A stretch of DNA of 64,000 nucleotides from contig JAJEKV010000008.1 in assembly GCA_021234155.1 (NCBI GenBank), positions 7,094,445 to 7,158,444 on the forward strand, written 5' to 3'. Source of the DNA: Isoetes taiwanensis. Its lineage: Eukaryota > Streptophyta > Lycopodiopsida > Isoetales > Isoetaceae. Below the pieces are notes generated by a model that was not told where the DNA came from, did not search any database, and was given only the letters and a program-made list of their open reading frames with translations. Positions 1 to 64,000 of this stretch are shown here, piece by piece. Within the stretch, counting starts at the first letter, position 1. Each line of letters begins with the position of its first letter. The position numbers were made by a program, and so were the translations under genes.

Positions 1-835
1 AAGCATAGTTTGCTCTTGTAAGAGTTTTTTTGAGCTAGTTTGATCTAATGTCAATGGTCTGAGTGGCCAATGAAGATTAAATTGGATTTAAAGGCTTGAA
101 AAATGGATTAGAAGGTTAAATGAATGGACAAAGACAAAGGAATGGGAAAATGCCATATAGGCATGGAATCAAGGTATAGTCCCCACATTAGCAAAGGTGT
201 AGAGTTACCAATCTTTAAACATTTTCTAAATTTCAACTTGTCTTGTAAAAACTGCTCAAGGTCAAAACTGCAACATTCCTCTTTTTTAAACCATTGTGAA
301 GAATGTGCTGCAACTAGAATGTGAATACATGATGGATGATCTTGCAAAATGAGAATGCTTTAAATGTTGCCAAACCTGGCAACAATATGGTAATGTTGAC
401 TGGGAACTCCTGAAGAAGTGCCTTTTTGCTTTTGGATTTGAAGATTCATTTATAAGAGATTATAAAGGTTTGAGGAGGTCGATTTGGACAAATCATTCAC
501 CTACTCATACAAGGGTTAGATTAGAACACAAACTACCTAAAGACTGACCTATTTCTTGGCTGGACCCATTGTCGCGAAGAACATCCATGATTCAAGGTTA
601 ATTGCTGTGCTCAAGCTGCTCCTCCCTTCTCCAATCTTCCCCAGATCGGGATTGGGGGTGGAGGCCCAGCTTGCCCCTTGGAATAGGAAGTCTCCTCTGG
701 CCCAATCGATTTGGGCCAGATGGCTCCCCTTATTAGCTAATTAATATTATTAATTAGCCTAATTAGATTAACTAATCTATAATTATTTAGTATAGCTAAC
801 ATAAACCACTTTTAATATTAACCCCTAATCCCTCT
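1..835. other. No gene recognised
   Basis: I see no conserved reading frame here. The segment from about 740 to 830 is very A+T-rich (repeated TTAATTA-type words). The short open frames in it look like chance. It may be further decayed retroelement sequence, because LINE remnants follow immediately on the minus strand. Confidence 0.5.
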
Positions 836-1380
836 TTATAGACCACATGTACCTGGTGACGTGTCACAGTAGTTATACATATAGCATATAAATACGTGGA
901 ATGTCACATGCACGCGCACCCACAGGTACCTGTTATGTTTGTATGTCTTGCACAGGGAAACTGACTGTGCCAGAGTTGTTGAGTAATAGCAGGCGACCCC
1001 TTCGTGCCCCCGCTTTCCTGTGCATTCATTGAAGATGGAGTAGTGATGGTATCCTAGCAAGTCGGGTAGTCTATGTCCAGCATGCTCCCATGTTTCCATA
1101 AGGAAGATGAGGTCCATATCGATGGCAACCGAGTTGAGACTATCTCCCTTCTGCCATGGGAAGCCCCGACAATTCCAAGAGACTATGCATAGGCACAATC
1201 CCTATTCGCTAGCAGGAGCTGCAGCAGTAGGTTTGGTGGTTGCAGCACAAGGGGTGGTGGAGGTGGAGGAGACATGTGGCATCTGGCAGTGGTAGGTGAG
1301 GCCATTATAGCAGGATGTGCAACTGGGGGTCGCAGCAGAAGGGCTTCAAGGGTTTGAGGTGCCTGCATCAGCATTTGGTG
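836..1380 (-). pseudogene. LINE endonuclease-domain fragment
   Basis: The minus-strand frame begins near residue motif IVSWNCRGFPW and continues through FLMETWE and GVACYY, the N-terminal pattern of the apurinic-type (EEP family) endonuclease of plant non-LTR retrotransposons. The catalytic Asn of SWNCRG and the Glu of the ET pair are visible. About 120 residues survive before homology is lost near 836. A Pro/Ser/Thr-rich linker precedes it (about 1200-1380) with an in-frame stop just before the domain, so this is a broken copy. It lies on the same strand as, and just downstream of, the ORF1-like piece at 1766-2062. I infer that both come from one decayed LINE. Confidence 0.75.
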
Positions 1381-1765
1381 GCCTGAAAATCTGCATCCTT
1401 ACCCGAACCAGCCCTGCTACCCCTTTCTGTTTGTGGACACTCTTGACTTTCTCCAACTCATGCCTGTGGTCCTCTTGCTGTGCCAAGAGAAATGTAGCAA
1501 TGCATGGATCTGCTTGCATATATGCAATTTCTCCTATTCAGCGGTCAATAAATTTTGTGTTTTGTTTTCCTACAATCAATTATGTCTTATCAAGAACGAC
1601 CCATGTGGCTGAACATGACATGTAGTCTCACCAATACCATGTCAAAAATGATCTAATAACTAAAGCAGGGATCAATAGGTGGATGATAAAAAAAAATAAC
1701 TGCTCAAACCCCTCTATATACTGCTCACTTACGTGCTAAGCGAGCTACTTTAGTTAGCTCAGAAG

Positions 1766-2062
1766 TTATTGGGCTAATTGTTGTAATGACAATTGTTCCT
1801 GAACTGAGTAAGGTAATCCACGTAAATTACAATATTTCTGCAAGATATGAAGATGGCTAGCCATGTAAGAAAATTGGAGAAAGACAGGGCGTGTTTTGTT
1901 CTTCTGTATCCTGCCTACTCGATAGGTTGCAACAACTCCACCCTTCTGTACATGCATAGTAGAAATATAAAACTCTTTAGCCTCCTCTTTGAATATCACT
2001 CCATCTATTTCTAGAAGCCCAACAATACGCCATGTTGAGGCTCTATCATCATAATCAATCAC
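1766..2062 (-). pseudogene. LINE ORF1-like fragment
   Basis: A 98-residue open frame contains the pattern YRVGRIQKNKTRPVFLQF followed by a helix and NLRG. This resembles the 'R-x-G-x-x-x-x-K-x-RP-(I/V)-x-x-x-F' block of the nucleic-acid-binding ORF1 proteins of LINEs. It has no complete domain and no plausible independent gene structure. Its position upstream, in minus-strand sense, of the endonuclease fragment at 836-1380 fits the normal LINE order of ORF1 then endonuclease. The identification rests on one motif and is moderate. Confidence 0.5.
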
Positions 2063-2460
2063 TAGCTATTGTTTTTGGGATGTCACATTTGCATCTAGCT
2101 CTGCCTTGGCAAGAAATGGCTCTGTCTGTACTACTATGTCTATTGCCACTAGATGCTTACACTGGTTTGTTTGTCATCTTACAAAGCTCTTGATCCTCAG
2201 TCTATACACTTGCATCAACTAGACGTTCATGCAGCGCCCTAGGTTGGTTGTAAGGATCTTGCACCGAATTACTCTAGAATTAGTAAGAGCATTAAAGTAG
2301 AACATATTCAAACCAACTTTTGATATTCAGGCCTATTGTTGTACCCAGTAAAACCACATATCCATATCCATTGTATTCTATAATTTTGCCTGGTCTGAGG
2401 TTGACAATATTAGAGACACATCCTTTTCTATGCCAATCAAAGTGCCTTCATGGTCTCAAA

Positions 2461-2600
2461 GAATAGAATAGAATAGAATAGAATAGAATAGAATAGAATA
2501 GAATAGAATAGAATAGAATAGAATAGAATAGAATAGAATAGAATAGAATAGAATAGAATAGAATAGAATAGAATAGAATAGAAGAGAAGAGAATAGAAGA
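2461..2600 (+). repeat. (GAATA)n pentanucleotide array
   Basis: About 24 perfect GAATA units in a row (TATTC on the minus strand), followed by a few degenerate GAAGA units. The same pentamer occurs twice more at 14260-14354 and 14551-14606, where it borders LINE sequence. I infer it is probably the 3' tail of a LINE family rather than an unrelated microsatellite. The adjacent sequence here (2600-2840) is not recognisable as LINE. Confidence 0.9.
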
Positions 2601-2849
2601 GATTTTTTTAACGTCCACGATTCTATAATATATGCATTCAATTTCATCTCATAACTCATGTACAATTGTGTTTGTTGTTCATGTTGTTAATCTTGTTATA
2701 AAGTAATAGAGTGAAAAAAAGAAAAAAGAAAACCAAAAGTACCAGCACATTTTCAAATTTGCCTCTTTATTTCTCAACTCTGTGCACTCAAGAGAATATT
2801 GAAAAAAACAATGAAGAATGATCATACTTTGAAGCACCTATATTTGATT

Positions 2850-4999
2850 TCAACATTTAGGTAAGTCTTTAGGTGGAGGTAGCTTTGGTCCACCTTTAAC
2901 TAGAAAAACTGTTGCCATGCCCCATGATTGATGCATGTCAAAGTGACAATGGAAAAACCACACACCTGGGAAGCCCAAAAATCAATTATTAGTCAATGGC
3001 ATTGAGATCGCCAGAATTAAAGTAGGTAAGCAGGCATACACAGCTATCTAGAGAGTTGGGTTGATTGAATAAGTGGGGAAGGAAGGAGGGAGAAGAGAAC
3101 CTGGATTGTTTGCTTTGAATCTTATAACAGTCCAGCCTCCTACAGGAACTGCTATAGTGTTACGCTTAGGTGGGTCATGAAGATTAAATGTCCTGGGTGA
3201 TAACTTTGGGTCATATGTGCCATACCCCCATCCAACAACATAGAAGCTATAGCCATGGAGATGAAAAGGATGACTTTCAAAGAAAAGTTGCCTGGTATCT
3301 TGTAATACTAATTGGACACGTGAGTTGTACTCCAAGACAGATACTTTGGTCCCTAGGACTGAATGCATATTAGGAATTTGAATCTTGGTATAATCATATT
3401 GAAATGGAGGTTTGTCAGGAAAATTTGTATCATAGACATCTGGAATATTATAATAATAAGCTTGTAAAATCGAGGTGGTAGTAGGGAATTGAAACGTTAC
3501 ATTGTTTATAGCACTAGACAAACGACCATGGTATGGGCCTGAACAAATGTGATGTAATGGGCAATCTCGCATAGCATAACTTATTGTAAAGAATAAATTA
3601 CGATCAACTCCTTTAGGTACATCTGGAACTAAGCTTTTTAGTGTCGATAAATATCCATTGACATAATTAATATCATTGTATGTTGGCAGATGAGGCAAGG
3701 TAGACTTGGACATGGAGGTAGAATTGAAGTATTTGATTGTTGCAACTGTGCTGATATTTGGAAAGGCAACATAAATGGGTGGCACGGGCGAGAAAACGGA
3801 TGCAGCCATATAGAATTGACCTATAGGCTGATTAGTAGTTAGAATTATTGTTGTTGTTTGGCCAGGTGTAAGGTGTATTATATTTGTTTCAACTTGTTGC
3901 ACATATTCCCCATCGATCTCCACAACGATAAAACTATGATCCTTGATGGAAAAAAATAATTGGAAGTTGAGAGCAACGTTTATAATTCTGAAAAGATATG
4001 TCTCGTTAGCTTCCACTGCTAATGAAAATGCACCTGCACGTTCCAAATTCTAATTGCTTTAATACATCCATTGTAAATAAATAATAACATCATAAATCAA
4101 ACATTATTTCAAAAAGTTTACCATTCATGGAGCAGTCATACAAATGGCCAGGTTGCCCATTAATTGTAAGGGCATCTGATGGATTATATGGACCGCCTTC
4201 CTCTAATGCCTCTGTTAATACATCTTCAACATTCCTATTCCACCATTCTCCTGTAGATTTTCTTAATAAAAATATTTGTGGCAAAAGCATAAAGTTACCA
4301 ATTTATTTATTCAATACCTAATAAGATTGGAGGATGTACATCTTTCACAGACTGAGATATTGGATAAAATGTGCTCTTTTTTGGATATATGATAAAAGCT
4401 CCATGTAATGTCGCCCTCAACCATGTAGTATGTGCATGCCAAAAGTATGTTCCAGTTTGTCCTTGCACTCTGAATCTATATTCATATGATGATCCTTTTT
4501 GTATGGGGCATTGTGTAACATAAGGAACGCCATCTGCCCAACCATTGGCAAACTGTTTAATCCCATGCCTACAGACAACTACGATTTATGAGCCACATAT
4601 TACTAGGCGAACTATCATAGCTTGAATATGGGTCATTACCAATTTATAGTCACGTTGTAATCTACTAAATTTGTGACTCTCACTATAACCATGTCATCTT
4701 CTTGTATAGCAATTGTAGGACCTGGATACTCTCCATTGATAGTAACTATGGAGTTGTTACGGCACAATCTTGCTACATTTGTGTATTGGACCTAGATATC
4801 AATGACCTCAATATCAATGTCTACAATATTAATTTTTTGTTTAAAAACAATATAAGATAGTAACCTTCCAATCGTAAAAATGTAGATCTTTAGCGTTATT
4901 GTTGATTCCCATGTAAATATTACCAAAGACATATGATGACAAAACTAGCACTCGGGTGATTTGCAAGAAAATATTGCATATGACGAGGTGGGAATGCAT
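2850..4999 (-). CDS. Laccase (secreted multicopper oxidase)
   Basis: A plant-type laccase that would oxidise phenolics such as monolignols or flavonoids in the cell wall while reducing oxygen to water. Six exons on the minus strand: 4999-4865, 4791-4640, 4568-4318, 4250-4122, 4033-3101 and 2965-2850. All have GT-AG borders and phases that join to 571 codons plus stop, the normal family length. Copper ligands are all visible: HWHG across the exon 2/3 junction, [11 protein letters not shown] in exon 3, HPFHLHG in exon 5, and [12 protein letters not shown] in exon 6. The [15 protein letters not shown] and TINGQPG blocks are typical. The N-terminus has a hydrophobic secretion signal ([16 protein letters not shown]). 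The frame is open further upstream to 5107, so the start at 4999 is a choice made because it gives a normal signal peptide. The residue 10 after the type-1 Cys is Met, as I recall for TT10/LAC14-15-like laccases. No disabling mutation was seen. Confidence 0.93.
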
Positions 5000-5355
5000 T
5001 ATACTTTGTTGCAAATTCACATGATTGCATCTAAACAATATGTAGCTAATTTTATAGATATATTTACATAATATACTTTTGTAGATCCATCTTCTTTGCA
5101 TTTGCACACATTTTAAAATATAATATGATTGGACTCTATTATAATATGCTTAGAGTCTCTTAAAAATGACTAACGTAGCCACACTTTTATGTGTAGCAAC
5201 TAGTTAGGTTAACATGCACTTCTTAACTTAACAAAAATACCACCATATAAAAATATAAAATTAGGTGCGTTGCTAAGCCTTCAAATATTTTTGGTAACGT
5301 GGGTTCTTTTTCTTAAATCTAATCAACATTAGCTCGCTTTCCTTTTATCTATGGC
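5000..5355. other. Intergenic, laccase upstream region
   Basis: A+T-rich sequence upstream of the laccase start. An in-frame extension of the laccase first exon is possible up to 5107. I see no certain TATA box or other gene. The right end is the target duplication of the retroinsertion at 5372-6767. Confidence 0.5.
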
Positions 5356-6783
5356 TGTTACGTACACTATTTTTTTTTTTTTTTTTTTTTTTGGAAGACA
5401 CGGCAGTTTTTGTATTCATATGATATAACTTTACAGCACAAAAAAAAACCCTGAAGATTCAGGGAAAAAGATAAGAAACTGTTCTCAGAATATACAGTAA
5501 ATGAAAAAAGTAGAGTACTCATCATGGAGTTGTTCAACATCTTCTTTGGGTCAACTTACTATAGGGAACAACCTTCTTCTGCTGAACCAAATACTATAGG
5601 ACCTTCTCCATAAATTTCCACTACTAATCCACTTACTTGCTCAATCGCAATTACATTACCCTTCTTGGCCGCCGATTTGGATTAAGCGCAAGTAATAATT
5701 CCCAGTATCCTTTGCAGACTAGTAGGATAATTTGGACCAAAACCTGAATAGAAAAGAAGGACATATAGCCAAGTAATTGCCCAAACCTTATGCCTGAAGA
5801 GAACGCATTCCCATTGTAGAGGTAGCAGAGCTCCTAGCTCCCCATGCTTCTAAATCCATTAAAATCCAACTAGACCTCTAAGCCCAGCCCTAGAAGATGA
5901 TCCAAAAGATGGTGCATTGTTGGAGAAACCTCTAGGTCATCATGCTTCCATACAGGCGAAGATTCAAGAACTAGCAGTCTACATGACCCTTCATCAGAAA
6001 GTGAAATCCAAGGTCTCCCGAAACTTGAATTTCAAGATTTTTAATCCGATTTACCTGACCACATCTGCAGAGACACATGGAAATTCCCATATATACATAG
6101 AACATTAAAGAGAGCAATAATAAATGGAATAGGCTGCCACACTATTCCTGAAGCTGCCACCTTCTTTTATGAATCTGATTCTCTGCCTCCAAGCAGCCTA
6201 ACCAATCAACAATCTAGATAATAACAGAAGGTTACTGAGGCTGAAACAGTTATCTTGAAGCTAGTTAGGCTTAGAACAAGCCCAACCCACCAGACTACTC
6301 TCAGAGCCCAGTCTTAAATTATCAACTGTAATAAGACACCGAAACATTCTGCCATAATTTTCAAAAACTGACTAATCACACTGCCATGGCTACAGAAAGA
6401 AACAAACCCTGCTGCTTCCATCTACCTGCTCTATGTACTTCTGCCAGTAACAAATGGGAAAAAAGAAAGAACTTTTCTGCCAGATTATATTTCGAAAGAT
6501 TTAAATTGGATCACCTGGGTGAAAGCCATGGATCCTTGCCTGTGAATCAAAGCAGAAGAAGTCCCTTCGCCTGGCCACAAATTAAAATCCTTGCCCTAAG
6601 CCAGTCCCTAGTCCCTTCTCCATCCAGCAAATCTGTAGAAACAAACCGGATTGCAGCCTTCCCCAGATGCCGATGGGCAGCCTAAGGGCGTATGAACATA
6701 AACGGCCGGCCCAGGGCAGAGCCCTAGGCGGCCAAACGGTGCCGTCCCGCTGCCATCTCGTTACGTATGTTACGTACACTATT
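5356..6783 (-). mobile_element. Poly(A)-tailed LINE-type insertion with 16-bp target duplication
   Basis: The 16-mer TGTTACGTACACTATT occurs at 5356-5371 and again at 6768-6783, bracketing about 1.4 kb. Directly inside the left copy is a run of about 20 T, the poly(A) tail of an element transcribed from the minus strand. These are the hallmarks of target-primed reverse transcription. The sequence beside the tail (revcomp of about 5392-5470) resembles plant LINE 3' ends. I find no RT or endonuclease motif inside, so this is a 5'-truncated or internally deleted non-autonomous copy, or a processed transcript of unknown origin. A frame at 5917-6108 and one at 6386-6685 look like chance. Confidence 0.85.
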
Positions 6784-6792
6784 CACGTAATT

Positions 6793-6891
6793 GGAGAATA
6801 ACTTTACATCCTACCCAAGGAAAAGAAATTCCACCATACCAACCTCATGGTGGAATTTCTTTTCCTTGGGTAGGATGTAAAGTTATTCTCC
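6793..6891. repeat. Perfect 45-bp inverted repeat (hairpin)
   Basis: The arm at 6793-6837 is the exact reverse complement of 6847-6891, separated by 9 bases (ACCAACCTC). All 45 positions pair. It starts 9 bases beyond the target duplication of the preceding retroinsertion. It could be a foldback transposon remnant, a small-RNA hairpin precursor, or a read-foldback artefact. The sequence alone cannot decide. Confidence 0.95.
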
Positions 6892-7727
6892 AAAATCAAA
6901 ATCAAGGATGATACGCTAAGAACGATACAACAATCCCTTCTTTTTTATCATATAACGTTTTTGCTCACGTTACTGCCGTTTTGCATAACTTGATTAAAAC
7001 AAGTAGATTAATTGTGGTTATCCTTCTAAAGGTATAATATATAAACTAATCCTTAATTGATTAAAAACTGCTATAAATCTCAACATTTTTGGGGCTGAGC
7101 CACACATGGCGTAACCATAAAAGGGATCATTGAAAAAGCGTGAGCTGTATATAGGAAAGCCCACAGTGGGCTTTCCTACTGTGGAAATAGGGCGACGCAC
7201 GTGACACAGCAGGAAAGCCCACTAAATGGGCTTCCCTATAACGTGGAGAGTTAGGTCCTGTTCTGTGCCACATGTCAACAATTCAATGGCTGGAGCAGAG
7301 AACCGCCACAAAAAAGCATTGGACATTTTGTCTCTGTACTTGTACTTCCTGGAAATGAAAATGTGCTAAAAATGGCCACGGGGCGGCATAGGGTTGGACA
7401 AGGGGGCAAAAGAGGACCTAACTGTTCTTTACGTTATTGGAACATTATGAAGTTAGTGATTTCCACTAGGAATCTGACCTCACATTCATAAGTGATCAAA
7501 CCTAAGCTAAAATTCAGGCCTGGAAATCCTTCAGCTTCTTGAAATCGATAATCAGGAGATAAAAACCAGGCCAGCTATCCACCTGTTGGCTTAACTATCG
7601 GAATCATGAAAAGAGAAAAGAGAATTTCCAATAAATATAACAAAGCATTAATGTTTTTGAGCTAACTTGCAACCAAACACTTGGTATAAACTACAGCCTA
7701 GCCGTTTAAAATCTATCCAATGTCTAA
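6892..7727. other. Intergenic; small palindromic repeats
   Basis: No gene recognised. At 7152-7174 GGAAAGCCCACAGTGGGCTTTCC is a 10-bp-stem palindrome, and a related GGAAAGCCCACTAAATGGGCTTCC follows at about 7210-7235, so the area holds degenerate foldback sequence. The right end is the 3' flank of the polymerase gene. Confidence 0.5.
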
Positions 7728-10700
7728 TCACCGTTTCACAAATCTATCCAATGTTTGATTAGACGGTTTCCTTTTTCTTGATGGACATATCAACCTGCCT
7801 TGATGTGTCGTACTATTTCTCGAAGGCTCAAAAATTGCATTTTCACTTCGTGCTAAATGGACTGCAAACTCATAATCTGAGTGCTCTTGTTTACTTAAAA
7901 GATTTTTCCAGACATTTTCCTCTGCTTGGAGATCCAAAGCCAGATGATAATCAATATGTTCCCTTTTTGTGTTATCCTGATCAAATGCTTGACCACACTT
8001 CTTACAAGTGTCATCCATGTCATGGCTTCCTTTAGTAAACATTGCTTCAAGCAAATAGGCAGATTGTTCTGCCGCATCTTTGACCTTAACTAAGAAGCTT
8101 TCTTCTGACTCAACTTTCAAAGACCTCCCATTGCTAGTAGACGGATCATTTGGTGTATCATAGTAACTTGCTGAGTTGTCCCTAACTTGAGCCTCGGGTG
8201 ACAGACAACTTCTTTCGGATTGCATCACAGAAAACCCTGCAGAAATCAAGCTTTAGGGTACAGATACCAAGACTTAACGTTAAAATGCTGGCTTACTATG
8301 GGAATTCGTTAAGTCTAGATCCAGAATTTGAATCTTTTTTCTTGATTGCGTGCTAGAAATCTCTGCAAAGCCAATTAAAGCTTTAGTAAAAAAACCTTTT
8401 ATATAAAAGATCAAACAAGCTCCTTGCTGCTATTCCCACATCCTACCATCAGGTGACAAGCTAGCCGCAGTGGTGCACACATCACTTTTTCCTATAGGTA
8501 ATTGATCTCCTTGTGTTTCAGATGGCTCCAAAATATCAACTTTTCCATTTGAATGGTGTAATGTCACTTCTGGAAACATGGCAGTTTTAAAAAGTCTGAT
8601 GTAATTTACCCAGTATATTCATGTGATCGTCACCCCATGTACCTTGCTTTTTTATAGCCCCAGTGCTAGCTCCAGGTAAAGATAGATAAGATCGAATGTC
8701 AAAGGAAGTAGATAAGCATGTGTCCAAGTGTTTAAAGTTTGTAGCACCAATATTAAGTACCACAATGGAGAAGGAACAGTTCCTCAAATTCCGGGAAAGC
8801 AGCCTCATCCCAGTCTCAACTATTATGTGCGTCCGTCTTTTAAAAGGCAATGAAGTTGACAGCACTTCTGATGGCATTTCAGTTGATGTGCTTGAGAATT
8901 TCCTGAAAGACAGGAAAACTTCAGCAAGTATGACCTTTACATCTTTCAACAATTGCATCCTGAGGGAAACAGGAGTAAACTTTATAACAACATTCAAAAG
9001 CTACTTCAACTTATAGAATGTAGAGAACTTCCTTGGCTACATTAGCCAGCAAAGCAATTTTTTGTCTTCATGAAGAAATGAGATATGACATATAATGGAA
9101 ACTGTAGCAGAAAAGACAAAGCGGCAGGTTCCATCTTGTGTTCTCATAATTTAAGAAGCCAAGAGCATAGCACTGTGATGGGGAACTGTTGAAATTCTAG
9201 CCCAAAAAGATCAATCTTATGCAGCAGAAATGACAAATGTAACATGCACATATATCATATGACAGTACAAAAAATCATGGTAAAGTTTACTTCATTATGT
9301 TAAATAACATCCCACCATACACATTAACATAGGGCTTCAGCATTATAAGGAGAAATACGGCTTACCAGTTCCCTGGACTCCTCCATTTGACTGTAAAATG
9401 TTTTGGCCGACGACCAGTTTCCTTGTTATCCTCATCCAGACGAAATATAAGGTCTCCAGCAATTGAAGCTAAATGTTCCTAAACTCCCACCATGCCTAGT
9501 TCGTTAGACATTGTCCAATAAATTAATAGGAAAAACACATTTGTAAACTTAAAAATATAAAGAATCCGCATTCCACCTTTACAAGACTAGTACATTCAAC
9601 TCACTTTGCCTGCCCATCTATGGTCAACAGAGAAGACATATCATTAAATTCGAGGTTTCTCTACCCATTCTACTGAGATGTGGGATTAATAAAAGAGACA
9701 AACCTTCAACATTCCAAACGTTGTGCACGGTTTAAAGGAGTCTTCAACAGAAAGAGACTTGGGAGGACCTTTGTCTTGAACAGGACTAGAGTCCCACCCT
9801 CGGCATGCATTATACAAGAACGAACCAATTTTGTCGCCAAATCTGGAAAACCACCGCAAATTCATCTCAACACTTCCATGGACAATACCATGTCCAATTA
9901 AAAAAGATCTAGTCCAAAACGCCACAAGAACAATACTTGCAAGATAATCTGTCTAAAGGCAATTCCCGTAGCTCCATGATTGTAGTGACTCCCATCTCTT
10001 TCAAAACAGCTTCAAGATGATGACCAATGCCAGGAACCTGGATATGTTTTACTAAGTTAGAGGAGTACATAACAAGAACGTAAGCAAGACGACAGATATC
10101 TTTCACCTTTCTTATAGACAATGAAGAGAGGAATTCCAGCACAGCAGACTGGAGAATGCAGGTTTGTTTGTTGGGTTTATTGACTGAACACACAAGTTTG
10201 GCAAGCATTTTCTGGAAAATAAGAAGGCCAAACATATCATATGCACACATCCAATAGTTGTTTCCATTGTCAAGTTAGGCAAATTTATATTGTTTTTTAA
10301 ATTTTGTTAATAAATAAGAGGATACAACAACGTACATTGTGTGCTATTCCTGCAGAGCACTGATATCCTGTTTCTTTCTCAATAGCTTCACGCATTTTAG
10401 CTACTAGTTGGCTTCCTATCATCAATAACACATTTTTGGCCCTTATAGTGTCACAGTCGACACGAGCACTTGATTTTACTATTTGCACCTCATTATCTTG
10501 CTCCACATCTATGGCTGTCAAAGGAGGCTCAAATTCAAATCGGAGGCCTGCATTAGACATATCTCTCGCATTACAACCAGCGACATAACCTGAGAAGCAT
10601 GTAACACTTGGATCCAAAGCAGCTTGGCATTTGGTTTCCTGCGTGATATCTACAGCGCATTCATCAAGACCACGCCTGCATAATTAAAGTCTTCTTATGA

Positions 10701-11644
10701 AAAGATGTTTACCATGTGTGGCTAAGAGATATTTAGTAAAAGACCTTTCAAGCACTCCAAAACGCTTTAACACTTCCATGATCCTTTTGCTTGCAGCTCT
10801 ATATGGGCTGAGGTCTTCCCCATTGAATATGACCAGGTCTGGACATCTGCGATAAATTTGCTACGCTCGTGATTTGAAAGATGACAAAGATAAGGCATAC
10901 GTGTGATCTTAGAACCTTTGTTTTGCTTCTTCTATTGTTCCAACTTTGTTTACACCAAGACTTCGTGCCACATAATTGCATGTCACTATAAGGTGTTTCT
11001 GCACAGTGAAGGATGCAACAAGAGATCATAATCATGGGCATATTAAAAAAAATTATACGGTCTGAAAACTAAATTCTATTTGGTCAAAAACTGTTTGTTA
11101 AAATGCTGAAAGCACACGCAACCACACATAGATTACCCATCTGCATAACATTCTGCTCTTCACATTCTGTTGAGTAAATAATATAAGGTTGGATTTTTTT
11201 ATACCCAAAATTAAAAAACAAGTTGAAAAGAACAGGGTCTTACATGGATAACAATTGAATAAATTTCTAACATAATTGACCGTATGACAAACTTCAAATT
11301 TCTGTATGCCACCAATAAGGTAAAAAACAAAGTTTCGTTTCCATGTTTTTTTTGGGATCAAGCAGTTGTTGAGACTTTACTCGTCAAAACTAAAATGAGG
11401 ACGTGCCATGTCCTACTTTGATATTGACTAAATTGAAGTAGCATCAGATAGCTAACTTGCCTGGACGACAGCAACAGGCCGCTCCTTTAAATGGGGCCTT
11501 TGCAATATTTCTGTTTGGGCATAAAAGCAGTCCACATCCTGCAGATGAAGATGAGCCGGTAAGCAAAATTGCGATAAAATAATGATGCATATCAGGCCCC
11601 GCACTGACGAAGTGGGCAATAACTCGATCATCGTTCTTCTGCAT
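7728..11644 (-). CDS. POLI: DNA polymerase iota-like Y-family translesion polymerase
   Basis: A nuclear translesion DNA polymerase. Thirteen minus-strand exons: 11644-11609, 11538-11461, 10998-10916, 10846-10745, 10675-10336, 10211-10107, 10037-9937, 9842-9704, 9478-9366, 8902-8610, 8569-8447, 8362-8297 and 8236-7728. Phases join to 695 aa. An in-frame TAA three codons upstream fixes the start. Exon 2 has a GC donor (CAG|GCAAGT); the other introns are GT-AG. Catalytic residues are seen in DVDCFY (D13, D15) and LDECAVD (D104, E105). The VTCNYVARSLGV, CPDLVIFNGEDL, VGS/IGSQLVAKMREA-type, VPGIG (249-253) and GPPKSLSVEDSFK blocks match pol iota better than pol eta or kappa. The tail holds a UBZ-like finger (C604, C607, H620, H624), a second finger half lacking its Cys pair, and a C-terminal PIP-like box NQTLDRFV (686-693). 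Ubiquitin and PCNA binding are inferred. Confidence 0.9.
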
Positions 11645-11926
11645 GTTGTCCGCTTAGCTCGTTAACTTAGTACATCTTGCGCGCGTTTTTTCTGGCTAGG
11701 CTACTTCAACTTTTGGTGGGCAGCTTTCATTCCATATACATATTTACGTGTATTATTGCTAGAGCTGTCTTATTTTTTCGGGCCTTTGGATTGCCGCATA
11801 ATTCATGGGATATTCCCTCTCCACACATCTTGTCCGCCCTTGTGAAGTCTTTCTGGGGTCAAACTGGCCTCTGTTGACCCGATTTTAAAAGGGGGACTTG
11901 AAGACCACACACCATGGGTTAAGATA
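11645..11926. other. Upstream region of the polymerase gene
   Basis: About 280 bases lie between the polymerase start codon and the left 31-bp direct repeat. The promoter of the minus-strand gene should lie here, but I see no clear TATA box or other element I would name. There is no convincing reading frame on either strand. Confidence 0.4.
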
Positions 11927-11957
11927 GTATAGAAGCATATTGGTATCTATACAATAT
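11927..11957 (+). repeat. 31-bp direct repeat, left copy
   Basis: This 31-base sequence is repeated exactly at 12779-12809. It starts GTATAGAAGCATATT and ends CTATACAATAT. Together the copies enclose 821 bases with a retroelement-like reading frame. It may be a long target-site duplication or the product of repair. Confidence 0.95.
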
Positions 11958-12765
11958 CCTTAGGATCAAATTTCGGATTCCATTTCTGAAAATAGAATTG
12001 GGTGTTGGCTTTATAGATAGTACCCTGCTTGAGGAGATATTGGACTGTATTTGGACTTCCACATTCTACCACAAAGAAAGGGAATTGCAGCCAATACATT
12101 CCAGAGATTTCTACCTTTTTATCCATCTTCATTAATTCTGTTTTAAGGTAGTTTAACTTTACACCTTCATGGCGAATGCAACCAATAACAGCCCGGGATT
12201 CTAATTCTTTGAGTCTCGAAGGAATAAACTGATGATTTTTCAAGTTAGGAATACCTCTAAACTCATGAATTGATCTCGTCTCTTGCTTTTGAAGAATCCT
12301 CCTTTGTTCTTGATTGATTTGCTCCAAGATCGGTCCAACAAGATGAGATTGCATCTCCACAGGCGACATGGTTTGAGCTCGGGTTCTTCTCTCCGCCATT
12401 GTTGGGATCAGCCAGTCACCACATGCAAAGTATTCTGGAGTTTGAGAGCTTCCAGTTTTTCCGTTTAAAAATTTTAGAAGAGCAATGATCTTTCCTTTGA
12501 TGTGATCTGACGATTCCTGAAACAAATTCATAAATTCCTGACCTACGTCAGAAAATTTTAGATAGCCATGATTCCTTGCCTCATGAAATTCTGTCCTCTG
12601 CTGTCCATCCTTTTCTCGATTTTCCAAACTCTGATCCTGTCCCAAATTTACCTTTTTCAGGCTTACGTCACCCTGTCCTGTCCCCCTATCCACAATTCCT
12701 GTCCCCCCATCAACGAAATCTACCTCAAATTGCCCATGTTGGGCCTGGTTTCTCTCTCTACACAT
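11947..12765 (-). CDS. Retroelement ORF1/gag-like protein fragment
   Basis: A 272-residue uninterrupted frame on the minus strand. The N-terminal 90 residues are polar and Gly/Gln-rich. A Gln/Glu-rich helical part follows (about 150-170). The C-terminus reads LQFPFFVVECGSPNTVQYLL and then FYFQKWNPKFDP. That end resembles the 'W-x-P-x-F-D' close of the DUF4283-type domain found in plant LINE ORF1 proteins, where a Trp-Pro pair follows a short beta strand. No zinc knuckle is visible, so the protein looks cut off. The stop codon falls within the left 31-bp repeat. It is not recognisable as a cellular gene. It is most likely a captured or inserted piece of a retroelement. Confidence 0.5.
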   Translation of the reverse strand: MCRERNQAQHGQFEVDFVDGGTGIVDRGTGQGDVSLKKVNLGQDQSLENREKDGQQRTEFHEARNHGYLKFSDVGQEFMNLFQESSDHIKGKIIALLKFLNGKTGSSQTPEYFACGDWLIPTMAERRTRAQTMSPVEMQSHLVGPILEQINQEQRRILQKQETRSIHEFRGIPNLKNHQFIPSRLKELESRAVIGCIRHEGVKLNYLKTELMKMDKKVEISGMYWLQFPFFVVECGSPNTVQYLLKQGTIYKANTQFYFQKWNPKFDPKDIV

Positions 12766-12778
12766 CCTTCTATTCCCC

Positions 12779-12809
12779 GTATAGAAGCATATTGGTATCT
12801 ATACAATAT
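12779..12809 (+). repeat. 31-bp direct repeat, right copy
   Basis: Exact copy of 11927-11957. It borders the upstream (minus-strand) side of the gag-like frame. Confidence 0.95.
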
Positions 12810-14259
12810 AGTGTCATACTAATACAATACAAACAATAGAGAGTACTCCACAACTCAAACATAATGACATGAGCCTGGGGAATCGAACCCCAGTTCTAAT
12901 CCAATGCTCAGAGCTTACTTGGAACGCCACGAAGAGGACGTCTTCAACTACCCTATCAGATGCTTCACAATCCAATTTAATTCCTAACATGATACATGCA
13001 GCACAGAGCCTGGATTAAATTGCATCATCCACACGAATTTTGAGCAGTAACATAGATCCGCCAGTATGGCTTCATGGAATTGTAGGCTCAACTTGCTCTT
13101 GCACAAATGGACCGCTTAATATTTCCTGGACAAACTCCATCTGAGCAACGCCAATGCCATGAAAACTATACAATAAAAATTTTATATGGGTGTGTTCTAA
13201 AACGGTCAGGTTCAATGCAAAACAGGAAAAATAGAGATTGATTACCACATATTCTACAGAAATAACCGCTTCAGCAATTGCTCCAAGCCCTGCCCTATGA
13301 ATTAATGTTACAACATCATTATAGAGCTACGGATCTTTCACGAGCATGGAACCAACAGGGGGCATGGGCAGGCAGGATTAGGCATGGCAGGGGAATTACC
13401 GGTCTGCACAGAACCTGAATCCACAGGCATGGAACCAAAGATGGGCACATGGGCAGCAACGATATTCTTGCCCTTTCTGACTGCTCTTCTCATAGACATG
13501 ATTACAAAGAAAACCAAGAAAACAAAGAGAACCCAGGAAGTTGTTCACCTCTATATGTATGTCGGCCCAGCACAAGTAACAGGCAAAAACAATCCGAACG
13601 ATCCTCATCTCGTCCACATGACCATGCTGACACCTGCAAAGTACCAAATTAGTATCGCCCTCCCTGATCGCCATATGCCCAGGCCGCACGCGAGCTCCTA
13701 TCCGCCGCTCCACCTTATGAAAAAAAAATACTGCTGCTTTCCAAAACCCAGATGCCACCGCCATCTTTGTACGTATTTCGATACGAATACCAGATAAAAC
13801 CTTTACAAATCTTAAGTTATAAAAATACAGTTTCTGATTGGGCACACATTATTATCTTGGAATGTGGAATTATGTACTTAATGGGACGTTTTCATCTTTT
13901 ATTATGGGCCATTGATGGGGAATATTCTCTTCCTTGTGCTACATCAAGGGCCTCGGTTTTTTGCCTTCAACGCCATGAAACTTTCAATGGTGCAAATTAA
14001 ACCAAGAAGAACCAATGGATCCAAATACAATTACATTATTCTCAGCACAAAATTACAGCCGAAGATTTGAAGCTTCAAAGAGAAACATGAGTGCCTCAAA
14101 GAGAGCCCTCACCAGAAAGCGCCTCCTCAAGAGGTCAATTCAATAGCTCCAAAGCTAGGGCCTTGTCAAAGTCATTGCTTGATCTTCTTAAATAACAGCA
14201 TCTTCGGCTAGGCTGCAGCTTTTGCTGAAAAAGTATCTGTGTCGGCGAGGGCGATGATG
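12810..14259. other. No gene recognised; one tRNA-like T-arm
   Basis: On the minus strand, 12875-12893 reads CTGGGGTTCGATTCCCCAG. This is a perfect 6-bp stem around a 7-base TTCGATT loop, exactly the T-arm/B-box of a tRNA. No matching acceptor stem or D-arm could be found upstream, so I do not call a tRNA gene. It may be a tRNA-derived SINE or a tRNA pseudogene. The open frames on both strands at 13384-13845 resemble nothing I know and overlap each other. Confidence 0.45.
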
Positions 14260-14354
14260 GAATAGAACAGAACAGAACAGAACAGAACAGAACAGAATAG
14301 AATAGAATAGAATAGAATAGAATAGAATAGAATAGAATAGAATAGAATAGAATA
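14260..14354 (+). repeat. (GAACA/GAATA)n array
   Basis: About 19 pentamers: six GAACA units followed by GAATA units. On the minus strand it directly follows the LINE reverse-transcriptase fragment at 14355-14550, starting inside what would be the codon after SPTL. Confidence 0.9.
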
Positions 14355-14550
14355 CAACGTGGGAGAAAGTGGACACCCCTGCTTCACCCCTATGTTGCTC
14401 ACTACATCCTCGTCACATTCCTTACGCAGCGGAAAGGAAAGTTGCACTACTACCTTTTGATACAAGACAGATACTGCATTACGTAGTGCTTGCGGTACCC
14501 CAATGCATTTCATATACGTAGCATATCAAACGCTTTTGTAAGGTCCACAT
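14355..14550 (-). pseudogene. LINE reverse-transcriptase fragment (motifs A and B)
   Basis: Minus-strand translation shows VDLTKAFDML (RT motif A, with the catalytic Asp of DLTKAFD) and then NIGVKQGCPLSPTL (motif B) of a non-LTR reverse transcriptase. A frame change lies between the two motifs. The fragment is cut at both sides by TATTC pentamer arrays. It overlaps in content with the start of the RT piece at about 16070, so it belongs to a different copy. Confidence 0.85.
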
Positions 14551-14606
14551 AATAGAATAGAATAGAATAGAATAGAATAGAATAGAATAGAATAGAATAG
14601 AATAGA
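14551..14606 (+). repeat. (GAATA)n array, LINE 3' tail
   Basis: About 11 GAATA units. In minus-strand sense it directly follows the 3' untranslated region of the LINE at 14607-16170, so it reads as that element's (TATTC)n tail. Confidence 0.85.
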
Positions 14607-16170
14607 GTATTTATCATCCACAGAGACCAATTGGCCTATGGGACCCAACAAGAGGCGCAGCAAGTGTATTATTGTCCGGGTTAAAAAACCCCCTCCCCGC
14701 CCTAAAGGGTTGTTTGGAGGAAAAACCATGACAGGAATAGGCTTGCTGTCAAACTGTACAACTACAGAAACAAATACAAATATGGACAGTAATATGTGCA
14801 TGCATCAGTTAAGTGCCCGAGGGCCAAGCCGATCTCGGCGATCCATGATCTCTTGAATGTATGAGCCCAACCTCCGTACCGAGCTCGTGCTCAGCATCTT
14901 ATACAGGGGCTGGCCAGGATGGACCAGCTCAGCATAGCGTGTCCGAATGTTATCATATGTCGTGCAACTCTGAAGGGTGTGGCATTCGTCTTCCACAGCT
15001 CCAACCTGGCAGCGTTGACAGAGCCTCTCCTGATGCAGCTCCCCAACCCATCTCCCTGTCTCAATCTGGAGATGGTGTGCACCTGTGCGGATAGAGGCAA
15101 TGGATATGCGCTTTTTCATGGGTAGATTTGTGCGCAAGTAGCATTGCGGGCCCTGCTCCAACCTGGAATTTATATGGCGTTGATAATGTGCCGTCTTGAC
15201 CTGTTCAAGGGTGCTGGCATCCCATAGCTTACTGAGGAAGCATCGTCAAAGGTCTTGTCGAGAGGATGGCGATTCGCCTCCGTTTACACTTGGGCCTTTT
15301 GTGCTCTGCACATTCCATCCGTCCAGCCACTGAGCTCTCTTTTCCCGCCAACAGGCTTTTAGGCGTTGAGGCCCCATTGCCATAGTGTAAACGAGGTGAG
15401 GGAGACGAGTATCATCCATGCTGACCACCTTCTGGAAGTAGACGATGTGTCTGTCAAGGGCTTCTCTTTGAAGAGGCAAGAAACATGTTTCCTACAACAG
15501 TATCTGGTGTGGGACTATGGACTTCACCCCCAGGAGCTCGTGCCAAGAAAGCTCGGGCCCCAGACCTCGACCCTGTACAAAAGCACAGGTTCTACTAGCA
15601 CCTTGAATAGGTGCGATTGATGGGCCCAATCGTACAGCTCCGCCTTGTGGCTATTGTTCTCCATTGCATAGAGTGCCTTCCAACCTGCAGCGGCTCGCAG
15701 CCGGATGGAATTCTCCCAGTTCATGGCCGTCGGGATCTCCACCCCCAAATATTTGTAAGCCGACACCACTTCAACATTTTGGCCACGATAAGTGAGGACT
15801 GGAGGCGTTGGCTGGCATGCGGACGATACCAGAACCACCTTGGTTTTGGCTAAGTTGACGCGCATGTCAGTCACCTGGCAAAACGAGATGGCATTGCATG
15901 TCTGCCCGAGTGTGTGCTAGGAGGTCCACATCGTCAGCATAGATCAACTGTATGATGATCTAGTGTAGGAGGTGGGTCCCAGTGCCTCCATTATCAGCGA
16001 GCCAGCTCTCCAGCTGATCAATATACAGGCCAAATAGTGTGGGAGAGAGAGGGCACCCTGAGGACCCCGACACTGCTCTCGAATGAAGAAGAGTTTAGGC
16101 AAGTACTTCGCAATTGACAGATGTGGCATACTGAAAATTAACATTAATTTCTCAAGAAAAAAAATCATGA
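14607..16170 (-). pseudogene. LINE 3' half: RT palm, thumb, C-terminal zinc motif, 3' UTR
   Basis: Reading the minus strand from 16100 down: GCPLSPTLFGLYIDQLE (RT motif B), an in-frame stop, then IYADDVDLLAHT (motif C, catalytic Asp pair). This is followed by VNLAKTKVV and YKYLGVEI (motifs D/E region; 15874-15524), and a C-terminal segment with CQRCQVGAVEDECHTLQSC (CxxC...H...C; 15161-14805). The 3' untranslated part then runs into the TATTC array at 14606. Several frame breaks and stops make it non-functional. The order matches a typical non-LTR retrotransposon ORF2 C-terminal half. The 5' part is missing. Confidence 0.88.
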
Positions 16171-16716
16171 ACAGGCAAAAAGGCCCTGCATGTCCCTAAA
16201 CCGGCCATCGCGATCAGATGGTTTGCACCATAACCTAAATCTAGCAGAAGTCTGGACTGCCTAGACTGAACAGGCCCTGCCAAATGCAAGGGCTGCAAGC
16301 TCCGCCAGATCCAAAGCCCTAGTAAATGCCAGGGCTGCAAGCTCACCAAATCCGAAGCAGTGGTCTGAGCCGCTGCCGCACCTAAACGGAACAAGGAAGG
16401 CTATTGTCCGGGATGGCGTGTCTATTCTCTCGAGCTTTCAAAAAATTGCAAGATTCCCTTCCCTTCTGGGACCATTGCAACCACAACCACAAAATAAGCC
16501 CCAATAATAGAAATATGACCAAACCAACTAAGCAGCTCAAACAATCCCAAATATACCATTTTCAATACAATACAATACAAGAATCATATTTCTAACCATT
16601 GCGAGAGTACCCTCCCGCAATAAGAAACAAATTGTACAAAATTAAGCATTACTACCGAAACTCATGGGACACCATCTGACAAACCAAAGATAGTTTTAGC
16701 TAGTTGAAATTATAAA
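16171..16716. other. No gene; short direct duplication
   Basis: No coding signal was recognised. At about 16265-16360 there is a degenerate tandem duplication of about 57 bp (two copies of a 'ccctg...aaatgc.agggctgcaagctc' pattern). The rest is A+T-rich. Confidence 0.4.
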
Positions 16717-17463
16717 ATGTTTTTGTGGTGTTTGCTCAAACGTTTGGATTTTTCGGCAATATCTATCTTGGCTTTTCGGTTACTTTGTCCGTTTTGTATA
16801 TAAGAATGTCCTTTTACAGGACATCTAGCGTGTCAGCTACGCCAACACGATTGACACACTAGAATCATGTGACATTTTCAGGTGTCAGCAACTGCATCGG
16901 CGTGGCTGACACGTCAGAATGTGTAACGGGCCCATGGTAGACCACTCGAGTATTCGAACCTTGAATGTGCCTGTGGGGCATTCCCGAGACACCGGCATAA
17001 ATGGGTAGAAGCGACTACTCATAAACGTCTAGACGGTTTTGCCCAGTTGGTTAAGGGCATGTCGGTTAGGAACGTCACAGTTGGTATCAGAGCAGGTCTC
17101 GAGTTCGAGTCTCCATGGGTGCCAATTTGCAAAGACTTGATAATCATTGTGACATGGTATGACATAGACATGGTATAGCCTTGGATGCTCGAGGACGAGT
17201 CGAGCATAGTTCTAGTGGGAGAGACTGTAACGGGCCCATGGTAGACCACTCGAGTATTAGAACCTTGAATGTGCATGTGGGGCGTTCCCGAGACACCGGC
17301 ATAAATGGGTAGAAGCGACTACTCATAAACGTCTAGACGGTTTTGCCCAGTTGGTTAAGGGCATGTCGGTTAGGAACGTCACAGAATGTCTCGTAAAAGG
17401 GACAAGGTAACTGAGAAGCCAAGATATCGCCAGAAAAAAAGAAAAAAAAACCCACAAAAACAT
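16717..17463. mobile_element. Foldback/MITE-like element interrupted by a TRIM
   Basis: The left arm (about 16717-16850: ATGTTTTTGTGG, then CTTGGCTTTTCGGTTACTTTG, then TTTTACAGGACAT and GTGTCAGCTACGCC) pairs, imperfectly, with the reverse complement of the right side (17463 back to 16900, skipping 16922-17388). Without the TRIM and one copy of its target duplication the element is about 280 bp with arms near 130 bp. Arm identity is roughly 80 percent by eye, so it is old. No target duplication could be set with confidence. Confidence 0.65.
16922..17383 (+). mobile_element. TRIM (miniature LTR retrotransposon), 462 bp
   Basis: Two 158-bp LTRs (16922-17079 and 17226-17383) begin TGTAACGGGC and end GTCACA. 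They differ at only a few bases. Two bases inside the 5' LTR is TGGTATCAGAGC (17082-17093), the complement of the initiator tRNA-Met 3' end and the usual plant primer binding site. Just before the 3' LTR is a purine tract (GTGGGAGAGAC). The 5-bp target duplication GAATG is exact at 16917-16921 and 17384-17388. There is no coding capacity, so it depends on an autonomous LTR element. Each LTR also contains GCCCAGTTGGTTAAGGGC, a tRNA D-arm/A-box look-alike. Confidence 0.95.
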
Positions 17464-18440
17464 GAGTGTCGAAATGTTCTGTAAAAGGACGACGTTAAAA
17501 CGTGAAGTTGGTGTTAGGGTTAATTCTGGCAGCTTCGGTCTGGTGATAGGCACCTTGCTCTGGCTATGGCACCCCAACTCCAATTTGCAGGGCTGTTCCT
17601 GCTATGGTGCGCTAACTCTAGTTGTGACGCCCTCTCCTATATTTTCTTTGCTGCTTTTATTTGTGTTTTCTTGTGGTCACAGTTCTCATTCTTAATCGGT
17701 CTCTAGGAGCAAGAAATGAAGCCTTAAGACTATAAGATCTGCAGGCAAAACAAGAAATGGATGTGGGAAAAATCCATGGTTACCTAGATTAGCATGTTGC
17801 TCTGTTATGTTACCATCGCCTGTAACTGTACCCTATCAACGAAAGCCCAACAAATCAGGGAATGACCTTTTGACCTATCTTCCCTGTTCTAGAGACTATT
17901 ACAGCAAGGAGTTCTATTTCATCTATTCACATTTTGCTGGAAGCAGGAGGCTGATGCCATAAAAAATCACTATCAATAAAGAATTGAGGTTTGACAAATA
18001 CATGGCTATATTAGCCATTGTATGAATGCAAGTTTTTAGGTATGCGACACAATTCCTTTGAGTAATATACAAATATAATTATTATTGATTGCTTTCTAAA
18101 CATACAAATGCTTCTATGCTGGTGGATTCCTTTGTAGACAGTCCAGAGAATGTGCCTCTAAATATTGGATAGCAGCTGGTATAAGCACTATTGAAGCTTG
18201 GTATGAGTCTGGTCATCTCATGTCATGGGAAGCATTTAGAACGAAGTTCGTGTTGTATAGATGGAAATAGAGTAATTTAGACTTGTATTGCTGCATTGTT
18301 GCCACAAGATTCCGGCCCACAAATTGAAGTAGCTATATGAAATTGCCATCAGGGTATCAAGCCAGGTGTTTTGTTTCTTCTGCGTATAAAGTGCTTCTGC
18401 ATTCTGAAATCTTGCCTCCAACTAATAGATGGCATCTTCA
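17464..18440. other. No gene recognised
   Basis: About 1 kb without a supported feature. Open frames are short and unlike known proteins. The sequence around 18150-18250 may be the degraded upstream part of the LINE remnant that follows on the plus strand. Confidence 0.4.
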
Positions 18441-18447
18441 GGTCCAT

Positions 18448-18900
18448 CATCCATAATAGAAAAGTATTTGGACGTGGGTATGGGATAAGTTGCTTCATCC
18501 CAAAGTGGCAATTTTATGGTGGCAAATAATCCATAGATGCCTCAAAGTCAATAGGCTGGTCCATAAAATTGATAATCGGATTTTAGAGCTATGTCCTTTA
18601 TATAAGCAAAGGGTTGAGAGTATTAAGCATTATTGTTTCTTGTGTGAATGGCTTCGGCAGGCCTAGTCTTGGTTGTTAACCTATTTGGCACGACTCAATC
18701 TAACCCGCAAATTTTGCTCTCTATCTACCCTGATGCATGGCACAAACTGCGAAAACGAGCTTTTCATCTTGCATGTGGCTGGCTTTTATGGTCGATCTGG
18801 AAAAGATTCTTCATGGAGGGCACTGGAGGACCTCTTACCATGGAGATTGATGTAGCAGTTGATGTGATCTCCAAGCTCTTGCCTACTCGATGTCTCTAAG
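18448..18900 (+). pseudogene. LINE C-terminal zinc-binding (zf-RVT) remnant
   Basis: Plus-strand translation gives VWDKLLHPKVAILWWQIIHR, then LCPLYKQRVESIKHYCFLCEWL, the pattern of the zinc-binding region at the end of plant LINE/RNase-H-type ORF2 proteins (W...K.P.K...W, then C..C....E...H..C). One Cys of the first pair is replaced. After a frame break it continues LLWSIWKRFFMEG, a usual follow-on block. It ends in the left partial LTR of the next element. Confidence 0.7.
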
Positions 18901-19346
18901 CTCTTGCCTCTCAAAGCTTTCTCCAAAGAATTCCTTCATGCATGGACCTCTGGACCCTTTGCAATTGCTTGTGCCTCAAAAGATCGTCTTCTAGCTCCAA
19001 GAATCAAACTGTAGAAGAACATACATAGTGCAGTCAATTCTGTCCAATATCACAATTTATGTCATAACTTTCACATGCGAATGAGTTTCGGCATGATCAA
19101 TCCGGAAAGCTTACTCAGAAATATTTCCAGCAAGAGAAGAATCACTCAAACTGGATCTCGGATCCCAAGATATAAGGCTCCAAAGTTCGGGTTCCAAGAC
19201 TGCCCAGAATTGATCCTGCTTTCATGTTCTGCAACAATCCATTTTTCAAAGAGACAAAACCTTGAACTCGTGCTGCATATATTCCATACATATACATACG
19301 TACATAAGTACATATACTGGCCCATCAAGTGGCCAGGTCTGTTACA
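18846..19346 (-). mobile_element. Partial LTR (third LTR of the tandem array)
   Basis: Homologous to the ends of the LTRs at 22753-25447 and 25817-28232. It starts (minus sense) TGTAACAGACC at 19346 after the polypurine tract AGAAGAGGAGAC, and follows the other LTRs down to 18846. There the match stops in LINE-like sequence, so its 3' two-thirds are missing. Confidence 0.8.
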
Positions 19347-22300
19347 GTCTCCTCTTCTAAGTTTAAACCCATGTCCTCATGGGTCGTCCATAGATTTGGT
19401 GAAGCATTCCTCCAACCAATTTGAATTAATATGCAATGCCAACTTATTCACTAATCCATGCCTCAACATCATCATTAGTTGCTTCCATTGCTCACAAGGA
19501 GAATTCTCCTTTAGCACCTTCATGCTAAACATAAAGCCTCTAGATACTGCTCCTCCTCCTGAGGATAATATCTCCAATCTACTTATTTAAAATGTTTTTG
19601 CCATCATGGCTCACGCCGGTGTAACACTTTTTCCGGCGTGAGCAGCGTGAGTTTTGAAACCAGAAACGTGTTTTCAGATCAAATATTGGTTTATCGGCAA
19701 ACTTCTCTCCCCGACCGTTACACTGGGTGCAATTTTTCTGAGTTAAACGGCTTAGCCATGATCAAGGCGGGAACAGGAGGAACGTGCTCCTCCCCTCCTG
19801 ATATTCTTTAGATAACAAGGTTTTTAGGCCAGAGTTGTTTCGGATGCTACAAGCAGTTCTTTTTTCCATCCGGCTCCGCTTGAGCAATTGTCTTTGAGTC
19901 CTTTGAGACTGAATTGCCAGAGCAGGTAGAACCCTAACTCCTCCTTTCTTCATTTTCGATTTTCAGGAGATTTTCCAGCTTACCAGATGGTTTTTAGTCG
20001 GTTTTAGTCAGGAATCGTCGCCACATTCATCAGCATTTTTGTTTCCAGAGGAATCGCTGGAGCAGGTACATTTTCTTTGATGCAGGTTAACCCAGCTCTT
20101 GCAATCTGTAAATCGATTCAGGGCAAGATGGTTCAAGGCCGTTTTTCTAAGCTCTTTACTTGGGATATGCTGCTTGATGTTTCGCCTTCATCACAAAATT
20201 TTCCATGGAAAATCGGCCTATGTTATTGGCAGGTTCGTGACTCCATATTCCTATTCATATGATGCTAAATGCATTTTCTATTGATTCAGGAAGGAGCTTC
20301 TCTGGTAATGCTTGCTCCTGGGTTTTTTTGCTTTGATACTTCCATTTTATTTTGTGTTGTAGATTCCTGCATTAAACGAAGCTGTCATTTCAGTAGTAGA
20401 TATGGTTTTCTCTTTCGTTATAGAGAGTGCTTGCATTTTGTACAATCTCTACTCATAAATCATGATTGGTTCATACATCGGCCTATGATATTGGCAGGTT
20501 CGTGACTCCATAATCCTATTTGTATGATGCTAAATGCATTTTCTATTGATTCAGGCAGGAGCTTCTCTGGTAATGCTTGCTCCTGGGTTTTTTTCCTTTG
20601 ATACTTCCATTTTTGTTGTAGATTCCTGCATTAAGCAAAGCTGTCATTTCAGTAGTAGATATGGTTTTCTCTTTCGTTATAGCGAGCGCTTGCATTTTGT
20701 ACAATCTCTACTCATAAATCATGATTGGTTCGTACAGAATGTTTAGCTTTGGCATGCATACTTGCTGTGGCTTTGAGCAAATTTCCACCTACGCCAGCAA
20801 AGGCTGAAGCTAATTTTTTCACTGAGGGAAGGTAAATTATTTTAAGGGTTGAACATATTATGCAGGAAAGACTCATTTTTTACCGTGTTTGTTTGCTGCT
20901 CGCTGTGATGATAGCATATGCAGACCGTTTTGATTAAGAATTTATTTATGACCGTTATAAGTTAGTAGAAAAGGCAGATCCAGGAAGCGGTAGCAAGCAA
21001 TAGACTATTATTGAATAGACTATTATAGCAAACGAAATGAGCAATGTTATGTTTGAGATGTTTTTCTTAGCTGTTGTTGTTTTGAAGTCATGTTCCTGTT
21101 GTGCATTTGCAGTGGACTCCAGCTGAGTTAAGCATTAACTCTTTCATTAATGGCAATTTCCTACAGATTGAGTTAATGGCAAATGCTTACAGATTAAAGC
21201 ATGGACCAACTAAACCAAGTAATTGTAGCAAAGTGCTCCAATTTTGTGAGTAATTGTGAATAGGTATTTAATAGCATTTGAAACAGAGCGTATGCACTGC
21301 AGATTTTTATGCAATTTTTTTTTCTCATTGGCATTTGTGGTCTGCAGGTACAATTCATTGCTATAAGTTGTAAAGTGGACACCAGATTTTATGACCTTAT
21401 AGGAAGAGCGACAAATATAGAATATGTTTTTTGGTAAGGAACTCATTTCTGGAGCTTCTTGGGCAGGTACAGGTTCAGTTTGTAGTTTTGTGGCATTTTC
21501 GAAGCAAGCTGCAATTTGGTTTTCATTGCCATTTGTGGTTTGCAGGTAACTTACAATTCAGTTAAACTCTTTGTTAAAATTATAAGCATTGCATTATTAC
21601 GTTCTGTATGCATGGAATAGATGATCTGCATATTTCGTTTGCTTATGAACTGTGAATTTACATACAATGGATAAATTGTATCTGAAATACATGTTATTTT
21701 CACATAGAAAGACTTCGTTTAGATTCATCTACATGTGTGGAGATTCCGAAGTGCACAAAGTACTCCTGTTTTGTTTTTAGTCTCAAGGTACATTTATGTC
21801 TTGGCTATCTCGGATCTACAATGCCACATGAGACATGAGTTATATTAACCAAGTAGTTCAAAATGTATGACTTGTGTTGAAATAGATTTGTTTCAAATAA
21901 AAGACAGTTCTTCAACTCTCAAGCAAAACATTAGACTTCATTAGTCAAAATAATGGAGTCAAAATAACGGAATTGCTTAATATCCTCTTGGCCATCATTT
22001 CTTGGTGTATTTGAAAAGGCCAATGGAATGTTTGGATCGGTGGCCTTTTGGAGCTGGAAACAATTTGTGTATTAACAACTTCTGCCTTAGAATGGTTTGT
22101 GCTCCAACTTTGTTTTACGTTTTGGATTGTTGGAAATAATTTAACATACTAAACCTTTTGCCCCGCAGAATAGTTTGTGCGCCAACATCACTTCTATCCT
22201 AGCAACTACATTTGTAGTGTAGATGTGCCAAATTTCAGGGAATGTAGAATGCTATATCTGCAAAGGATAAGATTGAACTTTGCATGGAAAAGAGACGTTG

Positions 22301-22752
22301 AATGTAATAAATAGCTGAAACTCAACATATGTGGTGAGCAATTTATAAAAACGTTTAATCCCATCGGATGCAACTCAACGTGTTGACTAAAACCTCAACT
22401 AAAGGTTGATTAACATAAACTCAATTAAAGGTTGATCAACATAAACTTTGTAGACATGTGTTTTGATTGCATCATTGATGGTTTCTATACTGATTGAAGG
22501 CCCATATAAAGATTGTGGTGATGTGGGTTCTTAAAGGTTGATCAAGGAGAATGTTAGATGCCAAGGAAAAACACAAGTCCGGATATTAGCCCAGCAACGC
22601 TGGGCACACGTTTACTAGTTGTCTCTGAAATAAGAACCATTAGCAACATCTTAGATCTGCAACTTTATCTTAATCTACCTTGTTACACCCAAGGATCAAA
22701 CCATAGATCATAATGTCAATACCCAAAGATCCAATATTGCTCTGATATTAGC
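19347..22752 (-). mobile_element. Internal region of LTR element, carrying a Helitron
   Basis: Lies between LTRs and, without the 3041-bp Helitron at 19578-22618, is about 365 bp. It is non-coding and matches the intact internal region at 25448-25816. The primer-site side reads TAATATCAGAGC (minus sense), a degenerate version of TGGTATCAGAGC. It belongs to a non-autonomous LTR element. Confidence 0.8.
19578..22618 (+). mobile_element. Helitron H0, non-autonomous, 3041 bp
   Basis: The 5' end is TCTACTTATTTAAAATG and the 3' end is CTAG. The 3' end is preceded by the hairpin AGCCCAGCAACGCTGGGC about 10 bases upstream. It sits between A (19577) and T (22619) with no target duplication, exactly as Helitrons insert. 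The sister LTR element at 25674/25675 has the uninterrupted site (CTCTAA|TTGTCTC), which proves both ends. A second hairpin (CTCACGCCGG...CCGGCGTGAG) lies about 30 bases inside the 5' end. No Rep or helicase motif is present, so it needs an autonomous partner. It contains an internal tandem duplication of about 265 bp (20210-20475 and 20476-20745). It is almost identical, in inverted orientation, to H1 (29998-33031). Confidence 0.95.
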
Positions 22753-25447
22753 TGTGACAAGCTTAACGAGTTGACCCTCCTGGCAATTCGGGATCTTGTC
22801 TAAACTTAAGGCTATATCTAAACTGGTCAAAAAAAACTTTGTAAAGTTACAGTATTGATGAAGAATTTAATCTTCTATTTAGCAATTGGTGAATGATCCA
22901 TTCTTATCCATCAAGACTACAACAATCCAAAGATTTACTATTGATTATAATATCAAACTGAGCAAATCAAACAGAACTTCTAGCTCTAGATTTCAGCCAC
23001 GATTCCCGAATACATTGCCGCCATCAACTTGACCTCTGCCTTGCAGGTTGGCTGCACATGCACTCAATGGGGTTAGTCCTCGTGACTAAATGGGGATCTC
23101 TGCTGCCATTGCATGCATTGAACATCTTGAAAATCTTGTATAACAAAAACATAAACACAAAAAAAGACATTAGATCCTATGTGAGTACAACTCTAGACAA
23201 GGACATCATGATTAAATGAAATACAATAATGAGAATTAGAAGCAAAGAACATAGCCAAAATACCAAAACATCATAACCATAGCTCCGAAACAATGGAAAG
23301 CTCAGCCAGCCTACATGCAGGTCCTATTAGCAAAAACATGCCCAGCCAGCTCACATTCCGAGCCCTGTAGCAGGAGTGGTGGGGTGAATCTCGTATCTGC
23401 ATACCCTTCCTAGCCCACGTCTGGCACTGGAGGACCTCTTACCATGGAGTCACAGAGATGACGTAGCATCCCTGCCAGGAGAACTATGCCCAGTGTCACG
23501 GAGTACAAGAATACCACAGAGAAACACAGATGAACATGAGCGTGCCGGAGCAACCTAGGCCACCGAACCTAAAGCCCGACCACGGAGGATCCAAGAGACA
23601 TCAAAATATGAAGGCACAGGTGATGCAACATCAAAGACCAAGACATGTGATGTTCATTAGATTATTTACTATTACAGGTGCCAAGGTCATACTCTGCCCC
23701 TTGCTGAAGTTGCCCATACATGTTGAAGTAGCTTATTTTGCTCCATACAATGACATCTAAGTAGGTTCAATAGCATTTTCTCAAAGCTCAAGCTTACACT
23801 AAGGCAATTCCCCTATAAGGAATGTAACTCTACATTAGCTTCTGTTAAATCCGTTAACCATAATAACTTACTATACTTCCTACATGTAATTCTCTTGTCA
23901 ATTCATCCAGTACTATGTCGGAGTAGCTAAACAAGTGATGCAGACCTAATGACCCAAATATGTTGATGTAGCATGCTTAGTACCAAATCAAAAACCGCTT
24001 CCTTAACTTCTAATAAACATTATGCAATTAATGAGTATTCAAAACTCCATTCCAGACTTTATTATCGTTGATGCTGAGCAACTGTCTATATCAAGTATTT
24101 ATGCTAGATTGTTCCCTAGCATATGTCCCATCTCCATGAGCTAAGAAATATATCTTACTGCAATCCTAAAAATTGTTCACATGAATAACAAATTTCCATT
24201 GTTAAACAATAATTCAAACAATGCATATTCGTCCAAATTACGATAATTCTGCCCAGCTCTTCAGGACCAATCTCCTCTGCTGACTAAGCTCAGATGCAAA
24301 CCATCTCCATCCAGGATGTTACTTGACCTTATGTTTTCACATGACAATAAATATGATTAAAAGCAACAACATAGCAAATCAAAGAAAACAAGACAACAAA
24401 AGCCAAAGGTAAAAAAAAACGTGGACACAGCATCAGCATGGCGTTGGAATTCGGTGCCCATCAGCACGAAGCCATACTTATGGCCATCGATTTGGACTCA
24501 CTTAAGCCTGAATTCATCCAAATTGGGTCCTGGCTTTTTGTTCCAATAAATGCCAGGCGATTCAGGAGGATTCAGAGATCCATCTCGGCATGCTGAAAGT
24601 TTGTATCTGCCTTCTCGGTTTACTTCAATTTCACTCAAAAGCCTTTTACCATGCCAAAATGACCTGTTACATCATAATTTTGGCCTATTCCAGGCCTAAC
24701 CTTTTTTTTTCAAACAATTATTACAATCCATCTTTGATGGCACTCCTCCGGCCGCTGCAAGAGATGCTGCCTAATTCATGCCTAAGCTGGAATCTCATGA
24801 TGACTTCTAATCCAAACTTATATGCCCCATCATAAACCACATGTAAATCACCAAGCAACTATCATCTCTCATACATATACTAAGATCCATATCTCTAGCA
24901 AGCACATGAGCCCAGATGTATGTCTTAAAACCCCACCGAAAAGAAGAAGATTGATGCAGCAGCTGATGTGATCTCCAAGCTCTGGCCTCCTCGATGTCTC
25001 TAAGCTCTTGCCACTCAAAGCTTTCTCCAGAGAATTCCTTCATGCTTGGATCTCTGGACCCCTTGCAATTGCTTGTGCCTCAAAAGATCGTCTTCTAGTT
25101 CCAAGAATCAAACTGTAGAAGAACATATATAGTGCAGTCAATTCTGATACAGCATCACAATTTATGTGATAACATTCACATGTGAATGAGTTTCGGTATG
25201 ATTAGACCCAATCCGGAGAGCTTACTCAGAAATATTTCTAGCAAAAGAAGAACCACTAAAAATGGATCTCGGGTATGCTCCAAAATTCGGGCTCCAAAAC
25301 TGCCCAGAATTAATCCTGCTTTCATGTTCTGCAACAATCTTTTTTTCAAAGAGACAAAACCCTAAACTCGTGTTGCATATATGCATACATATGTACATAT
25401 GTACATAAGTACATATACTGGCCCATCAAGTGGCCAGCTCTGTTACA
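22753..25447 (-). mobile_element. Middle LTR of tandem LTR array (2695 bp)
   Basis: Minus-sense start TGTAACAGAGC at 25447, directly after the tract AGAAGGGGAGAC. The end is TTGTCACA at 22753. It is co-linear with the right LTR (25817-28232) except for a block at about 23360-24236 with no counterpart there, and it lacks the MITE found in the right LTR. It is shared by two element units, so the array is LTR-internal-LTR-internal-LTR. No gene is inside. A frame at 23530-23760 looks accidental. Confidence 0.82.
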
Positions 25448-25816
25448 GTCTCCCCTTCTAAATTTAAACCCATGTCCGCATGGGTCGCTCATAGATTTGG
25501 TGAAGCATTCCTCCAGCCAATTTGAATCAATATGCAATGCCAACTTAGTCACTAATCATGCCTCAACATCATCATTAGTTGCCTCCATTGCTCACAAGGA
25601 GAATTCTCCTTTAACACCTTCATGCTAAACATAAAGCCTCTAGATACTGCTCCTCCTGAGGATAACATCTCTAATTGTCTCTTAAATAAGAACCATTAGC
25701 AACATCTTAGATCTGCAACTTTATCTTAATCTACCTTGTTACACCATGGATCAAAACTCGCAATCCATAGATCATAATGTCAACACCCAAAGATCCAATA
25801 TTGCTCTGATGCCAAC
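25448..25816 (-). mobile_element. Internal region of LTR element with primer site, 369 bp
   Basis: Between the right and middle LTRs. Two bases from the 5' LTR end, minus sense, is TGGCATCAGAGC (25814-25803), one base from the canonical tRNA-iMet primer site. The other end carries the polypurine tract. It is non-coding. At 25674/25675 it shows the empty target of Helitron H0. Confidence 0.85.
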
Positions 25817-25868
25817 TGTGACAAGCCTGCCGAGTTGACCCTTTTGGCAACTCGGATCTTGTCTAAAC

Positions 25869-26179
25869 CAGTGATGACTTTATCATCCTCTAGCTGCTTC
25901 TAAACTATAGAAATGGTGGCGATTGTTTCCTATTTTTCCAACATTTTTATCGAGACGAATTTAGTAGAATTGGATGTCTTACCATAAAATTGAGGTTTCT
26001 ACTATAAAATGTCCATTAATTTGGCGAATTTACTATAATTGGGATGCAATATTATCAAATTTTGGCGATTTTATGAAGTTGTTTTAGCCTACGCATCCTA
26101 GGTAACCATCGAATCCAGTTTTAAAAAAATGATAAAATATAGCAACTTTACGAAGTTTCACACCTTAAAGTCATCACTG
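25869..26179. mobile_element. hAT-like MITE, 311 bp
   Basis: Terminal inverted repeats CAGTGATGACTTTA at 25869 and its complement ending at 26179. An exact 8-bp target duplication GTCTAAAC lies at 25861-25868 and 26180-26187. An 8-bp duplication and CA-G-TG-like ends point to the hAT superfamily. The middle LTR has the single-copy empty site (CTTGTCTAAACTTAAGG, about 22797). It has no coding capacity. Confidence 0.93.
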
Positions 26180-26815
26180 GTCTAAACTTAAGGTATATCT
26201 AAACTGGTCTAAAACACTTTGTAAAAGTTACAGTATTGATGAAGAATTTAATCTTTTAACTAGCAATTGGGGAATGATCTATTATTATCCATCAAGACTA
26301 CAACAATCCAAAGATTTACTATCCATAATATTCTCAATATATAAAATATCAAACTGAGCAAATCAAACAGAACTTCTAGCTCTATATTTCAACCACGATT
26401 CCCGACTACATTGCTGCCATCAACTTGACCACTGCCTTGCGGGTTAGTTGCACATGCACTCAATGGGATTAGTCCTCGTGACTAAGTGGGGATCCCTAGC
26501 TGCCATTGCATGCATTGAACATCTTGAAAATCTTGTATAACAAGAGCATAAACACAAGAAAAGACATTAGATCCTATGTGAGTACAGCGCTAGACAAGGA
26601 CATCATGATCAAATGAAATAAAACAATGAGCATCAGAAGCAAAGAACATAGCCAAAATACCAGAACATCATAGCCATAGCTCCGGGACAATGGGAAGCTC
26701 AGCCAGCCTACATGCAGGCCCTGTTAGTAGAAACATGCCCAACCAGCTCACATTCTGAGCCTGGTCACCACGAAGGAGGAGGTTCCTCCAGTACCCACAT
26801 GGCCGAGCACTTCGA

Positions 26816-27022
26816 TCAATTAAGCAAGCATCCCGAAGCTAAAGAAAAGGCATCCAAAATATTCTTGGCTGCCTGGAGATTGGCCTCATCTGCATGAAGA
26901 AAGAGGAATGTATCATCCGCAAATTGACTGCAAACCTGTTGCGACCCATCATCCATGCGGAGACCTTGCACCACATTGTCAGCAACTGCCACCTGAAAAA
27001 ACTGCGAGAGAGCTTCTGCCAC
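26816..27022 (-). pseudogene. LINE reverse-transcriptase fragment (motif C)
   Basis: A 68-residue minus-strand frame reads CSQFADDTFLFLHADEANLQ and ends with SGCLLN. This is the FADD catalytic motif and following helix of a LINE reverse transcriptase. It is only a fragment and lies inside the right LTR, so it was captured or inserted there. Confidence 0.8.
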
Positions 27023-28232
27023 TATAGCTTACGATAATTCTGCCCAACTCTTCATGCCTAATCTTCTCTACTGACTAAGCTCAGATGCAACCCATTTCCA
27101 TCCAGGATGTTACTTGCCCTTATGTTTTCACATGACAATAAATATGACTAAAAGCAACAACTTAGCAAATCAAAGAAAACAAGACAACAAAAGACAAAAC
27201 TAAAAAAAAAGGGTGGTCACAACATCAGCATGGTGTTGGAATTCGATGCCGATCAACACAAAGCCATATTTATGGCCTTTGATTTAGAGTCATTTTAGCC
27301 TGAATTCATCTAAATTGGATCCTAGTTTTCTGTTCCAACAAATCCCAGACAATTATGGAGGATTCAAAGGTCCATCTCAGCATGCTGGAAGTTCGTATCT
27401 GCCTCTCAATTCCACTCAAAAACCTCTTACCATGCCAAAATGACCTAATACATCCTAATTTTGGCCTATTCCAGGCCTAATATATGGTTTTCAAGCAGTT
27501 ATTATAATCCATCTTTGATGGCGTTCCTCCGACCGCTGCAAGAGATGCTGCCTGATTCAACCTCAAGCTGTAACCTAATGATAACTTCTAATCAAATATT
27601 ATATGCCCCGATCATAAACCACATGTAAATCATCAAGAAACCATCATTTCACATATATATAGTAAGATCCATATCTCTGGCAAGCACCAGAACCCAAATA
27701 TAAGTTTTAAAACCCCACCTAAAAGAAGAAGATTGATGCAGCAGTTGATGTGATCTCCAAGCTCTAGCCTTCTCAATGTCTCGAAGCTCTTGCCTCCTCA
27801 AAGGCTTCTCTAGATAGTTCCTTCATGCATGGACTCTGGACCCCTTGCAATTGCTTGCGCCTCAAAAGATCGTCTTCTAGCTTCAAGAATCAAACTGCAG
27901 AAGAACATACATAGTGCAGTCAATTCTGACCCAGCATCACAATTTCTGTCATAACTTTCACATGCGAATGAGATTCATCATAATCAGACCTAATCCGGAA
28001 AGCTACTCAGAAATATTTCTAGCAAAAGAAAAATCACTAAAAATAGATCTCGAGTCGTTGAGGTATGATGCTCCAAATGTCAGGCTCCAAAACTGCCCAA
28101 AATTGATCATGCTTTTATGTTCTGCAATAGTCCTTTTTTCAAAGAGACAAAGCCTGAACTCATGCTGCATATATGCCATACATATGTACATAAGTACGTA
28201 TACTGGCCCATCAAGTGGCCAAGTCTATTACA

Positions 28233-29735
28233 GAGGATTTTTTATTGGTGTAAAATTCGTGTAGAAGGTGCAAAAAATTTAAATGCTGGAGATGGAGTGC
28301 AGCCGAATTTCAATGTCATGGAGATGGTATTAGCAGACAAAGCACTTGAGCAGGGTACAAACTCAACCTGCAGATCACCTCCAAAAAAACGTTCATCTGT
28401 TGATCTAGTCTTGCGGTAAAAAATGGAGGCTCCAGGCTCCAGGCCATCCGTGCTTGTGATTCTATGCATTCTCGACTACCATGTTGAGAATTGTTCTTTA
28501 ACTAAGTCATTAGATTAATTTAATTATTAATTAATCTCATTAATCTGATTAGTTGTTGTTTATATTTTAATAATTGGTACTTTTTAAAAAGGATCCATCC
28601 CTTTAACTCTTGTTGATTTCCCCCAACTTCTCCCCCCTTCCCTTCCCCAACTGCTTTCGTTGTCCCCCCTTTTCCACCTCCCCTGCCTCCCCTCTTCCCG
28701 TGCCCCTCTCCCTCTTTGCCCCCTTCCTCTTTGTCTCCTTGCCCCTCCCTCTTTGCCCTCTCCCCTAGCTTCTCCCCTTTGCCCCTCCCCCCTTCCCCTC
28801 GTCATTTGCCCTAGTTAAAGCTATAGGCAACCTCCATGCCATAGCATTGCATGAGAGATGAGCATAGTAGATTTTGTGAACTTTTCAACTCACGGTTTGT
28901 AAATTTTATGAGAAAAACAAGTGAGCCAGTTTTTGTGCTATATATGATGTATATTTCTATCAGTCACTCAATGCAAACCCCCTCCCCCCCCTTTTACGAG
29001 TTCCATTTTCTTGCATGAGGCTCAAACGTCAGGATCTGACCCAAACTTTATTATTGCATCACACATGTCCATAGCCCCCTCACAAATTATACTGTTTGCA
29101 AGGAGTAGGGTTCAGATTGAAGGAGGTCTGGTGGAATGGGCTGTACATAGCCGACTAGAAAAGAGAGCTCATATGGAGATGCTAGTGGGTCTGCACGACA
29201 ATATGCAGTCCATAGTGCTCATCCGATCACCACCTGTTGAGTGCAGATGCTGGCTGCCTAAACCCTAGGCTGATATTAATCCCTGATATGGATTATTCTA
29301 GGGAAAGGTCCTTTGCAAAACAACAACAACCGATAAGTGAAGTGGTGTTTCATTGAGCTGAATGAAAATGAGTACAATGAACCATAGGAGTTCACAAATG
29401 ACCCCAAATGAGTGAGTAACAATATGAAGATCATCAGATCATCCTAGATAGCCCAAACACCCTATGTTGAGCATCAACCGCCTCATCTCAAAGCATGCAT
29501 AATGGCAAAATCCCTAGATGGAGCCACCAGACCAGCATCTTTTTTCGCGCCGCCCTCTCCGAACGTCCAGAACCCCAAAATCGACCCCCAAACACGTGGA
29601 GACTGCTCGGGAACAGGGATAGGTTCAATACTGTATACGTTTTATACGTAATATGTATTTTTTGTTTGATACGGCACAAATTTGACGTTTAATACGTCAA
29701 AAATACGTCCAAAAAAATTTCCGGCGTCGAAAAAA
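28233..29735. other. No gene recognised; polypyrimidine tract
   Basis: From about 28618 to 28800 the plus strand is almost pure C/T (CCCCTT-type words), so the minus strand looks Gly/Arg/Glu-coding by accident. Short frames at 28230-28419 and 29011-29268 (plus) are not recognised and lack gene context. About 29640-29730 is rich in ACGTATT-type words. Confidence 0.45.
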
Positions 29736-29768
29736 TTTCGCGTAAGCTTCAGTTTCGCTTACGCGAAA
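29736..29768. repeat. Perfect 12-bp-stem hairpin beside the PLE 3' end
   Basis: TTTCGCGTAAGC (29736-29747) pairs with GCTTACGCGAAA (29757-29768) around 9 bases. It ends five bases before the A-run where the PLE-like unit terminates. A shorter stem (TTTCTAGT-AGA-ACTAGAAA, about 58123-58141) occupies the matching place at the junction of copies 1 and 2. Confidence 0.85.
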
Positions 29769-29997
29769 CTTAAAAAAAAAACACCAAATCTGTTACCAGA
29801 CTACCATACTTGATATTTCCGACTGGAAATACCAAGTCTGCCTTTGGCAGCCATAGAAAACTGCCAGGAAACAATTTCCTAGGCCAGGATAAGGACTTAA
29901 CACAATTAATTTGTATCAACAGTACACTTATTTCCACAGAAATTTTTATTTCCAGAAATAATACATTCAATATATCTCAAATGCATCCTACATACTA

Positions 29998-32900
29998 CTA
30001 GTAAACGTGTGCCCAGCGTTGCTGGGCTAATATCCGGACTTGTGTTTTTCCTTGGCATCTAACATTCTCCTTGATCAACCTTTAAGAACCCACATCACCA
30101 CAATCTTTATATGGGCCTTCAATCAGTATAGAAACCATCAATGATGCAATCAAAACACATGTCTACAAAGTTTATGTTGATCAACCTTTAATTGAGTTTA
30201 TGTTAATCAACCTTTAGTTGAGGTTTTAGTCAACACGTTGAGTTGCATCCGATGGGATTAAACGTTTTTATAAATTGCTCACCACATATGTTGAGTTTCA
30301 GCTATTTATTACATTCAACGTCTCTTTTCCATGCAAAGTTCAATCTTATCCTTTGCAGATATAGCATTCTACATTCCCTGAAATTTGGCACATCTACACT
30401 ACAAATGTAGTTGCTAGGATAGAAGTGATGTTGGCGACAAACTATTCTCAAGGGGCAAAAGGTTTAGTATGTTAAATTATTTCCAACAATCCAAAACGTA
30501 AAACAAAGTTGGAGCACAAACCATTCTAAGGCGTATTAATACACAAATTGTTTCCAGCTCCAAAGGCCACCGATCCAAACATTCCATTGGCCTTTTCAAA
30601 TACACCAAGAAATGATGGCCAAGAGGATATTAAGCAATTCCGTTATTTTGACTCCATTATTTTGACTAATGAAGTCTAATGTTTTGCTTGAGAGTTGAAG
30701 AACTGTCTTTTATTTGAAACAAATCTATTTCAACACAAGTCATACATTTTTGAACTACTTGGTTAATATAACTCATGTCTCATGTGGCATTGTAGATCCG
30801 AGATAGCCAAGACATAAATGTACCTTGAGACTAAAGACAAAACAGGAGTACTTTGTGCACTTCGGAATCTCCACACATGTAGATGAATCTAAACGAAGTC
30901 TTTCTATGTGAAAATAACATGTATTTCAGATACAATTTATCCATTGTATGTAAATTCACACTTCATAAGCAAAACGAAATATGCATCATCTATTCCATGC
31001 ATACGAAACGTAATAATGCAATGCTTATAATTTTAACAAAGAGTTTAACTGAATTGTAAGTTACCCGCAAACCACAAATGGCAATGAAAACCAAATTGCA
31101 GCTTGCTTCAAAATGCCACAAAACTACAAACCGAACACACTACCCAAGAAGCTCCGTAAATGAGTTCCTTACCAAAAACATATTCTATATTTGTCGCCTT
31201 CCTATAAGGTCATAAAATCGGTGTCCACTTTACAACTTATAGCAATGAATTGTACCTGCACTACCACAAATGCCAATGAGAAAAAAAAATTGCATAAAAA
31301 TCTGCAAAGGCATACACCTGCTTTCAAATGCTATTAAATACCTATTCACAATTACTCACAAAATTGGAGCACTTTGCTACAATTACTTGGTTTAGTTGGT
31401 CCATGCTTTAATGCATGTAAGCATTTGCCATTAACTCAATCAGAGGAAATTGCCATTAATGAAAGAGTTAATGCTTAACTCACCGAGTCCACCGCAAATG
31501 CACAACAGAACATGACTTCAAAACAACAACAGCTAAGAAAAACATCTCAAACATAACATTGCTCATTTCGCTTTGCTATAATAGTCTATTCAATAATAGT
31601 CTATTGCTTGCTACCGCTTCTGGATCCGCCTTTTCTACTAACTTATAACGGTCATAAATAAATTCTTAATCAAAACGGTGCGATATGCTATCATCACAAA
31701 GAAACAAACAAACACGGTAAAAAATGAGTCTTTCCCGCATAATATGTTCAACCCTTAAAATAATTTACCTTCCCTCGAAAAAAAAATTAGCTTCACCTTT
31801 CTTTGTCGTGGGTGGAAATTTGCTCAAAGCCACGAAGAAGTATGCATGCCAAAGCTAAACATTCATGCACGAACCAATCATGATTTATGAGTAGAGATTG
31901 TACAAAATGCAAGCTTCGCTATAACGAAAGAGAAAACCATATCTACTCATGAAATGACAGCTTTGCTTAATGCGGGAATCTACAACAAAAATGGAAGTAT
32001 CAAAGGAAAAAAAACCGTGAGCAAGCATTACCGGAGAAGCTCCCGCCTCGAATCAATAGAAAATGCATTTAGCATCATACAAATAGGATTATGGAGTCAC
32101 GAACCCGCCAATATCATAGGCCGATGTATGAACCAATCATGATTTATGAGTAGAGATTGTACAAAATGCAAGCACTCTCTATATAACGAAAGAGAAAACC
32201 ATATCTACTACATCGAAATGACAACTTTTGTTTAATGCAGGAATCTACAACACAAAAATAAAATGGAAGTATCAAAGCAAAAAACCCGTGAGCAAGCATT
32301 ACCGGAGAAGCTCCTTCCTCGAATCAATAGAAAATGCATTTAGCATCATACAAATAGGATTATGGAGTCACGAACCTGCCAATAACATAGGCCGATTTTC
32401 CATGGAAAATTTTGTGATGAAGGCGAAACATCAAGCAAAGATATCCCAAGTAAAGAGCTTAGAAAAACGGCCTTGAACCATCTTGCCCTCAATCGATTTA
32501 CTGATTGCAAGAGTTTGGGTTAACTCGCATCAAAGAAAATGTACTGCTCAGCCAAATTCCTCGGAAACAAAAATGCTGATGAATGTGGCGACGATTCCTG
32601 ACTAAAACCGACTAAAACCATCCGGTAAGCCGGAAAATCTCCTGAAAATCGAAAATGAAGAAAGGAGGAGTTAGGGTTCTACCCGCTCGGCAATTCACTC
32701 AAAGGACTCAAAGACAATTGCTCAAGCGGGAGCCGGATGGAAAAAAAGAACTGCTTGTAGCATCCAAAACAACTCGGCCTAAAACCTTGTTATCTAAAGA
32801 ATATCGAGGGGGAGGAGCACGTTCCTCCTGCTTCCCGCCTTGATCATGGCTAAGCCGTTTAACTCAGAAAAAATTGCACCCGGTAACTAGTCGGGGAGAG

Positions 32901-33031
32901 AAGTTTGCCGATAAACCAATATTTGATCCGAAAACACGCTTTACGGTTTCAAAACTCACGCCGCTCACACCACCAGGAAAAGTGTTACACCGGCGTGAGC
33001 CATGATGGCAAAAACATTTTAAATAAGTAGA
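29998..33031 (-). mobile_element. Helitron H1 of array, 3034 bp
   Basis: Minus sense: 5' TCTACTTATTT at 33031, 3' hairpin AGCCCAGCAACGCTGGGC then CTAG at 29998, followed by host T. It is nearly identical to H0 at 19578-22618 but inverted. Its upstream base is the last base of H2, with no spacer. No Rep/helicase motif was found. Its sequence deviates from H0 chiefly at CAGG/CTGG/CCTGG-like words (for example near 32000-32340), probably a consensus-quality effect. Confidence 0.95.
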
Positions 33032-36000
33032 CTAGTAACGTGTGCGGCGTTCGCTGCCGCGCTAATGTCCTAGCATGTACTTTTACTCTACGGCAATGTC
33101 TATAAGTGCAACTTCAACAACAAAATATTTTGTCATTGGTAAGAATGGATATTATTTGCTTTTGTCACTGTAACGAATAAGCTTACAGTTCTTTTAGTGT
33201 CATTTTGGTGTGGCGAAGGAGGTTTGGTTTAATATTACAGTCAATTTTAATTGGTGAGATTAGGATTTGATTCCTGAATTACGTGATTATGCTTTGCAAA
33301 AATCCAATAGTTTAATTGTGAGCAGGAGCTGGGCTCAGGCAATTCCCGCGTGTTGGGACACAAGGCTGGAGCAAGTAGCTGGACATTATTGAGAATATAG
33401 CGCTGTTTCTGCTAATGTTCGCATGCGTTTTTACTCGGTCTTTGACGTCCATATGTGCAACTTCAACAACAAATATTGGCAAGAATGGACTTTATTTGCT
33501 TTTATAATTACTTTTGTTATTGAAATCGTCTAATTATACTATCATCAATGTATTAACAAAAATTGAGCCTGTGTTATGCCTTTGATCACCATGTCGCCAA
33601 ATCACGAAGTTGTCAAGAGTTATCATGTCTCCATGTTACTTATGTCATACACACTCTTGGTTCATGGTATGATTAGGAACGAAAACTACCACGCTCATGT
33701 GCATGGAGTAGCAAGCGTGATAAAAAAATAGATACGTAAAATGTAAAACACGTAATTTTGTTATGGTTCATTGGCGTACTTTAGTTCATGATGGAAATCT
33801 AAATATGCATCTCCACATGGTGCAACATCACCAAGGGCCTAATCTTGTAATTTTTTTATGCTCCCATGATATCTCCACTTCTCCTATAGGTAACATCTTA
33901 GTCAAGGTAAAATCATTGATTCGAATCAAGCGTAAGATGTCTCACGACTATCAAACATGTGAGACAACTCATCTCGGCGGTAGACTTGTGTCTTCGGGAT
34001 TATATAACGCCTCGGGGACTCCATGATTTTTCCAACATATTGTGAGTTCTTTTGCTATTTATATGGCAATTCACCAGTTTATAGTGTCATTTGTCATCTG
34101 CTAAAAGAGATAAACAATTGGAGGTTATTTAAAGCACTATATTACCCAATAAGTAGATACATGTACTCCATCCTCCACCTACCTCTCTCAAAGCACACCA
34201 AGAACAACATTCCCTTGAGAAGTCGTCGTTTAGTTGGATGTAGTGCTCTAGACAACCTCGTTGGTGCAAAATATTTCTTTGACCTTTGCAATGAGCTCCT
34301 CAATTTCCACGTCCACTACCCCATGCACATAAGCATGGTATTTTCGTTCCCAATGACACCATAACTCAAAAATGTGTGTGCAGCCTTATTATGCGCATAA
34401 AGGCTTGTGGCCTTCCAAATAAGATTGATTTAATTTGTATCCTTTACGACTCCTATGGCGTTCATGCCAAAGTAGTTTTATTTCTCTATGTACGGTTCAA
34501 ATGTCATTAGACTTTGCAAATACTCAAAATGTTGGAACATCTTAATTCTATTTAGAAAATGCGACTTGACACTTCCAATTTAGGTAGATTAGCTAATTCT
34601 ATTCAAAACTTGCAAGTTGCAAGCAATTTTCCTTAATATATAGACAACACCTTGCAAGTAGTTTTCTTTAATATATAAACATGCATCGATCAGGCGATGT
34701 AGAATAAGATAAAAGCAACTTGGGAGCTATTTACCGTGTTCTTTCAAAGGACAATATGGGAATGTAAAACATCCAATCCAAGCCCAAAAATCATGAATCA
34801 CAATCAAAGCAGATGCCCTGAAATGTTTATCCAAAATTTATGTCTGCAGGACCTACTCAAAATGAAATGCCTTTGCTAATTTAATTATCCCATGTCTTGT
34901 TTTTTTTTTAAGTTCCACTATGTTATATTCACTATACAACACCAGATAATGCAACAGATAATGCAACAGCTTGAAGTTAAGATCCTACTTGCGTATTGAA
35001 AGTGCGGGAAGCTCTTGATGTTTTGCAAAAATAGATCACAAATTGCAAGCATTATTGTTCTATAATAGGTACTCGCATAAAGATTCCTTTATCCTCATAA
35101 GTGGAAGTTCAACATTGATGCATGCCCATGTATCCTATGCACAAAACAACCAATTAGAAGCTCATATATTCCTGTGCATGTGGGCGTGATTCTTCCTATA
35201 CAACCAACAAAACTAAGGGCTTGTTCTTCGAATATGATCAAACCTATGAACTGCAATTGTACGAAGGTACATAAAGAAAAGAAGCTTGAAACAATGAAAT
35301 ATAAAGAAGTATCTTGTTTCTTGATCTGAAAACTATATTCTCTTAGCAATCTGAAAATTCTGGACAAAGGGGTTGCAGTAGCAGGCGTACCACAAACAGA
35401 AGCAGCAGGACCTTCAGTTGTCCAAGATGTTATCTCTGGTGTACCAGGTGGATAGTGTTACAAAGGAAGCAGAGATATTTCAGCCTCTTAAAAACCAAGC
35501 TGTATATCTATTCCGTGTACTTGAATAGAGAATATGATGTAAAATGTATCTAGTTACAAAGCAACAGGCAGATATTATTACGAAGGAAGCGGAGACATTT
35601 GATCCTCTTGAAAACGGAGGTGCATATCTTACTTGAACAGGCAGTATATGATGTGAAGTGTATCTGCATTTATAAAGCACTAAGATTGTGGAGTCTTGGA
35701 GATTTTTATATCAATACAACAATGATGTCACTTGTTTAAAGTATATATTCTTCATGTACAGAGCCGTTGCATATATTTTCCTGATTTGGGCCATGTCGTC
35801 AGCAAGTTTGCCCATTGCGACCTTTACAAAGACATAAATTCTCTTGCAAGAAAGGAATTACCTGGAAACCTTGCCGAATGAGAGATTGCAGCACAGGAAG
35901 GGTGATGAATTTGTTGATAAAATATCCTGTTGGTAAAAACTTATGTTAAGCATATGCAAGGAACATAAATGAAGATGAGGGAGAGAATAAGCTTGACAAA

Positions 36001-38321
36001 AGCAAATGCAGCAAAGATGATAAATATTTTGGATACAACATCCCTGCGAAGATAAAAAATTCCTTATTGTCAGATTTCAAATGAGAGATTGAACCGAATA
36101 TGTCCAAAGTAAATGTAGCATGCTTGAATGGTTGTTGACCTGCATTAGAATGACATTCTGAGACAGAGAATTCTGAAACAGAGAATCAAATCTTAGAGAA
36201 GGAAAGGAAGCAGAAAAGAAGCAATCACAAACGCAGAACCCAGAAATCATGAAGTGGCTAAAATGCAATAAGAAATAAGAGATGACAACTTCATAGCATG
36301 CATGATTTGAAGTCCCTGCCGTCTTAAAGATAAGCATGTAAACCATATGATTGAGCATAATCAAAACACAGACCAGGATTACAATTACTAATAAACATAC
36401 TATGCTTGTCTGCAATAAAAAAAGGCCAGTCTTAGATTTAATAAACTCCTTCTCAACTGAGTTTATTTAAGATTGACCGGCTAACCTGTAATTAACAGTG
36501 TAAATTAACCTATGTTAAGTTGATTACCTGCTATGGCTGACGTGGGAAGCAAAGCAAAAGATGAACTTCAATGCCAGTGAGAAAAATTTAAAAATAGATG
36601 TTTATCTTCAAAACATGTAACAATCACCAGATTATATAGAACCCCACTAAGAGGCATCTGCAGAAATCATTTTACCTATCCAGAAAGGGCTGCAATTCCA
36701 TGAAGCTCCAGCCTATTGGTATATGGACTCTTAACACTGCAAGCAGACCACAAAGGTAGCTTAGGAGCACACTTTAAAATGCCAAAATTATAATAGAAGA
36801 GAAAAGACATTGGAAAACTACCTTCCGCCTAGCTTAAACTGCAAAAATATTGAAGCGGCCAGAACAGCTTCGTTTCTTGAACATAGAAAGAGAAAAGAAC
36901 TCTGCTACTGCCTGGGATTCACCATTTTGAAGCCCTGCAAAAGAATCGAAAACCTGAAAGGTGGAGGCGAAGCACTGCAAACATAACTTGGGTTTGCAGC
37001 AAATGTCAAATGAGGAAAACGAAGATCTTTTTGTGTGAATATTGTGAAAAACTTGCAATTGCATTTGGAAAGTTAGCACCTCTCCTAGTACAACTATCAG
37101 AGCAACATGATCTGGTCTGGAATCTGAGCTCATTATTTGGAGAACGGGCATGATTCTGCCACAAAAATTGCATAAAAATTTGATCTTACTATTGTTGGAG
37201 AAGTCATCAGACTTGACAGAATCTCATCCTTCAAGAGTCATAATACAAACATAATGCAATCTCATCCTTATTGGGATTACATAACGCAAATTACAGACCA
37301 ACACAGAGAAGGAAATCTGACAAATAAGTTAATAAATCATGTGGTCTAAGCATAGGAATCCGATAAGGGAGAATGGGAGAGCCCAGGATGAAATGCTTTA
37401 CTATAATTGAACAAAAAAGAAGCTGAAAAAACTGTATTGAGGGAAGCCCCCTTACAAAAAGTACCTGCAAAAATCTTCAGAAATGGACTGCCATTCTTCA
37501 AGCAGGTGAGAACATGCCTCTGGCTCTGCAAAATGCCGTCAAATCCTCTAAAAATACTCAAAATGCTGCGGAAATCCTCTTCAAAATCTGCAAAAATCCT
37601 CTGCTAGCAAAGGACATGCACGCGGCTCAAACTCCTGTGGCCTGAAGCCTGAAGAAAAAAAGAAAGCAGTTAAGAGAAAAAAGACTGACTGATGGGAATC
37701 CAAAAGCAAACATGGATGTAAGATGGAAAATACGGTACCTTAAGCAAACTCCTACTATTGTAGTGACTGCTCTGCTTCAACGCCTGCAGATATAAAACAC
37801 AAACACGATTTAAGTAAACGATTTCTTCTGCTGTAAGCCCCTTGTTTGTAGAGCTTAGTGAGATCCATAATGAATAGGAATACTACTGCAGAGCAATATT
37901 ACACACTTCCTCTGCTTCAATGACTGCAAATGCACAGACTGCTTCCGTGGAAGCTTCAAAATCCACTTAAAGAACTCTCAAAATGCTTCAAATCTGCTTC
38001 AAAATGCTGATTGAAGAGGAATCTCAAAATCCAAAATCCGTTTGCTTGCTTGCTGCCGCTTTCTTGCTGGCTCTGCCTTTCCTAAAAACCCTAAACCCAT
38101 CCCTGATCAAATCGGCATGCGTTCATCATAGTGAGCAGGCTGCCGTTTCGGAGAGGAATAGGGGCTCGGAAAAAAAAACAAACGGCTAGGAAAAAAGAGG
38201 CGAGAAATAGGCCGGAAAATAAACAAAGGTTCCAAAAATCACGCTTTTGGCCCAAAAATCACGCCGGAAAAATGCGGACACCGGCGAGCCCATGATGGCA
38301 AAAACATTTTAAATAAGTAGA
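33032..38321 (-). mobile_element. Helitron H2 of array, 5290 bp
   Basis: 5' TCTACTTATTT at 38321 and 3' CTAG at 33032 (minus sense), abutting H1 and H3 directly. The 3' hairpin is distorted here compared with the other copies, again at CCGG/CTG-type positions. It is nearly identical to H4 over its whole length. The interior is non-coding as far as I can see. It holds a degenerate internal duplication of about 120 bp near 35450-35660. Frames such as 35095-35367 recur in H4 but resemble no known protein. Confidence 0.92.
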
Positions 38322-41300
38322 CTAGTAAACGTGTGCCCGGCGTTGCCGGGCTAATGTCCTGGCATGTAAGAATCACTCTAAAATTAATCACTTCCAACAT
38401 CAAAATGTTGATATTACTGCAACTCCTGATTCCTCTTGTCCCTAGCATCACTATACGGTACCGATTTCCAGCAAAGCAGATGCAGCCAACCAATTTCTGG
38501 GCCTGTGTATCTTATTTCTAATCTTGTTTGTCAGCAAAACTGCAGATAAGATTTTTTACAACTTATCTTGAGTTTTGCTTGGGAAGAAGCAAGCAACCAC
38601 TGATAGTACTGCAAGGAAACTGGAATAAACAATCGATCCTCCATGTATGTTGTATCTTGAAGGTCCAAGAACAAAGCATGTCACTTTTTCATAGGTATGG
38701 ATATCAAGCTCTCTTGCAAAATGAAAGCCAGACAAAACAGAAGCCAGATACAGAGAAAGAACATTTATACCTGTAAATATCAATGGCCCCTGCCTAATGG
38801 CTTTCTGCAGAGTCAAATATCATTTACATGGCCTATCTAAGCTTCCCGCTTTCCAAAGATTTGAGCACCAACGAATTTGGGGGCCCTCATATAGAATCCA
38901 CCCCTGCACAACACGAAAAAAAGAATGACATGAAAAGAATGACATGTAACAACTGGGTTGGGCTAGGGAAAACATGAAACATATCAACAAACGGACCTTA
39001 CATGTTTCAGAAAATGCGAGGGGCCACGCCTCTGTTTGTGAATGATCCCTCCCTTGAAAATCAAGATACAAAAATCTACCAAACTTTTTAAGTAAGTAGA
39101 AATTAGATGGTGAACATTTTAGCAGCTTGAGGCAGAAAACGATTATGGGTACCAAGTTTTCAGCTGTGAAATTGAAATGCAGGTGCTTTAAAAGTGGGAA
39201 TTCTGCATAGTGAAAGGAGGCAGCCAGTAAAGCCAAAATATGCAGCGAAATTATGCAAAATGTGCTCTATAACCAACTCGTATGTCAAATAAACACCCAC
39301 TTGCTAATGATAATGGGAATCCCGAGATGGGGTGGAATTTTCTGTATTTACTTCAATTTCTAAGATGCTTTGGATCTGCATGCAAATTCTAATCCTAGGA
39401 AAATGATTAACAGTAGATGGAGCTCTACAATTAACACGGATGTCAAATAAAAGCCTGCTACTGATAATTAGAAATTCCGAAGGAGAAATTCCCCTTACTG
39501 TAGCAGAATCATCAATTGACATCAAAGCAAGCCCATTCCTATTTTAGAAAATGAAGGGACAAATTGAAGGGACATCTGCCAGTTAATAGAAATGAGAACA
39601 AAGTGAATGCAAACATGTCCTTGAAACAAAAACACGGAGTACAACAACATTTTTGAAAGATAATGTCTTGCAGCTCATACTTTAAGATTTGGAAGCTTAT
39701 GTTCAAATGGAACTTCCTTAATTTAGACGCATGTGCATCACTACAAAACCGCCGAGATTTGGATTTTAAGCATGGATATCTAAAGCAAATGGACCCATGC
39801 ATCTGGAATGTTGTAAGAGCTTATGCTAGACATGTTAAGCTTCTGTATTATCAGCTTTCACTCTTATAGTTTTGAAAAGCACCCAACCTTAAGCTAAATT
39901 AAAAATTCTCTGTCAAACGTTTCGCATATAGTCTGACATGCTATGAACAGGCGGATGCATCGTTCCTAAGGACTCTGTTCTTGCCTCAAAGTTCGCTGCT
40001 TACAGGTTGATGGTTCAAAAATTAAAGCACAAAAATAATATCTCGGGTTCCTTTTGAGCTGATTAATCTGAATATAGAATGTAGTCAGCGCCTGAATAAA
40101 AAAAAGAAACTGAAGGTAATATGTGGTGCTAAGGAAGAAGCAAGAATGTTTATCTCAGATATTATTTCATATCTTGTTTCACTTTTTCTGTTTAACCTAA
40201 CAGAGCATGCATCTAAAAACATACATTTGCAAACACCCCCTAAATACATCTGCAAATACATCTTGCATTGTGATCTAAAATATACCTGAGGCAATTCTGT
40301 TATACTTGTTTGGGAGAAATAGATCTATTGCAGCAAAATAATGCAAAACTTCAGGGCTCCTGCAGAAAATACGAATCATCAAGAACTACATCTGAGCATT
40401 GCCAGATCAAACTTGAGTATGGTCAATTCCAGTTACCTTATGTATAAGCATTTGGACCATTCACCAAATCTCCTGTTAGATCATTCACCAAGTCTCAAGT
40501 TAGTCTGCACCAAAGAAAGAAATATATGCAATACATCAGATGTAGTAGCTACATCAATATAATACATCAAATGTAGTAGCTACATCAGTGGCTGAGAAGG
40601 ATAATTATTAATGCTTACAGGGAAAAAGCAAAAGCCTAGCACGCTGTCTATGTACCATCTTAAACACAGAGAGCAACGATGATATCATTCTTTGAGGACT
40701 GAACATAGTGGCTTCGCTACTGAAGACCTAAACATAAATGATGAACCTCAGCTAAAAAAGGAACTGCAAGTAATTTCTTATCTGTTACCTGATGCCGGAG
40801 CTCCATGAGACCTCTAGAATTTAATTTGCTTGCGCCTATGGCCTGAATGAAATATGGAAGGCAGAGGAGGAGGAGAATCGTCATCCAGCTTGAGAACCAC
40901 CTCTACATACTTGAATGAAGACGTATAGCAAGCAAATCAAATTGAGAGATTTGGTAGTTTTTGGAAGATCAATATAAAATATTGCTTTTCCAACAAATTT
41001 GATTTCAATGCAATTTCACATTGCAATGCCAAGCCAAGCCTAAATGCAGATTCAATAACCTTGGCATTCAGGACTGGTAGGCCTCCTTATTGAAAAGTAT
41101 TGCCAGACAGGGATACAACATGGGCATTGGTCCGTCCTCATACAGATGACAAACATGAACATTGATTCGTCTCCCCATACTGAAAAATGCAGGAACAGAA
41201 CATTTACTTGAATTAGATCAACTTCAAGTCTAAAGATTTCTAAAACATCTATGCTTCCCGCTTATATAACATAAATCGAAAATGAAGAAAGGAGGAGTTA

Positions 41301-41656
41301 GGGTTCTACCGCTCACGGCAATTCGATCTCAAAGGACTCAAAGACAATTGCTCAAGCGGAGCCGGATGGAAAAAAGAACTGCTTGTAGCATCGAAACAAC
41401 TCGGCCTAAAAACCTTGTTATCTAAAGAATATCGGGAGGGAGGAGCACGTTCCTCCCGTTCCGCCGCCTTGATCATGGCTAAGCCGTTTAACTCAGAAAA
41501 ATTGCACCCAGTGTAACGGTCGGGGAGAGAAGTTTGCCGATAAACCAATATTTGATCTGAAAACACGTTTCTGGTTTCAAAACTCACGCTGCTCACGCCG
41601 GAAAAAGTGTTACACCGGCGTGAGCCATGATGGCAAAAACATTTTAAATAAGTAGA
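38322..41656 (-). mobile_element. Helitron H3 of array, chimeric, 3335 bp
   Basis: Bounded by CTAG at 38322 and TCTACTTATTT at 41656 (minus sense). From 38322 to about 41272 it matches the 3' part of H5 (46954 to about 49888). From about 41273 to 41656 it matches the 5' terminal 385 bp of H1 instead (from about 32647). The switch point lies at ATATAACA|TAAATCGAAAATG. It is thus a recombinant with one family's 5' end and another's body. No coding domain was recognised. Confidence 0.93.
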
Positions 41657-44600
41657 CTAGTAAACGTGTGCCCGGCGTTGCCGGGCTAATGTCCTAGCAT
41701 GTACTTTTACTCGGCGTTAATGTCTATAAGTGCAACTTCAACAACAAAATATTTTGTCATTGGTAAGAATGGATATTATTTGCTTTTGTCACTGTAACGA
41801 ATAAGCTTACAGTTCTTTTAGTGTCATTTTGGTGTGGCGAAGGAGGTTTGGTTTAATATTACAGTCAATTTTAATTGGTGAGATTAGGATTTGATTCCTG
41901 AATTACGTGATTATGCTTTGCAAAAATCCAATAGTTTAATTGTGAGCAGGAGCTGGGCTCAGGCAATTCCCGCGTGTTGGGACACAAGGCTGGAGCAAGT
42001 AGCTGGACATTATTGAGAATATAGCGTTGCCGGGCTAATGTTCTGGCATGCGTTTTTACTCGGTCTTTGACGTCCATATGTGCAACTTCAACAACAAATA
42101 TTGGCAAGAATGGACTTTATTTGCTTTTATAATTACTTTTGTTATTGAAATCGTCTAATTATACTATCATCAATGTATTAACAAAAATTGAGCCTGTGTT
42201 ATGCCTTTGATCACCATGTCGCCAAATGCGAGTTGTCAAGAGTTATCATGTCTCCAGTGTTACTTATGTCATACACACTCTTGGTTCATGGTATGATTAG
42301 GAACGAAACTACCACGCTCATGTGCATGGAGTAGCAAGCGTGATAAAAAAAATAGATACAGAAATGTAAAACACAGAATTTTGTTATGGTTCATTGGCGT
42401 ACTTTAGTTCATGATGGAAATCTAAATATGCATCTCCACATGGTGCAACATCACCAAGGGCCTAATCTTGTAATTTTTTTATGCTCCCATGATATCTCCA
42501 CTTCTCCTATAGGTAACATCTTAGTCAAGGTAAAATCATTGATTCGAACTGCGTAAGATGTCTCACGACTATCAAACATGTGAGACAACTCATCTCGAAG
42601 GTAGACTTGTGTACTGGGATTATATACTGCCTCAGGACTCCATGATTTTTCCAACATATTGTGAGTTCTTTTGCTATTTATATGGCAATTCACCAGTTTA
42701 TAGTGTCATTTGTCATCTGCTAAAAGAGATAAACAATTGGAGGTTATTTAAAGCACTATATTACCCAATAAGTAGATACATGTACTCCATCCTCCACCTA
42801 CCTCTCTCAAAGCACACCTGCGCAACAACATTCCCTTGAGAAGTCGTCGTTTAGTTGGATGTAGTGCTCTAGACAACCTCGTTGGTGCAAAATATTTCTT
42901 TGACCTTTGCAATGAGCTCCTCAATTTCCACGTCCACTACCCCATGCACATAAGCATGGTATTTTCGTTCCCAATGACACCATAACTCAAAAAATGTGTG
43001 CAAAGCCTTATTATGCGCATAAAGGCTTGTGGCCTTCCAAATAAGATTGATTTAATTTGTATCCTTTACGACTCCTATGGCGTTCATGCCAAAGTAGTTT
43101 TATTTCTCTATGTACGGTTCAAATGTCATTAGACTTTGCAAATACTCAAAATGTTGGAACATCTTAATTCTATTTAGAAAATGCGACTTGACACTTCCAA
43201 TTTAGGTAGATTAGCTAATTCTATTCAAAACTTGCAAGTTGCAAGCAATTTTCCTTAATATATAGACAACACCTTGCAAGTAGTTTTCTTTAATATATAA
43301 ACATGCATCGATCAGGCGATGTAGAATAAGATAAAAGCAACTTGGGAGCTATTTACCGTGTTCTTTCAAAGGACAATATGGGAATGTAAAACATCCAATC
43401 CAAGCCCAAAAATCATGAATCACAATCAAAGCAGATGCCCTGAAATGTTTATCCAAAATTTATGTCTGCAGGACCTACTCAAAATGAAATGCCTTTGCTA
43501 ATTTAATTATCCCATGTCTTGTTTTTTTTTTAAGTTCCACTATATTTATATTCACTATACAACACCAGATAATGCAACAGATAATGCAACAGCTTGAAGT
43601 TAAGATCCTACTTGCGTATTGAAAGTGCGGGAAGCTCTTGATGTTTTGCAAAAATAGATCACAAATTGCAAGCATTATTGTTCTATAATAGGTACTCGCA
43701 TAAAGATTCCTTTATCCTCATAAGTGGAAGTTCAACATTGATGCATGCCCATGTATCCTATGCACAAAACAACCAATTAGAAGCTCATATATTCCTGTGC
43801 ATGTGGGCGTGATTCTTCCTATACAACCAACAAAACTAAGGGCTTGTTCTTCGAATATGATCAAACCTATGAACTGCAATTGTACGAAGGTACATAAAGA
43901 AAAGAAGCTTGAAACAATGAAATATAAAGAAGTATCTTGTTTCTTGATCTGAAAACTATATTCTCTTAGCAATCTGAAAATTCTGGACAAAGGGGTTGCA
44001 GTAGCAGGCGTACCACAAACAGAAGCAGCAGGACCTTAAGTTGTCCAAGATGTTATCTCTGGTGTACCAGGTGGATAGTGTTACAAAGGAAGCAGAGATA
44101 TTTCAGCCTCTTGAAAACCGAGCTGTATATCTATTCCGTGTACTTGAATAGAGAATATGATGTAAAATGTATCTAGTTACAAAGCAACAGGCAGATATTA
44201 TTACGAAGGAAGCGGAGACATTTGAGCCTCTTGAAAACGGAGGTGCATATCTTACTTGAACAGGCAGAATATGATGTAAAGTGTATCTGCATTTATAAAG
44301 CACTAAGATTGTGGAGTCTTGGAGATTTTTATGTCAATACAACGATGATGTCACTTGTTTAAAGTATATATTCATGTACAGAGCCGTTGCATATATTTTC
44401 CTGATTTGGGCCATGTCGTCAGCAAGTTTGCCCATTGCGACCTTTACAAAGACATAAATTCTCTTGCAAGAAAGGAATTACCTGAAACCTTGCCGAATGA
44501 CAGATTGCAGCACAGGAAGGGTCATGAATTTGTTGATAAAATATCCTGTTGATAAAAACTTATGTTAAGCATATGCAAGGAACATAAATGAAGATGAGGG

Positions 44601-46953
44601 AGAGAATAAGCTTGACAAAAGCAAATGCAGCAAAGATGATAAATATTTTGGATAAAACATCCCTGCGAAAAAAAAAAATTCCTTGTTGTCAGATTTCAAA
44701 TGAGAGATTGAACCGAATATGTTTTCAAAGTAAATGTAGCATGCTTGAATGGTTGTTGACCTGCATTAGAATGATATTCTGAAACAGAGAATTCTGAAAC
44801 AAAGAATCAAATCTTAGAGAAGGAAACGAAGCAGAAAAGAAGCAATCACAAATGCAGAACTCAGAAATCATGAAGTGGCTAAAATGCAATAAGAAATAAG
44901 AGATGACAACTTCATAGCATGCATGATTTGAAGTCCCTGCCGTCTTAAAGATAAGCAAGATGTAAACCATATGATTGAGCATAATCAAAACACAGACCAG
45001 AATTACAATCACTAATAAACATACTATGCTTGTCTGCAATAAAAAAAAGGCCAGTCTTAGATTTAATAAACTCTTTCTCAACTGGGTTTATTTAAGATTG
45101 ACCGGCTAACCTGTAATTTACAGCGTAAATTAACCTATGTTAAGTTGATTACCTGCTATGGCTGCCGTGGGAAGCAAAGCAAAAGATGAACTTCAATGCC
45201 AGTGAGAAAGATTTAAAAATAGATGTTTATCTTTTATAAATAGGCAAAACATGTAACAATCACCAGATTATATAGAACCCCACTAAGAGGCATCTGCAGA
45301 AATCATTTTACCTATCCAGAAAGGGCTGCAATTCCATGAAGCTCCAGCCTATTGGTATATGGACTCTTAACACTGCAAGCAGACCACAAAGGTAGCTTAG
45401 AAGCACACTTTAAAATGCCAAAATTATAATAGACGAAAAAAGACATTGGAAAACTACCTTCTGCCTAGCTTCAACTGCAAAAATATTGAAGCGGCCAGAA
45501 CAGCTTCGTTTCTTGAACATAGAAAGAGAAAAGAACTCTGCTACTGCCTGGGATTCACCATTTTGAAGCCCTGCAAAAGAATAAACCTGAAAGGTGGAGG
45601 CGAAGCGCTGCAAACATAACTTGGGTTTGCAGCAAATGTCAAATGAGGAAAACGAAGATCTTTTTGTGTGAATATTGTGAAAAACTTGCAATTGCATTTG
45701 GAAAGTTAGCACCTCTCCTAGTACAACTATCAGAGCAACATGATCTGGTCTGGAATCTGAGCTCATTATTTGGAGAACGGGCATGATTCTGCCACAAAAA
45801 TTGCATAAAAATTTGATCTTACTATTGTTGGAGAAGTCATCAGACTTGACAGAATCTCATCCTTCAAGAGTCATAATACAAACATAATGCAATCTCATCC
45901 TTATTGGGATTACATAACGCAAATTACAGACCAACACAGAGAAGGAAATCTGACAAATAAGTTAATAAATCATGTGGTCTAAGCATAGGAATCCGATAAG
46001 GGAGAATGGGAGAGCCCAGGATGAAATGCTTTACTATAATTGAACAAAAAAGAAGCTGAAAAAACTGTATTGAGGGAAGCCCCCTTACAAAAAGTACCTG
46101 CAAAAATCTTCAGAAATGGACTGCCATTCTTCAAGCAGGTGAGAACATGCCTCTGGCTCTGCAAAATGCTGCCGAAATCCTCTAAAAAATACTCAAAATG
46201 CTGCGGAAATCCTCTTCAAAATCTGCAAAATCCTCTGCTAGCAAAGGACATGCACGTGGCTCAAACTCCTGTGGCCTGAAGCCTGAAGAAAAAGAAAGCA
46301 GTTAAGAGAAAAAAGACTGACTGATGGGAATCCAAAAGCAAACATGGATGTAAGATGGAAAATACGGTACCTTAAGCAAACTCCTACTATTGTAGTGACT
46401 GCTCTGCTTCAACGCCTGCAGATATAAAACACAAACACGATTTAAGTAAACGATTTCTTCTGCTGTAAGCCCCTTGTTTGTAGAGCTTAGTGAGATCCAT
46501 AATGAATAGGAATACTACTGCAGAGCAATATTACACACTTCCTCTGCTTCAATGACTGCAAATGCACAGACTGCTTCCGTGGAAGCTTCAAAATCCGCTT
46601 AAAGAACTCTCAAAATGCTTCAAATCTGCTTCAAAATGCTGATTGAAGAGGAATCTCAAAATCCAAAATCCGTTTGCTTGCTTGCTGCCGCTTTCTTGCT
46701 GGCTCTGCCTTTCCTAAAAACCCTAAACCCATCCCTGATCAAATCGGCATGCGTTCATCATAGTGAGCAGGCTGCCGTTTCGGAGAGGAATAGGGGCTCG
46801 GAAAAAAAAACAAACGGCTAGGAAAAAAGAGGCGAGAAATAGGCCGGAAAATAAACAAAGGTTCCAAAAATCACGCTTTTGGCCCAAAAATCACGCCGGA
46901 AAAATGCGGACACCGGCGAGCCCATGATGGCAAAAACATTTTAAATAAGTAGA
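41657..46953 (-). mobile_element. Helitron H4 of array, 5297 bp
   Basis: Near-identical second copy of H2, with clean termini: 3' hairpin AGCCCGGCAACGCCGGGC plus CTAG at 41657 and TCTACTTATTT at 46953 (minus sense). It abuts H3 and H5 with no spacer. No Rep/helicase motif was found. The H2-H3 and H4-H5 pairs repeat the same order, suggesting that a dimer was copied. Confidence 0.95.
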
Positions 46954-49900
46954 CTAGTAAACGTGTGCCCGGCGTTGCCGGGCTAATGTCCTGGCATGTA
47001 AGAATCACTCTAAAATTAATCACTTCCAACATCAAAATGTTGATATTACTGCAACTCCTGATTCCTCTTGTCCCTAGCATCACTATACGGTACCGATTTC
47101 CAGCAAAGCAGATGCAGCCAACCAATTTCTGGGCCTGTGTATCTTATTTCTAATCTTGTTTGTCAGCAAAACTGCAGATAAGATTTTTTTACAACTTATC
47201 TTGGAGTTTTGCTTGGGAAGAAGCAAGCAACCACTGATAGTACTGCAAGGAAACTGGAATAAACAATCGATCCTCCATGTATGTTGTATCTTGAAGGTCC
47301 AAGAACAAAGCATGTCACTTTTTCATAGGTATGGATATCAAGCTCTCTTGCAAAATGAAAGCCAGACAAAACAGAAGCCAGATACAGAGAAAGAATATTT
47401 ATACTTGTAAATATCACGGCCCTGCCTAATGGCTTTCTGCAGAGTCAAATATCATTTACATGGCCTATCTAAGCTTCCGTTTCCAAAGATTTGAGCACCA
47501 ACGAATTTGGGGGCCCTCATATAGAATCCACCCCTGCACAACACGAAAAGAATGACATGAAAAGAATGACATGTAACAACTGGGTTGGGCTAGGGAAAAA
47601 CATGAAACATATCAACAAAACGGACCTTACATGTTTCAGAAAATGCGCAGGGCCACGTCTCTGTTTGTGAATGATCCCTCCCTTGAAAATCAAGATAAAA
47701 AAATCTACCAAACTTTTTAAGTAAGTAGAAATTAGATGGTGAACATTTTAGCAGCTTGAGGCAGAAAACGATTATGGGTACCAAGTTTTCAGCTGTGAAA
47801 TTGAAATGCAGGTGCTTTAAAAGTGGGAATTCTGCATAGTGAAAGGAGGCTGCCAGTAAAGCCAAAATATGCAGCGAAATTATGCAAAATGTGCTCTATA
47901 ACCAACTCGTATGTCAAATAAACACCCACTTGCTAATGATAATGGGAATCCCGAGATGGGGTGGAATTTTCTGTATTTACTTCAATTTCTAAGATGCTTT
48001 GGATCTGCATGCAAATTCTAATCCTGGGAAAATGATTAACAGTAGATGGAGCTCTACAATTAACACGGATGTCAAATAAAAGCCTGCTACTAATAATTAG
48101 AAATTCCGAAGGAGAAATTCCCCTTACTGTAGCAGAATCATCAATTGACATCAAAGCAAGCCCATTCCTATTTTAGAAAATGAAGGGACATCTGCCAGTT
48201 AATAGAAATGAGAACAAAGTGAATGCAAACATGTCCTTGAAACAAAAACACGGAGTACAACAACATTTTTGAAAGATAATGTCTTGCAGCTCATACTTTA
48301 AGATTTGGAAGCGATGTTCAAATGGAACTTCCTTAATTTAGACGCATGTGCATCACTACAAAACCGTCGAGATTTGGATTTTAAGCATGGATATCTAAAG
48401 CAAATGGACCCATGCATCTGGAATGTTGTAAGAGCTTATGCTAGACATGGTTAAGCTTCTGTATTATCAGCTTTCACTCTTATAGTTTGCGAAAAAGCAC
48501 CCAACCTTAAGCTAAATTAAAAAATTCTCTGTCAAACGTTTCGGCATATAGTCTGACATGCTATGAACAGCGGATGCATCGTTCCTAAGGACTCTGTTCT
48601 TGCCTCAAAGTTCGCTGCTTACAGGTTGGATGGTTCAAAAAATTAAAGCACAAAATAATATCTCGGTTCCTTTTGAGCTGATTAATCTGAATATAGAATG
48701 TAGTCAACGTCTGAATAAAAATAAAGAAACTGAAGGTAATATGTGGTGCTAAGGAAGAAGTAAGAATGTTTATCTCAGATATTATTTCATATCTTGTTTC
48801 ACTTTTCTGTTTAACCTAACAGAGCATGCATCTAAAAACATACATTTGCAAACACCCCTAAATACATCTGCAAATACATCTTGCATTGTGATCTAAAATA
48901 TACCTGAGGCAATTCTGTTATACTTGTTTGGGGAGAAATAGATCTATTGCAGCAAAATAATGCAAAACTTCAGGGCTCCTGCAGAAAATACGAATCATCA
49001 AGAACTACATCTGAGCATTGCCAGATCAAACTTGGAGTATGGTCAATTCCAGTTACCTTATGTATAAGCATTTGGACCATTCACCAAATCTCCTGTTAGA
49101 TCATTCACCAAGTCTCAAGTTAGTCTGCACCAAAGAAAGAAATATATGCAATACATCAGATGTAGTAGCTACATCAATATAATACATCAAATGTAGTAGC
49201 TACATCAGTGGCTGAGAAGGATAATTATTAATGCTTACAGGGAAAGCAAAAGCCTAGTACGTTGTCTATGTACCATCTTAAACACAGAGAGCAACGCATG
49301 ATATCATTCTTTGAGGACTGAACATAGTGGCTTCGCTACTGAAGACCTAAACATAAATGATGAACCGAAGCTAAAAAGGAACTGCAAGTAATTTCTTATC
49401 TGTTACCTGATGCCGGAGCTCCATGAGACCTCTAGAATTTAATTTGCTTGCGCCTATGGCCTTGAATGAAATATGGAAGGCAGAGGAGGAGGAGAATCGT
49501 CATCCAGCTTGAGAACCACCTCTACATACTTGAATGAAGACGTATAGCAAGCAAATCAAATTGAGAGATTTGGTAGCTTTTTGGAAGATCAATATAAAAA
49601 TATTGCTTTCCAACAAATTTGGATTTCAATGCAATTTCACATTGCAATGCCAAGCCAAGCCTAAATGCAGATTCAATAACCTTGGCATTCAGGACTGGTA
49701 GGCCTCCAGCATACAGCACACAGACAGGACAAACATGGGCATTGGTCCGTCCTCATACAGACAGGACAAACATGAACATTGATTCGTCCCCATACTGGAA
49801 AATGCAGGAACAGAAGACATTTACTTGAATTAGGATCAATCAAGTCTAAAGATTTCTAAAACATCTATGCTTCCTGCTTATATAACACAGAAATTTATGC

Positions 49901-51777
49901 ATGCAACTCTAACTTAGCAATAGAATACCTTTAAAGCCTGAGGAAAAATATGACTATCCGCTCTCATCACCTGCAAAACAGAGGGTTGCTATTGATGGAA
50001 AAACACAAACTGCAAAGAGCCAAAGTAAACAACTGAAAACACCTGGAATAGAAATGCTGCAAATGCCAAAAAAAGACATAATACCCAATAGAAATACCCA
50101 AAATAAGGTACGTTTTTTTGACTCAGAATACCTATAGGATAACAGATAAAAAGAAGGCTACAGCATAACACAACTTAGCCTTGCACAAATCTAGTCCAAG
50201 ATCTAGTATATTATAACCTATGAAAATATTAAATGCGAATCAATACAGACTAACAAAAATGTTTCAAGAAAAAGGAATGATTTTTACGTTGCTATTTAGG
50301 CCTTGGCATTAGATATGCCACTCAATGGCTTGTCAAAAAAATCATCCTTCAAATGTGAAAAGATCTCCTATTGTTTGTTTGTTTGTTGCCACAGCCAATG
50401 AAATATAGTTAGAAACATGTAATCAAGCAAGAATGACCAGAAAATAAGAATGACCAGAATTGTTCTTGCCAAAAGAGATTACCTTTGTATTGAAATCGGA
50501 GTCGTTGATGCATGCTTCACTTTGTCCCGTGGTAAGAAATTGAGCTCAGATCAACAAAGCCCATTTAAACAGATTTAAAGAGTTGGACAGGCACACGTGA
50601 GCAAATCCAAACCTCATTGCACCCAAAACGAAAGCCTCAAACCATCAACATGATTAGAAGGTGTGCTGCTGGCAATAATGTGTACTGCACCTAACAATTG
50701 CCTCCCTAAAAAAAACCGCAGCAAAAGTCTGAAGAAAGGTAGAGGAAACCAACGCTGAGCAATCTGTTTTAAAGATGAAGAAGGTAACTCGATTCGCCCA
50801 TAATCATATTGTAAAACGCTCTGCCCTGTGGAAGAAAACAGCTCTTCAGGATTGGGCAGACAATCAGACAGGGGAAAAGAAAAACATAGTAAAACACAAA
50901 CCGTAAGATAAAATACTTTTTTGCCAGATTGAGCAAATAAACTACCGATATGCTCCAAGACAACAGTTCCCTTACCCTGCAATCGACTCTCCATTTCCCC
51001 AACCACCTCCCATTTTCGTAATCAGCTATTAGTCTGGGCCAAGCATTTGCTCCTGCTTTTGCTTGCTTGCTCCCATATCTAGACAAATAGAACAGCTGGA
51101 ATAGCCCTTATTTCACCATCTTCCGTTACTTGCGATGCTATACCAGCATGAGTCCAAGAAGTACCTTGAGAAGCCAAGACACCATTGTTGCAAAAGGCCA
51201 GGCACTCAATCCATGCCACAATCCTGAGACTTGCAGAAGACTGTAACGGGGAAAGACCTCTGTAAGCATCCACCGCCATGTTATAAGGAAACGCGGCAAT
51301 ACTACGGAAAAAAAAAGAGATGAAGTACCATCCTTGCCTGAGCTCGGTTATGGCGACAGGGCCGCCACAAAAAATTGTGTAGATAGCTGCTCACTCACCG
51401 TTCAAAATTTTCGTATGATTATATTGTAAGGGGGAAAGGAAATAATAGCCGGAAATTGACAACTGAGCCTGAATTAGGCAGCAAGAAGCTAAGAATCGAC
51501 GTTTGCTTCGCTTTAGCCTGCGGAACTCCTGCGGAACTGGTGGCTTTGCTCTGCTTTGCGAACTCTGCCCGCCATGTTCCTTAACCTACGGGCACCGCCC
51601 ACAACCAAGAGAGATAAAGTTGCTGCCGGCAAAATAAACAGAAACAAAAAAATATGTTAGGAAGAAGAAGTTTGGCCGGAAAACCAGTTTTTGGCCGGAA
51701 AAAGCGTTACATCCGGCGGCCGGAAAGCGCACATCCGGCGTGAGAGAGAAAGGGCAAAAACTTTTTAAGTAAGTAGA
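46954..51777 (-). mobile_element. Helitron H5 of array, 4824 bp
   Basis: The 5'-most member. TCTACTTACTTAAAAAG-type start at 51777 next to host A (T on plus at 51778), and 3' hairpin plus CTAG at 46954. Its 3' 2.9 kb is shared with H3. The 5' 1.9 kb (about 49889-51777) is unique in this window. It begins with GC-rich subterminal repeats of CCGGCG/GGCCGG type. No recognised gene; frames at 50614-51279 are unlike known proteins. Confidence 0.93.
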
Positions 51778-52816
51778 TACATGAATAATAACAGATGAAA
51801 ATATCAGAGTAATATTTTATGACCAACAATAATGTACACAATACATCATATGTTCTCCCAATGGAAAAATCTTACTTGCAATCTAGTTTATTGAACCATC
51901 TGCTTAGAACGCATAAAAACATCAAAGCATGGAGCAAGAAACCTGGTTACCTGCAGTAGAACCAAAGGACAGTTAGCCTTAATCAGGGTAAAAGCCTAAG
52001 CTACTAACAGGTAAGCAGTAGGTTTCTTGGGTATTCCCCTTCACCATGACTTTAATGGTATTGTTGTCAGCATGTAATCATTGAGAATACCTCAGATATC
52101 CAAGACTCATGTGCAGCATAATAGCAGAAAGTTATAGTTACCCAACAGATTTTGAATATGGGTAACTTAATGTGGTCTTTAGACGTCTATTAGATACCAA
52201 GTAGGGTCCTCCCTTACCATGGAGTCCCCTCTAAAATCTTACGCTCACATACAATCATAATAAGCTAAACCCTAAGCCATCATCAGATAATACAATTTAA
52301 AGCCAAACCCTACCACTATGCACATGAATCGGCCTAGCTTATACACATTATAAAAACCCACGATAGTTATTGGATCAGCCCCATTTTTGTTTTCCTTCCA
52401 AACTAGTTAGACTACCAAATAATAAACCCGAATGTTGGTGACCAGCATCAGCTTATACATGTTTCAATTAAACCATTATTTTTTCCAGCATAAATATCTA
52501 GTGAATCATTACATCTTATAGATCTGTCCGGGTACATCACAAAATACTTCCAATACTATTCACAACAACTAGATAAGGATATTATTATATGCATTATTTC
52601 TACCCACATTTTCCTTCTAAATGGTTTACAGGAAATCTGATTCTTCATGCATACATAAATAATACCATGAACATAGTTCATATCAGCCTTATTCTGTGTG
52701 AAACAGATCTAGCAATGTCTCCACACAATATGTAATCACAGCATAAATCTTTAGAAGAAATAACCAGTAGATTAATCACTTAACTGTTTGCTAATAATTT
52801 CATCTGGAATATATTC
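51778..52816. other. PLE copy 1, 3' non-coding region
   Basis: About 1 kb downstream (minus sense) of ORF3, repeated almost exactly at 58377-59416. On the minus strand it includes GCTTAGGGTTTAGC (about 52279-52265), which contains one and a half plant telomere-like units. No array of them is present. No reading frame was recognised. Confidence 0.6.
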
Positions 52817-53263
52817 TTAACAGTATGTAAAATCAGAGTCTACATGGTAAGCATTAACCTGAATAGTTTTAGCTCCAGAGGGAAGTCCCATGTGCTGTTT
52901 TGCTGCTGCCTTGTTGCTCATTTCGTCCTTGGATTTGGTCTCCTTGTTGGCTAAGGATTCGTTACTAGCTTTGGTCTTGGGGATCTGCTCAACTATCTCA
53001 GCCTTCTTCTTAATCCCTTCACCTTCTTTTGCACTGATGCACTCATTCTCAATGGCTTTGTTGGGCACATCCATAGCTACCCCTTGTTTTGCTGTGCTTG
53101 CAGCCTTACGAAATTCCCAGATCTTTTTCCTCTTGGGAGCCAGACTAGCATCCATTTCAAGCTTCCTTCTGGTGGACATGTTAAGATCACCTTTCTTCCT
53201 GCCCATGCTCAGGGGCAGTAGACAGGATTCATTTGTGGAGGACGGAATCAACAATGCGTGCAT
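52817..53263 (-). CDS. PLE ORF3, small Lys-rich protein (copy 1)
   Basis: An open frame of up to 148 residues; the likely start is the Met of MGRKKGDLNMSTRRK (about 53206). It is rich in Lys, Glu and Ala, with a basic PKRKK cluster that could be a nuclear localisation signal. It ends VDSDFTYC and has no Cys/His finger. The same frame is kept in copy 2 (59417-59806) with substitutions mostly near the N-terminus. It lies about 1 kb after the RT frame on the same strand. Conservation between copies is weak evidence because the copies are nearly identical overall. The function is unknown. It could be an exon of a longer protein. Confidence 0.45.
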   Translation of the reverse strand: MHALLIPSSTNESCLLPLSMGRKKGDLNMSTRRKLEMDASLAPKRKKIWEFRKAASTAKQGVAMDVPNKAIENECISAKEGEGIKKKAEIVEQIPKTKASNESLANKETKSKDEMSNKAAAKQHMGLPSGAKTIQVNAYHVDSDFTYC

Positions 53264-54289
53264 CTATCTGTGCTGTTATAAACACCTGATCCCAGTCCTT
53301 AGCAATGGTAACATCACACTAGTCGTGTCCTTAAGCTGAGCCTGCCTGTCTCTGTATTATCAACAAATGCAAATACCGTCTTTATTTTCCGGAAATTCGT
53401 CTTGACGGAAGTGTACTAGTTCTCCATCCATTCACGATGCATGCTGCAACCGGAACCCTAAAACTTAGAAATCGTCATATAGCATTTTAACTTGCTAATG
53501 TGCTTTACTTTTCGACATATATTTTCCAGTAAGTCTATCCCTAAGTGTTAGCTAAGGTCTTTTTGTGCTAACATGTCATGCATTTAAGCCATGGTATTAT
53601 GTTATCCATATGCCATACATCCTATACACTTGTTCCCTATAGCCTAGTATATACCATTTTCATCTTTGCTCAGAACGTTGTAGCGTTGTAGCTTTTACTG
53701 TAGCGTATTTCTACATGTAATTATGTCTTTAAAGTCAGTACTAGCAAAGGTCTGTTGTGTCACCATGTCTGGTGTTTTATTCTTGGTTTTATGCTCCTTC
53801 TTGTGCTACATATATTGTAAATTAGGTCCCCTTTGCAGGGTGTAGACCATATCCATCCTTGCTCTATATGTTGTAACCATTACCTCAACTTATTTATGTA
53901 TATACTGTTAATATGTCAAAGCACCTTGTCCATTTATCTTAATAAAAAAATCCTACCTCCGACCGTTGTTCGGTGGGCCATTGCAAGTTATGCCTGAAAA
54001 GGTCAATCTAACTGCACTGCATACAGCAAGGTGTGTAGAGCCTTGCTGTAGCAAGGGCCCTACCTCACAATGCTTATTTTTGTTATCTCTACACATTATT
54101 TGCTAATACATCAATCTCTTCAGGGTATGTAATATGCCTCCAGCATTGTAAAGACCATCCAGGAGTTGTATCTCCTGTATATATCTCAGGATTATTCTGT
54201 CCACTATCTTATTTCACACCTTATCTATCAAAGGTAGTTACCAAGTAAACAATATCTCTGGTTGTCTTGTCACTTTGTTCACCATGTAT
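53264..54289. other. PLE copy 1, spacer between RT ORF2 and ORF3
   Basis: About 1 kb with no supported reading frame on either strand, repeated in copy 2 (59807-60895). It may hold introns or regulatory sequence of the element. I see nothing more specific. Confidence 0.5.
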
Positions 54290-56354
54290 TTATTCCATTT
54301 CACAACTCTTTTCATGCATCAGCATCAGCCTTTTCAGGGTATGTATCATATCCCCAACGTTGTATAAAAACTCGTGGAATTGTTCTTCCCGCAGATACTT
54401 TAGGACTGTTTCAAGGTACCTCTAACTTGCCAAAACCATTCTTGGCAAAGGTATCCATTAGGTTAAGAATATCTCTGGCAGCCATGTCATGGTCTGAATT
54501 ACACATAAGGTAGAATTTGTGAAATTATTACCTTTAGTGCATGCCAATATGGTCTGCAACTATCAGCTTTCACAAATTTGTATACCTCGAAAGGTAATTT
54601 GTTTCTCTTATCATACCTTGAAATCTCGAACAGACCTCTACTTCTATCTATCACCTTAATGTTGACATTGAGGAAGTTAATACTGTAGCCATGCTTTTCA
54701 TCTCCATCAATTACATATTCTGTTTCATCTTTAATGCCCAGATGCTGCATGTTGTATACAGTAGTCTCAGCTTCCTTATCAAAGAATTCAGTAATGTTAT
54801 TTGCATTCAGTATACTAAGGTCATCAATATATCTTGCAGCGTTTTCAAATTTCTTAATATCATTGAATCTCCCTTTGTGAGCAAGTTTTAACATGAACCT
54901 TAATTCGTGCCAAGCAAGGTATAAATTACACCATGCTGGGCTACAAGAAAATCCCATAGGGATGCCTTTCTTCTGACGCCATATATCTTTTCCAGATTGT
55001 AGGTAGCAATTTGATAATAACCACCCATTTATTGCCTTAAGTTTGTCCTTTTCCACCACGGACCAGCATGTTTTGTTCAAGTCTTTTTTGAGGTGTCTTT
55101 CCCATTTTATCTCAAACTTTTCAGCATTGCCTTTTATCAGCATGTGTAACAGCTGGTGCTCTTTTCTCATATGTTCCCAAGCAAGTTCAATGACATCATT
55201 CATGATTTCAATGATACCGTCATCACCGAATACTGGTATGTTTTCATAACATTTTGTTATATCTGCTGAGAAAACATTGCTAATTTTGTATGGGAGATTC
55301 AGGACAACTTCGTATGAGGAGCTAACCATCCATGATGCATTGATTTTGTTTCTGTTGAACAGCCTGTATGGGGCAGTTTGCCTTAGGCATAATTGAGGCC
55401 ACATCTCAATAATGTTACTTAACACTGCAGTGATCCATTGCGCACAATATGAGAAAATAGAGTTACTAGCATTTGTCAGCCATCTATATTCAGCCTGTGG
55501 GCTTTGTAACAAGCCATAAGATACGGTAATTTACCATTTTTGTTCTGTTCCATGCCCAAGGATTCCTGTATATGATTGTTGCATATTTCCTTTATTTGCT
55601 CAGCACTGCTATGAGTTAACTCAAAGTCGGGTCCATCAAGTCTTGCTCTTGCCATTTCACGGATGTGTTTTTGGCATATAAAGGTCGGGTTGTTACTGGC
55701 TTTGTCTAAGCCGTGATATAAAAGATTATGAGTTAACCATTCAATGTTCTTTCTGACAAGTTTGTCATCCCATAGAAATCTTTTGTTAGGAAGCTTTTCC
55801 TTTACTTGTACTATTTCACTATGGGCATACTGCAGTAGCATCAAAGTGATCTGACCAGTATCCATGTCTGTTAACTCCATGGTCTCGTACTTATGAACTT
55901 CCCAAAATTGTTTGCAGAGTTTGAGAAATTCCTCTCTAAACTTCTGTATACTAAGGCCACAATCAGGGATGTGGTTCAGACCATTGGCAAATGCCTTTCT
56001 TAGTTTCATGCAATGGACTATTCCCAAGTCTGTTGTTCTTACATGCCCTATATTAGGGTCAATGTATTTAGCCATGTTGGGATTTAAGCATGGACATCTA
56101 GCCTCATTGTCTTCAGCAAAGACAGCAAAGGGTTTATAAACTTTTTCCTTTATCTGATCAACATACCTCCATGCAAAAGTTGTGTTCTCTACCAGTTCCA
56201 CACCTTTTTCCTGGGAAAAGATCTTTCTGATATCAATCTTGTCTAATGCCTTACATAAAAAAGTAAAGTGCACAATTTTTCTATCATTAGCATTTTTAAT
56301 GTTTTTCAGATGTCTTTTCCCGCTGGAATCTTTAACAATACATCTGGTCTGCAC
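54290..56354 (-). CDS. PLE ORF2, reverse transcriptase (copy 1, frame-broken)
   Basis: A reverse transcriptase of Penelope-like type. Motif A is FSADITKCYENIP (catalytic Asp), motif B is GIPMGFSCSPAWCNLYLAWHE, and motif C is ARYIDDLSILN (Asp pair). The block INFLNVNIKV matches the 'PFLDV' signature that follows in PLEs. About 250 residues precede motif A, with a CPCLNPNM segment. There is no GIY-YIG endonuclease after the RT. Only about 110 residues follow the FLNV block before the stop. The frame is open from 56354 with no early ATG; a stop precedes GTGCAG|AC, an intron acceptor look-alike. Copy 1 has one base fewer than copy 2 near 55495 (a frameshift) and a 5-base gap near 54507. Both may be consensus errors. 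Confidence 0.72.
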
Positions 56355-56500
56355 CTACATAACACAGTTTATTAGTTTAAAAGGCGTAATCAGACATTAT
56401 CTACCTATTAATTTATAACACTAATTCAGTAAAATAGTCATTGTATTGAAAGAACAGCAAAAGCTGATATGACAAATGCCTTGTACTATAGAACAGTACA

Positions 56501-57910
56501 TTATTCTTGGGATTCCATCACAATTTCAATATCAGCTGGAGTGTTTTCCTCAAGAGTGATGATCTTGTTCCCATCTTTGGTTATTGTGCAGGCCTCCTCC
56601 TTGTTTCCAGCCCCATTAGCAGTGGTATGCTTATCAGGAATGCTGCTACATTTGTTCAAAGTGGGATCCACAGTAATTCTTGGAGCTAACCTCGGTGTAA
56701 ACTTAGGTGCAGGTTTACTATACTTGGTTTTGAAGACATTCTTCTTTTTGTAACCTTGATTTTTAGCACTCTGATCAACATTGTCCAGCAGAAAGGAGAT
56801 AGGTTTAACCGTCTTCTCTACTATATCTGCCATTCTATTATTGCCAAAAAGACTCTTCAGGTTAGCTCCAGAATCTTCAGCATACTTCAAAGTCATATTG
56901 ATCATGACTTTTCGAACCTCTAGATACGAAATATAGCCAATGACAGCAGGTTTCAGAACTTTATTCAGAAGCTTGGATATAGCTACCATTTTCATAATAG
57001 GTGTGGAGTCTTCATAGACGTCATCCAAGTGGTTTAGTAGAAACCATATGCCATGGTCCAGCCAAATGATGCCACAATGACATGTGGAATTCTTGTTCTT
57101 GAAGCATTTACACTTAAAATATGGGCAGTGCGTGCGCCACATCCTTTTCAAAAAGAAATCATCCCTTGTTTCATTTGGAAAGGCCATGTGGCCTTTTTGG
57201 CAGACCTGTATAGCTGGGTCCTTAATGCATACCTCATCAAAGAATGCCATATCAAAGTTAACATCAGGGTTAATATATGAGAATGTTTTTTCAAGCCTGG
57301 TGGCAGTAGCCTTAGCATTTAAGATCTCATCTTTTGTGATACCTGCAAGTGCAATCCAAGTCTCCAGATTGATGGGTGCTAAGGCACCAAAATTCTGGCT
57401 TTTCCAGATGGCGTGATCATAGGCAGCAGCTAGACCTTCAACAGATTGTTCACCAATGATAGGAAAGCATGAAGAATTACCAAGGGTCAGATTGGGTACC
57501 TCCTCTTGTTCACCAAGATTATGTTGCTGTTCATGGTCACTGTTATCCATAACAGGAGACTGTATGTTGAAGAAATCTGGTTCAATGAGATCTTTATCAG
57601 AAAATAAACATGTATCATCATCATTGCCCGGTAGGTCTTCATTTCCCTTTGTAGGATTAAATGATGGATAAATTTCATTACACTCCTCCAAGGTCGTGAG
57701 TCCAATCATGAAATTTCTGGCAATATCATCCTCTTGACAGGTCCTTTGATACAAGATGCTATTCATATCATTGTATATTTCCAGAATGGCTCCTTTGCAT
57801 TTATTATATTCAAAATTGTTCTTCTTCATGGTATGGAGGAGCTTGAACCAACCATTGAATCCTAAAAATGTGATCGGAGATCTTGTCTTGTCAATAAGAT
57901 TTGTCTCCAT
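56501..57910 (-). CDS. PLE ORF1, 469-aa protein with Cys cluster (copy 1)
   Basis: A complete frame upstream of the RT. The first 140 residues are acidic and low in structure. The middle contains HCPYFKCKCFKNKNSTCHCG, a cluster of five Cys with His that could bind zinc. Around residues 300-390 it is helical, and the end is Lys/Pro/Thr-rich (YKKKNVFKTKYSKPAPKF), suggesting nucleic-acid binding. There is no GIY-YIG, protease or known gag domain by eye. It is nearly identical in copy 2 up to the window edge. Some endonuclease-lacking PLEs carry an extra upstream ORF, which makes this plausible as an element protein. Its function is unknown. It may be spliced to ORF2. Confidence 0.65.
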   Translation of the reverse strand: METNLIDKTRSPITFLGFNGWFKLLHTMKKNNFEYNKCKGAILEIYNDMNSILYQRTCQEDDIARNFMIGLTTLEECNEIYPSFNPTKGNEDLPGNDDDTCLFSDKDLIEPDFFNIQSPVMDNSDHEQQHNLGEQEEVPNLTLGNSSCFPIIGEQSVEGLAAAYDHAIWKSQNFGALAPINLETWIALAGITKDEILNAKATATRLEKTFSYINPDVNFDMAFFDEVCIKDPAIQVCQKGHMAFPNETRDDFFLKRMWRTHCPYFKCKCFKNKNSTCHCGIIWLDHGIWFLLNHLDDVYEDSTPIMKMVAISKLLNKVLKPAVIGYISYLEVRKVMINMTLKYAEDSGANLKSLFGNNRMADIVEKTVKPISFLLDNVDQSAKNQGYKKKNVFKTKYSKPAPKFTPRLAPRITVDPTLNKCSSIPDKHTTANGAGNKEEACTITKDGNKIITLEENTPADIEIVMESQE

Positions 57911-58376
57911 GAATGTGATATAATCATGGATTTCCCTTATTTTCGATGCAGGCCACTATTGTTTGCACGGCCGATTTAATACAATCAATCCGCATTCATG
58001 ATATTTAAAGAACCTAAGTTCTTTGATCCGAAGAATTATGGTCATCTTTCTTGGCCTCATCCTATAATCATGAGCAAATGAATTAGAGTAAGTTTATCCT
58101 GTAGTAATAGTCCGGATCACGGTTTCTAGTAGAACTAGAAAACCTGAATTAAAAATAAAAAACACCAAATCTGTTTGCGGACTACCATACTTGATATTTC
58201 CATTTGGAAATACCAAGTTCCGCTTTGGCGACCCTAGAAAACTGCCGGAAACAATTTCCTAGGCGGGATAAGGACTTAACACAATTAATTTGTATCAACA
58301 GTACACTTATTTCCACAGAAATTTTTATTTCCATAAATAATACATTCAAGATATCTCAAATGCATCCTACATACTA
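57911..58376. other. PLE leader of copy 1 and 3' tail of copy 2; empty Helitron site
   Basis: 58158-58376 matches 29774-29997, the outermost 3' tail of copy 1, so the copy junction lies near 58157. At 58376/58377 the sequence CATACTA|TACATGAATAA is the unoccupied counterpart of the Helitron-array insertion in copy 1. The minus-strand leader of copy 1 (58157-57911) has no frame and no clear promoter motif. Confidence 0.8.
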
Positions 58377-59416
58377 TACATGAATAATAACAGATGAAAA
58401 TATCAGAGTAATATTTTATGACCAACAATCAATGTACACAATACATCATATGTTCTCCCAATGGAAAAATCTTACTTGCAATCTAGTTTATTGAACCATC
58501 TGCTTAGAACGCATAAAAACATCAAAGCATGGAGCAAGAAACACGGTTACCCGTAAAGAGAACCAAAGGACAGTTAGCCTTAATCAGGGTAAAAGCCTAA
58601 GCTACTAACAGGTAAGCAGTAGGTTTCTTGGGTATCCCCTTCACCATGACTTTAATGGTATTGTTGTCAGCATGTAATCATTGAGAATACCTCAGATATC
58701 CAAGACTCATGTGCAGCATAATAGCAGAAAGTTATAGTTACCCAACAGATTTTGAATATGGGTAACTTAATGTGGTCTTTAGACGTCTATTAGATACCAA
58801 GTAGGGTCCTCCCTTACCATGGAGTCCCCTCTAAAATCTTCTGCTCACATACAATCATAATAAGCTAAACCCTAAGCCATCTACTGTATAATACAATTTA
58901 AAGCCAAACCCTACCACTATGCACATGAATCAGCTAGCTTATACACATTATGTGCAGCCACGATAGTTATTGGATCAGCCCCATTTTTGTTTTCCTTCCA
59001 AACTAGTTAGACTACCAAATAATAAACCCGAATGTTGGTGACCAGCATCAGCTTATACATGTTTCAATTAAACCATTATTTTTTCCAGCATAAATATCTA
59101 GTGAATCATTACATCTTATAGATCTGTCCGGGTACATCACAAAATACTTCCAATACTATTCACAACAACTAGATAAGGATATTATTATATGCATTATTTC
59201 TACCCACATTTTCCTTCTAAATGGTTTACAGGAAATCTGATTCTTCATGCATACATAAATAATACCATGAACATAGTTCATATCAGCCTTATTCTGTGTG
59301 AAACAGATCTAGCAATGTCTCAACACAATATGTAATCACAGCATAAATCTTTAGAAGAAATAACCAGTAGATTAATCACTTAACTGTTTGCTAATAATTT
59401 CATCTGGAATATATTC

Positions 59417-59806
59417 TTAACAGTATGTAAAATCAGAGTCTACATGGTAAGCATTAACCTGAATAGTTTTAGCTCCAGAGGGAAGTCCCATGTGCTGTTT
59501 TGCTGCTGCCTTGTTGCTAATTTCGTCCTTGGATTTGGTCTCCTTGTTGGCTAAGGATTCGTTACTAGCTTTGGTCTTGGGGATCTGCTCAACTATCTCA
59601 GCCTTCTTCTTAATCCCTTCACCTTCTTTTGCACTGATGCACTCATTCTCAATGGCTTTGTTGGGCACATCCATAGCTACCCCTTGTTTTTTTGCTTGCT
59701 TTGCCTTACGAAAAATTCGGATCTTTTTCCTCTTGGGAGCCGGACTAGCATCCATTTCAAGCTTCCTTCCGGTGGACATGTTAAGATCACCTTTCTTCCC
59801 GCCCAT
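59417..59806 (-). CDS. PLE ORF3, Lys-rich protein (copy 2)
   Basis: A 129-residue version of the ORF3 protein, starting MGGKKGDLNMSTGRK. It is identical to copy 1 over the C-terminal 90 residues. It differs around residues 30-45 (FRKAKQAKKQGV against FRKAASTAKQGV), where the DNA differs at CAG/CTG-type words. No known domain; function unknown. Confidence 0.45.
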   Translation of the reverse strand: MGGKKGDLNMSTGRKLEMDASPAPKRKKIRIFRKAKQAKKQGVAMDVPNKAIENECISAKEGEGIKKKAEIVEQIPKTKASNESLANKETKSKDEISNKAAAKQHMGLPSGAKTIQVNAYHVDSDFTYC

Positions 59807-60895
59807 GCTCGGGGGCGTGAGGCGAGATTCATTTGTGGAGGGCCGGAATCAACAATGCGTGCATCTATCAGTCTTTGTTATAAACACCGATCCCGGTCCT
59901 TAGCAATGGTAACATCACACTAGTCGTGTCCTTAAAAGCCGAGCACACTTTGTCTACGTATTATCAACAAATGCAAATACCGTCTTTATTTTCCGGAAAT
60001 TCGTCTTGACGGAAGTGTACTAGTTCTCCATCCATTCACGATGCATGCTGCAACCGGAACCCTAAAACTTAGAAATCGTCATATAGCATTTTAACTTGCT
60101 AATGTGCTTTACTTTTCGACATATATTTTCCAGTAAGTCTATCCCTAAGTGTTAGCTAAGGTCTTTTTGTGCTAACATGTCATGCATTTAAGCCATAGTA
60201 TTATGTTATCCATATGCCATACATCCTATACACTTGTTCCCTATAGCCTAGTATATACCATTTTCATCTTTGCTCAGAACGTTGTAGCGTTGTAGCTTTT
60301 ACTGTAGCGTATTTCTACATGTAATTATGTCTTTAAAGTCAGTACTAGCAAAGGTCTGTTGTGTCACCATGTCTGGTGTTTTATTCTTGGTTTTATGCTC
60401 CTTCTTGTGCTACATATATTGTAAATTAGGTCCCCTTTGCAGGGTGTAGACCATATCCATCCTTGCTCTATATGTTGTAACCATTACCTCAACTTATTTA
60501 TGTATATACTGTTAATATGTCAAAGCACCTTGTCCATTTATCTTAATAAAAAAATCCTACCTCCGACCGTTGTTCGGTGGGCCATTGCAAGTTATGCCTG
60601 AAAAGGTCAATCTAACTGCACTGCATACAGCAAGGTGTGTAGGGCCTTGCTGTAGCAAGGGCCCTACCTCACAATGCTTATTTTTGTTATCTCTACACAT
60701 TATTTGCTAATACATCAATCTCTTCAGGGTATGTAATATGCCTCCAGCATTGTAAAGACCATCCAGGAGTTGTATCTCCTGTATATATCTCAGGATTATT
60801 CTGTCCACTATCTTATTTCCAACACCTTATCTATCAAAGGTAGTTACCAAGTAAACAATATCTCTGGTTGTCTTGTCACTTTGTTCACCATGTAT
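59807..60895. other. PLE copy 2, spacer between RT ORF2 and ORF3
   Basis: Nearly exact repeat of 53264-54289. No supported frame. Confidence 0.5.
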
Positions 60896-62986
60896 TTATT
60901 CCATTTCACAACTCTTTTCATGCATCAGCATCAGCCTTTTCAGGGTATGTATCATATCCCCAACGTTGTATAAAACTCCAGGGAATTGTTCTTCCTGCAG
61001 ATACTTTAGGACTGTTCTGCGTACCTCTAACTTGCCAAAACCATTCTTGGCAAAGGTATCCATTAGGTTAAGAATATCTCTGGCAGCCATGTCATGGTCT
61101 GAATGTGCGTACACATAAGGTAGAATTTGTGAAATTATTACCTTTAGTGCATGCCAATATGGTCTGCAACTATCAGCTTTCACAAATTTGTATACATCGA
61201 AAGGTAATTTGTTTCTCTTATCATACCTTGAAATCTCGAACAGACCTCTACTTCTATCTATCACCTTAATGTTGACATTGAGGAAGTTAATACTGTAGCC
61301 ATGCTTTTCATCTCCATCAATTACATATTCTGTTTCATCTTTAATGCCCAGATGCTGCATGTTGTATACAGTAGTCTCAGCTTCCTTATCAAAGAATTCA
61401 GTAATGTTATTTGCATTCAGTATACTAAGGTCATCAATATATCTTGCAGCGTTTTCAAATTTCTTAATATCATTGAATCTCCCTTTGTGAGCAAGTTTTA
61501 ACATGAACCTTAATTAGGTGCCAAGCAAGGTATAAATTACACCATCTTTGGGCTACAAGAAAATCCCATAGAGATGCCTTTCTTCGACGCCATATATCTT
61601 TTCAGATTGTAGGTAGCAATTTGATAATAACCACCCATTTATTGCCTTAAGTTTGTCCTTTTCCACCACGGACCAGCATGTTTTGTTCAAGTCTTTTTTG
61701 AGGTGTCTTTCCCATTTTATCTCAAACTTTTCAGCATTGCCTTTTATCAGCATGTGTAACAGCTGGTGCTCTTTTCTCATATGTTCCCAAGCAAGTTCAA
61801 TGACATCATTCATGATTTCAATGATACCGTCATCACCGAATACTGGTATGTTTTCATAACATTTTGTTATATCTGCTGAGAAAACATTGCTAATTTTGTA
61901 TGGGAGATTCAGGACAACTTCGTATGAGGAGCTAACCATCCATGATTCATTGATTTTGTTTCTGTTGAACAGCCTGTATGGGGCAGTTTGCCTTAGGCAT
62001 AATTGAGGCCACATCTCAATAATGTTACTTAACACTGCAGTGATCCATTGCGCACAATATGAGAAAATAGAGTTACTAGCATTTGTCAGCCATCTATATT
62101 CAGCCTTGTGGGCTTTGTAACAAGCCATAAGATACGGTAATTTACCATTTTTGTTCTGTTCCATGCCCAAGGATTCCTGTATATGATTGTTGCATATTTC
62201 CTTTATTTGCTCAGCACTGTTATGAGTTAACTCAAAGTCGGGTCCATCAAGTCTTGCTCTTGCCATTTCACGGATGTGTTTTTGGCATATAAAGGTCGGG
62301 TTGTTACTGGCTTTGTCTAAGCCAGATATAAACAGATTATGAGTTAACCATTCAATGTTCTTTCTGACAAGTTTGTCATCCCATAGAAATCTTTTGTTAG
62401 GAAGCTTTTCCTTTACTTGTACTATTTCACTATGGGCATACTGCAGTAGCATCAAAGTGATCTGACCAGTATCCATGTCTGTTAACTCCATGGTCTCGTA
62501 CTTATGAACTTCCCAAAATTGTTTGCAGAGTTTGAGAAATTCCTCTCTAAACTTCTGTATACTAAGGCCACAATCAGGGATGTGGTTCAGACCATTGGCA
62601 AATGCCTTTCTTAGTTTCATGCAATGGACTATTCCCAAGTCTGTTGTTCTTACATGCCCTATATTAGGGTCAATGTATTTAGCCATGTTGGGATTTAAGC
62701 ATGGACATCTAGCCTCATTGTCTTCAGCAAAGATAGCAAAGGGTTTATAAACTTTTTCCTTTATCTGATCAACATACCTCCATGCAAAAGTTGTGTTCTC
62801 TACCAGTTCCACACCTTTTTCTTGTAGAGTTTCCTCTAATATCAAGGAAAAGATCTTTCTGATATCAATCTTGTCTAATGCCTTACATAAAAAAGTAAAG
62901 TGCACAATTTTTCTATCATTAGCATTTTTAATGTTTTTCAGATGTCTTTTCCCGCTGGAATCTTTAACAATACATCTGGTCTGCAC
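60896..62986 (-). CDS. PLE ORF2, reverse transcriptase (copy 2, frame-broken)
   Basis: Same protein as in copy 1. The frame is continuous from 62986 through motif A and up to the approach of motif B. A shift near 61585-61560 (TTCGACGCC here, TTCTGACGCC in copy 1) breaks it, and the C-terminal 202 residues with YIDDL and the FLNV block continue in another frame to the stop at 60896. Copy 2 lacks the one-base deletion seen in copy 1 near 55495 and carries 21 extra in-frame bases near 62822-62843 (seven residues). Because each copy is intact where the other is broken, the family protein was recently functional or the breaks are sequencing errors. Confidence 0.72.
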
Positions 62987-63132
62987 CTACATAACACAGT
63001 TTATTAGTTTAAAAGGCGTAATCAGACATTATCTACCTATTAATTTATAACACTAATTCAGTAAAATAGTCATTGTATTGAAAGAACAGCAAAAGCTGAT
63101 ATGACAAATGCCTTGTACTATAGAACAGTACA

Positions 63133-64000
63133 TTATTCTTGGGATTCCATCACAATTTCAATATCAGCTGGAGTGTTTTCCTCAAGAGTGATGATCTTGT
63201 TCCCATCTTTGGTTATTGTGCAGGCCTCCTCCTTGTTTCCAGCCCCATTAGCAGTGGTATGCTTATCAGGAATGCTGCTACATTTGTTCAAAGTGGGATC
63301 CACAGTAATTCTTGGAGCTAACCTCGGTGTAAACTTAGGTGCAGGTTTACTATACTTGGTTTTGAAGACATTCTTCTTTTTGTAACCTTGATTTTTAGCA
63401 CTCTGATCAACATTGTCCAGCAGAAAGGAGATAGGTTTAACCGTCTTCTCTACTATATCTGCCATTCTATTATTGCCAAAAAGACTCCTCAGGTTAGCTC
63501 CAGAATCTTCAGCATACTTCAAAGTCATATTGATCATGACTTTTCGAACCTCTAGATACGAAATATAGCCAATGACAGCAGGTTTCATAACTTTATTCAG
63601 AAGCTTGGATATAGCTACCATTTTCATAATAGGTGTGGAGTCTTCATAGACGTCATCCAAGTGGTTTAGTAGAAACCATATGCCATGGTCCAGCCCAATG
63701 ATGCCACAATGACATGTGGAATTCTTGTTCTTGAAGCATTTACACTTAAAATATGGGCAGTGCGTGCGCCACATCCTTTTCAAAAAGAAATCATCCCTTG
63801 TTTCATTTGGAAAGGCCATGTGGCCTCTTTGGCAGACCTGTATAGCTGGGTCCTTAATGCATACCTCATCAAAGAATGCCATATCAAAGTTAACATCAGG
63901 GTTAATATATGAGAATGTTTTTTCAAGCCTGGTGGCAGTAGCCTTAGCATTTAAGATCTCATCTTTTGTGATACCTGCAAGTGCAATCCAAGTCTCCAGA
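63133..64000 (-). CDS. PLE ORF1 (copy 2, N-terminus outside window)
   Basis: Open from its stop at 63133 to the window edge, covering the C-terminal 289 or so residues of ORF1, including the Cys cluster and the Lys/Pro-rich tail. There are only a few substitutions against copy 1 (for example Lys to Arg near the segment SGANL-SLFGNN). The start codon should lie beyond 64000. Confidence 0.65.
   Translation of the reverse strand, partial: LETWIALAGITKDEILNAKATATRLEKTFSYINPDVNFDMAFFDEVCIKDPAIQVCQRGHMAFPNETRDDFFLKRMWRTHCPYFKCKCFKNKNSTCHCGIIGLDHGIWFLLNHLDDVYEDSTPIMKMVAISKLLNKVMKPAVIGYISYLEVRKVMINMTLKYAEDSGANLRSLFGNNRMADIVEKTVKPISFLLDNVDQSAKNQGYKKKNVFKTKYSKPAPKFTPRLAPRITVDPTLNKCSSIPDKHTTANGAGNKEEACTITKDGNKIITLEENTPADIEIVMESQE

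Follow-up and report, generated by a model that had tools for sequence, protein, structure and literature searches.

A probable endonuclease-deficient Penelope-like retroelement of the lycophyte Isoetes taiwanensis whose RNA U-run may pair with genomic A-tract ends

How does a retroelement that lacks an endonuclease spread through a genome? The usual answers are telomere ends and chance breaks. The question is raised by a 64,000-nt stretch of the Isoetes taiwanensis genome (GenBank assembly GCA_021234155.1, contig JAJEKV010000008.1, positions 7,094,445 to 7,158,444; hereafter the window), in which two minus-strand copies of a retroelement, about 6.6 kb apart, span positions 51777-64000. Here, we describe this element, which we judge, with moderate confidence, to be an endonuclease-deficient Penelope-like element (PLE) of a lycophyte with a U-run in its RNA that pairs with the ends of genomic A-tracts.

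The tandem organization reported in a preliminary description of the window holds: the two copies (51777-57368 and 58376-64000) are 97.8% identical, all parts of both lie on the minus strand, and the upstream one (copy 2) is interrupted by the window edge. Each unit reads direct terminal repeat, ORF1, ORF2 and repeat again, with a repeat length of ~1.9-2.4 kb (Table 1). Copy 1 ends at 51777 by truncation, with ~225 nt of repeat absent relative to copy 2. Among relatives elsewhere in the genome, terminal repeats within each of the loci L039-L042 are 95.6-98.1% identical, and in L039, L041 and L042 the two direct repeats, each ~2 kb, are near-equal and have fixed ends; rearrangement is seen in L040 and L043. 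(Partial-)tandem copies with direct-orientation pseudo-LTRs (pLTRs), a Penelope-type trait, are present. The two extra ORFs first described do recur, but the anatomy differs from that description in that ORF3 sits inside the terminal repeat.

Table 1. Positions of retroelement features in the window
Feature	Position	Strand	Remarks
ORF1 of copy 1	56501..57910	-	469 aa open; Cys cluster CX4CXCX7CXC; homology runs on upstream towards 58061 through frameshifts
ORF1 of copy 2	63133..64000	-	truncated by window edge; 519-aa open frame in genome
ORF2 of copy 1, reverse transcriptase	54290..56354	-	two changes of frame, near 55497 and 54500
ORF2 of copy 2, reverse transcriptase	60896..62986	-	short out-of-frame stretch near 61518-61604; two stops
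ORF3 of copy 1	52817..53206	-	core MGRKKGDLNM onward, within terminal repeat
ORF3 of copy 2	59417..59806	-	within terminal repeat
Direct terminal repeat of copy 2, T-run to T-run	58151..60554	-	doubles as copy 1's upstream repeat; opens with T7 at 60554, following GGAGGTAGGA; end by homology with L039-L042 repeats
Downstream direct terminal repeat of copy 1	51777..53950	-	3' end truncated; start T7 at 53950; similarity to copy 2 ends at 51777
8-bp hairpin just past repeat-end T-run, repeat-to-ORF1 junction	58123..58141	-	both partners differ in 4/8 pairs across 8 distinct sequences
Splice-acceptor-like TATGTAG immediately 5' of ORF2	56355..56361	-	TGTAGG or TGCAGG in 13/13 aligned copies
Splice-acceptor-like TTATAG ahead of ORF1 homology	58062..58067	-	similar site in 4/6 aligned copies

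The reverse transcriptase (RT) motifs claimed for ORF2 (ADITKCYENIP, GIPMGFSCSPAWCN, RYIDDL and INFLNV) were found, and they and the catalytic Asp residues are kept across ORF2 relatives. The profile search against RT families that had been proposed matches the copy 1 RT piece to Pfam RVT_1 (E 1.8e-5), and RVT_1 matches 12 of 13 aligned ORF2 sequences (two of the 13 being window pieces), all such matches being generic (RVT_1, group II RT) and under curated cut-offs. ORF2 is under strong purifying selection, with dN/dS of 0.05-0.09 where a value was obtained (9 of 28 pairs) and 0.08-0.09 in the four pairs with dS <1. A profile of the 13 ORF2 sequences matched no PDB chain up to E 10, a single-sequence fold prediction of the RT piece (mean pLDDT 39.7) was set aside as evidence, and an alignment of ORF2 with the TERT of the same genome, a group II RT and a plasmid RT was poor and unreliable across the four types. 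The motifs, which we take to fit a PLE-type RT, together with the architecture suggest membership of the PLEs.

As first described, an endonuclease is not visible: Pfam gave no GIY-YIG match in any window piece or relative, no LINE-type endonuclease in the window pieces and aligned relatives, and no integrase, protease or RNase H in ORF1 or ORF2 of either set; other weak matches (FliS, Aida_C2, DUF4528 and similar) were taken as chance. With phmmer, the RT piece reached two I-TevI GIY-YIG chains in PDB (E 0.16 and 0.42); the matches cover 35 residues that lie between motifs A and B, a stretch in which by eye the GIY/YIG residues are not retained across relatives. A GIY-YIG domain inside ORF2 was rejected and these matches judged chance, because the 13-sequence profile matches no PDB chain. 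Supply in trans was likewise rejected, as the best-scoring of 121 GIY-YIG places are separate dispersed ORFs; the nearest of the 121 to any of 119 scored RT places lies 32.6 kb away. By eye, several top GIY-YIG places adjoin a Pif1/Helitron-like helicase. To judge by these comparisons, the element has an RT and no convincing endonuclease, as in endonuclease-deficient PLEs, and a diverged or novel nuclease may exist.

ORF1 and ORF3 are conserved ORFs with no Pfam family, in line with their having been reported as unrecognized, and ORF1 and its profile matched no PDB chain up to E 10. The Cys cluster and recurrence of ORF1 were borne out, but its homology begins upstream of the Met first noted and is frameshifted there. 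At 48 of 91 scored ORF1 places, the same strand carries a scored RT place within 0-5 kb downstream (near on the other side or strand at 2 of 91). From composition, a role as nucleic-acid-binding partner is probable for ORF1, and one as small basic accessory protein for ORF3. Homology of ORF1 and ORF2 begins past acceptor-like sites with no ATG, so both may be translated from spliced RNA; introns are known in some PLEs. A common donor was sought in the repeat, where candidates were limited to single subfamilies and none was universal. ORF3 as a common 5' exon was rejected: the GTAAG after its core occurs in some subfamilies only, is missing in many copies, and has phase 1 instead of the required phase 0.

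The association with telomeres suggested for such elements finds no support in this family, which is large in I. taiwanensis (119 scored RT copies on 70 contigs) and inserts in internal T-tracts. A telomeric location was rejected on these junctions and on the absence of telomere-type repeats from 77 partly overlapping sequences (271,021 bases). Rfam detected no hammerhead ribozyme in the window at the gathering threshold, nor was one among 10 weak matches in L039-L043. No relatives were confirmed in IMG/VR and GTDB; DNA patterns for a PLE motif gave 0 and 5 stretches in IMG/VR, and inspection by eye recognized no RT among them.

In the relatives, complete insertions have both their ends in T-runs. 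Outer 5' junctions lie in such runs in 10 of 11 cases (12-30 nt; the exception, L068, is not a clean T-run) and outer 3' junctions in 15 of 15 (10-27 nt), the 3' junctions being matches that reach the end of a T-ending query, so that presence of a T-run, unlike its extra length, is partly built in there; the 5' query contained no such T-run. All these junctions come from relatives, since in the window the downstream end is truncated and the upstream end lies beyond the edge. By comparison, 51.7 kb of the window contain only five T-runs of at least 10 nt on both strands, and the T-runs at inner repeat starts and ends measure 5-11 nt (n=7) and 7-8 nt (n=5). The antisense strand ends in AATAAAAAAA. 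The insertion at C1095 lies in the T-run, or poly(A) tail, of a 242-bp SINE-like repeat, with GTCTCTAAATG directly before the T-run and again at the far end of the repeat, so that the repeat's own 11-bp duplication still flanks repeat and insertion; elsewhere, 7 of 8 other copies of this repeat inspected start after a T-rich run. Flanks were compared for duplication-like words in 8 pairs, with a pre-insertion site in C1095 alone, and at this sole reconstructable site no target duplication beyond the T's was found. The few other 9-mers shared in flank pairs were dismissed as not adjacent or of low complexity, and the two inserts of C1078 are segmental duplicates (flanks compared short of the 5' end).

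Just past the repeat-end T-run, the hairpin at the repeat-to-ORF1 junction covaries, and its position corresponds to the start site of a studied element, the PLE of Anolis, in which reverse transcription begins inside the RNA at the pLTR-ORF junction (PMC11167929). With no G-U pairs in it, the hairpin would form equally well in either strand and leaves both as possible templates. We propose, tentatively and at somewhat less than even confidence, that this endonuclease-free retrotransposon picks its sites by base-pairing of the hairpin-adjacent U-run with the 3' end of genomic A-tracts, and would therefore colonize other retroelements' poly(A) tails throughout the genome. Element RNA read across the junction would fold the hairpin and be recognized by the ORF2 protein, and the U-run beside it would pair with the 3' end left where an A-tract is broken or nicked, for example in another retroelement's poly(A) tail. 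The paired genomic end would prime the first strand, and synthesis would proceed back through a unit to the U-run opening a repeat, where the A-rich cDNA end would pair with the remaining T-strand. The product would be a repeat-ORF1-ORF2-repeat insertion with T's at both sides and no other target duplication.

The T-run ends could also stem from microhomology repair of any DNA intermediate, and other routes must be weighed. An antisense RNA could serve as template, ending in AATAAAAAAA at the repeat start, with a LINE endonuclease in trans nicking T-tracts and the 3' end of the T-strand priming on the A-run. T-tracts are indeed the insertion sites and the repeat start reads TAATAAAAAAA in antisense, but the one reconstructable site has no duplication beyond the T's, the conserved hairpin lies at the opposite end, and complete inserts have fixed ends, unlike LINE-type inserts, which are often 5' truncated. 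Even though a 2013 PLE paper argues that an antisense template suits some PLE structures (PMC3846280), we regard this route as unlikely.

Less probable still is an LTR-retrotransposon-like cycle, in which template jumps make true LTRs and recombination or repair pastes a DNA copy at T-tracts: it would explain the equal direct terminal repeats of L039, L041 and L042, but ORF1 and ORF2 lack integrase, protease and RNase H matches, the termini are T-runs rather than TG...CA, and C1095 again has no further duplication. Passive placement at any chance break, with terminal T-runs merely aiding end joining and T-rich sites kept as harmless, is the least credible and seems very improbable to us. The repeat begins and finishes in T-runs, and microhomology is therefore built in, but outer 5' junctions with a T-run of at least 12 nt (10 of 11) are far over background density, and T-runs are longer at the outer than at the inner repeat ends, which means that T's came from the target.

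Endonuclease-deficient PLEs (Athena of rotifers and those of fungi, protists, Selaginella, Pinus and Picea) share with this element an RT without endonuclease, two ORFs in 4-6 kb units (PMC6431247), head-to-tail arrays and occurrence in a lycophyte (PMC9033089, PMC12477314). The element differs in its ~2 kb terminal repeats bearing a third ORF, in that no hammerhead ribozyme was found, and in using internal T-tracts instead of telomeres, the plant relatives being compared from their descriptions. Plants were already known to carry endonuclease-deficient PLEs, which a review lists for Selaginella moellendorffii, Pinus taeda and Picea abies (PMC9033089). The same review has PLEs often 5' truncated (PMC9033089), and the fixed 5' ends of complete inserts here count against the PLE reading. 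The Poseidon PLE of Anolis carolinensis (PAc) shares a stem-loop at the repeat-ORF junction and a tandem pLTR organization but, unlike the element here, encodes a GIY-YIG endonuclease, bears a hammerhead ribozyme and has a single ORF (PMC11167929). Telomeric relatives, the Terminons/Athena of bdelloid rotifers, have been proposed to expose repeats beside a ribozyme fold, the RNA end pairing with the target DNA end; there the target is the telomeric G-rich overhang of chromosome ends, here an internal A/T tract (PMC6431247). LINE-1 shares priming at T-tracts (PMC3649969), whereas the tract orientation here is opposite if the template is the sense strand, and no endonuclease was found.

The word Penelope is absent from the main text of the Isoetes genome papers searched, and the family described here suggests that non-seed plants can harbour Penelope-like families of large size, which may go unnoticed in standard annotation. 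With this family, large, conserved and dispersed, and sharing a target in T-tracts and a conserved hairpin at the junction, the base-pairing answer becomes directly testable; if that answer is true, the element would be an internal-site counterpart of telomere-pairing PLEs.

The tandem arrangement proposed in the preliminary description is borne out by two minus-strand stretches of the window (51777-57368 and 58376-64000; the window is G000:C1089:7094445-7158444 in an assembly of 1,658,258,908 bases and 1110 contigs) that share 97.8% identity. The complete terminal repeat in the window is 2.4 kb, and because of this repeat and the repeat anatomy read in relatives, the unit order in the window is read as ORF1-ORF2-repeat-ORF1-ORF2-repeat, the final repeat being cut short at 51777. 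Anatomy was read from five 10-kb loci carrying relatives (L039-L043), two of which (L040 and L043) are rearranged. ORF1 is open over its full length in three loci (L041-L043, 525-532 aa) and broken in the other two, L039 and L040, and ORF2 is 691-695 aa long in all five loci except L040 (634 aa). The repeats have a T-run at both their start and their end; within the element, GGAGG(T/A)AGG stands before the starting one. The claimed recurrence of ORF3 in element copies held, with a match in 37 of 44 sequences searched, several of which are the same copy; it lies inside the terminal repeat. ORF3 is present in both repeats of L039, L040, L041 and L043; in L042, BLAST detected it in one repeat and the core motif revealed it in the second. 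This core, KKGDLN, is kept in all 30 ORF3s read closely, which were picked because they matched.

Features of the element copies in the window and direct repeats of relatives
Feature	Position or length	Strand	Remarks
ORF1, copy 1	57910-56501	-	
ORF2, copy 1	56354-54290	-	frame changes near 55497 and 54500
ORF1, copy 2		-	cut by window edge
ORF2, copy 2	62986-60896	-	short out-of-frame stretch and two stops near 61518-61604
Direct repeats, L039	2002/2006 bp		96.3% identical
Direct repeats, L041	2034/2005 bp		96.3% identical
Direct repeats, L042	1894/1893 bp		98.1% identical

A conserved noncoding island, GGTAACC.GGTTTCTTGCTC, lies near the terminal-repeat end (at window 51932-51951 and correspondingly in relatives) and is clear in 5 of 6 aligned sequences. 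Elsewhere in the window, tandem-repeat hits recur about 8.62 kb apart (34943/43566, 36155/44776, 38919/47541 and 40458/49078), apparently from a direct duplication within 34943-49208. The short repeats found at 21943 and 22394 return in inverted orientation at 30639 and 30169, which suggests an element of about 8.7 kb with inverted-repeat ends (21943-30667). By eye, a minus-strand open frame at 3048-4046 reads like what we take to be a plant laccase.

ORF2 was claimed to be a reverse TRANSCRIPTASE, and profile searches agree: the copy-1 RT piece matches Pfam RVT_1 at E 1.8e-5 and the NCBIfam group II RT model at 9.4e-7, falling short of the curated cut-off for the first and far short of it for the second, and RVT_1 is matched by 12 of 13 aligned ORF2 sequences, two of the 13 being window pieces. 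Across this alignment the motif A and motif C aspartates show no or almost no variation. The ORF2 motifs (D..KCYENIP, GIPMG...SP, RY(I/M)DDL and NFLN(V/I)), together with KGLNHIP near the N-terminus, look, to our eye, Penelope-like. The window pieces and the relatives' ORFs gave no Pfam match to GIY-YIG, integrase or RNase H, as expected from the earlier claim that no GIY-YIG domain accompanies the RT; 35 residues of the RT piece match two I-TevI chains in PDB (E 0.16 and 0.42), which points weakly against endonuclease absence, and a profile of the 13 ORF2 sequences found no chain in PDB. Dispersed GIY-YIG ORFs of ~115-156 aa form a family in the assembly (L077-L083; e.g. L079:1468-1812). In L079, L080 and L082 they follow, at a distance of about 1 kb, what by eye is a fragment of a Pif1/Helitron-like helicase; L081, L085 and L086 hold another GIY-YIG family.

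All T-run junctions come from relatives, as the outer ends of the window copies are truncated or out of view. T-runs were measured at 18 repeat starts, 11 outer and 7 inner. Ten outer starts have T-runs of 28, 30, 21, 15, 15, 12, 21, 18, 26 and 13 nt, the sole miss being locus L068, where the runs (8 and 6) are broken, and the inner starts have 5, 6, 11, 7, 7, 7 and 7 nt. A query for the L042 repeat start, itself without a T-run, gave 11 matches, and 8 of these supplied seven of the outer starts. The L042 repeat end gave 40 matches, of which 20 (rows 3-24, minus two) were used to measure repeat ends: 15 are outer, with T-runs of 10-27 nt, and 5 are inner, with 7-8 nt. The 3'-side T-run is partly built in, because this query had T's as its last bases and all fetched matches extended up to its end or to no more than six bases from it; the greater length at outer than at inner ends is not built in by the query. 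Loci L061 and L062 are segmental duplicates, to be counted once. Both strands of the 51.7 kb of window DNA outside the element hold 5 T-runs of at least 10 nt. The 5' flanks of the L039 and L042 insertions are nearly the same sequence and resemble the terminal-repeat 3' end of a different subfamily, which would fit elements also inserting into one another's terminal T-runs.

At the insertion on contig C1095, the flank after the element is the start of a dispersed 242-bp repeat (40 places scored out of 429 first-look candidates). Seven of its 8 other fetched copies, all but L103, are preceded by a T-rich run, beyond which the sequence is unrelated, as expected for a SINE-like poly(A) tail in antisense view. 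GTCTCTAAATG occurs just before the T-run on the element's 5' side and a second time at the distal end of the 242-bp repeat. The simplest account is that the 242-bp repeat inserted first, making the GTCTCTAAATG duplication, and that the element then would have entered its tail without further duplication; a comparable signature is absent from the other seven flank pairs compared.

Directly after the repeat-end T-run lies an 8-bp hairpin with a 3-nt loop, drawn after seeing the 8 distinct sequences on which it was tested (from 11 junctions viewed, the remainder identical). In these, 93.8% of cells pair with a covariation score of 0.42, reached by 0/500 shuffles and 0/6 slides; both sides are changed in 4 of 8 pairs (12/500 shuffles reach this), and the 5 further pair types are no more than chance (270/500). 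TGTAGG or TGCAGG stands right before the start of ORF2 homology, which lacks an ATG there, in 13/13 copies, with phase 0 in the six copies read through, and a similar acceptor-like site precedes ORF1 in 4 of 6 copies. Because no common donor was found in the repeats and relatives searched, splicing of the ORF1/ORF2 RNA is something we infer from these sites.

From the U-run and hairpin at this junction, and from relatives inserting at A/T tracts, we propose that the U-run of the element RNA, beside the hairpin, would pair with the 3' ends of A-tracts; in this proposal we infer the DNA end, the template strand and the protein-RNA contact. An antisense template, with a LINE nick on the T-strand, is a less probable but possible alternative. 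An Anolis Penelope-like element starts reverse transcription inside its own RNA, at a stem-loop where pLTR and ORF meet (PMC11167929), the equivalent of the junction carrying the U-run and hairpin here. Rotifer endonuclease-deficient elements have been proposed to pair RNA-end repeats with telomeric overhangs (PMC6431247). Such elements are known from Selaginella, Pinus and Picea (PMC9033089), with telomere association stated for Selaginella (PMC12477314). No report of their insertion at T-tracts was found in the part of the open-access literature that was searched.

The RT piece was scored at 119 places in the genome (54-100% identity) out of 3466 first-look candidates; about 50 of the 119, by our own count, have an open frame of at least 680 aa without a stop in the match. 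ORF1 was scored at 91 places out of 3531 candidates; 48 of the 91 are followed by a scored RT, 0-5 kb downstream and in the same orientation, and 2 have a scored RT close by but on their other side or the opposite strand. Eight scored RT pairs lie <25 kb apart, three of them spaced 5985-6610 bp. A tandem array of five units (C922:226000-266499; L089-L093) alternates two ORF1+ORF2 units with three having ORF1 1-426 only, no ORF2 and about 3 kb of other sequence, which are possibly non-autonomous partners; a ~12.2-kb dimer is repeated at 96%. For ORF2, dN/dS is 0.05-0.09 in the 9 of 28 pairs (8 sequences) that gave a value, 19 being saturated, and only 4 of the 9 have dS below 1 (dN/dS 0.08-0.09); six ORF1 pairs gave a single value, 0.20. 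Judged from these substitution ratios, several long-separated lineages of the element have been maintained by selection on the protein.
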